Shown here: positions 1 through 64,000 of the stretch, piece after piece
Numbering within the stretch: position 1 is the stretch's first letter
Layout: the number at the start of each line of letters is the position of its first letter
Source of the DNA: Bursaphelenchus xylophilus
Taxonomy: Eukaryota; Nematoda; Chromadorea; Rhabditida; Aphelenchoididae
DNA: 64,000 nt
NCBI GenBank assembly: GCA_904066235.2
Contig: CAJFCV020000006.1
Coordinates: forward strand, 4,278,001-4,342,000
Reading direction: 5' to 3'
Program-made: the position numbers and the translations under genes
Notes under the pieces: generated by a model
The model's database searches: none
Seen by the model: only the letters and a program-made list of their open reading frames with translations
What the model was told of the DNA's origin: nothing

Positions 1-1144
1 TCTGTGGTGGCCCATTGGCCAGATATCCGGAGGACGCCGCGTTGTTGAATGCGGTGATATTTGTTGAACCAATTCCCAAGCAACTCTCCGAACTTGCGCC
101 ATCAGTTTTGTATGCAGCTGCCGTTGATGAGAAGCCGTTTTTGGTTAATTCCAATAGCGTTCGGTCCGCCTATGAGGATGCAAAGGCCTTTATCTCACAC
201 GCCTACAACTTGTCCATTTACGACTTTAACATTCAAAAGTCTCTCATGGAATATGTCATCCTTCTAAAGTCCTGCGCATTCGACGCCGACAACTTGGCCA
301 ACCTCCATGAGCATTTAATGCCAGTAAGTCTACAAAAGTCTACAGTAAATTGAATTTGATGTAAAAAAGATGCAGATAGAGATAACATTTTTACGACTTC
401 CTGTAACAAAAGCACGTCAATATAATAATTTCATAGTTGTCATTCAAAACGATCATGTTCTTGCCTTCGGCGGTAGTCTTCGACATTAATTTTGAGCTTA
501 TTTTGCCACCTAACATGACTTTTTTGGACGCCTTACACTAATACATTGTAGTATGAAAACCTGCAACTCTTTCAGGACGGCTATCCAGTGAATGTCTTCA
601 AAGAATTGGTCAAATCGTTGGTCGGTGCATCGTCTATTTCTCCGGTGACGCTACCCATTCTATGTGCCTTCCGAAACCGATACCCGGAATCTTTTATCAA
701 AGAGTGTTGCCGTCAGTTGCATATTCTGAGAGACCGTTGGCACAAAGCTTTGAAAGGTAGTTTTTTATCGCATGATAGAGTTATCGCATATGTTTTTGAA
801 AAAGTTGACCTAAATTTGATCTAAATCTGAGGGCCGCTGTTTGGAACACGTTATTTTTTATGTACAACAATTTTCACGTTTAAGGCGATGTTGTCCTTGT
901 GTTCCCTGCAGTCCCAGAGACGCACTACTTCCATCTCTCTTACGGGATTCTCCCTTCGATGAATACGCTGCTCTTCAATTGTCTGGGACTCTCTTCTTTG
1001 GCTGTTCCGATGGGCAAAGACAAAGATGGGTATCCGTTATCTGTTCAGCTGGTCGGCCATCCTGATTCCGATAATTTGCTCTTTTCAATTGCTGCAAAGA
1101 TGAAGACCCAGTTTGGAGGATGGGTGAAAACAAAGGATTTGTAA
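1..1144 (+). CDS. Fatty acid amide hydrolase-like amidase, C-terminal part (5' end outside window)
   Basis: Serine amidase of the amidase-signature family, closest to FAAH, which hydrolyses fatty acid amides such as N-acylethanolamines at membranes. Only the C-terminal part is in the window. Exons are about 1-323, 576-756 and 885-1144; the first codons read C-G-G-P-L-A-R-Y in register with the next gene. The final exon holds the conserved stretch VFPAVPETHYFH, then a G-L-x-x-L-A-V-P segment and G-Y-P-L-S-V-Q-L-V-G, typical of the FAAH C-terminus. The catalytic Lys-Ser-Ser part lies upstream and cannot be checked. The last two introns sit at the same places and phases as in the downstream paralogue, so the pair arose by tandem duplication. 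AATAAA-like signals occur near 1211 and 1239. Family assignment is firm; substrate is inferred. Confidence 0.9.
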
Positions 1145-2048
1145 AATACGATATGTTACAAGATGTATTTTTTTCTTTTTTTTTGTCTTGATAAATTGAT
1201 CGGAATATGTAATAAAGCGTAACGTGCTTCCTGAAAATAATAAACTTACGGCTTGTGGTTAATAGTAACTGGCAAGCTTTGTGTTTTGAACTATGTATTT
1301 TTTGACGTGGTAAAATGAAAAAAGGAGGACTGTTAAAAAGCTCTTATTGTGTATTTATTATAATTGCAAGCATTATGCGAAATTCTTAGCTTGCGCTTCG
1401 ACAAGGCCAAGATTTTTGATAGGAAGTTGTCAAAAAAATATTCATTTTTTGGTTTGCAAATTGGTTGTGATGTATTAATACAATTCGTAGACGAAAAACC
1501 GAATCGAATTTCACCAAAACTGCTTTTGAAAGTCGACAATTTTCCCATTCATTATCGTCAGCTGTAAAAGTGAAGCTATATTTTTCAAAAACCATTGACT
1601 TTTCTCGATATTCTCTCTCAGACAAACAACTTTTTACAATGACTAACCTCTTACTCATTCTTTTATGACGCAGCCATCAAATTTCCAATTTTTTCAAATT
1701 GTTTTCCACTTCCCCTTTCTGAACTCGCCCTCTAAAAACCTCTATAAATAATGAACAACAAAGTTCAGAGCTCAAAAAAAGGCTTACATTTATTTAAAAG
1801 TACTCGCCGACATATTTAGCATTCATAACATCTAAAATCAGCATTTTCATGATTGATTAGTTTGATTTAGCGGCTTTGAAATTAATCAAACTTTGGTTTC
1901 TCTGCCTATTCCACGTGAAAGAAAAGGACGCCTTGATTTTACACGGGGTCATCAGAAGAGAATGTTTTGACGCGAAAAAAGCGAAAAAATTCTTGATTGA
2001 AATAGTTGTTTCTCTGATAAACAACACGCTAAAAGTCGAGCTAACTAA
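1145..2048. other. Intergenic, AT-rich, no gene seen
   Basis: This gap between the two amidase genes begins with the 3' UTR of the first (AATAAA near 1211). It has overlapping short ORFs on both strands around 1333-1660 but no splice-linked coding signal. I see no clear trans-splice acceptor directly before the next start codon. Confidence 0.6.
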
Positions 2049-5000
2049 ATGGCTACGGAAACTTTGATCCCAAAGGAAGAAGAAAAGGAGGAAAAGTTGT
2101 CAAATCTTCCGGTGAAAAAGGTAATTATGACAAACTTTATTTATGCTACAGTATCTTGCAGCTAGACCCAGAGGCATATCTCCTCCACGCCGCTTTGAAT
2201 GGAGTCTCAAAATACGCGACTTCCAGAGCCAAGAGAACCATCATTACTCCCAGCGATGAGCCGCTTTTAAATTTAAGCGCAACAAAAGCTGCAGCAGATA
2301 TTCGGAATGGGAAGGTTAGCTCGAATCATCAATTTTTGCATTCAAAATCAATTTTAGATAAAAAGTTTGGACCTGATTCAAGCCTACTTCAAACGAATCA
2401 AAGATATTAATCCTTTCATCAACGCTGCAACTGAACTTTTTGAAGCCGAAGCCGTTGAATTGGCTAAAGAGGCCGATGAATTGGTCGAGAAAACCAAGGG
2501 AAAGAAGGATAAAATTGAACAAGTATGGCCAATTAGATGTACAGAATCATTTAAAAAAAATTTGTTTCAGTTGAAGAAGGAGAAACCCCTCCTTGGAATC
2601 CCTGTTTCGTTGAAGCACAATTTGAATTACAAAGGCCATAGGAACATCTGTGGGTTGCTCCATTTGAGAAGTTCTCCGTTGGCCAAAAGTAATGCAACTT
2701 GCGTTGAAAGGTGGGTCTTTTAATTGGTCTCCTCATTTAATACACTATCTCGAAAGGAGGCGGTCTCTTGGTTGAATATCAGGCGGAGAAGTTAGCTATA
2801 ATGCAACGCAAAAAGCAACCTTTGACATATACTCAGAAACCAATCTTCTTCTTGAACTTTGATTTGTGTTTAATATACTACTATACTCCGCCGATTTAAT
2901 TTGGACCAGTCTGAAACTTGAAAACGGTTATAGATATGAACTCCGTTCCTTCAACAAGTTTGATAACCAGTCGACTCTATGTTCAACTGTAGCAAAATAT
3001 TTCCTCTGCCTTGAGGCACAAGAAAAATATTCCGATTTTTTAATTTTGGCCGTCGAAAAAGTTTGGACCAGGGCAACAAAAATTTGCATTTCTTTAAAAC
3101 TACTTGGGGTGAAACCATTATAACTTGTGAAAACAATTGTGATTCCCTGCTGGTTCTAACGAGCAGGGAATTCCGAGATCAGCGCTGTGTTAAAGGCCCT
3201 GAGGGCAGTTTTTAAGAAAATTTCCAAAATTCCAGAAATTTTTCGCCCTAGCGCTTGAGTAAGAAGCGTAAATCGTCTTAAAAGTTTTCGAAAGTGAAAA
3301 AAGATGTTCCTATATGTATATTATACGTTTATTCCGCTATGAGGTGCTTGCCAGACCTGATAGAACTCAATTTGATGCACATTAAATTGTTTTTTCTCAA
3401 CATGTTTCGACTGGGCCAACGAAAACTTTTTTATCAAAGTGTTCGGTCTATTGTGCATTTGTCGCGTGTAAATTGGATATTGTTTTGACACAGAAGGAAA
3501 GTGTGGCATGCCCCTCATATGTCCCAAGCAAAACACTGTATGATTTAGCAGTTGTTTGAGCGCGGTGGCCTCACAATTATCGCCAACCCAAGTTTCAAAG
3601 TCGCAAATCCTCCAAGAACAAAAAATTTTAGATGTAAAACTATTTTATAACGTCATCCAATTAGATGTACACTATACTGTGGTTGCACAGAAACTAATTT
3701 AAGACGATTTACGCTTCTTACTCAAGCGCCAGGGCGAAAAATTTCTGGAATTTTGGGAATTTTCTTAAAAATTGCCCTCAGGGCCTTAAACACAACGCTA
3801 ATCTCGGAATTCCCTGCTCGTTAGAATCAGCAGGGAATCACAATTATTTTCACAAGTTATCATGGTTTCACCCCACCTAGTGATAAAGAAATGCATTTTT
3901 TTTTTTTTTGTTGCCCTGGTCCAAACTTTTTCGACAGAAAAAATTAAAAAATCCGAATATTTTTCTTGTGCCTCAAGGCAGAGGAAATATTTTGCTACAG
4001 TTGAACATAGAGTCGACTGGTAATCAAACTTGTTGAAGGAATGGAGTTCATATCTATAACCGTTTTCAAGTTTCAGACTGGTCCAAATTAAATCGGCGGA
4101 GTATATGTACATGTTTTGAAAAGTTTAAAAAGTAGAAATTTTGCTTCTATAGAAGCCGTCAATAGGGATTTTTCGACTATGTATCACGGTACTTTACAAA
4201 AATTTTAGCGAACAGCCAATTGACGTATTTTACCATTTCAGAGTTCTTCAAGCCGGCGGAATCCCCATATGCTACACCAATGTTCCCCCTGGCTGTTTGT
4301 CTCTAGAATCTGACAATGCTGTCTTTGGCCGGACACTTAGTCCGCATGACTCCCGAACAACTTGTGGTGGTTCTTCTGGAGGTGAAGCCGCCTTAATCGC
4401 TGCTCAGGGGTCTTTAATCGGAATTGGCAGTGATTTGGGAGGATCTATTCGAATCCCGAGTATCTTATGTGGCATTTACGGCTTGAAACCTGGCCCAACT
4501 GGATGCCCGCTGGACGGGTTTGTACCGCCATTGGCTTTCCCTCCGGAAAAAAGAGGAATGTGTGTGGTTGGGCCGATGGTGAGATATGCGGAGGATCTGG
4601 GACTGCTTCATAATGTAAGCCATGTAATAAAGAGGATAATCTAGCTATTGTTCCTCAAGCTCAGCGAAGTAAAAAACGTGCGGAAACTCTCGTAGTAATT
4701 CGTAAATTCTCGCATCAAGAAGCATCAAGTTTCATTTACTAGAACTTTCTGAAAATGAACATTCACAACTTCCCGATTAGTCGAGGCTAAGCAATACATT
4801 TTCAGGTCCTGGCTTCAACTCCAATTCCTTTCAATATTGGGGCTTTGCAACCCAGCAAAATCTACAGCTGTGCCCCAGAGGCACTACCGCTTGTAAGATT
4901 GAATCGAGAAGTTCGTCATGTTTGGGAAGACGTCCGCAATTATCTTACAGGCACGTATCATCTTTCCAACAACGAATTCAAACTTGGGAAGACGCTACCA

Positions 5001-5662
5001 GAGTTCATGGTGATGCTCAGTGCCATGGCCTTCCAAGAATTCGATATGAACGAGTTTCTGTCCCCGGTAAATTACTTTTACATGGAGTTTGACCTGTTCC
5101 GGTCGAGAAAATCAATTGAAAGGCTTGCTTGCAGGGAGAACATATCACTGTTCTAAAGGAGTTCGTCAAGCTGTTGACCAGATCTTCTCCGCTCTCCTTT
5201 GGCGCTCTTTCCTCATATCACGCCTTCACCAAGAAATTGCCGCAACATGTAATAAATGAAGCGTTGAAACAGGTTCAAGTTTTGAGGAAACGAATTGGAA
5301 AATTGTTGGAAGGTAAGGACTGTGGATAACACTTTCTAAGTTCGGTTGAAAAAATGATGATACTGTTCTAAGCGATCACCCAACTTTCAGACAACGCCAT
5401 TCTCTTGTTCCCTGCCCTCCCCGAAACCCATTATTTCCATGCCGCCGCTTTCCCCACCGTCTGTGCTTATACATCTCCATTCAACGTCCTCGGTCTCCCT
5501 TGTTTGGCCGTGCCCTGTGGCCGAGATAGGCTGGGATATCCACTTGCCGTCCAGCTGGTTGGAGGAGTTGGATCTGAGAATTTACTATGCGCTGTAGCCG
5601 AAAAAATCGAGGAAAAGTTCGAAGGATGGGTGAAGCCACATGGAGTAGCTGTTGAAGAGTAA
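2049..5662 (+). CDS. Fatty acid amide hydrolase-like amidase, complete
   Basis: Predicted 537-residue FAAH-type serine amidase. Exons: 2049-2120, 2162-2314, 2358-2522, 2571-2710, 4242-4614, 4806-5066, 5135-5312, 5391-5662. All parts of the Ser-Ser-Lys machinery are visible: the Lys in G-I-P-V-S-L-K-H near residue 145, the glycine-rich GGSSGGEAALIA, and the nucleophile Ser in G-S-D-L-G-G-S-I-R-I-P. The C-terminus matches the gene upstream. Length is close to animal FAAH (about 570-580), but the N-terminus is short, acidic and basic (M-A-T-E-T-L-I-P-K) with no transmembrane helix, unlike vertebrate FAAH1; a cytosolic or peripheral enzyme is inferred. Intron 4 is 1.5 kb because of a foldback element. 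AATAAA lies near 5727. The family is certain; the physiological substrate is not visible in the sequence. Confidence 0.93.
2882..4105. mobile_element. Foldback element, about 1.2 kb, Tc1/mariner-like TA ends, in amidase intron
   Basis: Two inverted arms of about 400 bp (about 2882-3285 and 3700-4105) flank a unique centre of about 415 bp. The outer ends read TATACTCCGCCGATTT in mirror image, consistent with TA target duplication. Open frames in the arms are mirror images of each other and show no transposase motifs. It sits wholly inside an intron of the amidase gene. Confidence 0.85.
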
Positions 5663-5989
5663 AATCATTGGATTTTTATGCTGTGCAATGCCACAAACAA
5701 CTTGTCATAATTAACCACTAATCAGGGAAATAAAGCTTTTCAATACTGCAAAATTGATTTTAAGCAAGGCAAAATGCAAACTTTTTGGCTCTAAAAAGTA
5801 TGTCATCCAGTTTCCGTAAATCAATAAATTTTGTGACACTTCGCAACATCTGTAAACGAAATCCAATAATCTGTGACATTTCGTCAAATAAATTTTTTTT
5901 TGCATAAAAAGTCGAATAGAGAGAAATTCCGGATTTCTAGCTGATTTACCAGGATTTTACTGGGAATCCATCTCAAACCTTCCATATTT

Positions 5990-7135
5990 ATGGAGAATCC
6001 AATTCCGAGGCTAAATCTCAATGAAAATGATGAAGTTCCAGTTGAAAGCGATGCAATTTCGATTTCAAGCACCAATCGATCGGACAATTTGCCCTCTGTG
6101 GATCCTTTGAAACGTCGAAATTTGTTTGTAATAACAGAATTGTAAGTTTTCGACATAAAATTTATATTATTTTTGATGTTTAGTCGCTCCATTTGCAATC
6201 GGCCGCCTGAAGGGATTTATGTCCGACCTAGTGAGCTGGATCTACTTGGTAAGTGAGAAGATGGTCTTGACTCGCTCTAAAGATAAAGTTCGGACCGTAT
6301 GCTGCCATCATTTTCTTTGAACTTGAAAAATTGTATTAGCTATGATTTTAGAATGGTATGGAGTCATTGTGGTGAAAGCTGGGGTCTTTGCTGGTGGAAT
6401 TTTTCGGTTTACATTGACATTATCACCCAGTTTCCCAGATACGGATCAAATTCCGGTAAGTTCCACTTTTTTCTTATTTTTTTTTCTTTAGACAGTTGAA
6501 TTTGAGTTAAATCTGTTCCATCCCATGATTCACCCCAAGACAAATCGCGTGGATTTCCATCGTTTCTTTCCCAGTGGTTGGGCTCCTGATCGGAATCACA
6601 TCTATCATGTTCTACAAGCCTTACAGGCACTCTTCTTTCGATATGATTGTACATTAGACCAGGCGGCTAATCCCGAGGCTGCTCTTTTATGGGCTGATGA
6701 TCGAAAAAAGTTCAAGAAGATGGCGAATACAGCTGTACGAGATAGTCGAACACAGATTTACGATCCACCAAAATCAGATGACCCTCAGGCATTGAAATTT
6801 AAACCTTGGGATGGCAGTATTATGGAGCCGGTTTTGAGTATGATTCATGGGACAACTACTCCTCCAAAAGAGCATCCATTGAACGATGTATTATCTAGAC
6901 AAGATAATCCTTTTGCCAGCTTCTTTAATGTGGAGAAAACCAAGTATTTATGTGATGTTTTGCCTGTAAGTTGATACTGGAATTTTTATATTTATTGTTC
7001 AAAATTTAGGATGTGAACGCTGAAAGGAAGGATAGTGACCCTGATCTTGATATGGACGTGCAATCTGACGATATTGAAGAGGAAATACCTGATAGTTCTT
7101 ATGTGGCGGGTATCGAAGAAGAAGATGATGTATAA
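5990..7135 (+). CDS. AKTIP/FTS-like UEV (inactive E2 ubiquitin-conjugating domain) protein
   Basis: Predicted homologue of AKTIP/Fused Toes, which with Hook and FHIP proteins links dynein to endosomal cargo. Exons: 5990-6141, 6184-6248, 6352-6455, 6492-6965, 7010-7135, about 306 residues. The E2-fold core starts at E-W-Y-G-V-I-V-V-K-A-G and continues with G-G-I-F-R-F-T-L-T-L-S-P-S-F-P and L-F-H-P-M-I-H-P, then N-H-I-Y-H-V-L-Q-A-L-Q. This is the AKTIP pattern, where the usual E2 catalytic Cys is absent. The N-terminus is Ser/Asp-rich and probably disordered; the C-terminus is acidic. It starts 327 bp after the amidase stop on the same strand and ends 267 bp before the next gene. Assignment rests on remembered motif pattern. 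Confidence 0.85.
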
Positions 7136-7402
7136 GTTATGATGTAGATTGGCAGGGACCTTCCAATCGCTTCTACATGAATAATGTGCGATGTTAATAG
7201 TATATGTGCAAAATTGGCAGGGAACATTGAAATTTTCTGACCATTTTTTTTATCTACTACAATATAATTTATTGCTAAATTCAAATTTTCATGTGTGATG
7301 GAGTATATTGTATTTTTGATGTATATAAAAAGACATAGACTATGATTTGACAGGGCATTTTGAAAAAAGATAGTCAAAAAGTTTTTGAATTTTGATTTAA
7401 TT

Positions 7403-10400
7403 ATGGTAAGTAAAAAAGTAAAGTTTTTCGAATTTTTATGCAGATTTCTATTCAAATTTCCCATTCCTTATATAATAGTTCTTTTGGCGGTTGGTTTCAC
7501 TTTTATGTACTTTGAATTTCCACATCTTTCCATTTCCCTTTTGTTCTAAAACTTGTTTCGGTTGACCCTTTCTCTAATAGCACGGCCAAAAATTCAAGTT
7601 CGATGAGTCCAGAGCGTCTGCTCTCGTTGTACACCCTGTTGTTAGAATGTGCCGACTTGAACAAGCGATTTTCGCCGGCGAAGCCGACTTCTTTGGAGAT
7701 TTGGAATTTCGAGTACGATAGTGCTAAAGAAAAGTTGATCTTGAACAAAATGGGTAGTGAAAAGAAGCTAATGTGAGTTGTTCAGCCTTGTATAGATTCG
7801 CTTGGTTTAATTCTATGCGGTTTCTTTTTTAAATTTGAAATCTGCTTCTTGTTCTAGCCCGGAAGAAAAATTTGAAATCAAAGGGGCCTCCAAGGTGAAG
7901 ATTGGACTGTTTGAAAGTGGAAACGATGTCGTTTGGGGTGGAACAGTTACAATAGGCAATGAGTAAGAATCTAAAAATTTACCTTTGACCTTTTTGACAA
8001 TGAATTATAATCAATTTTTAGTAATTATTTTACGTTGACGACTGGTCCTACGGAAACTCGGATGTATGCAGATTCAGCCCTCTATTTACTCTGGAGTCAC
8101 GACAGGGCTCTTCAATTGGCCTGTAAAACCAACATGTTTACCCATTTTCTGTCACTTATCGGGGTTGCGCAGGAGGCCGTAACACAAGATTTTTTAAAAT
8201 GTGAGGATTCCGTGGCAATCCGAGAGGATCAGGGGAGATTACTGTACAAAGCGGGAAGAAATTGCAGAGTTGTGAATATTTCTAATCCGATCAAATGGGA
8301 AATGACCACTAAAGAATGCGATGATGCTGCTGAATCGAAATTTGATCTGCAGGCTGATGGACATACGACGTTTTATTCATTGGTAAATCTTTGTGGAATT
8401 TTGGTCAGAAATGGGAAATTTTCGGGATTTTTTTTGGAAAGTTTTAACATGTAAATTCCGGGGTCTGTTGAAAGAATTTAAATACAGGGTACTACTGAAT
8501 GTCTTACTTAGCCAAAGACACTGATATTCCGAGAAACTCAATTGAAAATCATTACAAAAATTTTCTAATAAGTTTCACCGATATCGGGCTCTAAATTTTG
8601 GAATGAAAATATCAAGGGCCAGTACGGGAGCCTCCGTGAACTCGGGCCTGTCATATTTGGTGGACAAAAAATGGGGCACCTCAGCTTCAATTTGATATAA
8701 ATTTTATAGAAATTGGTGCATTATTGGCGGAGAAATATTCGAAGTAAGGGGAAGCTTCGGCTGAACCACCCTGTATAAATTTTTGAAGTGAATTTTTAAC
8801 CAACTAAAGTAATCATTTTCCAGACCTATCTACAGCTCACCACGACCTGCCAAATTGATACAGATGGGATCGATCTGGACAACACTCATATAAAGTTTTT
8901 CAATTCCGCTTCGGAGGCAAATAATACGTAAGCAAAATAATACTTCTTTGACATGAACTTGATTTTAGCCTTACAACAACTGCAAGTGCCCCCTTACTCG
9001 ATGGTTGGATGGTCTATGCACTTGGTATATCTAACGGACTCCTTTTGCTGATCGTTGTCGTGGTTGTTGTGGTCGTACTCATCAGGAAAAATAAATGTGT
9101 GAGTGATTTTAATTTTTGAATTTTTTTGGTTGTTGTCTCGTTATAAAATTTTGATTTTTTTCAATGCTGGCAAAAGAAGCCTCCTCCGAAGCCGACCCTC
9201 CTGCAAAAACCCAAATTCGGCAGTTCCACCGAGACAGACTCCCTTCAGAAATTAGGATCGGCGGCAGCTTCGGAAACCTCCAAAGGTAGCGCCGAAAAAG
9301 TTGGCAAAAAGAAAAATAAAAATGAGAAACAAAAAGGAGCCGGGAAGTTGAAAAAGGGCTCTAAAGACAAGGAAAAGGACAAAAAGAAGAAGGAAAAGCC
9401 CGAGGAATCGAAGGCCAAGGAAAAGAATGCCGAAGAGAAAAAGGAGAAGAACCCCAAATCGGCGGAGAAGAGTACAAAAACCGAGGAAACGAGCAAGGAA
9501 ATGGTCACGCAAGTGATGAGAAAACACGGAAACAAGATGAAATTAGGGCCAAATGCAACAAAGGAGGAGAGGGAATCGTTCTTGGCCATGTCCGCCAGAG
9601 TCGAGAAGATCATGGATGAAGCGCCTGGGGTAAGAAAGAGAATTATTTTTTGGGGTTGAAGTGATGGATAATATAGAAAAAAAAGATTTTTTTTTTGACC
9701 TGTTGAGTATCTTATTCTTTCTATCTTGATAGTTTGAAGCTCCAATTTTGACTTATATATTTTGACTCCAGAAACCCCGGGTATTCAGCATTTCGGACGG
9801 TCGAAAATACAAAATCACCACCTGGCATCACCTTCCTCACGCCTATACGGGAACTTTGATCTTTGAATGCGTGAATGTGAGTGATCTTATGGACACGAAA
9901 TGCCTGAAAGTCCATGAAAATGCAGCTCATAGAGATCGAGAGCTGGAAATGTTGATGTTGGATACGAATGAGGAACCGAGAAGGCAAGATTTTGACACAT
10001 TGGGTACCTCATCTGAAAGATTAATTTTTTATGTAACAAAAAAATTTTTCAGAGTTTTCCCTCGAGTCATTGAAAAAGTTGACATGAATGAACTTGGATG
10101 GGGAATCTTGATGGAAATGCTCGGAGACAAAACTAGCTCTTTGTTCCGCCGAATCCGAAAAGAAGGCAACTTCCAAGGCGGATTTATGTACATGAAACAC
10201 ATGGCCGAAGCCCTGGAAAGAGTCCATGCACTCGAGTTAGTCCATAACAATGTCAAACCAAACCATTTTGTATTCGATCTCAAAAAAGAGAAGGTAAGAT
10301 GAGTTTGAAAAAAAAAATTTTTTTGGTATTACGGTATTTTTTTATTGAAACTTTTTTTTATTACGGTATTTTTTATTAAAAAAAAATTTTTTTTGTGATT

Positions 10401-11407
10401 TTTTAAATTTCACCCATTTTTTTGCAGTTCATGATGGTCGACCCGCGCTTTGCGCACGACCTCAAAGACCCCGGGCAACACCGTCCAATCGAGGATTACG
10501 ACGCGAAAAATTTGGAATTTGTCAGCCGAAGAGCCATGAGCCATCGCCCAACCCAAATCATCGACGATTATGAATCGATTTGTCTAATTTTTGTGGCCAT
10601 GCTGTTCAAAACAACGTTTGCGGAAAAGGGCGATGCGAATGCGAGCGAAAAGAAGAAGGAGGACTTTTTGGGTGGAGGGTATGCAAGTAAATTGAAGGGG
10701 AATGGACTGATCAATTTGTTCGAATTTCTGGAACAATGTGAACGGAAGATTCGACAAGGGGATGAGCAGGCTTTCACACATGAAAAGTTCAGAGAGCACC
10801 TGAGAATGGTAGGAATTTTGAGGGGTTTTTGGGGAGGTTCGAGGGGAAGGAAGGCCGAAAGATTTTAAATTTTTTGTGCTCATATTTGAATGAAACTTGG
10901 CCAAAATTTTGAGTAAAATTTTTTGAGAAGATATAAGGGGCTTTTAGCTTGTTTATTGCAGGTATTATCACGATTTTAAGGTCGAAAAATGCCAAAAATT
11001 TGATTATTTTTAAAAATTTTTCAGTCCAGCGAAAAAAAATCAAAATTTCGATGATTTTTGGGCCAAAAAATCTCAGCAAGATGCAAGCTAAAAACATCGC
11101 ATTTTTTGCTTACAAAAGTGTAATCAAACTTTGAACCAAGTTATATCAAAATTTTCATGAACACATGCGTCTTGGCCATCAAAATTTCAAAATTAATTTC
11201 GAATCTGATTGTCCCATTTAGGCCGCTATGGAGCACAATATTGATCTTGGAGCAGCCATCAAGTACGAAGCCAACGACACCAAAGATGAGGGGCCGGGCT
11301 ATGGAGGACCGGATGATGATGATATTGGAGATGGCGCCGAGTACAATGAGATGATCAATTTGGTGGACAAAAAGTCCTCACTCTCGGAAGAGGAACCCTT
11401 TAGTTAG
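7403..11407 (+). CDS. Single-pass receptor-like protein with CK1-type pseudokinase domain
   Basis: Modelled exons: 7403-7506, 7581-7772, 7858-7962, 8022-8382, 8824-8927, 8969-9098, 9177-9629, 9772-10293 (perhaps with an in-frame intron 10004-10054), 10428-10808, 11222-11407. Order: hydrophobic signal or anchor (F-P-I-P-Y-I-I-V-L-L-A-V-G), an extracellular region of about 270 residues with few Cys, a transmembrane helix (L-L-L-L-I-V then V8, then L-I), a Lys/Glu-rich linker of about 110 residues, a protein-kinase fold, and an acidic tail. The kinase part resembles CK1/TTBK: the VAIK-type Lys is present (C-L-K-V), but the catalytic loop reads L-V-H-N-N-V-K-P-N-H-F, lacking the HRD Asp, and the DFG site reads M-V-D-P-R-F. 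It is therefore inferred to be catalytically dead. Start and first intron are the weakest points. CK1-like families are greatly expanded in nematodes. Confidence 0.75.
8485..8773. mobile_element. Possible small TA-flanked MITE in intron
   Basis: Within the intron 8383-8823 a 289 bp stretch begins TA-CAGGGTAC and ends with the inverted GT-rich CCACCCTG-TA. Only the terminal 6-8 bases match, so this is a weak call. The ends resemble those of the foldback element at 13234-13866. Confidence 0.35.
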
Positions 11408-11624
11408 AATATTATTACATAGAAAGAAAGAATGATAAATGTTTTTATTCAGCAAAGCAAGTCATGATTTGTGAGGGCGTGGTTGATGTTGTGGATGATC
11501 AAAAATTAATTTTTTTTTGATAAATTTGAAGTGTTTGAAAAATGATGACTTCTAATGGAATTAGAATCAAATTGAGAACATAGTAATACAGAAATGTGCT
11601 GGCAAAAAAATAATTGTTTTTGGG

Positions 11625-12969
11625 CTAATTTCCCCTCTCGGGCATCTCGAAGTGCGGGTCCTTGACCGTTGTCCAAATAAATCTTTCTCTTCTGGCCAAT
11701 CCGATTCCGGCCACGAGAAAAATCTGAAATTGACAAAATATGATGACAAAAGAGGCGAAACTTGGCGTTCTCAATAAAATCCATAATTGCTTACAATAAG
11801 GATGACCAGAATGATAATTGTAATCATCATGACTCCGGGTGTGATGAGTAATGTATTTCGACGTTCGATTTCGGCTTCAATATTGTAACTCATAGTTTCG
11901 GCTGGGTTGTACCAACTTGGGAGGCAGAATTGAGGGTACCGCCATCTGAAAAATGCAAATAATAGTATCAAAAGACAAAAAAAATCTTTTTGAAAATTTT
12001 ATTCTTGATTTTTGATGACAAGTGAAATACTCAATGGCCAAATCGATTCTCAAAAAGTTTAGATGGTGGTTTACATGGACAGTCGGGTTATCCAACGGTC
12101 ACTGTAGACGAGACATCATGAAGAGAGCGGATACAGTCAGAGAAAAAAAAATATTTTTTACTCCGTGATTTTAGGCACATAAATCGCATCCCCCAATACT
12201 ACCAAAATTTTCTTTATTGGAACCTGTCAAAAAATTTTTTTAGGTTTTCAAATATTACGCTTTTTCAAAAGTGCAGACACATTTTGTCGCGGGCCGCACC
12301 GTGCACAAACCTCCGTTTTGCGGGGTGCGTTTTGAACTTTTGCACTGTGCAACCGGATATCGCTGCGACGCAAGCTTTTCTCAACGGAGCCGGCGCGAAT
12401 TTTTTGAAATTGCACAGTGCAAAATGTTTCGAATCGGATCGTGTCGCGCGGGGAACACGAAACTTGCACTGTGCGGTGCAAAAAAGGCCGGAAAATGTGT
12501 CTGCACTTTTGAAAAAGCGTAACATTAGAGTCATCTGCTACTACGGCTTCCAACTTTTCTACAAAAAATCAAAATTTTCCGGACAGAAACGAACAGGTAA
12601 AACTCTACTCTGTCTCGCAAAACCCTTTCTCGTCTGGACGGCTCCACTCATTTTGTGACCTCTTAAAAAAAACATTGTTGAATATCTCAGCCGTTGCCTA
12701 AAAGCGCGACCTAAACTTTCGGAAGCCGCATCATTTATAGTATGTGGCTAGTTCAGAAAATGCTTCCAAAATTTAAAAAAGAACTCTGAATCCCCCGAAA
12801 GACTCCCTGCTTGTGACACAACCCATGTTGATGCCGAAAAACCTCCTTAAAACCGCCCAACTTGCCCTTTCATTCGGAAACAGTAGTGTCCCGGCTGACA
12901 TGTGCAGTTCGTCTTGGATAAGACTGTGATTGGATCCACCAGGCCAGTTCCCGTATAGTTGACCATCAT
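11625..12969 (-). CDS. Small single-pass membrane protein, unknown family
   Basis: Five-exon model, 148 residues: 12862-12969, 12162-12223, 12075-12101, 11795-11945, 11625-11723. All junctions keep one frame and the lengths sum to 447. Visible features: an N-terminal Cys-rich segment (T-N-C-T-C-Q-P-G-H-Y-C), a segment R-W-I-T-R-L-S-I-W-R-Y-P-Q-F-C, and one transmembrane helix (P-G-V-M-M-I-T-I-I-I-L-V-I-L-I) followed by a short basic tail ending M-P-E-R-G-N. No cleavable signal is seen at the modelled start, so a 5' exon may be missing. One exon is only 27 bp. It converges on the pseudokinase gene (217 bp apart), with an AATAAA on the minus strand near 11445. I do not recognise the family. Confidence 0.55.
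12255..12522. mobile_element. 268 bp GC-rich inverted-repeat element carrying GCAC(A/T)GTGC words
   Basis: Near-perfect 31 bp terminal inverted repeats (TTACGCTTTTTCAAAAGTGC and onward; 12255-12285 and 12492-12522) flank a GC-rich core with three exact copies of GCAC(A/T)GTGC (12342, 12412, 12466), one GCACCGTGC (12296) and a TGTCGC word. It lies in an intron of the small membrane protein gene. Open frames on both strands run through it but are reflections of the repeats. Confidence 0.7.
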
Positions 12970-13233
12970 TTATAAAGATTTATAAATTCCTTTCCAATTC
13001 AGAAGCCCAAAACCATATGGGAATAAACAGAGAAATCCCGTTTATGAAATGGGAAAAAACACGGCTCCGTTTATATTTGGGCAACAGCCAGTTTATAAAT
13101 ACAAGGCGAGGAGGAAGATAATTAAATATAAATTACGTACAAAGATGTTGCGAGATAATCGTATTAAATTTTTTGCATTTTTTTTTTTGAAAGGAAAATC
13201 CTGTAGGCAAATATAGAACATTATATTATAGTA

Positions 13234-13866
13234 CAGGGTCTTACAAAAAACGTGAAGGAAAGTGGAAGGCTATAACTTCCGGCGGAGGCGGCGCAGAGAC
13301 TTCGTATTTGAAATATGTATTTTTAAAAGACATAAGTTTTTGTCTACAAAATAAAAAGCTTTTAAAGTGCAGAATGCGGTCGCTACGACTTTCTGAAGTA
13401 GAGGCATCTCTACCCCGAACACCAGGTTTTTTTCGGTTGAAAATGATCGAGAAATTTCGGACTTTTTCGGTTTAAAATCACCAGGAAATGTCGGATTTTT
13501 TGGGGGGTATGATATGGGTGATGTTGAAAAAGAGGAGGAAAGTGCCAACACTTGCAATTTTTTCGACGTTTTCTTAAAGACTATATCAAGAAACCCCCAA
13601 AAAATCTAACATTTCCTGGTGATTTTCAACCGACGAAGTCCGAAATTTCTCGATCATTTTCAACCGAAAAAAACCTGGTTTTCGGGGTAGAGATGCGTCT
13701 ACTTCAGAAGGTTGTAGCGACCTCAGTTTGCACTTTAAAAGCTTTTTATTTCGTAGACAAAAACTTATGTCTTTTAAAAATACATATTTCAAATACGAAG
13801 TCTCTGCGCTGCCTCCGCCGGAAGTTATAGCCTTCCACTTTCCTTCACGTTTTTTGTAAGACCCTG
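13234..13866. mobile_element. Foldback element with TA target duplication, 633 bp
   Basis: Arms of about 270 bp (13234-13506 and 13595-13866) are inverted copies around a centre of about 90 bp. The ends read TA-CAGGGTCTTAC and GTAAGACCCTG-TA, the TA-flanked form of Tc1/mariner-type elements. The two open frames of about 95 codons are mirror images, not genes. It lies in the 1.1 kb gap between two minus-strand membrane protein genes; the rest of the gap holds copies of a dispersed repeat and no gene. Confidence 0.85.
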
Positions 13867-14071
13867 TATGTATACAGAAGTTTCGTGTCGCCTAAAATCA
13901 TTTTTTTCCTAGCAAAATTCCAGAAGATATGTAATATCTTATAATGGAGATGATTTTTTCGTCTAACCGAGTCTCCTCATTTTATGCACACTCTCGGAGA
14001 TATTGCGTAATTTCTCATCAAGAAATGAGTGTCAAAAATTAATATTTTCCAAAACATTTGAATCGCAATAT

Positions 14072-15126
14072 TTATGCAATAAAACGCTCCTCCTCGTCGC
14101 TCTCGTTATTGGTCAGCCTTCGATAGACGACATTATCCTTCCATATTCGTTGAAGAGACCCAGTTCCCTAAAATTTGAACAAAATATTTGCGAAAAATTT
14201 GTATACCTCTTTAGTGCTCAAATAGCAATGCAACATGTCCAATGCACTGTAAACCACCGCTCCAAGCCACCATAAAACCCAGCGGTCTGAGTACATGGTA
14301 CAACCGGGCAATTCGACTACTATTACAATGACCCCAAGAATCGCTGTGCATGAATCTGAAAAAAAAGTTCAAAAATTTTTAATCGAACTTTTTAATGGTC
14401 TTATGTCTCTATAAAGGTTCCAAAAAATCGACTTACCGATGGCCCATCGAACTGTCGCCCCATCAGAATAATCGTTGTGATAGATGACATCCAAACCATG
14501 TTTTACAAGATCAGTAAATGAATAGGCGACATAAAACAGCAGGAAAATCGTGTAGAAGTAATCCTGGAAATTTTATTTTTAATTGTAAAATACGTTTTCT
14601 GTAGTTCAGCGGGTTTTTTTTTGAGAATTGATCCAAGATTTCATTCAGAGGGCGGGTCAGTATTAGTTCAACAAGAAAAACTTTTTCCGAGCGTAGTTCG
14701 CGAGGATTTTGCTGAAACATATTTTCCTCTGGCCGACTCTCCTCGTTTTATGTGTTCTCTCGAAAAGAGATTACATAATACCTTCGGTAAAATTTAAAAA
14801 ATTTTTTACTAAATGCTTTCAGAGATCGATTTATAGCCTTTTTAAAGCATACGGGAAGAATTTTAGGAACATCAAATTTATTTGAAAAGCCCACACAAGG
14901 CCCAACTAAAACAATATAAAATTACCCATCCAGTCCGATCATGTTCGTATCTGACCATCCCGTACGAATACCCCATCCAATTGAAGCTTTTCCATCGACA
15001 TTCCACCACTCCCAGCACATGTTCGCCAAAAATTAATTTGAAAATTTTGGCAGTAATTGTCAACAAATAGGCCAAAGAGATGAATTTAGCAAGAAAAATG
15101 TAGGAATTGTATTTTGAGCGTGTCAT
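14072..15126 (-). CDS. Four-TM membrane protein, unknown family
   Basis: Four exons: 14926-15126, 14437-14563, 14207-14355, 14072-14167, giving 573 bp and 190 residues with every junction in frame. Four hydrophobic stretches are visible: near residues 8-33 (S-Y-I-F-L-A-K-F-I-S-L-A-Y-L-L), 68-90 (D-Y-F-Y-T-I-F-L-L-F-Y-V-A-Y), 111-128 (T-A-I-L-G-V-I-V-I-V-V) and 135-155 (R-W-V-L-W-W-L-G-A-V-V-Y). The C-terminal tail is acidic and cytosolic-looking (N-N-E-S-D-E-E-E-R). An open frame could start five bases upstream at TTG, but the ATG before T-R-S-K-Y is the likely start. No motif assigns a function. Confidence 0.7.
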
Positions 15127-15842
15127 TATGGCCAATAAAGATTCATAAAATTAGGAGATAAAGGGGTTTAATTAGAGAAAATCGAAATATGAGGGTAGGA
15201 AGTAAGTTTATATAAAGTAAAAGCGAAGGTAGCCCTCTTGATGAATCGCGGTCTTCCGCGAAAAGCCTGTTTCTCGTCGTCTAATTGAACCCTCTCTCTG
15301 TTTTCATTCGATCAATAGTGTTTTCACGCGTGAACACCTTTGAGTTTGAAAATAAATAAAAGTAGTGAAGTAAAACATAAATTTTTTGAGAATTGTTATA
15401 AAATTTATCTTCGTATGTTAAACAGGTTGCGAAATCAGATACCGTTTGTTCTAATGTTCTTACTGATACATAAATCTATCAAAGGAAAAGTCAAAATCAC
15501 CAAGTTTGATTAAAAATTCGGATCTGTTGTCTAGTATAATATAATTCATAGAATGAAGCCGTACAAACCTTGTATAAGTAATAAAAAAAACTCAAACCAT
15601 CTAAAGACACCCAAAACTACTCCACCGCAGCAAGAAATACGATTTTAGCGCATACTGTAGAATCTGCGACATTTTATACGATGAAACCTGTCTACAAACA
15701 AAATTTTGTCCAAACGCTTGTCAAAGTTTGGCAGACGGCCGGGTGCTGTTGTGTCGTCAACGGAAGATTGGTCTTCTCAACACTCCGGAATCCATCTCAA
15801 TTATTTCAAGGTTTCTCTTCGCAGAACACATCGTTTATTTCA
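15127..15842. other. Intergenic with probable splice-leader acceptor
   Basis: AT-rich spacer and probable promoter shared by the divergent four-TM gene and the first member of the three-gene family. A CATTTTATACGATGAAAC word occurs at 15670. TTTCTCTTCGCAG ends at 15824, 18 bases before the ATG, and looks like a trans-splice acceptor. Confidence 0.5.
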
Positions 15843-17630
15843 ATGATGGCACAAAAACGGATGGCCGACTTCTATGATACATTCCGAGACTGTGTCCCGG
15901 AGATCAAGCGCATGAAATTGGCGGTGGAGATGCTCAAGCTTTGTGAGGAGGATGTGGAGTTGTTTAAGGAGCTGTGAGTCTTTTACTTTGGATTTTTTTT
16001 TGGATTTTAGGTAACAGATAAGGTTAATCAATATTCTAGGCGAGGTTATCGCCGCACTGGGGTCTTTTTTGTTACGTCAGTTAGAAGACGGACTATTCAA
16101 ACTCATATGTTTATTAAAATACGGTTTTCCTTGATTACGTCAATCTTTGTAATTGATCTTATCCATGGACCAGGCAACGAATTTCTTTCAGACCTTCCCT
16201 TTTGCAACAAAGGTTCTTGAAGAGACGGGGCAAAAGGATGAACCCAGTAGTTCTTGCAGCGCTGGTGGCCAATTTTCCGAAAATGGAGCGGTTTTGCAGG
16301 TACAAAAGTGGAAACGACCTCATCTACGGTAAGCTGATGTTACTCCTCCATATTTTTTGTATTTTCAGACAAAAAGATCGCTGCTTTTGGGGCCTACAAG
16401 ATCCTTTCGGTGAGTGCTTGCAATTCGAACAATTCTACCAGCAGTTTGTCCATGAATATGGAAGCTGAGGCGTCTTTCATTAGTCATGTGTAATATAATT
16501 TTCTCAGGTGCTCTCCCGCCGAATCCGCATTGCATTGTTTGTGCATTTACGTCTATGTGACATCTTTATGAATGAATATGACCATAAGAGCATCTGCTGT
16601 CGAAAGGGCGACACCGTTCTCTTCAACGCCCCGTCTGTCGAGTTTATCCATTTTTATATGCACTTCCCCTTCCAAGCCAAGAATGTACAGTTGAATTGTC
16701 AGTGCAAGCCGAGGAATCGGGTCAGTATTCCAAATGAAGCGAGATGTTTGGCAAGTAAGTGAACATTGATAAATTTTATATTGTACTAGACATTTTGAAT
16801 GACGAAAAACGTGGAGCGATCCCCGCATGTGAACTGTTGAGTCTTTTGGAGAACGTGGAGAGCGTGAAAGCCAGTCCTAAATGCCTCATGCAAGTGCATC
16901 GTCGATTGGAATTGAGCAGAATTCGTTTCGTTGATCGTGCTCTAACAGCGTTGAAGTTCGAAGGAGACGTCTTGAAGATTGTGAATAACACAGGGGAAAA
17001 CTTCAAATTTCATGTTTTGTTACAGTGAGTGATCAAGGATTTACGCCACTATTACTCATTTTTTTATATTACACATGAAATCTTGTCGTTTTTCAGGAAT
17101 ATCAAGCCCAGTGTAGAGCCCAAGACGATAAACTTCAAAGTTGGCTCTAGCAACAGTCGATACCCCACTGGTGGTTTGATAAAACCGTTGAGGTCCCTGT
17201 TGAGCCGGCTGCAAGAAGTCAACCTTGTTTATTGTGTAACAGTAAGTCATTTTCTTTTCATTGATTTGGAATTTAGGGCAAAAAAGCCGAATCTGCATTT
17301 GTTGCACTGTGCAAAGAAGGCAGGACCCTCGCCAAAACTCTCAGAGTCAACTTCCGACTTCGGTCTGTTCAAAACGGTGATGTGGGCAGGCCCGAGATCA
17401 AGGATAAGATCGTCGATGTGATGCGCAAATTCAATTCAAATCTGGCTGCAATCGACCACGAGACCAACTGTGGCTATGGCTTCGACTGGGCCGACGGAAA
17501 TCTGAGTCTTCATGTGTGCTCTGGCTACAATCCGAGATGCGCTTTGGAAAGGAATGACGGCAAAAGAGATGCTCCCGCGGATCGTGCGCGCATTTACAAC
17601 ATCGTGGCTGAGGACCGCGATGACATGTAG
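15843..17630 (+). CDS. Lineage-specific gene family member 1, unknown function
   Basis: Seven exons (15843-15973, 16192-16328, 16369-16409, 16508-16754, 16790-17024, 17097-17241, 17277-17630), 429 residues. No signal peptide, transmembrane helix or known domain is evident. Features shared with its two neighbours: N-terminal A-Q-K-R-M-x-x-x-Y-D-T-F, a basic M-N-P-V-V-L-A-A-L segment, the tiny 41 bp exon for A-F-G-A-Y-K-I, a central C-Q-C-K motif after H-F-P-F-Q-A-K-N, a conserved F-E-G-D-V-L-K-I-V-N-N, and a C-terminal C-G-Y-G-F-D-W-A-D-G-N-L with H-V-C-S-G. The start follows a probable trans-splice acceptor. AATAAA lies near 17692. The last exon contains one GCACTGTGC (17304). The soluble, Cys-containing architecture suggests a cytosolic protein; function is unknown. 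Confidence 0.85.
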
Positions 17631-17974
17631 ATCTAACTGGTACTAATGAAAGCTTCACATTAATTTATAAAATGTTGACTTCATTTTGTCGAATAAATTA
17701 AGTAGAAGGTGTTGAATTTGGACAAGAAACCGAATTTCGACCAAAATGGAACGAATTTGAGCCATTCTGCGCAATTATGTACCTAAAAGTTGTGTTTCGA
17801 CATTTTATACGCTGAAACGTGTCCGAGAAAAGAAAATTGACATTTCCAAAATGTAGATCGAAAGTCATGTTGTCCCATACATGCATGTAAACGAGGGCTT
17901 GGTTTTTCTCTAATAAACCTTCATAGCACTGCTTCGAAAGCCCCCGAGGTTGTTGAATAATTTTTCTCGACAAA

Positions 17975-19767
17975 ATGACCGAAACCCGGATGTCCGAATT
18001 CTACGATGTTTTCAAGGACTGTGTTGTGGAGAGCAAACGAATGAAATTTATTGAAGAGTTGGGGGATGTTCGAGATTTCGATATGGACCTGTTCAAGAAG
18101 ATGTGAGTTTTTGGTTTGAGATTTTGTTCGGATTTTAGGTATGATCGGGTGGATCAATATATTTTGATGAATTTGGAGGGAACACTAGCTGATTTTTGTT
18201 GCATAGCCTTGTAAATGAACTCAGCAAAGCTATGCGTTTTGAAATTTTGAAAGCGTTTGCCTGGTTGCATCAATTTTTGTAATCTATATTGTTCATGAGC
18301 CATGCAACTGAATTTTTTTTAGGCCGAGGTTTCTTCACCAGAAACTATCAGTTAGACGGAGAGACAAGATGAATTTGGTGGTTCTTGAAGCTTTTATGGA
18401 TAATTATTCAAGGCTGGAAAGGTTTTCCAGGTACAAACGGTGTTGTGATCTTATCTATGGTGAGTTTGATCGTATTTTTCATTATTTCTTTTTTTTAGAT
18501 GAGGGGCGCGGGGCGTTTGAAGCGTACAAGATTTTTATGGTAAGTAACAGCTGTTTCAATCTGCTGCTCTGTTATTTTTAGGCATTGTGAGCACTTTTGT
18601 CGTCTTTTATTTTCGGCTATGTACAATACAATTTTTTTCAGAGCCTGTCAAGTCGCTTTCGCAATGCTTTGTTGTGTCGCTTGCATGGTTCTGACATCAT
18701 TATGGAAAACACAACAATTATTTCCTGTTGCAAGAATGTCACGGTCCTCTTCAGCGGCTCCGTTGCCCAATTTCTTGATTTTTATCTACACTTTCCGTTC
18801 GAAGTTAAGAATGCCTATTTGAAATGTAATTGCAAGGTGTCGAGACCGGTTCGGATTCCACGTGAGGCAGAATGTTTGTATAGTAAGAAAAAATTCGCAA
18901 CCATTTAATATTGTACTAGGCGTTTGCATCGACGAGTTCCGTATGCTTGTATCGGCGTGCGAGATTTTGGGTTTTTTGGGAAATGTGGAGACAGTTAGGA
19001 TCAAATCCCGATGTATCAGGGGCCTCCGTGGCCAAATGGAAGTGGATAAACTGATTTTGACGGACCGGCACGGACCTGCGGTTGCCATGAAAATGGAAGG
19101 GGATGTTTTGAAGATTGTGAATAACTGGGATGTCAATTTTCAGGTGATATTGAAGTAAGCTACTGATAATTTATGGCCGTTTACCGATTTTGTTATATTC
19201 TCCTTGATTAATTGTTGTTGCTTTTAGAAAAATCAAGATCAAGGGCCAACCCAAGAGGCTTAATATGCGTTTTTCGACTTGTAAAGACCGTTACCTGGCC
19301 GCCGGCGTCTGCAAACCATTCAAAAAGGTGTTTAAACAACTGGAAGAAGTGAATCTTGTATACACGGTGACTGTAAGTTCCTTTGGGTTTTATTATTCCT
19401 AATTTAGACCAGATTTCCTGAAATTGCCTTCGATGGACTCTTCAGAGAGGCAGAAGAACTTGCCGAAGGCGATCTTCGAGTGAACTTCCGAATACGGCAT
19501 GTTTACAATATTTTGACCCCTATGAATGGAGTCAGGCATGTGTTCGTTACCGTTGGCCGAATTTTCAAGACCAACTTCATCAGACTCGCCGATAGGGAGG
19601 GCTGTGGCTTTGCATTCGACTTTACCGACAGAAACTTGACTATACATTTCTGTTCTGGAGAACTTAATAACTGCGGATTGAGGAGGAATGAAGGAGAATA
19701 TGACGGAGAACTTGCAGATTCCCAGAACAATCACGACGACTCGTCTTCGGATGGTGACGAAATGTAA
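17975..19767 (+). CDS. Lineage-specific gene family member 2, unknown function
   Basis: Tandem paralogue of the gene before it: exons 17975-18102, 18323-18459, 18499-18539, 18642-18882, 18920-19154, 19228-19372, 19408-19767, 428 residues, with the same seven-exon layout and intron phases. The N-terminus reads M-T-E-T-R-M-S-E-F-Y-D-V-F, the middle has F-E-V-K-N-A-Y-L-K-C-N-C-K, and the tail C-G-F-A-F-D-F-T-D-R-N-L then an acidic Ser/Asp-rich end. Sequence has drifted considerably from copy 1 while exon lengths (137, 41, 235, 145) are identical, which argues for an old duplication under constraint. AATAAA near 19881. Function unknown. Confidence 0.85.
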
Positions 19768-20070
19768 TTTGGTGTTTATTGAAGAGAATATGAGACTGAC
19801 AAATGATAATACTTATTCAAAAAGAACTTCACTACTGTTATGTATTGTATGTGTAGATGAAATAATATGTATTTATTCTTGAATAAATTTTGAATGACTT
19901 TTAATGGGACGGTCTTATTGTCAGAGAAGAAAAATCCGATAAATTTGTTATTACATTACAGTGCGATTACGATTTATTGAACAACAACAAATAACAATTA
20001 GGATAAAAAACAACAACAAAACAATATCAACTTATTTACATAACAAAATAAGCCAAAAAACGAATAAATT

Positions 20071-21936
20071 TCAACGCCCTCGAGCATAGAGATCATACAG
20101 CCAGCTGTGATAGTCCAAGTAGTCGTCATAGGGTTCGGGATCGTAGAAGAGGCCGTAGTAATACTCGGGTGGCGGTGGGTTTACAATTTCAGGGACCTCA
20201 TCCTTTCTCCCATCTTTTCTCTCCAATTCACATTTGAGACTGTAGCCAGCGCAGACATGAACAACCAGATTTCTCTCGGTCCAATCAAAGGCATGGCCGC
20301 AATTATGCCCATCGCCGATTCCGGCCAAGGTTGGGTGGAAAACTCGACCGGCAAAGATGACGTGTTTCTTGGCGATGCCCGGATCAACGGCCTGACCGCT
20401 GCGACAAAGGCGGATTCGGAAATTCACTTTGACTCCTCGGACGGCCAGACTCTTGGCCTCTTTGCACAATGCGACCAGGAGGGCTTGGGCTTTGTGGGCC
20501 TAAATATTGAACAAAATAAATTTAGACTAACGTACCTTAATGCAAAAGACCAAATCGACCTCCCTAATAGTTTTGAACGCTTTTTTCAACAGCTTTACGT
20601 ATCCATCGGGCGGATAGAGACTGTTTTTAGTTGTTATATTCAATTCGAGCTTCTTCGGCGAGCCTTTCAACTTGATATTTCTGAAAGGAAGCGTTGACCA
20701 AGAACAATATACAAAATAGGACTAAATATGGATAGAAAAAATCCAGCTTACTTCGACAAAAAATCAAAAATTGATCTATCTTCAGTATCATTCTCAAGCT
20801 TCAATACATCATCCTCTACCTTCAACACAATCGGATCCCGTTCATCCAAAAGAATGATCTTTTTCGCCTCTAAAGGACAAACAACCCCTTTGAGACATCG
20901 GGAACGAGCCGCAACCTTTTCCACATTATTTAAGAAATTAAAGATTCCGCACATTGGGAACACATCAGAGTTTGAGATATCTAAATATCAAGCACAATAA
21001 TATTATGAATGGGAACTCACCGGATAAACATACGACCTTTTCCGGGATCTCAACCGAGCTCAGACGTACGCATGAGCATTCGATACACGCGTTTTTTATC
21101 GGGAAGTTAAAATGGATAAAAAAATCGATGAACTTGAGGAAAGGGCAGCTGAATAAAACTCGGCCTTCCAATGAGATTTTCAGAAAATTAAGGAATCCGG
21201 TTTCACAACTATTGAACGCAGCAAGGTTTGACCCTTTCAGACGATTGAACAAACGACTGCGAACGTGACTTGAGAGGACCTAAATTTTAGACATCAATTT
21301 TGTTGGTGAAAAACAAGATAAACAGACTTCTAGACTATATTTTGGAGGGTAAACAATAAAAAATCAAGGCCCATTGGAACTAAATAGAACCAACTCACCG
21401 ACATAATCTTGTACGCGGCGAACGCACCGATAGATTTGCCTAGAATCAATAAAAAATCAATAAAGGGTAAACGCACAAAAGATAAGATCGTTTCCTCGCT
21501 GGTATCTCGAGAATCGCTCCATTGTTGGATAATGGCGAACAAAGGCGTCAAGAACCACTGGTTTCATTCTCATCCTTTCCCCAACCCTCATTGACATTTG
21601 GTGCTGTAGAAAGATTGACCTGAAATTGTCAATGGATAAAATAATCAATAAAAATTGACGGAATAAAACGAAATTTGTATTTATGGTGCCCTTGGTGCAA
21701 GAATTAGGTCATGTTACAGCCAAAAAAATCCAGATCTAGCACCAAATTCGTCAAAAAAAAATTGAATTTTAATTATCAATTGCCTAAAAGAAGAAAACTA
21801 GAAAGCAAACAACTTACATCTCCCTTATCACCTCCACATCAGAATTGAGGATGTCCTGCGCCAATTTCATCCGTTTGCCCTCCTTCACGCTGTCTTTGAA
21901 AGTGTCATATAGCTCGAGCATCCGTTTTTGAGCCAT
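20071..21936 (-). CDS. Lineage-specific gene family member 3, unknown function
   Basis: Third paralogue, inverted relative to the other two. Exons on the minus strand: 21818-21936, 21477-21619, 21399-21439, 21021-21279, 20752-20980, 20536-20680, 20071-20499; total 1365 bp, 454 residues. The start M-A-Q-K-R-M-L-E-L-Y-D-T-F matches copy 1 closely. The C-terminal domain ends in an unusual proline and tyrosine-rich tail (P-P-P-P-E-Y-Y-Y, then D-D-Y-L-D-Y-H-S-W-L-Y) absent from the other copies. The 41 bp and 145 bp exons are conserved. It converges with copy 2 (303 bp apart), with AATAAA on the minus strand near 19970. Function unknown. Confidence 0.83.
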
Positions 21937-24900
21937 TGTCTCATGGATAATATCGAAACCTCGATATTGGAACAAAGCTGAAGAAAACCAGATGAGAAAT
22001 TTTCGGAGGACAACCGAACAGTATTTTGTTTTCGATTTTCGAAGAAAAAATTGGAGAAAAAATCGCATTTTTTTCTCGGTGCATAAAAAACGTCGTTTTT
22101 TGTCCATAATCTCGAGGACGTATGAAAACCGTATTTTTAGCCCTTACAAAATTGTTTTTGTTGTTCTGAAAGTTCTTTCACACGTACTCAAGGGTATTTC
22201 TGCGGATTTGTAGTATGATTAGTTATCTCAGCGCGGCCTACGTGGTACTTTAAGGGCTTGAAAACTGGTTGGGTTTCACTCAATAATTGATCAAAAGTCG
22301 GCGAAAATTTAGGACTTTTTGCCGAATTTCGGTACGAAAGGTTTCATACCAATTTCTACTGTAAAGGATAATGTTTCCACAAAAAATCATTTTTTTCCGC
22401 GCGAAACTGGCAAAGTTATGGCCAGAGAGCGTTTTTCTCTCTGACCGCTCCCCACGATTAGCGTACTCTCTCGGCGGCAAAAATTGTTCAATATCTCGGC
22501 AGCGCCTGCAAAGCGCGAGCTAAAACTTTCAGGAATTGATAGTTAGTTCATGACCGACGTGTGTGCAAAATTTAAAGAAAATCCGAGCGTCGCACTTGGG
22601 GTACTTCCCTTGTTAGCAGAGGCGAAAATTTTGATTTTTTCAAAATTTCCGGTATAAAATTTTTGTGATTATGATAAAATACCGTTTTTTTGATAAAAAA
22701 AAATTCAAAGCTTTGGGGATGTTGCCAAAAATATTTTCCGCTGACTGTCTCTCCTCATTCTCCATAGTACCTCGCCTGAGAGAAACAATGAGTAATGTTT
22801 TGCAAACACGCCAAAGGCCACACGGTGTTTGGATCTCCCACACTCACTATTGCAAATCTAATTTTCCTGGAAGCAAACACTACATGTACACGAGTAATCA
22901 TGAGATACTATTTCTGATGGTAAATAAGTTTCTTTTGAAACAAATATAGCTCGTTTTCCATATTTTTGGGTTCAAAAAATGTTCGTCATATGTAATGTTA
23001 GGCTTCTCAATCAACTTCCTCATCTAATTTAGACTTGATTCCACCAAAGGTTAAAGCAAAGGCACGACGGAATTCCGCACGTGCCGTTGTGGTATTTGCT
23101 CATGCCAAACAAACATTTCTGCACATTTTCAATTAATTTGATCCCTTCACCGCATGGCTGAACTGTTTCTGGGAGAGATCCCAAAACAAGTGTGGAGTTG
23201 GACCGTTCTCTGTGGCCATTTTGTGTTCAAATTTGGGGTATTTAAATGTGAGCTGGACTTTGGATACTTCATTTTTGGTAAGAAGATAAGGTAGGATCTT
23301 GGGGGTATCTGGTGATCGAAGTCGGAGTTGGACGATTAGGGAAAAGTACGATTGGGGAAACCGAAAAGTTAGTATTTTCACCTCGTACTGCATAGTATCA
23401 GATAGTACTATTTAGTGCTAGAGGAAAAGTTAACATGATTTTCGAGACCAGCAACTTCGAAAACCCCTAAATCCAGTATTTTTGGAAAATTTTTAAAAAA
23501 CTACTATTTAACAGTACTACTAAAGAAAAAAATAACAACCAGAAAAAAATGAACATGATTTTCGAAATCAGCACCCTCGAAAACCCCTAAATCCAGTATT
23601 TATGAAAAACATTCAAAAATTACTATTTTACAGTACTACTTAAGGAAAAAAGTAGAGATCAAAAACTGAGTGTCATTTTTGAAATTTTAGCACCCTCGAT
23701 TATCCTAACTTCGACATTTACATGGAAGAAAAATAATATTTTTCGGTTTCCCCAATCGTCTTTTCTCCAATCGTCCCAGTTCCGATCGAAATGGTTGAAA
23801 TTCTTAGATTATGGGGTCTTCCTCACGAGCCTGAACATTTTTACGGTAGTTGGGAAGCTGTTGAGCAAATATTCGTATCCGCAATACAAAAAGTGTATCT
23901 TCGTTTGTCCTACATTTGTTGATGCTCTCATATATGGTAGATCTAAAGACCTTTTCAAATGCCATTTTTAAATTTTTTTGAGCTTACTGGTACCGTATCT
24001 GCTCTCAATGCTCTTTCGTATGACATAGGTTACGTATATATAGGTTCCGTTAAGATACCTGCTCTCAAGTACTTGCCGATCCCTCGTGTTATGAGTATGC
24101 TTTTGTACAAGAGTACAACATTTATTATACAATACAACCTGTTTCAAAATGGTAAGAACCACTACAAAACCTGCAATTGCGTTGTCGGAGTTCACTTGAC
24201 GGACACGAAACATTTACAGATTGAAGGAGGAAGTTTGAAAACATTAATCAAAAAAAAAAAATTTTTCTTATTGCACTTTAATTGCACTTGAAACGCGACA
24301 TTTCCCAAAATTTTTGGGCGTTTCAAAATGGTATGTAGGAACCTTTGCTATTTTTGCTATAAAACGTGCGAATATGGATCCCATGGTGATTGAAATTATA
24401 TAAATATGACTGTACTATAAGTGACTTGACTTTATCGAGTTTAAAGTGCCCAGACTTGCAGGAAATTTTCGCGGAAATGCGCATATTAGTCGAGACCAAA
24501 ATTCCCGATAATTTTAGATTCAGTCAGTTTTGACTGATTTGCAATAAAAAAGTGCGAGAGAAATGCATCCAGGAGTGGCTCCGCTGCTCCAGGCCCAACT
24601 TTTTTTTTGGTTTACTTTAACTACCTTACGTTTCGGAACAAGTTATATACAGTAGTGTATGTATAGAGAAAATCAATGATTGCGATTTGCAAATTTTATA
24701 GCGGTTACTGTAATTTTGAAATACGTTTATCATCCGTACAAACGATAGAATTGTGCAAATCCAATTTTTGCAGTGCTCCCTCTTTACGAAATCTCTCATT
24801 CTTCTATTTTAATATTCGTACAATACAGCCCGCACAATTGTCCAAACGCATTCAATTCTCAGTAAAATTAGCAGCGTAACTCTATCCTTTCTTTTGTATC

Positions 24901-26306
24901 TCTGTGACCGAACTCAGGATTCGATGTATTGTAGTAATATTATGGTGATCTAATCTGCTGATTTATTGGTGGTCATTGAAGACGTTTAGAGTGGTAAACT
25001 TTGTAACTTTGGTGTGTTCTAAATTCTAGAATATACCGGCCTTAAAATCTTAATGGGTTCCATAAAGTATGATCAAAAAAAATCTCGTATTTCTTATGAA
25101 TTGTCATCTTTATTTGGCCAAGCTGTATCACAATCGGCCTTTTGGTATTTGAGTATTTCAAATTTAAACCAAAAATTCATCTTTAGTCCGAACTTTACTG
25201 TCGTCTATCACTTCCTTTCACCAATAACACCCTCTATTTTTCATACCTAAATCTCACGCCTTCTTATTCTCCATTTGAGGAAACTATTCAGGGAACTCAA
25301 TTTCCTGAACGCCCTCACTCAACATTCTCTTCCAATATATTTCCCTTTTAATATTTGAACCGGTTTCTTGAGAACCCGTGAATTCAATTGTGTAGGCATA
25401 CTGTCCGCTAAAAGTTAATCATGTTATGGCAGCCGTCAGACTGCGTAAGTGTTGGTTATTTTTTTGAACTTAGTACATACATCAAGAGCTAAAGTTCAAG
25501 AAAGTGAACACAAAACAAGTCCCCGACAGACGTGGCTATACGCTGAAACGGGATTTTTTGATTTTTTTCATTGTTTGTAAGCTTCCTTATAAGTTATTGT
25601 AATAGTTTTATGTAGACTGAAATTTGTAAAACAACATGTTAGTATACTCATATGCAGTTTCTTCTTTGTGAATTTTTGATCATTTTTAAACTGAGCTCGT
25701 TTTTACCAGATACGATGTTCTGCTGAGAAATCGCGCAAACTCATGTACGTACAGTTTTCAAAGGCACACCCATGTTTAAAGTTTCTTTGAGTTGACAAAA
25801 TTTGGGATTTTTAATCTGTTTTTTGGGGTGTTGGCAATTTTGCTTGAAATGGCAACGTTTACACTTATAATCTTGTTTATATTAGCTTCTGTCCTATGCA
25901 TACAGCACCTCTGCCCTTCCGTCTATAATACGAATCCATTTTTCTCGAGAATTATTAAGGAACTACATATAATTTTTATTACATTTAACTCTGCACCTCT
26001 TGTTCAGAGTTCTGTTATTACGTATAAAACCTGCCTCATGATATAAACTTTTTTCAAAAAGTTTTGTATTATTTCAAAAATTCATTGTTTTTGAAGTAAT
26101 ATTGTCCAAATACAAAACAAACTACACTCTCCAGCGTAGTTTTTTGAACCGTATTTTACGTTTACAATTCCTATTCCTTTTGTTCTTTGCGTGTTGGGAA
26201 ATGTTCCCGATTAATTTAGCGTCATTCTTTGGAAATATGAAAATTGAATTACTGTCTGAGTAATGGTTCGTTTTCAGTGTCAAAATCGGGGCAGTTGTTG
26301 TGGCAC
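21937..26306. other. Gene-poor, repeat-rich region
   Basis: No intact gene is supported over 4.4 kb. It contains copies of a dispersed repeat (22390-22600 and 22735-22800), an inverted-repeat element with internal tandem repeats (23317-23788), and decayed open frames at 23133-23393 (-), 23960-24290 (+) and 25792-26046 (+). The last has a hydrophobic profile and could be a relic of a receptor or a 5' exon of the chemoreceptor that follows. Confidence 0.5.
23317..23788. repeat. Inverted-repeat element with internal ~118 bp tandem repeats
   Basis: About 50 bp at each end match in inverse (left ends in GATTGGGGAAACCGAAAAG; right begins CGGTTTCCCCAATCGTC). Inside, from about 23400 to 23720, a unit of about 118 bp occurs nearly three times; each unit carries the words AGTACTA, ACATGATTTTCGA and ACCCCTAAATCCAGTATTT, with the third copy more decayed. 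Confidence 0.65.
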
Positions 26307-28270
26307 ATGCCGTATACGGAGAATGAACAGTTCTGGACGGGCATTGCGTACACAATTCCATGTCTTCTGACGATTCCTTTCCATTTTTTGGTGTTATTTG
26401 TAAGTTTGTCATCATTTTTGATAACGGGTAAATTCTTGCTAAAAGTGCGGCTGTCAATAAATCAGGCAAGGGCACAATATAGGTCAGTTATTATGGCTAT
26501 TACAACAATTTTTTCCGCGCAAGATTGGCAATTTTATGGCCGAAAAAGTTGATTCTTTCTCTGACCGCTCTCCACATTGTGCGCACTCTTTCTTCGACAA
26601 AGGCCGTTGAATATCTCAGCGGTTTCTACAAAATTTATTTTCTCAAAAGTTGAAATGTGCCTAGCCCCAACATGTGTTCAAACTTTTTCAAAATCTGTGC
26701 GTTGCACTTTTTACAACTTTCTCGGAATAATATAGATTTCTGTCCAAAATTAAGGTTTTTTTGAAAAGGTAATTGTGTATTTCAGGCTTTACTCCGGATC
26801 CCTCAGTTGCGAAGAAGAGCCGCGCTCAGGATGATGATATCGCTGACAGTTTGTGAACTTCTTCAGACCATTTTTCTAGCGTTTGGAGGAACTTATTTGA
26901 TTTTGGGAGTGGAAATGAATCCCATTCTCAACTTTGTAAGTCTATATACAACTATCTATTTTACAAACTTGGAAACTTCTGGAGCTTTTTATTAGAGGAC
27001 CCAATCAAAAAATGAAGCTTTTATCTGGCTGATAGTGAGATTTTTTGGCCTAATGTAAGATTCTTAGCGGTCTAGCTACAGTTTCCGGAACATTACAGTC
27101 GATTACAAAGGCTGAAAATTTTTTGTCAGCCTCGATATTTGATGTATTCTAAAAATGGAGCCCTAAATTTAGTATTTTTCAGATTCACAGCATGATCCTC
27201 GAAGCCAGTTGGGCAGCGTTGTTAATCATGCATCCACTGTTTGTTCTAGAACGCCTTTGGTTTATCCGAAGCAATATGATCAAGGTGGAGAAGGCTCCGA
27301 AATATTTCTTCGATGTAGGTAGAGAAGAACACCTGGACTTTGCGTATTTTACCCTTGCTTTCTCAAAAGTCATCATTTTTCAGCCGGTTCTCGCGGTCTG
27401 TTGGGTTGGTGGTATCTTGTATACAGTTGGCTACCAACTCGGCGGCGACCAATTTCATCTGCAGCTGGACGAATGCGGATGGGTTTCGGTGGGAAATGCA
27501 GCCAACAGCGTCATAATTCACGTCTTGTACTACTGTAAAATGGCTCAATTGGGGATTGGGGTGGTCGCAACGATCGCCATGTTCGTCTTGATGGTTATTA
27601 GAGTAAACAGTGGTTATTATGGTTGATTTTATGATATTTGGAAAGAATAGAGACTAATTTTGATCAGATTTTTTTTATGTTCTTTTTCGTGAACTTATAT
27701 GCAAGTCTCATTACTAAAAAAATTTTTTTTGTCATACCATATTTTGTGTATACTATATTATATAAATCATAATTTTTTCAGCGCCGTCGAGGGCTTGATC
27801 AATCCAAAATCAAGGCCTATGAACTCCGCTATCTTATTCAAAACACGGTTCAATTTGTGATGATCATCTTCAACATGTACGGCTACCATTTTATCCCCGC
27901 CAGTGTCCCATATCAAGCGCAGGTGATCAATCTGGAATGGGTGATCATTGTTATTCATCCGGCCTTTATCACTATTTTGGTGAATCGGTAAGTAATGCAA
28001 GAAAATGAAAAAATATACACCATTCTTTATGATGAGAATTTATTTCGGACTAAACGTTTCTGCGTAAATTGAAATTTCAATAGAATTTTCCTCTAACTTT
28101 ATTATTGCTATTCCAGGGAAATTCGAATTTCCATGCACAACATGTTCCATAAGGGCAGTGAGATCTCGAGAACTCCCATCCAACTTACAGCTACTGTAAT
28201 AGGTTTAAATAAAAGCACCAAAGTCCACACAATTGAGATCAAAAAGTACAGAAAGACTTATTTTTACTAG
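26307..28270 (+). CDS. Nematode seven-transmembrane chemoreceptor-like GPCR (Srx/Srt type)
   Basis: Six exons: 26307-26399, 26786-26935, 27183-27314, 27384-27602, 27782-27987, 28117-28270; 954 bp, 317 residues. Hydrophobic helices alternate with short loops: T-G-I-A-Y-T-I-P-C-L-L near the N-terminus, a basic first loop L-R-R-R-A-A-L-R, then five more helices and a last helix ending I-T-I-L-V-N-R-E-I-R, the usual end of TM7 in worm Srx/Srt-type receptors. Such receptors act in sensory neurons. The 69 bp intron 27315-27383 is a multiple of three and open in frame, so it could be read through; consensus GTAGGT and TTTTTCAG favour splicing. The start could lie in an unseen 5' exon because an acceptor-like TTTTCAG precedes the chosen ATG. 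The subfamily is uncertain. Confidence 0.83.
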
Positions 28271-28559
28271 ACTTTGCCTCATCGTCAGTTTTAGACTCTT
28301 TTGTTACGCCAGCTAAGTTCTCTCCTTTGCTGAACTTTTGCCTTCAAATGGCCATAAATTAAATTTTTAATATTAAATCTTGTTATTATTGGTCTTTCCG
28401 TCTATTTACGGGTCTATTTATATCTATTGTGTTCAAGAAATCGTTATAACTTTTGACAATAAAGAATATTTCTTACATTTATTGTGAAAAAGAGATCAGA
28501 TATCATGGTTAATATAAGAAATGAAAATAAATGGTAAAATCTTATTCAAAAACAATTGA
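28271..28559. other. AT-rich 3' flank
   Basis: The 3' flank of the chemoreceptor gene; I see only its probable 3' UTR and no further gene. Confidence 0.5.
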
Positions 28560-28569
28560 TAATCGTTTA

Positions 28570-28609
28570 CAAGGCTTCACGGTGACAAATTTATCACCGT
28601 GAAGCCTTG
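28570..28609. repeat. Perfect 16 bp inverted repeat with 8 nt loop
   Basis: CAAGGCTTCACGGTGA and its exact complement are separated by CAAATTTA, enough to form a stable hairpin. It lies at the edge of the GC-rich repeat cluster and may be the end of one of its elements. Confidence 0.75.
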
Positions 28610-28639
28610 TTCTTGAATTTAGATCAACATCAACGGATT

Positions 28640-28731
28640 TCGACACGAAAACAATGAATGCCAAGAGCTTGGCATTGCGATATAGACGGGCCAGCCCGGC
28701 CCGTGACGGGCCCGGGTTTACTGCCAAGTAC
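28640..28731. repeat. Fragment related to the hAT-like element
   Basis: ACGAAAACAATGAATGCCAA and the following GGGCCAGCCCGGCCCG resemble, in part inverted, the interior of the element at 30073-31867 (a GCCAAGCGTTTGGCATTC segment near 30880 and GGGCC-rich runs). A decayed or partial copy is the simplest reading. Confidence 0.4.
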
Positions 28732-29395
28732 GGAAGCAGGCCCTTTCGGGGTGGGCCCTTTCGGGGTGGGCTTTTCGGGGTCGCCCTTCCGGGGTGAGCC
28801 CTTTCGGGGTGGGGCTTTCCGGGGTGGGCCCTTTCGGGGTCAAGGCATATACTGGGGTTTCCGGGTCCCGGAGCATAAATAATTTTATTTTTTTGAAACA
28901 ACTGATTAATTTTATGACGTAATCTCGTAAAATTTTTGAAAAAAAAGTAGAGATGGTTGAAAAATGTCGATTCTGAGGTGGTTCGGCACACTGAATCCGA
29001 AAACGTGCGTGGCAGAAGAGGTAGTTGGAACATCTGGACCGGGGCCAAGGGCACTTCTTCTTCTTCGGAATCCGACCCATATGACTGGAGATAGGCTAAG
29101 ACATTCGCTGACTCATCTCGCAGTTGGACGTTTTCGGATTCAGTGTGCCGAACCACCTCAGAATCGACATTTTTCAACCATCTATATTTTTTTCAAAAAT
29201 TTTACAAGATTACGTCATAAAATTAATCAGTAGTTTCAAAAAAATAAAATTATTAATGCTCCGGGACCCGGAAACCCCAGTATATGCCTTGACCCCGAAA
29301 GGGCCCACCCCGGAAAGCCCCACCCCGAAAGGGCTCACCCCGGAAGGGCGACCCCGAAAAGCCCACCCCGAAAGGGCCCACCCCGAAAGGGCAGT
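28732..29395. repeat. Foldback element whose arms carry a 15 bp GC-rich minisatellite
   Basis: Arms of about 275 bp are inverted copies. Each arm begins with about seven units of CCCTTTCGGGGTGGG (with CTTTTCGGGGTCG, CCCTTCCGGGGTGAG and similar variants), then CAAGGCATATACTGGGGTTT, then an AT-rich stretch and a segment near AATGTCGATTCTGAGGTGG. The centre of about 110 bp is unique. Open frames with repeated Pro-Glu-Arg-Ala-His come from the minisatellite and are not genes. Confidence 0.8.
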
Positions 29396-30072
29396 AACCC
29401 GCCAAGTACAATACTGACAAACACGGTTTTAGCCGTTGCTGTTTACACAACGTTTTTTCACGGAATTCTGGTCGCGTCACGCCACGAAAACAAATGTTTG
29501 GCGTACTGTTAAATAATGTTTTTTGGCTTCTTCGAGAAATTACAAAAATTGTAATTTAGCCCAGTATTGAACAAAATCTTGACAGAAAAAAGCTATAGAC
29601 CCTATCAGTGAATTTTTCTTGTTATAGTAGGTCTGGTTTGTCTTTCAAAAACACCATGTTTGATGAGTTTGATAATTAAAATATCTCTAGTTGCGGAATG
29701 CCACGGATTTTGTCATTTTGCGAAAAGCCCGGGCAACGATTTCAATCATTATAATAGCAAAAAAACTTTGCATGATAATTGAGAATGATGTTGTAGTGCT
29801 GATCGCCCATTTTTGTAGGATTCGTGACTAAACGTCGCCCGCTAGGCGATTGCAAAGTTCGCAATTTTGGGAAGTTTGAAGTCGAATATCTCAAAGACTG
29901 AATAACACATACAAACAGAGAGATAACTGTCTACTCTTTCCAATTCACCATTTATCAAGTCGCTCAATTTTGGATGATCGGGTGAAAAGATCGTATCTTT
30001 GAGACCACCTTTTTGGAGCGAAGTGTCACAAAAATTCGATCGATAATGGCGCAATTAGAGCTCGACTTCCGC

Positions 30073-31867
30073 CAGGGGTGGCCACCGGGCCGGGCCGGCC
30101 CGGCCCGGCGAAGCCCGGCCCGATCGGGCCTAAACGGGCCGGGCCTGACATATTTTGAAACGGGCCGGGCCGGGCCTGCTTTTTACCGGGCCGGGCCGCG
30201 CACGTCAAGAAAAAATAAAAGAAAAACGGGCGCCCAATGAAAAAGCCTAGAATTTTTTTTGGCATTCTGCCCGGTGCAAATCCGTTTTAGTCCAAATGGT
30301 TTGCAATATTTAGACATAAAGATTAATAGTAAATTACAAGATATTGATATCAATAGAAAGCTCGAGAGCTGCTTAAGCTAATAGAACCAAAATATACCCG
30401 TAATCGTAGTATTTGACAGTTTTCCATGGCGAAGAATACAACGTCTAAATAAAAGTTTGTATCGACGATACCGACTCAGAGAGCACTGGAAGGAGGTATA
30501 GGCTCCGCGTCAAAAAAATCCTTAAACTGTTCTTCGAGTATCTACATCGGTCCCGTCCCGCTTGATGGGACAGTTTTTTTGATATTCGGCCTTGAAATTT
30601 GCACTATTTTTAGCCTAGCTCGAACCGTGTTCAAAAAATGCGTCACGATGACACCCATTCAGAATGTGTCAGTGGTATAAAAGACAGTTGTATACGACTA
30701 GTAGTACTCCCTAGAGCTCCCATAAAAAAAATTAAGTTAAACATTGTTGTTATGTGCAATTTGGATGACAGATTTTATGAATTTTTTTTCGCTGTGAGAA
30801 CCTTTGCAATGCCCGAAATTTCTTGACGTGCCGCGGGCCTGAGCCATTTTCAGGCCCGGCCCGGTTTTGTCGAAATGCCAAGCGTTTGGCATTCAATGTT
30901 TTCGCGCCGGAAAAATTTTTGGATAGGTTTGTATTTTTAGTATATCAAGTTCTACAATAGTTTATTACTTTATAGTACTTTTTTGCATATATGTTATAAT
31001 ATAAGGTCCAAATTAGAACATATAATACATATAGGATAGTTCTTAGCAGATTTTAGCACACTACAGAGGCGGTAAGATCAAAGGAAAATTTCCAGCTCGC
31101 GCCCTAACCGGGCTTTTACCGGGCCAGGCCGGGCCGGCAAAATTTTGAACCGGGCCGGGCACGTCAAGAAAAAATAAAAGAAAAACGGGCGCCCAATGAA
31201 AAAGCCTAGAATTTTTTTTGGCATTCTGCCCGGTGCAAATCCGTTTTTGTCCAAATGGTTTGCAATATTTTGACATAAAGATTATTAGTAAATCACAAGA
31301 TATTGATACCAATAGAAAGCTCGAGAGTTGCTTAAGCTAATAGAACCAAAATATACCCATAATCATAGTATTTTGACAGTCTTCCAAGGCGAAGAAAACA
31401 ACGTCTAAATAAAATTTTGTATCGACGATACCGAGTCAGAGAGAACTGGAAGGGGGTATAGGCTCCACGTCAAAAAAATCCTTAAACTATTCTTCAAGTA
31501 TCTACATCGGTCTCGTCCCGCTTGATGGGACAGTTTTTTTGATATTCGGCCTTGAAATTTGCACTATTTTTAGCCTAGCTCGAACCGTGTTCAAAAAATG
31601 CGTCACGATGACACCCATTCAGAATGTGCCAGTGGTATAAAAAACAGTTGTATACGACTAGTAGTACTCCCTAGAGCTCCCATAAAAAAAATTAGGTTAA
31701 ACATTGTTGTTATGTGCAATTTGGATGACAGATTTTATGAATTTTTTTTCGCTGTGAGAACCATTGCAATGCCCGCAATTTCTTGACGTGCCGGGCCGGG
31801 CCTGGGATTTTGCCGGGCCGGGCCCCGGGCCTGAAATTTGGAAAAACAGGCCCGTTTGCCACCCCTG
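30073..31867. mobile_element. Non-autonomous hAT-like element, 1.8 kb, 8 bp target duplication
   Basis: Ends read CAGGGGTGGCCACCGGGCC and, inverted, GGGCCTGTTTTT/GGCCCGTTTGCCACCCCTG. They are flanked by the identical 8 bp ACTTCCGC (30065-30072 and 31868-31875), the target length of hAT transposons, and CAGGGGTGG fits hAT ends. Subterminal DNA is packed with GGGCCGGGCC words. The interior holds a direct duplication: a segment of about 640 bp from about 30190 recurs from about 31150 with near identity. No transposase frame is present; matching 62-codon ORFs at 30638 and 31598 merely mark the duplication. Confidence 0.85.
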
Positions 31868-32023
31868 ACTTCCGCTTTTCTAGTTGTTTCTAAACGTTGT
31901 GTTTATGTTACATAACCGGATTTTCAAAATTTTCAGCTTATACTATCCATCTTCACCAAGAGATCCTTCAAAAGGAAATTCGAAACTTGGTCGATTCCTC
32001 TTTATAAGTAGCTGAGGACAGTC

Positions 32024-34499
32024 ATGGCAAAGCCTGCTGTTGCGAAAGAAAATACGCGAAAGGTAAGACTTTATATTATTCTTGAAGTTTAGGTATTCAT
32101 ACATTCAGATTTTTGGTTGAATGGAAGGCTAGTGGCACATAAATTGGTTTTAAAGGTGCTTTTGGTAATGAGTAAATAGCTTTATAAATTGTTGTGCTAA
32201 ATTTTGAGATTTTGTATGTCATACTTGCAACCTAAAACGGGTCGTTGAGGCATTCGTGACACCAATTTTTTGATTTATGTACCTTCCCCTTCTAAAAATC
32301 AGATAAAGCACCACATTTTTTGAGTGTTTCATTTTATTCAATGTCTTCTCAACAGCTGAAGGTCCTTATTGTGTTGGCCAGGTCTTCTTTTTTTTTTCTT
32401 TGATATAAAAACCCGCCATTTTATATCGTCCTTCGCAAAGAAACTGATTCAAAATAAAATTTTCAGACTCCAATGAAAACAGATGATGTCAAAACAACCT
32501 GGGATTATTTGAAGACAATCCTGCAGAAAATTGCTCACAATGACACAGCGGACCTCTCGTTTGATCTGATTTACACAAATGTTGCGTCAATGGTGGAAAA
32601 TAATGCCGGCAACGTGGTTTACAATGGAAGTGCGGATGTTTTGAAGGAACTGTTGGGAGAAGTAAGCAATTTATGACATTTTTGTATTGGATTTAGGTAA
32701 TATTTGGGAGAAAACCATTGATTTATCCGAATTTTGTCAAGGATAATATAAAAGTTCTTCAATTTTCTTTTTCATTGTGGAAACTGCTAAAAGCATTATT
32801 TGTAGATGCGCCAGTCGGTTGAAGCAACTCTTGAAGATCCCAATTTCATCGAGCAGCTCAAGCGGACATACCAAGATTTTCGGAAAACCGCCGGAATTAT
32901 GAAGGATGTTCTGATGTATTTGAACCGCGGTTTTATCCAAAAGAATAGGTTACCCAATATTTCTGACATGGCTATGAACCTTTACCGCCAAGAAATTATT
33001 GACCATCCGGCTGTGAAAGCAAAAATTGACGTAAGTTTTCTATTTTTGATGCAGTATTATATTACTTTAGGCAATTCTTCGGAATGGTCTCAATAATTCT
33101 CTCGCAAATGATGACCGACAAGCCTACAAGGATACCGTAGACATGTTGTCGGGTCTCGGTATCGACGGCAAGAGGTATAAAGAAGAGTTGGAGCGGAAAA
33201 TCGTCGATGACTTGACTTTAATTTATCAGCGAAAGGCTTTAGAGCTGCTGGATTTGGGATCAACTTTGGAGTATGTGAAAAGGGCTAGAGAATACATTGG
33301 CAGGGAGACTCAGATAGTTCAAGAGGGTTATGAGAAAGGAACGGCCGAGAAAATTATTCAGGTAAGATGGGCTATATTGTAGTAGGCAATTTCGGAAAGT
33401 GGACGAAGTTTTTTTACGCAGTAAGTGTTTTCAGAAGCTTTTTTCAAAGTGTTTGACTTCGCTAATACCCGGTTTCTGAATCATGTCATCTAGGAGACAT
33501 TTTATACGATGAAATGTTTCTTTCGTATAAAATGTCTCCCATGTATGAATTTTATCGATTTTGCCGAAGCAGTACCTCAAAACAAAAGAAAGTGTTGTCT
33601 CTGATAATTTTTGCTTCGGTAAGTTTTACTTTTTAGTCCTTGAAATACGAGCTAATCAGCAAACAGAAGGAGATGATCCTCAAAATCCACAATGGAATGG
33701 AAAATATGTTGGTAAATGTGAAGATTGATGATCTCCGTGAAGTGTATGAACTATTCAGCAAAGTAGATGATGGTGTGGACGCTTTGGCCGCAGAATGTTC
33801 AAGATATTTGAGGATTCGAGGGGAGGATCTCTTCCAGCAATTCAGTGGAATTGGAGGACCGGAATATTTAGAAGTATGTGGATTTTGGTCTTTCGGGAGC
33901 TCAAAGAAACTAAAGGCAATTTTGAGAATGCTTAAGATACGTCCAGTCTGCAAAAAAAATATTTTTTATTAAATTTTTGGCTATGCAGTGGCGGACCTGA
34001 TCCAGTGGCAAAAAACGTACCATTTTGCTTCCGGGAAGTATCAAAAATGTGGCCAAATGCCTCCCTTTGCGACTAAAAAACTCTGTTTTGAAGGGCCCTC
34101 ACAAAATCATAGTTTTTTTCACTTAAAGAGGAAGGTATTTTGCTACATTTTTGATACTTACCAGGTATAAAATGGTACTTTTTTTCCACTGTATCAGGTC
34201 CGCCACTGTTACGATAAGTTTTGAATTCTTTTGAATTTATAAAAAAAAGGTCTTAATTTATGTAAACATCAAAGAAATTGCTTTTAAAAGTACCCTGTTT
34301 TCAGGAAATCATCCAGCTCAAAGAAGTTTTCGACCGTTTTCTCAGCGAATCCTTTGACAACAGTGACACTCTCAGGACCCAAATTCAAGCTGATTTCGAT
34401 TACTTCCTCACACTTGAACAGAACATCTCCCAGGCGAATGACGACAACGCCGTTCTCCATAACAATGAACCTGATTATGGCGAGGAAAGTGACGCCTGA
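32024..34499 (+). CDS. Short cullin (CUL3-like N-terminal half only)
   Basis: Six exons: 32024-32062, 32467-32661, 32806-33030, 33071-33361, 33637-33873, 34305-34499; 1182 bp, 393 residues. It aligns along its length with the N-terminal cullin-repeat part of the complete CUL3 on the opposite strand: T-x-W-D-Y-L-K, L-S-F-D-L-I-Y, K-D-V-L-M-Y-L-N-R, E-Y-V-K-R-A-R-E-Y-I, and a last exon [17 protein letters not shown]. It stops, after an acidic tail, just where the cullin-homology domain should start. Absent are the RBX1-binding region, the winged-helix domain and the neddylation Lys. Such a protein could still bind BTB adaptors but not build an active ligase; that role is inferred. Exon order and several lengths match CUL3, so it is a duplicate, not a misread. 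Confidence 0.85.
33493..33539. repeat. 17 bp inverted repeat in intron
   Basis: GGAGACATTTTATACGA is followed after 13 bases by its exact complement TCGTATAAAATGTCTCC. The arm contains the CATTTTATACG word that also occurs upstream of two members of the three-gene family. Confidence 0.7.
33986..34208. mobile_element. MITE with CAGTGGCGGACCTGAT ends, 223 bp
   Basis: Left end CAGTGGCGGACCTGATCCAG and right end CTGTATCAGGTCCGCCACTG are inverted copies with one or two differences. It lies inside the last intron of the short cullin gene. A clear target duplication is not visible. Both arms also carry a second inverted match (ACCATTTT and AAAATGGT). Confidence 0.75.
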
Positions 34500-35162
34500 A
34501 CTCAATTTTTGAGCTTTACATATATATAACATATAGTGTAAGGTTATTTCTTTAATTTATACTTACTGAGTAAACCAATACGGGTTATAAATAGTTTGAA
34601 TTGGCGGATCGAACACTCTGGTGTCCCGATTGAACACCTATTGGAATATTGGCGTTTCTTTTGCGGTTTTAAAATACGTGTTTTTTCGATATTTTATACA
34701 TTTTTTTGTTATTCCCACAACCTCCAAAGCAGCACGGTTTACATTTAATTCACACAAAAACTTCCAAAAAACGAAAGAAACGTAAATTCCAACGAAAAAC
34801 AAGGGAAAAAAGGATGACACACAAGAAAAGAAACTTTCAAAAACAATATTTTATTTCGAAATGAAACACGGGTAGGAAAATATGAAAACTTTCGGGGAGA
34901 AATTTAATAAGATTAAGGATTGAGGGCAATGCGAAAAATTCCGAGTTTTGGATATTACACTTGAGGCTGAAATACGAAATGAAATTTGAATGAAACAACT
35001 GCTCAAAACTGGCGGAATTGTGGTCACAGCGCAGATTTAGACTTCATAATTGATTAAAAAGTGGCCCGTTTACGAGAAAACGTTAGTTTAGACACATAAT
35101 TTATCGACCGGTCGACTCGGTATTACAAATCTACAGAAGCCCGGGTTAGGCATAATACAAGT
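34500..35162. other. Convergent intergenic region
   Basis: Lies between the 3' ends of the short cullin and CUL3. It contains a minus-strand AATAAA near 34848 for CUL3 and no other coding signal. Confidence 0.55.
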
Positions 35163-38100
35163 TTACGCGACGTAGTGGTACACGCGGTGGTCGTTTTGGT
35201 CGCGTTTTAGGTACTCGCGTTCGATCAGACTCTCGATTCGCTTCTTGATTACACTTGGGTCGGGCATGAAGCGGATCTTCAGCTGATTCGTTACCTGAAA
35301 ATTTAAATTTACTACCCGCAGCGACTGCTATTTGATTTTCACAGCTAATCAGCTCTATTTAGACCAAAAACGTCACAAATTTTTTTCCAAAATTTATATT
35401 ACACTAGGCAAAATTTGATGGGAAATCTCAATTTTCGACGTTCTATTTGGCTATATACCCCCTTAAATTGACTTCTAAGCCCAAATTGCTATTTGATTTT
35501 CACTGGCAATCGACTATCTATTCCAAAAACCCCACAAGATTCTTCCAAAATTTATATTACACTAGGCAAAATTTTTTTGAAAAATCTCAATTTCAGATTT
35601 CTATTTGGCCATATACCCCTTTAAATTGATTTCTAAGCTCAAATTTGTTAAAAAAAAACTAACCTCGGTGATGAGATCATTGTGTAGCGACTTCTTTCTG
35701 GCCTTCATAATCCTCACAATGGCCGCTTCAATCTCATGTTTCCTGTCATCATTGACCTTTTCCCTGGTCTCTTTTCTTTCGGGTTCCGTCTCTCCTCGCC
35801 CCGACACCATCTGAATTTTGATTCTAGTCAGCTTGGAAGTGAATCCATCGTTCACAACGAACTCATCCTCATCCGCCAGCTCCTTTCCGTTTCCTTTGGT
35901 CCGACTCAAGATCCGCTGACTCACTTTTCCCATGGCCAAGGACATCAAAGCCCGCTTAAAGTCCTTGTCTGCAATTTTCGTGGCTTCCCTCAGGTCTTTG
36001 AGGGTGTATTTGGGGCGTTCGTTGAACTTCATCAGGATCACCATGTGGTGGGTGTAGCACTGCAGAATTTTGTGTTCTTCCCGGCGGGCGACGGCGTTTG
36101 AGGGGCCGGCTTCCTGAAGAAAATCAAAATTTAAATTATTCCAATTGTTCCAAACGTCTCCCATCCCCCATTTCACTGTCCAATCACCCTAAAAATTCCC
36201 CTCAACTCACCGAACTATCCATGTTTTGAGCTCCATAAAAGATGGCTTTCACATCCGCAGATCCCAACGCCGGGTTCAACGCGATTCTTCGTCCATTATG
36301 TTTGGATACATAGAATGCCGAGAAGGCGTCGAACGCTTGCTTGGCACTAAGTGGTAATTCACACGGCTCCGACTGATTCGTTGGCCAATAAACCTTCGTG
36401 AGGACGTTCACCGACAAATCAATGTGACTTTGGTCAGTTTCTGGGTTCGCGTTCAAATGGGCGTGGTATTCGTCGGTGATGGTTTCTGAGAGGGCCATGT
36501 CCTTGAACATTCCTTCCAGTTTCGACGTGAATTGGCATCCACATTCGGTCTGAAAATAAAAATTATGTTTTCCGTCGTAAAATGACTATTATTTTGCGTA
36601 AGAATTCTCTCAAATTCCGAAATTTTCTATGAAAACCTTTTCTATTTTTTTTATTTTTAAGATCGCATCATAAACTACCAATATTAATAACGAAAGTCCA
36701 AAAAAATATATCGTATTTTAGGGAAATTTTCTCAGAAATCAAAAATCTTCTCGTCTAACATATTCAATACTATACTATCATTTTATCTGACTTTAGAATG
36801 CAAAAAACACAAAAAAAAATCCCAAAAATTATATAACTTTATATTCCACAATTCTACATTCCCAATTTTTCCTCTCCAAACCCCCAAACTTTCACTATCT
36901 TACACCATCCAACCTCTACTTACCCTTAGCTTGGCGATCATGCTCTTTTCCGAGTCATCACTGACACTTTTTCCGAACAACAATCTCCTGCATAGGTGTT
37001 GTTTATAGTAACGTTCAAAGACATCTTTCTCCTGCAGGAACTTGAAGAGGATCATAGACTTGTCCAGTACTTGCTCAGCATCGTTTTCATTGACACTTCT
37101 TAGACCCTTCTTCAGCTTATCATCAATATAAAGGGACAAATATTCGGGCGATTTCTGGGACAAATTGAAGAAGTAGACAAAGTCCGACTGCATTTTTTGC
37201 TTGATAACCGTATCGTTGCAAAAGGATTCGCTGAGGAATCGGTCAAACAAGTCTTTAAGGTCGATCATTTGCTAAAATGATCCGATTATCTCCAAAATCC
37301 AGTTCAATACGAGCAAATTTTATCTTCTCCTACCTGGATGAACTGGACTCCATTTGTATTCTCATTTTCTTGGACCAGCGATTGCCCTCGAGATCTGAGA
37401 TAACTGGACATGAACTCGGTCATCACTGCGACTCCTTCTGGCACTTTTCGGAACAATTCGTACATGGAGCGGAGCTCTGAGATCTTCTCATTGGTCAGCA
37501 TGAACACCATGCCGGAGTTGGTCATTCCGATGACCGCGCGCATGTGGGCTTCGATCAATTCGGATTTTAGGACCTGAAATTATCTTATTCAGTATTTTCA
37601 GTTACCAAAATTTTCAAAATCCCACAAGAACTCACCTTAATAATCTTGGCTTCGGTTCGTTTGTCCAAATATTTTTCCGCTCTCTGGGCCTCGTCTTCCA
37701 GACACTCATTGACCCTCTTGATATAAGCCGAAGCTGAGTTCTGTTCCAGGAATTTCTGAGCTGCATTTTTGTAGAACTCAGCCGACTCATGGAGGAAGAG
37801 ATTCTCGAATTGTTCTTCATAGTAACTCCTGTCGTCCAGGCCAAGAGCGGCAAGCATTTGGATGGCATTCTTCAAGCTGAGCCACTCAATGGCTTCTTTT
37901 TGGCGTTCTGAGGCAATCATGGACAACAACGTAGCCTAAAACAATATGATAAGTAAAAATTTTTTATATTACACTTGACATCAAGTGCAATATTGGAAAA
38001 AAATAAAGTTCAAATCCTTCTCATCCCCATAAAACCCCTCCCAAAATACCATCAACTGCCTTACCTTTAAATGCGAATTGATAGAGGCATGATCAATGAC

Positions 38101-39258
38101 TTCATTTCGGAACAATCTCAATCCCAAGTTATAAACCTTTTCCACTTTCGCTTGTTCCACGTACACTCTGTCCATGTACATTAAAATATCTCTGATCATA
38201 GTCATAGCCGTTTCATGGTCTTGCCAGACCCTATTTAGTGTGTCTAAGAAGCGATTCCCTCCAATTGATTCTTCCACTTGTCGACAGACCTAAAATCAGG
38301 TCCAAAATTGTTCAAATCCTTCAAATTCGTACCTAAAACACAACAAAAAAAAGAGCAAAAAACTTACATCAAAGGCTAAATGTTGTGTTAGGACCTCGAT
38401 GAGGCCATTATACAGGATTTCTCCCCGTTTATTGAGCACCATATTATATGAATTTCTGTAGAGTTCTTCAAATGATAAACCAGAATGTTTCTTCTGGAGG
38501 ATTTCGTTGAGAGCATTCTTGAGCATGTCCCAAATAGTTTGGACCACATCGTCGTCAATGGTCCTCTGAAATCAACGAGTTTATGATAATTTTCGAGGCT
38601 GTTTTACTTTTTCGAAAATTTTATCCAAATTTTTATCATCAAGGCTCGACTTTCGGGTGCCGGCCGATTCGGAAAGCCGCCGACAACATTTGCTCGCGAA
38701 TCCCAAAATCTTCCGGCAACTTTTTCTTCCCATTCCAAAGCTACGAAATTCGCCGGTTCGCCGACACCTTTTTTTGCATTTCCCCGCCCCTTTTTCCACA
38801 GCAAGTCATAGGAAAAGATGCCAAAGGCACCAAAAAATTGAGTGGAATCAGAAACGAGAAGTTTGTTGTCAGATCCATGGCAAAAAAATTGTCCTACGAA
38901 ATCCAAATTCTGCCTGCACCTAAAATTTGCTTGTCTGCAGGCGAATTTCGATCGTTTTGAAAAAATTTCGACGCGGAACACCAGCCTTATATTATCAATA
39001 TCGGGGCTGATGTTACAATTGGCCAGAATGTCGTTTATTACTACTACTTAAGCAAGATTGGACCAAAAATAGCCGCATAGTGCCGCGAACCAGCTTTGCG
39101 ACATCTTGCACCAAAAAGATATCGCAAAAACTTTCGATTTTACCCACTTTTGAATATTACACTACCTAAATTCCGAAAAATTCAAATCCAAAATAACTTA
39201 CTGGGAATTGTCTAATCTTCGGTTTACTGGCTACATGTCGATTCGGTTGTCTACTCAT
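35163..39258 (-). CDS. cul-3: Cullin-3, complete
   Basis: Scaffold of CRL3 ubiquitin ligases, binding BTB-domain adaptors at the N-terminus and RBX1 at the C-terminus. Nine exons on the minus strand: 39202-39258, 38368-38565, 38065-38289, 37636-37935, 37334-37573, 36924-37271, 36211-36549, 35664-36113, 35163-35294; 2289 bp, 762 residues, the normal CUL3 length. Diagnostic segments: [57 protein letters not shown], and the neddylation region [11 protein letters not shown] with its Lys, then the C-terminal H-Y-V-A. All domains are intact. The first intron is about 640 bp. The assignment is certain; the orthologue symbol follows worm usage. Confidence 0.96.
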
Positions 39259-41070
39259 TTCGGTACCACCGCTTTTTGTCTCTGTCAAAGCGAAAAATGA
39301 TCGTGTCTTTCAATTCGGATGGTACTTTCCAAGTTTGAGGGTTGAAAAGACTAAAAAAAGAGGTTCAATCTATAAAAACCAAGTTGTATTCGGCAAGATA
39401 GGGTGGTGGAATCACAAAACACGAAAATTAATCGATAATTTTTTCGGGAAAAAATAGGATTTTTTTGACAAAAATGGGGGTAAAATAAGGTCAAAAAGTG
39501 CCGAAAGTAAAGATAAATTTAAAATACGTTTATGGTTTCGTCAGTTACCTCTTGAAATAAAGCCAAAATAACCTCAAACATTCAAATTGCATAATAAATC
39601 GGAAAAATTGGTCTAGAGCAACATAAAACTTCAAAAAATTTACTCGAACAAAATAAAAATATAAAAATATACCTAAAATCTCTTGAAAGTATATTCCCTG
39701 GAGTATTCCCATCATTTTTGATTACATTCCCCGAAAATCGCTTACTCTTTTTCGATCTTTTTTCCTATCCCCCACCTGTTCGAAAGCTTACCCCCGACGA
39801 CTGTCTTCTTATCCGATTTTCTCATTGCTTTTATTATTCTAACACGTGATCAACAAGGGTAACCAAAAGGCATCAAAATTATTTTTCGAATATCGATCAA
39901 TCCATCTTGTTAGTAGCTTCTTTTCATAAAAAATTAATATCAAAATTGATGTAATCTTACGTCTCACCCCACGAAACATCTTATCCTAGCTACTGAACGT
40001 ACTAAATAATATTTATTATCGCATCTTCCCCACAAATTTCAAAAATTCCCAAATCTTCTCATGGATAATATAAAAAATCATCACAAATCGTCCAAGCACA
40101 TCTTAACCGTATAAAAAATTGTTGTCAGTTGGGCAGAAAAACAATTTGAGCCCAGCTACTGGCGGAAAACATAAGAAAAACACAAAGGGAACCTTCAAAA
40201 TGGGAAATAAGTGATGGTTTGGAGCTTCAAAAACAAGGGAGATCTTTGTCTATCGATAAGAAAAATGATTTAGAATGCGCTAAAACATCTTATTCGCTCG
40301 TTATCTACTCGTCCTAACCGGAAGAAAGCACTGAAATCGATTAACAGTACACTCGGCTCCTAGTGTAATATAAATTTTATGGCAAAATGTAAAAATGTTG
40401 CTAAAAATAGTAGAAAAAGTTCCATTTCTATGGAGAGACAAAATTTCCAGGCAAAATAAGTCGCTCTCGACCAAAATTACGCTATAAAACCGCCCGGATC
40501 GAGCAGATTTAGCCACAACGACCTTCGAAATTAACTCTCCCGTCCTTCGAAGAGCGGTTTAACACTACTAATAACAAATTTCAACTTTTTTCCATCGCAA
40601 GTGACCCCCAATTCTCTCTCGGCCTTCATGAAAAAAGACGAGTCGAGAGAGAAAAGCGACTGTCTTCATAAAGCTTTTTCTCTGCCCGTCTCTTCCTTCC
40701 GCGCACTCTCTCGCTTTTATTAGTCGGAATTCGGGAAAAGCGACGGGAATGGGGGAAATTGGGATAAATTTGATATCTGCGGACGGGAATAATGCTCTTA
40801 CAATCGGAAGTCTTGACTTTAGCGATCAAAGTTCAGTAATTATTGTTCAATTTTTCATGTACAATATAAATTTTTGATCAAACCATATAAAAAAAGGCAA
40901 ATTAAACATAAAATAGCGCATAAAAGGCTCGAATTCGAAGAAATAAATATAAATTGACTGCCAAATACAGCTACTTTATACCAATATGTCATCCATCAGG
41001 AAATCCTCGAGAAAATCTATCTTTATTCCACTTCCATTTTGTATACAAAAAGTGAGTTTACACCTAAATT
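39259..41070. other. Intergenic region upstream of CUL3
   Basis: AT-rich, 1.8 kb, without a supported gene. It presumably contains the CUL3 promoter. A block rich in CTCTC and GCGCACTCTCTC near 40680-40725 resembles a dispersed motif seen elsewhere in the window. Confidence 0.5.
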
Positions 41071-41453
41071 TTAAAGTTCCTGGAAGCCATTCTTATGTCT
41101 GTACCCCAACTTCCGAGCCACTCCTTCGTAGACTGGGGATGGTGCAACATGGGCGACCAAACGGTGTCCTCCTTTGCCTGTGGGAGCAGCAACTTTCTCC
41201 TGAAAAATGATGGTGAAATACGTCTCTCAAAATTATGGCAAAATACGATCAGTGTTCCTTCTTCTTCGTACGTAACTAAAATTCAAAACAAAAAATTAGA
41301 AGAGCTTACCACCGGATCAAAGAAATGGGAGAAAGCTTCTCGGAGCTCGGAAGGAGCAGAGTCTGGGATCTTTCTGGAGGTTGGCTTACCATGAGCAAGT
41401 CGGGTTGAGAGTTGTTCGACCGACTTGGCCGCTCTCAGCGTGTTTTTCAACAT
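41071..41453 (-). CDS. Small basic protein, probably mitochondrial, unknown
   Basis: Two exons, 41310-41453 and 41071-41199, 273 bp, 90 residues. The ATG directly follows TTTTCAG on the minus strand, a typical trans-splice acceptor. The N-terminus M-L-K-N-T-L-R-A-A-K-S has the Arg/Lys-rich, acid-free amphipathic character of a mitochondrial targeting peptide. The second exon reads E-K-V-A-A-P-T-G-K-G-G-H-R-L and G-Y-R-H-K-N-G-F-Q-E-L. An alternative donor inside exon 1 (GTAAGC after C-T-C-A-T-G) does not fit the second exon's phase. It lies 255 bp from the CISD-type gene on the same strand, so a two-gene operon of mitochondrial proteins is possible. The family is not recognised. Confidence 0.65.
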
Positions 41454-41708
41454 CTGAAACGGAAATTATATTGAACTAGGTTAGAAATTGAAGAACTGAT
41501 AATTTCTCGCGGTCTCAAAGACTCAAAATAAATCAGAATTGCCGGATCCTCCAACAAATGGCCGGAAATCAATCAAACGAATAAAAGTACCTTACAATTA
41601 ACAAAAAAATGATCAATATTCACCGTCAGGTCAACGGAAAGAAAAACTTATCAAAAGACACCGTAAAAATTTGTTTTTATTCACAATTTTCTCAATAAAT
41701 AGATTCTC

Positions 41709-42253
41709 CTAGATGGTCTTGTGGGTTCCGTCACACAAAGGCGGTGTTTTCGTGTGCTTACAACCGCACAAAAAGGCAAAACCCGTCTGATTGGGGACAA
41801 ATCTCAATGGCCGAAGAGTTGTGCAGCCTGGCTCCTTGTGCGTTCCGTCACAAAAAGGCTAAAACGCAAAGAAATAATTATAATACACAATAAGAGCGTT
41901 TCGGTAATAAACAAAAAGCAAAACGCACTTGTTTCTTCGAGTGACCACATGTGCAATATGCATATGTTCGATTCTCTTCTAATTCCACTCGAAACGGCTT
42001 CTTCTGGCAACAAATACCATGTTCAGAGACGGAGACAACTTCCGGATTCAATAATTTGAGGTTACTCAGGTCAAGTTTGGTCGAAAGTTGACGAAACGAC
42101 TGAAAACTAAAAAATAGATTTTAGACATCAAAATATAGTCACAGAAATTTGAAGCCTCGCAGAACTGAACTACCATATCTCTCTAAATATCGAAGAACAA
42201 AAAACTGTCAAATAGCTTACATTAAACGCTTTTAATTTGGCTCGGAGCATCAT
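41709..42253 (-). CDS. CDGSH iron-sulfur domain protein, CISD3 type (two CDGSH motifs)
   Basis: Three exons: 42221-42253, 41929-42099, 41709-41858; 354 bp, 117 residues. CISD3/MiNT-type proteins sit in the mitochondrial matrix and bind two redox-active 2Fe-2S clusters, each held by three Cys and one His. Both motifs are complete: Y-C-T-C-G-H-S-K-K-Q-P-F-C-D-G-T-H and L-C-G-C-K-H-T-K-T-P-P-L-C-D-G-T-H. The N-terminus M-M-L-R-A-K-L-K-A-F-N with F-R-Q-L-S-T looks like a matrix-targeting sequence, and there is no transmembrane helix, which separates it from CISD1/2. The middle exon junction falls inside the first CDGSH motif. Confidence 0.92.
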
Positions 42254-43142
42254 GGAAATAATTCTTGAGTTGTTGGCGGAAGCAAAGAATGGACCAGCTA
42301 AAAAGCTGTTAAAAACGCAGAATGAAGAGCCAAAAAATCCACCGGAAGTTTGCAAATTTGCTCTCGAATTGCTGAATTTTCATTTTTTCGCAAACTTGTG
42401 CCTGTTGCAGAATGCCAAAGAATTGTTTGGCATTAGTTGTTTGCGTGATGGATCATCGAAGAAAGAGCTGCATTGTGATTTTTGTAGGAATCAGATATCC
42501 CTGTGTAATGAAAACTCAAAAAAAGCAAAAGTTTGTCCTGTATTATTAATAGTTGTCGCCTTGACCGTCAGTTATGATCATTGATATATTATCCATGACA
42601 CTAATGTTAAAAAATTTCATTTTTTTTGATCGCACTACGACTCCATTACGATTTTTGTAGTCAACATTATCAAAGATCGGCTCCAAATCCTCTTCCAAAC
42701 CCACACATTGTTTGTCCGCCACCGATATCAACACTACAAAATGTGCAAGAAGACAGATTGCCGACCAAGTTGCGTTGCCTTCTCTCCGTTAGACTACTTT
42801 AAATCGAGGCTTCTTCCAACCCCGCAGAGGACTCCAAAATACAGCAAATCACAGTTCCCGAAGCCTCCAGGAAGAGTGCTTTGAGTTCTTTTTCGTTGAT
42901 CTTCCACATGGGAAAGGAATGGACTTTGGGCGGTGTTCTTTGAACTGATAGCCGCCGTTTGTTTCTTTTCCCAGGTGGAGAACGGAACGAAGAGCGACGA
43001 GCACTCGACGCTCCTCAGCGACGGGCTTATATCAAAAAACGGGGGGCTTTTTCGGTTTAATCAATCGATTGACGCTTAAAAAGTAATTTCCGTGTAATTA
43101 ACCCATTTTAAGGGCAAATCTGGTGCGATTTTTGAACGCCAA
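42254..43142. other. Intergenic, unresolved short ORFs on both strands
   Basis: Upstream region shared by the minus-strand CISD-type gene and the plus-strand nuclear receptor. Between about 42730 and 42960 short open frames with protein-like composition exist on both strands (on + a start reading M-C-K-K-T-D-C-R-P). I could not choose between them and call no gene. A GC-rich segment near 42970-43030 may be promoter. Confidence 0.4.
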
Positions 43143-46100
43143 ATGCTGGCAAGTACAAGTCAAGGTAAGATGTTTTGATTCTCGACACGTTTGGAGTATT
43201 ATCTTCACTTTGTAAGGGCTTTTTACAAAAGTTTTGCCCTTTTTTCGATCGATTTTATCTGTTTTGTAAACAACCAACGTGACTTGTTTAACCCCCTCTT
43301 TTCTAGCGTATGTTCCGTTGTCCGCGAAGATCGATCGTTGCGCGGTTTGTGAGGATGCGGCGACAGGAGTTCATTACAATGTCATGTCATGTTTTGGGCA
43401 AGTGACTATGTAGTTGAAAATCACAGAAATGTCACGTGAAATTCTTATCTTATCTTTTGTCAATCTAATCCAAGTCTTATTAGTTCATTTTTGTTCCGGA
43501 TTTTTAAAGATTTTTTTCAAAAATTCCGCCAAGAAAGATTCAAATTAGAGTGAAAAAAAAATTTTTCATAAATTTCATCCTTGTAATTTCAGTTGTAAAA
43601 CCTTTTTCCGTCGGGCAATTGTGAATTCCCGTCGATATTACTGTGAGAAAGAGAATACCTGCGATGTGACCCAGCGAAGTGGCCGACAGGGCTGTAAATC
43701 CTGCCGATTACAAAAGTGTTTCGATGTGGGGATGAATTTGAAATGTAAGGAAGACTGTAATCATCATCATTGATGACCTTTTTTAATTAAAAATTTTATT
43801 GATTTTTTAAAAATTTCCAGGTTTAAAGCCGCGTCGAGACCGAAATTACTCCAATTCGAATGGGTCGGTAATCAAAGTCATCAAAGTTTCGAATTCGGCG
43901 ACAGTCAAAAGCCGGCGACAAAGTGATAACCCGAATACCACGACATCGGCGGGTAATGAGCATTATTCCCAAAAACTTTTAAAATTAATCAACGACTTGA
44001 CGAGGACGGATCAAACGTTGCGGAGGAAGAAAATAGGATGGCTGGCCGCGTTGGAGGAGGGGAAGAAATTAAACAAGGAGATCTCACAGGTATGTGGATG
44101 ATAAGTCTGTGAAGTTTACATATAGATTGCGATTTAGACTTTACATAAAAGGTTTGTAAAATACGTGCTCTGTAACTTGCGCCGAATTTTTATTTCCTCC
44201 AGAAGAAGGAGCAAAAAATTGGTGCTCAAACATACTTTAGTATACATTGGTATAGTATATCAAACATGCTATTATATATCTTGGTATAGTATATCAAACG
44301 TCCTATAGCACATACTATACATGGTATACTGTAGCATATCTTGGAATTCAAAAACTTTTTTAAAGAGTTAAGAATTTCAACCAAAAATCTTGGCCTTTAA
44401 CAATTCACTTCTAATATTATATTTTTCGTTTCCAGTACCCCTATCCAGTCACTCCACCCACGGACATTCGGATTGTCGAGAAAGCAGACATGGCAACCGT
44501 AACATCCTCTGAACTTTACTGTCTCCTCGAATGGGCCAAGAGTCTTCCATTCTTCTGCAAATTGCAAGCTCACATCCAGGCAGCCGTTCTCCGGAGATTC
44601 GCGGTTTACCAGGTCATAATCGAGCAAGGGGAGGTGACCGCAAAGAGTGGTTACAATGACTTGTGGGTTCTGCCGAATGGAACGGTCCTGCCGAAGGATG
44701 TGAACAACCTTCCACTGAGTAGTAAAGTAAGCATCTTTTTGATCAAAAAGCTGCTAAATATTTGAGTTTTTTGAAAACTTTAGGCATATGTTTCCAGGCA
44801 CAAATCTCAGAAGGACGGGCATGGCGTCAGGATAAACTGTACCGCCAGATGACCGAGATCTGCCTGGATGAAGTTGCCATGCCCATGCGTCGGCTGTCGT
44901 TGATCCCAGAAGAGCTGGTCACTTTGAAGATCATCATGTTCTGTCAATGCGGACTTAGGGTGCCTCGTAAGTAAAGTTTTTGCTATGGAAATAAATGGGC
45001 ATTGTTTTCCGGCTTGTCTCGGCAAACTGAGTATATTAACGTAAGGGCACGTAAGACGGCAAACTATTGATTTCTGCAAATTTCTAACAAGGGAAGTCGT
45101 TCAGATCGCAAATGAACTATGACATGAGACCTGTGTGGTTTTATAGTCACATACTCTACTATATCGAATATAAAGGCATTTTTGCGTCTGGGCCCCCGCG
45201 GCCGAGAAAATCGACTATGAAGTTTCGCAAGAAGAGAGCGCCGAAAAAGTCCTCTCTCCGAAAGCAAACCCAAACAGCTGCCCAGTTGGCCGAGTGGAAA
45301 GAGCGCTCGTCTAACGAATCTTCTTTTGGGTCGGGGGGCTGGGTTCGATTCCTTTCACCTGCAATGTAAAGGGTAAGACTACTGTGTACACTACAGTATG
45401 CGTAAAAAAATTTTTTTTGTGTTTTTCCAATTTTATGTAGATTTGTGCCTTTTCTTGAGACAAAAACAAACAAATTTAGTCGACTTTTCTCCAGACTGTT
45501 AAAAATGGCATGACTTGGAATGGTAATCGGAGAGCTTCCTGCGGCTACGCCGCAAGGCTATCGGAAAGTTGTCGAAAGGAAGTAAAGTGATTTTTTATCA
45601 CTCTTTGATTTTGTTTGGACATGGGATTGGCGCCTAAAAATGTTGTGGCTCTCCTCTTGGCCGAGTTCGGAACCGGGAACTCCGAAGACGCGACTTACGA
45701 GGAGACTCGGATGGCAACCCGACTGAAGATTCTGCTGTCTCAAGCGGCGGAAGACGCGAATATTGAGGTTCAAACGGACGATGAGATTATGGACAACAAT
45801 AGCAGTGGGGACGAGAATGACGATGACAGCGACTTCGAATTGGACGTTGAAGGCCATCAAGAACGTGATGAAAGAGGAACTGGAGAGATATGGATGGGAC
45901 GAAAATTCGTGTCGCTAGATCAAATACGAGCAGTCAAACGATATTGGCTATCGTCGAATCGATCGGTTGGCGCTGTCAGGAAACGGTGCAGGTTCATTCG
46001 AAGCGACTACTACTGGAGAAAGATGACGGACCTGTGGAAGAAAGGTAAGGCTACAGTTTGTTGATGATTTTTTTTGTAGATGAAGTTGTCGCAGGTCGGC

Positions 46101-47105
46101 GTGTTCGCAGTTCCGAACTCGGCCAAGAGGAGAGCCACAACATTTTTAGGCGCCAATCCCATGTCCAAACAAAATCAAAGAGTGATAAAGAATCACTTTA
46201 CTTCCTTTCGACAACTTTCCGATAGCCTTGCGGCGTAGCCGCAGGAAGCTCTCCGATTACCATTCCAAGTCATGCCATTTTTAACAGTCTGGAGAAAAGT
46301 CGACTAAATTTGTTTGTTTTTGTCTCAAGAAAAGGCACAAATCTACATAAAATTGGAAAAACACAAAAAAAAATTTTTTTACGCATACTGTAGTGTACAC
46401 AGTAGTTTTACCCTTTACATTGCAGGTGAAAGGAATCGAACCCAGCCCCCCGACCCAAAAGAAGATTCGTTAGACGAGCGCTCTTTCCACTCGGCCAACT
46501 GGGCAGCTGTTTGGGTTTGCTTTCGGAGAGAGGACTTTTTCGGCGCTCTCTTCTTGCGAAACTTCATAGTCGATTTTCTCGGCCGCGGGGGCCCAGACGC
46601 AAAAATGCCTTTATATTCGATATAGTAGAGTATGTGACTATAAAACCACACAGGTCTCATGTCATAGTTCATTTGCGATCTGAACGACTTCCCTTGTAAG
46701 ACCCGAACGGACAATAAATTTCTACTTTTTAGCGCTATAACTATGCTGAAATCTTAAATTTTTCATTCTTCATTTTCAGAGAAAACCCCCGATGACGTCA
46801 CTATATTCAGAAGTTCAATTGACGAAATCATCAAAGCATTGTTTGAATTTTACAAGCAAAGCAATTTGGAGATGTACGAAGGTCAGTAAGAGAAGTCCTA
46901 ACTACACAAACACTCTCATTGCCCGTATTTTACAATTACTACAATTTCAGAGCGTTTCGGAAACATTTTGCTGCTGATCTCCGGGATCGTCGCCGCCGCC
47001 ACACCTACTCTGGAGAGCTTTCGAATTCAGAGTTTGTTCGACTTTGTCTCCTTCGATAACATTGCCAATTTGTTGTTGTTTCAGAAAACTGAAGATCGGG
47101 GATGA
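43143..47105 (+). CDS. Nuclear hormone receptor
   Basis: Eight exons: 43143-43164, 43307-43397, 43593-43744, 43821-44089, 44436-44726, 44798-44966, 46780-46881, 46951-47105; 1251 bp, 416 residues. Ligand-regulated transcription factor of the nuclear receptor family. The DNA-binding domain starts near residue 18 with [13 protein letters not shown], has the P-box region C-F-G-C-K-T-F-F-R-R, then [11 protein letters not shown] and C-K-S-C-R-L-Q-K-C; all eight zinc-binding Cys are present. A basic hinge follows (K-P-R-R-D-R-N-Y) and a helical ligand-binding-like region with [16 protein letters not shown]. The intron at C-F-G^C uses a GC donor (GCAAGT). The 1.8 kb intron 6 contains a foldback element. 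The subfamily cannot be set. Confidence 0.93.
45279..45364 (+). other. tRNA-like Pol III promoter segment (left arm)
   Basis: TGGCCGAGTGG fits the Pol III A box and GGTTCGATTCC, 55 bases on, fits the B box exactly; a T8 run follows near 45405 as a possible terminator. The acceptor ends do not pair and no regular anticodon arm forms, so it is a tRNA relic or SINE-type head rather than a working tRNA. Confidence 0.6.
45615..46064 (+). CDS. Element-encoded open frame, 149 codons, unknown
   Basis: The frame starts in the left arm and runs through the unique centre. It begins [16 protein letters not shown], has an acidic middle ([17 protein letters not shown]), and ends in a basic, helical-looking part ([14 protein letters not shown], then [14 protein letters not shown]). 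That last part resembles DNA-binding helices of transposon proteins, but I cannot name a family. GTAAGG near the end could be a splice donor. It is more likely an element or captured gene fragment than part of the host receptor. Confidence 0.45.
   Translation: MDMGLAPKNVVALLLAEFGTGNSEDATYEETRMATRLKILLSQAAEDANIEVQTDDEIMDNNSSGDENDDDSDFELDVEGHQERDERGTGEIWMGRKFVSLDQIRAVKRYWLSSNRSVGAVRKRCRFIRSDYYWRKMTDLWKKGKATVC
46421..46506 (-). other. tRNA-like Pol III promoter segment (right arm)
   Basis: Mirror copy of the segment at 45279-45364, with the same A-box and B-box words on the minus strand. Confidence 0.6.
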
Positions 47106-47188
47106 GTAAAGTTCGTTAATTCAGTTAGAAGAGCTTTCTTCATTTTTTATCACGAAACACACCGTTTAAATATTCGAGAAATGAGATG

Positions 47189-47965
47189 TTATACAGCCGA
47201 GATTTTTCGGAAGTTGGTGTCGCTGCCATTGTAGTAGATGGAATGTCGGCCGGCGCTGAAAAAGACGACATACGTACAATACTTTTAAGTTTGCCGGAAT
47301 GATGTTCAAAGGTTTCTAGGACATTTGGCAACATTTGGATTAAAAAAATGGGATTTTTGACGCCGTGACAACTTGGGTCGCCAATGTAAAAGGCTATAAC
47401 TGCTATATACTTCATTTTTACCGGCTTCTTAAGTTTTCCAAGTACAAGATTTTTAGGCCGAAGACTGGCAAAAACTGATAGTTATCTGTGATTTTCACGC
47501 TTGAAGAGTATGCATCCCTCTGTGGGGTACAGTATTTCATCAAAAACAAATTTTTTCTCTGAGCTAAATCCGCCAAGTTACGGTTGAAAAAAAGTTTTTG
47601 ATCTTGCCGACTCCCCTCATTTTGCGTACAGAGGATTGTGAACAGAATATATCAAATTATGAAAAAAATCAAAGCAGGTTTTCTTGGATATTCACTCAAA
47701 GTAATCAATTTACTTACGTTGAAAGCCTCCTGTTGTTGAGCCTCTCCATTTCGTTCTGTTGCATTCTCTTGTTCCTCCGTTGAATATAACACAACAGCGA
47801 AATAAACATCAATGGAGCTAGAAAGACGAAGATCACAAAAGGAATGTACAAATAAAGGCTGTTGATTGGCCGTGCAATCGGCTCTTCGATCGCCGAAGAA
47901 GTCGTTATATTAGAGAAAGAAGTGTCCATATGGGCAGCGGCAACAGCCGGAATGTTTGGCCACAT
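47189..47965 (-). CDS. Small single-pass membrane protein, 104 residues
   Basis: Two exons, 47718-47965 and 47189-47255, 315 bp. The N-terminal 40 residues contain possible N-glycosylation sites (S-N-I-T). One strong transmembrane helix follows (S-L-Y-L-Y-I-P-F-V-I-F-V-F-L-A-P-L-M-F-I), then a basic cytosolic tail C-Y-I-Q-R-R-N-K-R-M-Q-Q-N and a Tyr-containing end. There is no cleavable signal, so an N-out signal-anchor topology is inferred. It ends 84 bp from the nuclear receptor stop in convergent orientation. The family is not recognised. Confidence 0.65.
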
Positions 47966-49261
47966 TATAAGTCATGCCTCAAGGGTGATGCACGTATTAT
48001 GCCTTGGTAAAAATTGGGCGAATTAGCCTTGTTAAACAAGAGTTCTTTTTGGGATTTTCTCGAAATTTATTGCATTTACCGGAAGTTCTAATTGGTTCTT
48101 AGAAGAAAAGATGTATTTTTTTGGCCTTCCAATAACATATAAGCAAAGTGTTGAAAATATCAATATTCAAATTTTTTCCGAAAATTTACTTTATTTACGA
48201 AAAAATTACAGTAAAATATAAATAGAATGATAAAATAACTGTTGACTACGGCGTTAAAGACTGTCCAGTTTCTTTAACAAGTTACAATTACAATTTTTCC
48301 AAGTCATTTCGATTAATTATTGTGCAGAAACAAAAAAGATCATGTGAGTGTGAAAGTGAATAAAACAGTTTGCTTTACAAGAGTGCACCGTGCTATAAGT
48401 GTAAGTGGCGGAGCTTGTGGGTGTTGTGAGAGAACTTGCGATAAAATACGGCTACATACGGGTGAATGTGTGAGTGATATGTGAGAGACATTGCAGTAGT
48501 GCAAAAGTGAACAAAAAATGGAAAAAAGTGATTTGTGAAAAAATAAATAAACTTAAGTTAAGGAGAGTACGTGTAAGTGAACGTGCTAGGCCTACACTAT
48601 CTAAAAACTCTAATTTAGGGTAAACTAAAATCTAAAAGTGGCTAAAAATAAAGTTCTAAAAAATCGTGACTAAAAGTGCCTGGTATAATATAATTGTGCA
48701 TGGCGCAAAAATCGATCCACTTAAGACAACAACAACAACACTATTGCGTAATCTATACTATAGTCTATGTTAGAGTTCTATTTGTTAGTATTATAATTAC
48801 TACTTAACTACTGCTAAAAATCCAAAGTTAAATTTTGTTGTCTAAAATAATACCCAAGCTAAAAAATTGCGTATTTTTGGAAAAAACATGGGTCGCTGCT
48901 AGTTACTATACAATCTAGGGGTTGCTAAGGGCCTAAAATAAGTCTTACTACTGCTAGAAAATTGTTAGACTACTTGTTACCGATAATTTTACTAAATTCT
49001 ACTACTAATGCTTGGAATAACTTGGTTAGTCAAATAAATGAATCGATGAGTTACGAGGTGTGCTGCAAAAGTAAAGGCTACTACGATACTAGATTATTGC
49101 TAAAAATCTAAATTCTACTGCGTGATAATCTATGGCTATGACTAGATCTCTAGGAAACTAAAAAAAGAGAATATTGCTGTAGTTGAAAGAACTGTGCGGA
49201 AAGGTTTTGATACGCCAAAGTAAAGAAATAAGTGCTAAGACTACAGTCAAAGGTCTACTGC
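47966..49261. other. AT-rich intergenic, no gene seen
   Basis: 1.3 kb of AT-rich DNA with many CTAAAA and GTGAGTG-type words and frequent stops in all frames. It may hold the promoter of the small membrane protein and the 3' UTR of the secreted protein. Confidence 0.55.
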
Positions 49262-50419
49262 TTATTTAGGACAAGTAATCTTGACGCCAGCTCCCTTCAA
49301 ACAGTCGCAAGACGACTTGAATCGCTGCTCGGATGACAAATGAAGTTCCTTTTCGCATTGCTCGAAGGCGGATTGGATCTTCTGGTCTGGTGGGGCAAGA
49401 GCGCAACTGAAATTCGATTGAGAGATTGGACAATATGTTGGCGGTCTTACCGAAGTTTGACAGCACAGTTGGCTGAGTTTCTACGTCCACGATGACCGCC
49501 CTCCAAGGCCTTCATGGCACAGCTGTCAACGCACCACAAATATTGACCCATCTCGGCAGGGGCTTGGCCTGGTTGCTGTAAGTGGAATAGTGATTATTCG
49601 GGGTGTCCGTTGAGGATTAGATTTGAATTTAAAACTATTAAAACCCTTAAAGCTTAGTTCAAAAAATATACGATCAAATTAAGATTATTGTAGATTTGGC
49701 ATCAAGAAGAATCGCCGCGATAAAAGCTGTTAGTATTTTCAAAAAGAACAGTCTTTTCTTGCAACTGTGACCAAAAAATGATTCGTGAACTCCACCTATA
49801 AGCCTCCAAAACTTACATCCGGAAGTTTAGAAACTTCCGCCTTCACTTCAGCCTCGGTCATCTCCTTCATGACCGGGATGGTCAAGTTCTTGGGATGAGC
49901 ATCGTTCGTGCATCCGACCGGGCCGGCCTTTCTTTCCACACATTTCTCCAGCTTTTCCATATCCCTCTGCTCTTTGTCCAGACATTGTCGGATCTTCGCT
50001 GCGTTTCCAATCTTCTTGATGTAAGGCTCGCATTCATTACTACAAAAAATTTTCGCTATCATGTTTTTATAGAGCCAGAAAAGTCTTGGAGAATTTCTCA
50101 CCTCGTTTTACACTTTGCCGTCTTCTCCATCAGCACTTTGGAGCATTCGTCAATGTCTTTGCACTTACATTGTGGTGCTGTGGTGAACTGCTCTTTCGCG
50201 GCGTACTGAAAATTTATTGTTAGAGATGTATTTGCCTCCTATAGGGCTTTTACAATGCAAAACCCCAATTTTAATTTCTGCACAGTGCAAATCAACAAGC
50301 AATCAGCTTTTGAAAACTATGCCAAGAGAAAGAGTAAAAAACTCGGTTTTTTTGCTAACCCTTACCGTGATCGAGGCGTAGCCTAGAGTGAGAAGAACGG
50401 CAAAGGTGTACTGATTCAT
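49262..50419 (-). CDS. Secreted cysteine-rich protein
   Basis: Five exons: 50366-50419, 50102-50205, 49817-50039, 49451-49575, 49262-49406; 651 bp, 216 residues. Exon 1 is a signal peptide (M-N-Q-Y-T-F-A-V-L-L-T-L-G-Y-A). The mature part is Lys/Glu-rich with about 16 Cys in pairs: C-K-C-K-D-I-D-E-C, N-E-C-E-P-Y-I-K-K, Q-C-L-D-K-E-Q, L-W-C-V-D-S-C and S-S-C-D-C-L-K-G. The helical, Cys-paired pattern resembles worm secreted proteins of the DUF19 type, but I cannot confirm that. A GCACAGTGC word lies in the first intron (50280). A CTCTC-rich motif block lies upstream near 50715-50765. Function unknown. Confidence 0.78.
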
Positions 50420-50962
50420 ACCCTGAAGCAAAAATAATGCAGAAATATACACAATAATAGAAAATCTTGCAAAACTCGGGCAAAAACATCGCAAATCAGT
50501 AAAATACTGTAGAAAATCATAAAAATGATGACGCTACAGAAAGAAAATCACTTTTAAAGATCGGAAAATCGACTCTACAGCCCAGTAAAGAAGCCACGAA
50601 TGACCGAAACAAAGCAAAATCGCTCTAATAACTACAACTTTTTCATTGTCTTTTGTTATTGTTTGGCTGCGTGAAGAGGTGCGTGGATTCAGCCTTATAT
50701 ACGAACACACAAAACATTTGGCCGACTGACCGCTCTCTCCCTCCCTCTCTGCACTCTCTCCTGTCGCCGCCAATCTCTCGGTTGTATTGGCTACTTTTTG
50801 GGTCGAATTTATTTGTTTAGACAGTCCGCAAATCAGTGACGTCTCTGGAGGCGTTAAGCCCCACAAACTTTGTTTGTTCTAGGTGCTGTTGACGTTGTGT
50901 GGAGGGGGTGTTTCTCGGGTTTCGGAACTTCCTCTCAACGTCTGTTTGATGCGCGAAGAACA
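50420..50962. promoter_or_regulatory. Divergent upstream region
   Basis: Separates the secreted protein gene from a partial paralogue on the other strand. Contains GACCGCTCTCTCC with CTGCACTCTCTCC near 50728-50762, a member of the motif family seen at nine places in the window. Confidence 0.45.
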
Positions 50963-51384
50963 ATGATTATTAAAGATAGCATGAGTCAGAGACAAGAGGA
51001 AGAAGAGGCCTATTGTAGGGTGTTGGGGAAAAAGTATTCCAGAGGCGATTGCGAAAAGGACCGGAAGGTCAGACCGGTTGTTTTCGTAAGAGATGGGACA
51101 AAAGACTTCTTGTGAATAAGCAATTTTTGGATAAGTCCTTTAGAAAAGTGCTAATACATTACTAAAATTGGGAATGCTTCTTTGCAGCAAACAGAAAATC
51201 AACAGAAAAACTTTGTTCTAAAAAATAAGCGTTGCAGGGCTTGATTTTCTGTTGCAGCGAATGTAAGACATATAGCAAAAAGTTTCGAAGTGCGGGAAGG
51301 ATCGAATACTGTCTGGATAAAGAGCAGAGAAATATGGAAAATTTGGAGAAATGTGTGGAAGAGTGCGACCAGTCGAGTGTATGA
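50963..51384 (+). CDS. Short relative of the secreted cysteine-rich protein (possibly degenerate)
   Basis: Two exons, 50963-51085 and 51238-51384, 270 bp, 89 residues. The second exon contains S-E-C-K-T-Y-S-K-K-F-R and Y-C-L-D-K-E-Q-R-N-M-E-N-L-E-K-C-V-E, a close match to the third exon of the secreted gene (Q-C-L-D-K-E-Q-R-D-M-E-K-L-E-K-C-V-E). There is no signal peptide in the modelled start M-I-I-K-D-S, and the exons corresponding to the C-terminal half are missing. It is either a truncated, intracellular paralogue or a pseudogene with a lost first exon. Confidence 0.45.
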
Positions 51385-53073
51385 ACGAGGCTCATTCTAA
51401 GATCTTCACCACACATGTTATAAGATGACTTTTCAAGGTCAGTACGGAGAGCTCTATAAACATCTGGATGTATACAGTATCCGGCATTACATTTACGTTT
51501 GCTTCATGATGACTAAAAAATGAAAAATATCAAAGTACCTCTGGCTTTACATCAAAACGTATTAAAAAGTTTGTGTGACTTTTTGCACGCTTCACAGTGT
51601 CATTTTACCGATATTAAAAGGTCAATGAAAAGGCTGACTTGTATTTCAAGAAGCGCAATTATTATCATCTAACCAACTTTTAATAAAAAAAAACGGTGAC
51701 AATTTTCTGCCATTTCTTAAACTATCATGCTTTTCACAGATCCTCGAATAGCCCGATGTTTCAATGCATTTTGCTTTTTTAAGCTTTTTTGACCTGACAT
51801 GCGATCTCCTTTCTTGTCTTCCTCCACACTCCAGCTCAAACTTTGATTCAAAGTTTCATTAACCTCCCCAAAGCCCCCAAATCCAATCACCCAGAGCCAC
51901 TTCTTCTTCTTGTACTTGTTGTTATTCATTCACTCGGAATCCTGTCCATCTTTCTCTCTTTCAAACAAAAACAACACCGAAGATACTGGAAATACAATGT
52001 GCCGCCGGAGGGAAAACCGAATATTTTCCTTTTTTTCGTTTTTCGCTCGGCACACGCAAGTCGCTTTTTTGTGGCCAGAGGAGGAGGAGGAGGAAAGCTC
52101 GACATTTCAACGTACTTTTCTGGAGTGAATGTGGATTTTCCCGACCGTGAGAAATTACTTTTCCTCGCCTGTAAGCGGCCCGGTCTCTGTGGGGCCGGGT
52201 TAATGGGATTTTACATAATTACGGGTTCGGCTTACTTAGGTAGTGGTTTTAACTTCAAAAAAATGAATGATAAAGGAGTTATTTCATTGGTGGGGTGTTT
52301 ACTTTTGATGGCGCATCAGAGAAAAAGCCGGGGAAGCCGTTGAAACTTAGTTTTGTCGGGTAGAACAAAGGATTAGATCGTATTTTAGAGATGGTATCAG
52401 AATTTTATATGGGACTGGACCATAGTAAGTGCACAGTGACATAGTCAAAAGCGGGTTCTTTGTTTGAGAGCCTTTTGTAATTCCCTGTGACTTCGCTGCA
52501 GCGAATATCAGCAAATGTTGATGATTAAACTGCACTCAAAAGTCAAAGTGTAAGGAAATACATATATCTACATATATATCCTTCATAAAAGACACACATA
52601 GACTCTGAAAAATCCTTGACCATTTTTCGCTTACTGGCGGTACAGATTGTAAAATTTTGTTGTAGCGGTACCCTAATTGTTTTGAAATTCATTTTATTTT
52701 GCATTTTGATGTCTAATCGACGTTTCATAACGTGATTTATACTAATCTTGTCTGTGTGTGATTACAAAGCACACACATGATTGTTTTGTAAATAATATCT
52801 TCTGTATATTGTCAAGGCAACGGGTGGAATACAATTAAATTTCGGTCGTGCCGACGTTCTTTTGCGTGCCCCGAGGGCGTTACTCTTTTCTTACCTTTGT
52901 CAAATTATGCTTGTCATGTGGGTGGAATGACTAGTTGAATTGTAATATTTTTATTGGGAACGATGTTAAGCGTCTCGTATTTTACAATGAATTCACTTTT
53001 TTCGCAAGTTTTGCTATCTTTTTCTCTATAAAAAATCTTGTTTTCAGGCTGAAAATAAGCCAGATCAAAGGTG
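51385..53073. other. Intergenic, no supported gene
   Basis: Contains a 166-codon open frame (51843-52343, no early ATG) and short frames on both strands, none with splice support or recognisable domain. The 3' part carries (TA/CA)-rich stretches near 52560-52580. TTTTCAG ending at 53047 is a probable trans-splice acceptor for the next gene. Confidence 0.5.
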
Positions 53074-56000
53074 ATGTCGAAGATAACCTCATATCTGGTG
53101 GCTCCTCCGAATAAGAGTGCTAATCATAAGTATCAAACAAGAGCCAATGTGGAACGAATTACTGGCGTTGCAAGGAAGAATATAACGAATAAAAATAGCG
53201 ATTATCTGGTAGGCTATTTTACGATTCTTTGAGTTATAAGTTTAGGTGAGATTACTGGTCTTTTCTTCGTGTTTTCTTTGTCTTTCTTTGTGATATTTCT
53301 TTTGGTATATGTCTTGTTAAATTGCTATTGAAAAACCCGGTAGATCCTGTAAAAAATTAAGGAAAAATCTTGGATATTTCATACAATTTTACGGTCTCAA
53401 TGTGAGCCAAGTTTCGTCAGAATCCAAGCCATATTTATATCATTTCATATCAATTTCCCCATAAACTTTAGTCTTTCCTCTTGTCTAGCCTAATATCCAA
53501 ATATCATCCCTTTCCGTGGCAACCCTCTCCTCCTTTCTCCCCTTATCTTTCCGGAAATCCGTAAATCCTCTTTCCAAAAAATTCTCCCAAAATTTCATCG
53601 CCTGACCCCGAAACAATCGACAAAATTCAATACAGGCGCTGCGTAACACTCATTAATCACCGCACCGAATCTCCTTTTTCCGCACTTTTGTCGACGTTTC
53701 CGAGTTTTTTTGGCGCAGAGACGACGCCAATTCGGGAGGGGTGAGACTGTGAAAGGCTTGTCGATAAAATCCTCATGTACTCTGCGGAGATTTGCGAAAT
53801 TCGAAAAAGGGGCTGTCGACGGGACAATTTGACATTTGAGGTGGAGGCAATTGGATGTTGAGGTATCTAGCAATACAAATCAAAGGTAAAGTTTGAGAAG
53901 AGTAGCCCTGGAGAGGCCTGGAGAAGTGATCCAGGCGCGACGTTGAAGCTTGCCAGAAATCAAGATTAACATTTTCAAAGACCGATTTTTAACTCGCGCT
54001 TTGCAAAAGTGATCGAATTGTGGAGTGGAAGTCTCTTCCTATGTATGAAGAATAATATGATAGGATAAGCATCTACAGTTTTAAAAAAAAGCAGGCTTTA
54101 GAAGCTACAAGTTGCTTATTTTTAGCCTCATGTCAGCATTTCTGCAATTCAAATAAACGCCAGTCTTTGGACAAAAAAAGTAATTATGAGTTTGTAATTT
54201 GGTATCAAAAAATGTCACAGATGCGCATAACGAGCGTTTATTTTGCATCACTTAAAAAGTGATCATTTGCAGCTCCAAAAAGGCCTCAAAAAGTATCCTG
54301 GAACACTTCTTTCTTTTCAGAAACTCTAAGTTTTTTCTGTACGCCATTACTTTTCAGATCTACATGTATGTCTTTTGCCACCTTTCAACCTTCCAAAAAG
54401 TGTACATAAATCTAACTGTTGCGTATGCTATGTAGCACCTAAGCCCTACAAAGCCCGTCTCCAGACGCCTCCAACTCCCCTACAAATCTCATTAGCGGAT
54501 TCTGTGCGCGCTGTACTCCGTGAGGGGCGCCGTTGACGCTGGCGCAGCAAGCCGGGCGACGAGTTATCTATCCCCTTCCCAAATTTGAGACAATATATCC
54601 AGTGTTTCCGCACCGAAATCGCCGCCGATAATCAATTTTATCGTTTCGGTGCGTTGACGAATCTCGCAATTCGTTTTTTTGGGCGCGTCGCTGGCGGAGA
54701 TAATACGGTACGACAACACACACACAGCCAGCGGCAAAAGGGCACGGCAGAAGCCGTTTTTCTCGGGCGGGGAAACGAGGTTAGTCGTTTCAAATTTAGC
54801 CCTGATACCCCTAATTTCTTTCGCGCGCCGCACTCTTCCCTACAAGAGTGCACCGAATGTTTTTCCGTCGACGGAAAAGGGGTTTTGTAAGCGGAAAGTT
54901 CGACGACGGAATGCAACGGGAATGGGGATGTTGGGGTCTTGAATTTGAATTTCTTTATCGGGGGAAAGCCAACGTTGCAAGGCTCAAATTTTGATGAAAC
55001 TTGGGGCAAATAAAGGCTATTATTTCTTTGAAATTTTTGAATTTTTGTTGCTTGCGCGTTGCAGTATATCACCCAAAAGTTTGGCTCCTAATGCGGTCTA
55101 GTATTCGATTTTTTGGCTTAAAATTTACCTGGAAAGTGAGGAGAGTCGATCAGAAACAAACTTTTTGGCTATTAGGGTGTCCCATAAGTCTTGTGTATTT
55201 TCGGGTTTGAGAATTAAAGTCTCGTTTCGCAGGTCTAAATGAATGAATCCCTTAATGTTTGGTACTGTTGAGACCGCCATCTTTTACAATTATAAGCATC
55301 AGGTGGATTTTTTTGCAGCCTTGCTATGCATCGTTTAAAAGCGCAATTTCTGAGCTTCAAAACCGTATGTCCAACATATCTCGTAATGTGTCTCAGAGCT
55401 CACAAAAATTCCCACAAATCGACGACCCATGAATACACAAGACTTATGGGACACCCTAATATATTTCTTTGGATTTATGAGCAGAAAAAAATAAATTTCC
55501 GAGGAAAGTATCCACTATTTCCTTGTCATTTTGGTATGTCATCATTGAGAAACCTAGAGAAACTAAGAAAATAAATACTTGATTTGTGACCTATATTTGA
55601 TCGCGCTTGAAAAGTTCGAAGAAGATGTAGCGTTCTTTGTCATTCTGCAGCAATTTCTGTTCACACTAATACTTTACTTTTATTTTTGTATCATATTGAC
55701 CATGATGATGTTTGAAATATTTTTCTTACTTGCCTGTCCCTCTATGACCGTTCTCGCGACTTCCCCTGCATTCTGTTGTATTGTAATCCCATCTACAATA
55801 CCACAACCACTCGCCCCACCACATCTCCCAATGATAACCCACCGAAAATGCTTGGAAAGTAATTGTCAGACAGGAAGAATGATACGACAAAGTAATGAAT
55901 TGTTTCGTAGATAACCAGTTTTCGGAGCCGGGGGGAGAAACTGTTTGAAACGTTGTCGATATTTGAGAACTTTCTTTTTTTTTTGGGTTTTGGGGTGACC

Positions 56001-59000
56001 ATGTTAGGAATCGCAGATATACTTTTTAGTTGGATACACTTTTCGCCCGCCGATATTTCCTGAAATTGTTCGGTGATGGTCAAAGTGCGCGACCATCCCC
56101 TGATTCACCGCGAAAGTCTGGAGGAATGGGGAGGGATTTAGGTTACTGTAATTGGGGCTGCGAGTTTCTGTGGGGAATTTTGGGGAATTTTGAGGAAAAA
56201 AGTTTTTTTTCGATTTTACGGATTTTGTTGGGCGAAAATGTAATTTTTTAGGCTTCCATACCGTATAAGAATCTGTGTTTTAATCTTTATAATGCTTTAT
56301 TGTTGCACTGTCACCATAAAATTTATGATCTCTCACTTCAAAGTCATCATTTTTTAATCTTCGTTTTTAGGCTTTTTCTTTTTCAAAAATTGTAAATTTT
56401 TTTATTTTGATGTGATGATCAAACATCATTTTATGTTTTTTACAACCTTTACTACTTTGTCTACCCATATTTGATGCAAAATTTATAATTTTCGCCTTTT
56501 ACCCATCAAAATCATCATTTCCAAATTTTCGTATTTTAGAGTTATCTGTTCTTCTAAAGTCATCATTCTGTTTGCATAAGACTTCCTCTCAAAATGCTCT
56601 ACGGTATTCAAAAACACTTCATACTCTATCTACCCATATTTGATATCAAATTTCCATTTTATTCAAATCTCCCTTCACAAACTTTTTTATTTTTTTTCAA
56701 ATGTGAATTTTTGCAAAATCCAAAGTAAATTAGACGCCTTTAGACAGTAAATAAGAGAGTTTACAGTCCTTCCTGGGAGTGGTCACTCCCTTTTACCATC
56801 TCCTTTCGATCTATACAATGAAACAAGGATCCTGTTTCCCCTCCAATCGCTCGGCGACAATGGAGTTTTGTTCATCGAGTAGGCGTCAAAGGTCCTGCAG
56901 ATTGTCATCATATGACCTGTGGTTCCGTCTGATTCTATTTTGGTCACATTTTAACTTGTAATTTGTTGTATTTTCGAGATTTTTTGTCTTTTTCATGGAT
57001 AACATGACTAAAAATTTTGATTTCTTAAAATAAGGTTATTTCGATGTCTAACATAAGATTATTTTGCATTTTCTGGTGTCGTAAGAAATGATGTTCAACT
57101 GCTAATATCATTAAATTTCCCTATCAAACAAAAAAATCGCAAAAAGATCTGGAATTTTGTCAATAACCCCCGTTTTTAATGGGCTTATATCTTGCGAACC
57201 ATTAATGGGCACACGATATAGGTTATATGGACTGAGAGCTTATTGTGTGTGCTTTACGACGAGCTAAACGTTTTTGAAAATATTGAAAAAGTAGGGGTAA
57301 AAATTGAAAACTAAAAAAAATTAATTTTGGCCTGATTGTTTCAAAATTGTCCATAAAAAGTTGTTAAATAGTACTGTAAAAATTATTTTTCTGTCAGTTA
57401 AACCCTCATAAGGTACTGATCAACTAGTAATTTTTTACGTATTTTAAAAATCGCTTCCATTTCCTCCAAAATCCGATGATTAATCACCACCTTTCTTCAC
57501 AAAAATAAAAGTCCTGTCGCACTGTTGTATAATATCACCCTGTTTCTTCCCGCCGCTACATTTTACGGCGCCGCGCGGATTTTTTTTGTCATTTCAAAAA
57601 AATTTTTTTGGGGATAAGGCGCGCAAAGTGGGGAGATACGAAGAAGGAGAGGGGAGATAAAGAACAAATGTTGTTTCGTAAAGGGGAACTATCCGTTTTT
57701 CTGTAAGTTTGGCATGAAAATAGCGATTTTTTTTTTGTGGGAAATCGGTGTCTAATTTTGAGATTTTTTGGATTTTTGATGACTTTTTTTGTTGATTTTC
57801 TTGGCGAAAAAAGCCGGAGTAATATTTAACCATATATAAAATTTTGTTTTAAATCGTATTTTAGGCCGGTTAAAGAAGTTTTGTCTCATTTTTGGGCAAT
57901 TTTGTAATTGCCCAAAAAATTGTCTCAATCTTCCTCTAAATTGTTTTCATTCTGTAGGTTATTAGTTTTCTAATAAATACATGCTATTGAAGGCCGTATT
58001 TTACCTCTTCTCCATCTTAAATCTCTCATCTTTTGTCTCCACTAGCCCCTCTAGGATAAGATAAAAACCCAAATTTTTGGACTAATTTCCCCCTCAGGTC
58101 CCTCGATATGTCGTGAGGACATCGCTCAACGCCTCCACATCCCCGTTGAAGCCGCGGCCCATCAAATTCTTGAGGCCAATACGGCCAATTCTTGGCCGGA
58201 ACTCGAATGGAAAACTTGAGACAGATCTGTAAGTTTTATCGCAATTTTTTAGCGATTTTTCGGCGTATTTTATATAAAAATTCTTTCAGCGACAAGCCCT
58301 CAACTTCATCGCCTGCGGTCGCGAATTTCGGAAATGAGAAATTGAAGCAAAAAATCACCGAAAATCCCATAAATTACCGCAAAAATCGACCGGTTCCGTC
58401 GACCACCAGCGTCCCGCAACTCAACCTGATCCAAAAACAATTCGATTTGATCATCAACAATGCCGACTTCCGGCCCCGCGGCGACTGCACAGTGCGCCGC
58501 GTGAAAAATGATGATCGCACCGTGCAGGTGCCCGCGAAACGGCTTCGCACAGTGCACAGAAAAGAGCAAAATGGGAAATGCACAGTGCAAAACGAAACAA
58601 GAAATGCGAATTGCACTGTGCGGAAATTTGAGAAAAAAGGATTGCGCACAGTGCACAACGATGAACAGAGAATGGATTTCACAGTGCAACAAGAACAGAC
58701 AAACACTGACTGCACTGTGCGAAAGGACTCTTTCAAAACTGACTGCATTGTGCAGCCAAAAATCAGAAATGGCCGCTGCACAGTGCGAGAGCGCAGCAAC
58801 AATTGCGACACATCGCCCAAGCCCTCGACATCAATTCCAACTTGCACGGTGCAACCAACATCCTCTCCAAACATCCGCACTGTGCAACCATCAATTTCCT
58901 CAACCTCGCGCACCGTGCTCGTCGCACCGGATGGAAAACGCACAGTGCAACGCGTCTCGTCGCGTGACACAAACACGTCACTGACCGCTGATGGAATCGC

Positions 59001-59004
59001 GTAA
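53074..59004 (+). CDS. Tentative gene with periodic x-T-V-x repeat exon
   Basis: Proposed exons: 53074-53208 (M-S-K-I-T-S-Y-L-V-A-P-P-N, after a trans-splice-like TTTTCAG), 58098-58228, and 58290-59004; 981 bp, 326 residues. Junction phases fit and the last exon is open to a stop at 59004. That stop overlaps a good donor (GC^GTAAGG at 59001), so the gene may continue. The last exon encodes about 14 units of 10-11 residues with consensus [C/R]-T-V-[R/Q/H]-x7, built on a DNA word. The second exon is also open in another frame that gives C-R-E-D-I-A-Q-R-L-H-I-P-V-E-A-A-A and then stops. The minus strand is open for 200 codons across the same array. Whether this exon is translated at all is unproved; the 4.9 kb intron is long for this genome. 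Confidence 0.35.
53209..58097. other. 4.9 kb putative intron or intergenic DNA
   Basis: No supported exon inside. It holds a mariner-type MITE (55172-55459), a GC-rich block with overlapping frames on both strands (54470-54960) that looks more like a promoter than a gene, low-complexity AT DNA around 56300-57400, and a hairpin TTTTGGGCAATT/AATTGCCCAAAA near 57890-57920. Confidence 0.45.
55172..55459. mobile_element. Mariner-type MITE, 288 bp
   Basis: Terminal inverted repeats of about 27 bp begin TTAGGGTGTCCCATAAGTCT and are flanked by TA on both sides. The TTAGG-x-x-GTCC-x-x-AAGT pattern is that of mariner ends. No coding sequence inside. Confidence 0.85.
58487..58948. repeat. 33 bp periodic array of GCAC(A/T)GTGC
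   Basis: Fourteen copies of a 9 bp core start at 58487, 58517, 58547, 58580, 58613, 58646, 58679, 58712, 58745, 58778, 58844, 58877, 58910 and 58940. Every step is 30 or 33 bp except one of 66 (a lost copy at 58811). Nine are exact; five have one mismatch (for example GCACCGTGC, GCATTGTGC). The 21-24 bp between cores show no common sequence. Confidence 0.95.
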
Positions 59005-60110
59005 GGAATTCGGTGTCGTCGGTTGTTTCATTTTCCGCCCGCACTCTTTTCTCTCTCTCTTCTTGTCTTGATTTCCTTCTTCGTCGCGCTCCGAGTTCAG
59101 TGGGTGCGACAGGTTTCCGAGAAAGTGCACTGTTTTTTTGTTCATTTCGCGACAACTGTGTCGTCGGCGGACTTCCGCGTTTTTGCACTGTGCGCTGTCG
59201 AATGAGAAGATTGATGGGAGTTTGCACTGTGCGAAGGGGTGGATGCACTGTGCAACTTGGGGATCCCTCTTCCGCTCAGTGCAGCGACAAACGCTTGCTT
59301 TGTCGCCTTGGTGATTCAGGGGATCGCTTTTTTGACCTTGCGATGCAAATTTCTCATCGCCAAAATGATTTGGCTTGCACTGTGCAAAAATTTCTTCCAT
59401 TCGCGACATTCCGAATGTTCAATTTTCCGCACAGTGCATTCAAAATCTCCCCCCGTCTCGATTGCACTGTGCACTGAAAACAAACAAAACCTCGGGCGGC
59501 GATTGGCTGTCGCAGCGACAGAAATCACTTCCTGAAAACATTTCTGTCACTTCCAGAAGCGCGACAAGCCCTCCCTTTTGTCGCGCACTGTGCTTTTGAT
59601 GGGTCCTTCGGATCGTTTGCCGCCAATTGGATTTTTGTCGCGAACAAAGAAAAAAGGGAAGCGCGACAATGAACACAGTGCAATCAATCCACACGCACCA
59701 TTTTTCAAACCCAAATTTCGGTCCAAATTCGGGGGGAAGCGACAAAATTCGGGGAAGGAAGCGACAAAAATCCCATTTTTTGTTTTTGAGGCCGAAAAAC
59801 AAATCAAGTGCGATTTCATGGGATGTCGCGGGACTGCACCCTCCTTTCCTTCCGCTGAAATGCAATTTCACGCACCGTGCATTTTGTCGCATTTTGTTTT
59901 TGGGACTCGAAGGGGAGAAGAGATTTGGCCGCACCGTGCGGGGGAAGTTTGATTGCACTGTGCGGGAAAATGTTGATGAAAAGAAGGAATGCACAGTGCG
60001 TTTTGAAGTTTTTTTGCGCTTTTTGTTTTTGCACAGTGCAATCCTTATTTTTCTTCCATTTCCGACTGCACAGTGCAAAATAAAACCTCCGAAACGCCTC
60101 CAAATCCATT
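59005..60110. repeat. Unphased continuation of the GCAC(A/T)GTGC cluster with GCGACA words
   Basis: At least eleven exact copies (59185, 59224, 59245, 59377, 59429, 59464, 59585, 59955, 59991, 60031, 60068) and three variants (59673, 59872, 59931) occur in both orientations with irregular spacing and mixed frame. The word GCGACA or TGTCGC recurs about a dozen times between 59140 and 59890. Overlapping open frames here mix phases and I do not call them genes. Confidence 0.85.
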
Positions 60111-60328
60111 GTTTTTGATCCAAATTTAATTCACAACCATCTGTACCGATATTCTCGTTCCTCCAAATGTCATTTTATGTCATCGGACCATCCAATCCAA
60201 CACGGAAATCGCCCAATTCCAATGCATATGGGCTCTAGGTCGTTTGGGAAATTGATTCCGTCCAAAAAAGTTTTACCGTCGCACCGAAATCCCTCTCCCT
60301 CCAAAAGCGAAAAAAAACAATTTCTCCT

Positions 60329-60449
60329 GTGACGGATCAAAGGCATTTTGGAGGATATATGGGGGAGAAGAGGGGGACATCTGGCCGAAATGGGCTCCGC
60401 TCTCCTGACAAAACTTTCGGATCGCCTGGGATTTACATTGCGGAAGGTG
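60329..60449 (+). other. Possible exon, frame unresolved
   Basis: A stretch before a GTGAGT donor near 60449 is open in more than one frame (one reads L-L-T-K-L-S-D-R-L-G-F-T-L-R-K, another G-G-Y-M-G-E-K-R-G-T-S-G-R-N). It could be a further exon of the repeat-bearing gene, but no acceptor fixes the frame. Confidence 0.25.
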
Positions 60450-63340
60450 AGTGGGCCAAAAGTCGGAGGAGTGGACCGCGTTTTTACTCGGTCATATCAA
60501 TTTCGAATTCTTTTGAGGGAAATTCCGGGGTTTTTGAAGTTTTTACCCTTAGGGCATAAGGTTAAAATTCCGTTTTTTGTAGATAAAGTCTTACCAGTTT
60601 GTATACAGTTGTCTACCACGTTTTTGAAATTCTTCACACCTTTTGAAAAATCAATTTTGGGTATTGCCACGAAAACTTGAATTTCTTGGCATTGCTTTTT
60701 TTGCTCTCTAACAATTTTACCGCAATTTTTAAACCATTTCCTTGCATTTCCTATACAGTAACCTCCAAAATCAGCAAAAAAAGTTGAGAAAATACTGTAA
60801 AAATTCCCTACCGTCTAAAAACCCCTATTACTCTCCTGTACCAAAAATAACTTTTGATTACCTGGTCTTTTGACATTCCCTGACGTCTACAGGATTACCT
60901 TTATTTCCTCTATTCGCCCGATTTCACAACATCTTCCCTCTGCCCAAACATTGGCCCTTTTGTGGGCACGATTACGATTACCACTTTTACATTAGGGCCT
61001 TTGCTTCGACCGTCTTGAAAGGATTAGTTACCTAAGGGTCTAATCACAAGACTTACTGTCCTCATTTATTTCTAATTCCATTACTTTTTCGGCGGTTAAT
61101 TACTCGTTTTTGTGGGGCCGAAGAATGGCCTAAGGGCATACATGGTATTTGGAGTTTTACAGGTATTTCTAGTATACGTCAGGCGGCGTGGTAATCAGCA
61201 AAGTACTTGGTAATGCAGTTACTGTAAAAAGTTTGGGGGGATTCTGTTTTTGAAGGTGTTTTCGGGGGAAAAAATTTCAAATTTCGAAAATGTTCCAAGA
61301 GCTTTTGCTTTTCTTTCAGTTTCTAAATCACGCCCGAACTTTGAAAACCAAAGAACAGTAACAACTGTGACACAGCACCTAAGGCACTATTTTTTCGACA
61401 AAGTGCGGCTTGTTTTTTCCGGTTCATAACTTCGGTTCTAGACGTTTTCTGTTATTTTCGGTAAAAAGGGATAAAAACGGGCTCAAAAATGATGATTTTA
61501 AGGATAAATCTAGACTGAAATTCCCTTAGGCAATCATATTTTTGAAGATAAAGGCAGTTTAAATTTTAAAAAATTAGGTTACAACCCGTTTGTTGGCGCT
61601 TTTAAACAGTTTATCAGTATGTTATCAATGCTATATGCCGGCCGTTTGTTTGCTTCCTGAACCAACTTTTCCAGACTATGAAAAAGCTATGATTTCCAGC
61701 TGAAACTCTGCTGTTTGACCCCGTCCATTATCACACAGTTTGTCATAATTTGTAGGCAATTTAGGAACTGTAGGGAGCAGGTGTTAATTTTGCTGTTGAA
61801 TTTGGTACGGACCTTGGAAAAACTGCTGGTTTATATGTAAAGCTATACAATTTATGCCTTATCAAGCTTTGTCATCCAATTTTATTTGTATAGTTTTATT
61901 TTCTACTACATTTCAGGCTTTTTACTTTCAGAAATTTTGAGGTTTTTATATTACCTTAGAGATTACCCCAAATTTTTAAAATTTTGCCATAATTATTCAA
62001 AATTCTCGTTTATTAAGATACCTTGTTTCTCATTTCTTTCCGACCTGTTTGTGAGTGTAATAACAATTGCCGCGATATTAGAAAGCCAAAAAGACGGATC
62101 GTATTAACCGGTAAAGAGAGTAATATCGAGAGAATTAGAGACCGAATTAATCTTTCTTTCACTGTCCAAAATGGCTGATTGATGGGATTAGGAAGAAAAG
62201 AAAAGCATAGTACAGTTTTAAAGTCACTTTTCACAATGCATTGGATCATAAAATAGGGTGTTAAAAGTATAAATATGATGACATTTTCCATTTTTTTGCA
62301 CATATTTAGGCTTGAAGTTATATAAATTGCAAAAAAAAAAGATTTTTCTCCACTCAAAAAGTCAAAAACTCGCTTTTTAATACAGTAATCTGAAACAAAA
62401 CTACAAAAGAGTAGCGTATTAAGAGAGGGGAGATTTGAAGAGCCAAACAAAATGGAGAGAAAGGCGAACGAAAGCCAATGGGAATTTTTATAGCGGTCTC
62501 TCTTGTATGCACAAATGTCTGGCGAATTGCACAATTTATTGTAACCCTTTTACGGCCATCACTGCGCAATCCTCAGCATACGGCAATCTTGGACTGCAGG
62601 AGAAATTAAAGGCAACGTATTTTACGTCTTTCTTATAAACTTTCGAGGTGATTTTGGGGTTATTGATTCTTATAGTGATAGACGCATAACATTTCTAGCA
62701 ATAAAGCAACTAGAAACCTTGTATATATACAAAATAAATCGCAGAAAATCGAATATTTTCGATTGAAAAATCTTGACGATTTCTTGAAAGCCTAAGCCAA
62801 GGTTTCTGGATGTGTTTTAAAGTCTGAATCTTAATTGTTACTAAGCTTGATCAGATCAAAATCCAATGCATTTTTGTTCACTTCCTAGGTATTCTTGATA
62901 CAGTAAACCCCGTCAAATGAAAATAGTGCCTAGAGATGATCCTACGAAAGTCTAGCCAATCCAAGCGGCACTTACTGCGGCTTTTCCTCACTCCGACAAT
63001 CCTCATGTTCTACGTGAGCTCACGTCTGATCCTTCGCTTCTAAATCAAATAATAAACAAGTAATAATGACAATCATCTCACTTTTCTTTTTTTCCTCCTC
63101 TTTTCCTCAATCATTTGTTTCTAGAGATCGACAATTGGTCTCTCGGAGTGTTTCGTATTCTGCTGAAGAACTGTTTCATCACATTACTCATCATATTGCA
63201 AGAAAGATGCACCTGTACTCGAAAAGAGGCGAAAATTTCACGTATTGTTAATTCCGGAGATTAAAGAGCTCTGCTGAATCGGAGCGCTCAAATTTTTACT
63301 ATAAATTTGGCCACAAACTTGGAGCTATGGCCATTTTTTA
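60450..63340. other. AT-rich DNA, no gene seen
   Basis: Nearly 3 kb with frequent stops and scattered short frames on both strands. The frame at 62013-62534 (-) is Phe/Ser/Leu-rich, as expected from AT-rich noncoding DNA. No repeats with clear ends were found. Confidence 0.5.
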
Positions 63341-64000
63341 AATGTGTTCATTGAACCAATATTGTATTAAAAAAAAGTTCGGGTTTTATTCGAAATCTTC
63401 GACCTCTGTTACAGTAATTAATCCTGCCCATTCATTGCCGCCACTACATTCAAAATTGTCTCCTCCCAATCCCGTCTCCTCACAGTCCCCATCCAAACCA
63501 ACTTTTTTTCGAATCGGGCCTGTACATCGCTCCAAAATGCCATCAATTTATTTGATTTTTACTGTCCCAACTCTCCTCGGCCTGGACCTTTTCCCCTCGC
63601 CCGTTTTATGGCCATTCTACTGTAACACATGTCTTCTTTCGTGGCCGACAAAACTCGGGAAGCCATTAAATGCAAACAGACCGGCAGACTGTTCGCAAAG
63701 CGGAAAGGAGGGGATAGAAATGCCGGAGGGCAATGCCCGGCTTCGAACGGGAGATCTGTCCGGAAGAGGAAAGAAAGACTGTGGCCCGAGACCGGAGAGG
63801 GTTTCGGTTTCGTTCTGGGAACTATTCGAGGTTGGACCTGGGAGAGAGGGATACGAAGTGGATGAGTTATATGTACGTATAGGTTATGGTTACAGTGAAA
63901 TCTTTGAGATCTCAGAAGTAATCGTATTTTAAAAGCAATCTCTATTTTTCACCCTCCTTTTATCCAACCTATTCCATCCATCTGCACTCCATTTTTTTTT
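63341..64000 (+). other. Possible exon near window end
   Basis: From about 63610 to 63870 two overlapping frames look protein-like, one ending at a GTACGT donor after G-Y-E-V-D-E-L-Y (63871), the other starting M-S-S-F-V-A-D-K-T-R-E-A. Which, if either, is coding needs the sequence beyond the window. Confidence 0.25.

What the first reader, a model, noticed from the sequence alone, without database searches (positions are those of the whole stretch)
58487..58948. A 33 bp phased array of a near-palindromic 9-mer inside an open exon
Seen directly: GCAC(A/T)GTGC or a one-mismatch variant occurs 14 times with steps of exactly 30 or 33 bp and one double step of 66. The DNA between cores is unrelated, as with a constant repeat and unique spacers. 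All copies share one frame, giving an 11-residue unit [C/R]-T-V-[R/Q/H]-x7 on +, and because the core is nearly its own complement the minus strand gives the same tetrapeptide. The Val codon is GTG in all 14 units, the first residue always ends in GC and the fourth always starts with C, so conservation follows the DNA word more than the peptide. About three helical turns per step suggests same-face protein binding. By inference this could be a homotypic binding array (for example a chromosome-pairing, dosage or silencing site) that also became coding.
Basis: partly seen in the sequence, partly recalled or inferred. Interest (0 to 1): 0.92.

Follow-up and report, generated by a model that had tools for sequence, protein, structure and literature searches.

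The report
A palindrome repeated throughout a worm genome
A short mirror-image DNA word that recurs about every 30 letters inside one candidate gene of what is probably the pine wood nematode turns out to occur some 41,600 times in the genome, and the word is kept while the DNA between copies drifts, as expected if something binds or maintains it.

Summary
The array is real (14 copies, steps 30/33/66), its spacers are unrelated, and the locus has no second full copy. The true word is an 11-base odd palindrome, YGCACNGTGCR; its core GCACNGTGC occurs 41,616 times in 78.25 Mb, against 178 for the reversed word. Copies cluster, mostly 20-42 bases apart, and avoid chromosome middles. Carriers are transposon-like MITEs, minisatellites (some apparently in introns) and arrays with unrelated spacers like this one. 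In 22 copies of one old MITE the eight core bases differ from consensus in 1.8% of cells, spacers in 14.9%, the centre base in 16.6%. Five arrays, this one included, agree (core 0.5-4.2%, spacer 19-55%). Constraint sits on the DNA word. Best reading: a site for an abundant dimeric DNA-binding protein, dispersed by mobile and tandem repeats and kept because arrays work by number; arm chromatin is my guess at the role. Rival: repair or conversion that maintains the word, as proposed for HIP1. Helical phasing and chromosome-specific roles are not supported. Translation of this exon is plausible but weakly supported. The species (Bursaphelenchus xylophilus) is inferred from a satellite. I found no report of the word in the searches made.

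The parts
58486..58949 (.). The reported array: 14 copies of the word (9-mer within one mismatch), steps 30/33/66, spacers unrelated to each other
   Evidence: no second full copy in the genome
59184..60077 (.). Continuation of the same cluster outside the ORF: 11 copies with A/T centre (one, 59585, with T at the outer R position), 2 with C centre (59872, 59931), 2 with one core mismatch (59274, 59673), irregular spacing
   Evidence: only itself found in the genome
58290..59004 (+). Candidate exon carrying the array in one open frame (codons start at 58291, stop at 59002-59004), after a candidate 61-base intron 58229-58289; coding status not proven
   Evidence: splice-like borders read by eye; best of 6 frames, small margin; all steps multiples of 3
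58098..58228 (+). Candidate upstream exon; the frame that joins to the array is open but scores poorly, another frame scores better and stops at 58217-58219
59100..59890 (.). Second recurrent word GCGACA/TGTCGC and shorter forms of it between the 11-mers
   Evidence: by eye; 79 against 4.7 expected inside clusters of the sample
12248..12529 (.). Small inverted-repeat element with 38-base ends (94.7% complementary) that holds four copies of the 11-mer (12295-12475)
17303..17313 (.). Isolated copy inside an open reading frame 17277-17627; may be a coding coincidence
50279..50289 (.). Isolated copy

Best explanation
The array is one of (by extrapolation) thousands of homotypic binding arrays in this nematode genome. 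Each 11-mer YGCACNGTGCR is a site read as two half-sites (GTGCR) around a free central base, by an abundant homodimeric sequence-specific DNA-binding protein that needs roughly 19 bases or more from site to site. Sites are spread by MITEs and by local tandem duplication; afterwards the DNA between sites drifts and the sites are kept, because an array works by the number of bound sites. In this locus the array has come to lie in a candidate exon and appears to be kept in frame. Shown: the word, its copy number, its clustering, its bias away from chromosome middles, and constraint on the core rather than on spacer or centre in MITEs and arrays. Inferred: a protein, its dimeric nature, and (my guess, about 0.3) that the arrays organise or silence chromatin on chromosome arms.
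For: GCACWGTGC 30,796 times against 74 reversed; GCACSGTGC 10,820 against 104; 29,421 of the 30,796 have Y and R at the outer positions. Up to one mismatch to YGCACNGTGCR: 52,001 against 2,407. In the 254 kb sample 277 are intact and 53 have one mismatch, 12 of those expected by chance. In 22 MITE copies, divergence from consensus is core 22/1211, spacer 577/3877, centre 25/151, outer 44/302 (42 of those 44 keep Y/R); 132 of 149 gap-free sites (of 154) are intact, against about 23% expected neutrally. Five arrays, the window's included: core 4/191, 1/192, 2/144, 3/120, 5/120; spacer 103/480, 186/480, 70/360, 108/300, 165/300. No step under 19 between intact copies in 360 steps. Outer bases vary nearly independently within a copy, and neighbouring copies are no more complementary than shuffled, which speaks against self-pairing of DNA or RNA. 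CpG is not depleted (0.91-1.56 of expected in the sequences sampled), so Y/R and the centre are not methylation decay.
Against: No binding protein is known or was sought. Selection strong enough to hold some 40,000 redundant sites is hard to credit. In MITEs, changes private to one copy are less depleted in the core (17/1155 against 118/3223 in spacer, ratio 0.4; right terminal repeat 17/524) than shared changes are, so part of the constraint acted while elements were active rather than after insertion. Array units were picked as having at most 3 of 8 core mismatches, which favours intact cores. Unrelated spacers are the minority: 4 of 15 arrays tested have z below 2.5, the other 11 keep spacer similarity (z 4.0-41). 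Outer chromosome regions are not evenly dense: 4 of 5 unpicked stretches at 0.2 Mb hold no A/T-centred copy. With one mismatch allowed, steps of 7 and 17 occur once each, so the 19-base floor holds for intact copies only.
Confidence: 0.58

Rival explanations
1. The word is maintained by a process acting on DNA, not by selection on each site: a motif-dependent repair system, or biased gene conversion in favour of the intact word (for instance if the bound word suppresses meiotic breaks, the mutant allele is broken and repaired from the intact one). The sites need have no individual function.
For: Copy number and redundancy make selection on each site hard to credit; the word is kept in MITEs and in minisatellites alike; intact copies outnumber one-mismatch copies roughly 4 to 1, an estimate. 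A mismatch-repair model has been proposed for HIP1 in cyanobacteria (PMC4390886, abstract and passages).
Against: Centre and outer bases vary at about the spacer rate, so rewriting of the whole unit is not seen; private core changes are only 2.5-fold depleted; no enzyme is known.
Confidence: 0.2
2. The 11-mers are sites needed for transposition (bound by a transposase or helper) in internal arrays of MITE families; copies elsewhere are remnants of such elements.
For: One MITE family with TA-flanked inverted repeats holds 7 copies per element; its 20-base terminal word, with up to 3 mismatches, occurs 1,758 times against 8; shared core changes are almost absent.
Against: That family would account for only about 6,000 of 41,616 copies (estimate; other families were not counted). 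The tandem arrays L028 and L034 show the same constraint, though they were not tested systematically for MITE ends. The window array has no second full copy and only short inverted pairs, at most 33 bases, around it. Core stays intact where the right terminal repeat has drifted (1.9% against 9.9%).
Confidence: 0.12
3. An ordinary decaying minisatellite that happens to be translated, its word kept by selection on the peptide.
For: Steps are all multiples of 3; 11 of 15 arrays tested with this word keep spacer similarity, L009 9.3 kb and L028 most clearly.
Against: Spacers here are unrelated (z = 1.0) and no tandem repeat is called. Val is GTG in 14 of 14 while the third base of the Thr codon is free; the cluster continues outside the ORF; and the word is equally kept in 290-base MITEs.
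Confidence: 0.05
4. An RNA-level element (stems formed between neighbouring palindromes in transcripts).
For: Any two copies can pair.
Against: 174 neighbour pairs outside plain minisatellites: central bases complementary in 29.9% against 30.9% shuffled, outer pairs 53.4% against 57.6%.
Confidence: 0.03

Closest known systems
HIP1 (GCGATCGC), highly iterated palindrome of cyanobacteria
   Same: A short palindrome iterated far above chance across a genome
   Different: HIP1 is even-length, bacterial and associated with methyltransferases (PMC4390886, abstract and passages); here the word is odd-length with a free centre, in an animal, and arrayed mostly at 20-42 base steps away from chromosome middles
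m1m2 motif pairs of CERP2/CELE2 MITEs bound by HIM-17 in Caenorhabditis
   Same: A nematode DNA motif seeded in thousands of copies by MITEs and also found outside them (PMC9757741, passages)
   Different: m1m2 is a pair of different motifs; here one palindrome is repeated 7 times per element and in long other arrays, about ten times as many copies, binding protein unknown
C. elegans pairing-centre motifs (HIM-8, ZIM-1/2/3)
   Same: Clustered short motifs that recruit a protein near chromosome ends (PMC9071541, passages)
   Different: 12-base motifs, chromosome-specific, at one end; here one word in both outer thirds of all six chromosomes
Transposon internal or subterminal repeat arrays (recalled, from no call: En/Spm TnpA sites, Drosophila Foldback)
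   Same: Many copies of one short word within inverted-repeat elements
   Different: By estimate most copies here lie outside the one MITE family counted, and other arrays show the same constraint

Membership tests
Minisatellite | Whole unit, spacer included, is similar between tandem copies | tested here: not met
   window array z = 1.0, no 33-base repeat called; met by other arrays such as L009 9.3 kb (z 39) and L028 (z 41)
MITE | Terminal inverted repeats and many dispersed copies | tested here: not met
   window array: only inverted pairs of at most 33 bases in 57600-60800; no second full copy, one 58-base partial match. A different family carrying the word meets both. Target duplication was not tested at the window array
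C. elegans type pairing centre | Chromosome-specific motif enriched at one end of each chromosome | tested here: not met
   one word on all six chromosomes; thirds left/middle/right 13/5/32 of 50 merged places and 22/5/33 of 60 on C1-C4, computed
C. elegans type pairing centre | Bound by HIM-8/ZIM zinc-finger protein | not tested
   no search for the protein was made
Highly iterated palindrome (HIP1-like) | Palindrome over-represented across the whole genome | tested here: met
   41,616 against 178
Highly iterated palindrome (HIP1-like) | Companion methyltransferase recognising the word | not tested
   CpG shows no depletion in the sampled loci, which argues only against cytosine-methylation decay
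Co-opted MITE motif network (HIM-17 type) | Same motif inside MITEs and in single-copy DNA | tested here: met
Co-opted MITE motif network (HIM-17 type) | Motif drives promoters and is bound by a known factor | not testable with these tools
   no expression or binding data
Programmed DNA elimination motif (SFE) | Few sites, at chromosome breakpoints with telomere addition | tested here: not met
   by copy number: tens of thousands here against 28 and 10 precise sites named for two Caenorhabditis species (PMC13370393, passages)

The most novel reading that the evidence does not exclude
The genome carries a eukaryotic highly iterated palindrome kept by an active system of its own: a DNA-binding protein, or a repair or conversion bias, that preserves some 40,000 copies of one 11-base word while everything around them drifts, using MITEs and minisatellites as carriers and marking chromosome arms. 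Some copies sit inside exons and constrain the protein through the DNA word.
Probability: 0.3. Interest if true: 0.92.

Novelty: new variant of a known kind. Interest (0 to 1): 0.76.

Why it matters
If the word is a binding site, one unknown protein should have tens of thousands of near-identical targets in an animal genome, a simple handle on how chromosome arms are marked in a nematode group that (recalled, from no call) has lost piRNAs. If instead it is kept by repair or conversion, it would be a eukaryotic case of a self-maintaining DNA word. Either way core, centre, outer and spacer positions offer tens of thousands of built-in controls for telling selection from biased conversion. It would also show how a DNA-level constraint can shape a coding sequence.

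Tried and rejected
Helical same-face phasing: no specific 10.5-base signal. RNA stems between neighbours: not supported. CpG decay as the cause of Y/R and centre variation: CpG observed/expected is 0.91-1.56. 'Hypervariable centre' (identity 0.56 against spacer 0.82 in mixed between-locus alignments): not upheld, since the MITE alignment gives 16.6% against 14.9% divergence; I take the first figure for a by-product of aligning tandem units out of register. Both ends of the MITE pooled diverge by 17.8%, but several copies lack the left end, so I use the right one alone, 9.9%.

Homologues of the candidate exon: 769 candidates shared words and none scored; a control exon of a kinase-like gene also found none (19 candidates), so that collection probably lacks this nematode's proteins and the result is uninformative. 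Pfam: none for the candidate exons. Rfam: none in the window. Three-in-a-row arrays of GCACWGTGC in viral (4 loci) and prokaryote (42 loci) collections: short tandem repeats by eye, 3 to 11 GCACNGTGC per locus.

Literature: the letters GCACTGTGC together with 'nematode' occur in 3 papers and TGCACTGTGCA in 13; I saw only these listings, whose titles do not concern such a repeat, and did not open the papers; the A-centred letters were not searched. Topic searches (open-licence full text only) listed no report of the word. Passages of PMC12643312 were read and not used.

Full report
What was checked. The window lies at 4,278,001-4,342,000 of contig C6 of a 78,253,340-base assembly with six contigs of 12.1-15.1 Mb, taken as chromosomes, and two of about 15 kb. 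The species is not given. A 160-base satellite at C1:10.0 Mb (L011) contains one diagnostic primer for Bursaphelenchus xylophilus at 22 of 22 bases and the other at 21 of 22.

The observation. All 14 copies and the 30/33/66 steps are as stated. The unit is better written YGCACNGTGCR. Two small claims fail: one first codon is TTC, and three of 14 units depart from the stated tetrapeptide. Spacers in this array are no more alike than shuffled ones (z = 1.0). A search of the whole genome with the array region gave itself and one 58-base partial match at 81%, and with the downstream region only itself; that search skips very common words.

Genome scale. GCACWGTGC occurs 30,796 times against 74 for the reversed word, GCACSGTGC 10,820 against 104. 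Of the former, 29,421 carry Y and R outside. With one mismatch allowed to YGCACNGTGCR the count is 52,001 against 2,407. Taking the outer bases of the S-centred copies to be as often intact as those of the W-centred ones, I estimate about 10,000 one-mismatch copies beyond chance, or some 4 intact copies for each broken one. In the 254 kb first sampled (window plus 19 stretches of 10 kb, of which L009 was picked for its cluster) 277 are intact and 53 have one mismatch, 12 of them expected by chance. In 244 kb of that sample no other mixed-composition odd 9-mer palindrome comes near: 410 strand-summed against 118 for the next, TTCASTGAA; AAAAWTTTT has 294.

Place. Two subsamples drawn by adding four arbitrary bases to the word gave 53 places (all listed) and 143 (100 listed; I used the 93 on C1-C4, which are complete). 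After merging neighbours within 20 kb, 5 of 50 and 5 of 60 lie in the middle third of their chromosome, both well below one third (p = 2e-4 and 1e-5); the right third is fuller than the left (32 against 13, 33 against 22). Of the scored MITE places most lie in the outer thirds too (by eye). Density is patchy: of the unpicked 10 kb stretches, 4 of 5 at 0.2 Mb and 4 of 5 at 5 Mb hold no A/T-centred copy, while those at 10 Mb hold 0 to 28. By eye, clusters L028 and L034 lie between splice-like borders, so arrays probably occur in introns; this was not tested with transcripts.

Carriers. One carrier is a MITE of about 290 bases with TA-flanked inverted ends and seven copies of the word. A query with L030 gave 886 candidate places, of which 40 were scored, with 114 matches including itself. 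The terminal word, with up to 3 mismatches, occurs 1,758 times against 8; at two ends and seven words each that would be about 6,000 of the 41,616 copies. Other MITE families were not counted. Of 15 arrays tested for spacer similarity, 11 keep it (z 4.0-41; L009 9.3 kb and L028 are plain minisatellites) and 4 do not (window exon 1.0, window downstream -0.6, L009 1.5 kb -2.1, L018 0.7-1.2 kb 2.2). So arrays run from recent tandem repeats to ones in which only the word is left, the latter the minority. In the first sample there are 16 clusters of four or more copies, whence 'thousands' genome-wide by extrapolation.

Constraint. In 22 aligned MITE copies (20 near-full-length ones of the 114 matches, plus the two halves of the query), divergence from consensus was 1.8% in the eight core positions (22/1211), 14.9% in spacers (577/3877), 16.6% at the centre (25/151) and 14.6% at the outer positions (44/302); 42 of the 44 outer changes kept Y or R, while in spacers 282 of 514 changes are transitions (21 copies). 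132 of 149 gap-free sites (of 154) are intact, against about 23% expected from the spacer rate. Changes private to one copy are less depleted in the core (17/1155 against 118/3223 in spacers and 17/524 in the right terminal repeat), so part of the constraint acted among active elements and part, weaker, after insertion. Five arrays, the window's included, show core 0.5-4.2% against spacer 19-55%, with the caution that units were chosen by having at most 3 of 8 core mismatches.

What kind of signal. CpG is not depleted. Outer bases vary nearly independently of each other within a copy, though C with G is somewhat rare (11 of 237), and neighbouring copies show no complementarity. Steps between intact copies do not fall below 19 bases in 360 steps of 60 or less, with a broad mode at 24-33 and no specific helical period; with one mismatch allowed in the 9-mer, a 7 and a 17 occur. 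Together these fit a site read by a protein dimer with a footprint near 19-20 bases. A second word, GCGACA/TGTCGC, is enriched within clusters (79 against 4.7) and mildly constrained in the MITE (8.6% against 16.0%).

The exon. Codon usage (2,092 codons from ORFs picked by eye) prefers the array's frame among six, but by a small margin (0.064 against 0.030 with the word masked), and the upstream frame that would splice to it scores poorly. All 13 steps being multiples of 3 is the best sign of translation: P about 4e-6 under the spacings seen elsewhere, not corrected for the thousands of clusters. Long open frames overlap here in several frames, partly because TA is scarce in cluster DNA (0.48 of outside). 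So translation is plausible, not shown.

Mechanism. My choice is a homotypic binding array for an abundant dimeric protein, dispersed by mobile and tandem repeats (0.58 for the binding-site reading; 0.3 for an arm-chromatin role). The main rival is maintenance of the word by repair or biased conversion (0.2), as has been modelled for HIP1. They are separable with population data alone.

Comparison. HIP1 (PMC4390886, abstract and passages) is the nearest case of an iterated palindrome. The m1m2 motifs spread by CERP2/CELE2 MITEs in Caenorhabditis (PMC9757741, passages) are the nearest in carrier and host group, with 1,458 divergent and 2,566 tandem pairs reported there in non-accessible regions. 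Pairing-centre motifs (PMC9071541 and PMC8455136, passages) differ in being chromosome-specific and at one end. No report of this word was found in the searches made (see Tried and rejected for their limits).

Noticed in passing
clusters in window and L009-L027: A second word, GCGACA/TGTCGC, is 17-fold enriched inside clusters once the 11-mer is masked, TA is halved and CG raised; in the MITE it is mildly constrained (8.6% against 16.0%).
   Followed up: partly
L030:887-1165, L036-L055: A MITE family of about 290 bases with TA-flanked inverted ends and seven 11-mers; terminal word 1,758 times in the genome with up to 3 mismatches. The autonomous partner was not sought.
   Followed up: partly
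L011 and L027:1-257: A 160-base satellite fills the whole 10 kb stretch at C1:10.0 Mb; contig C8 begins with the same satellite and then holds a dense run of the 11-mer.
   Followed up: partly
L009:6221-7374: A 1.15 kb inverted structure with two arms of about 320 bases (81% identity) carrying 6 and 5 copies of the word.
   Followed up: no
window 45083-45680 and 46103-46701: Inverted repeat of 599 bases at 99% identity, probably a recent duplication or mobile element.
   Followed up: no
window 30161-30862 and 31120-31825: Direct repeat of about 710 bases at 93% identity.
   Followed up: no
window 32806-33969 and 35604-38571: Two neighbouring cullin-like genes on opposite strands; cullin domains were tested and called only in the minus-strand one, the other judged by eye.
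   Followed up: no
L033, L030: Further inverted-repeat elements with ends like CAGTCTGTCGGGAAAATAATG sit beside the 11-mer clusters.
   Followed up: no
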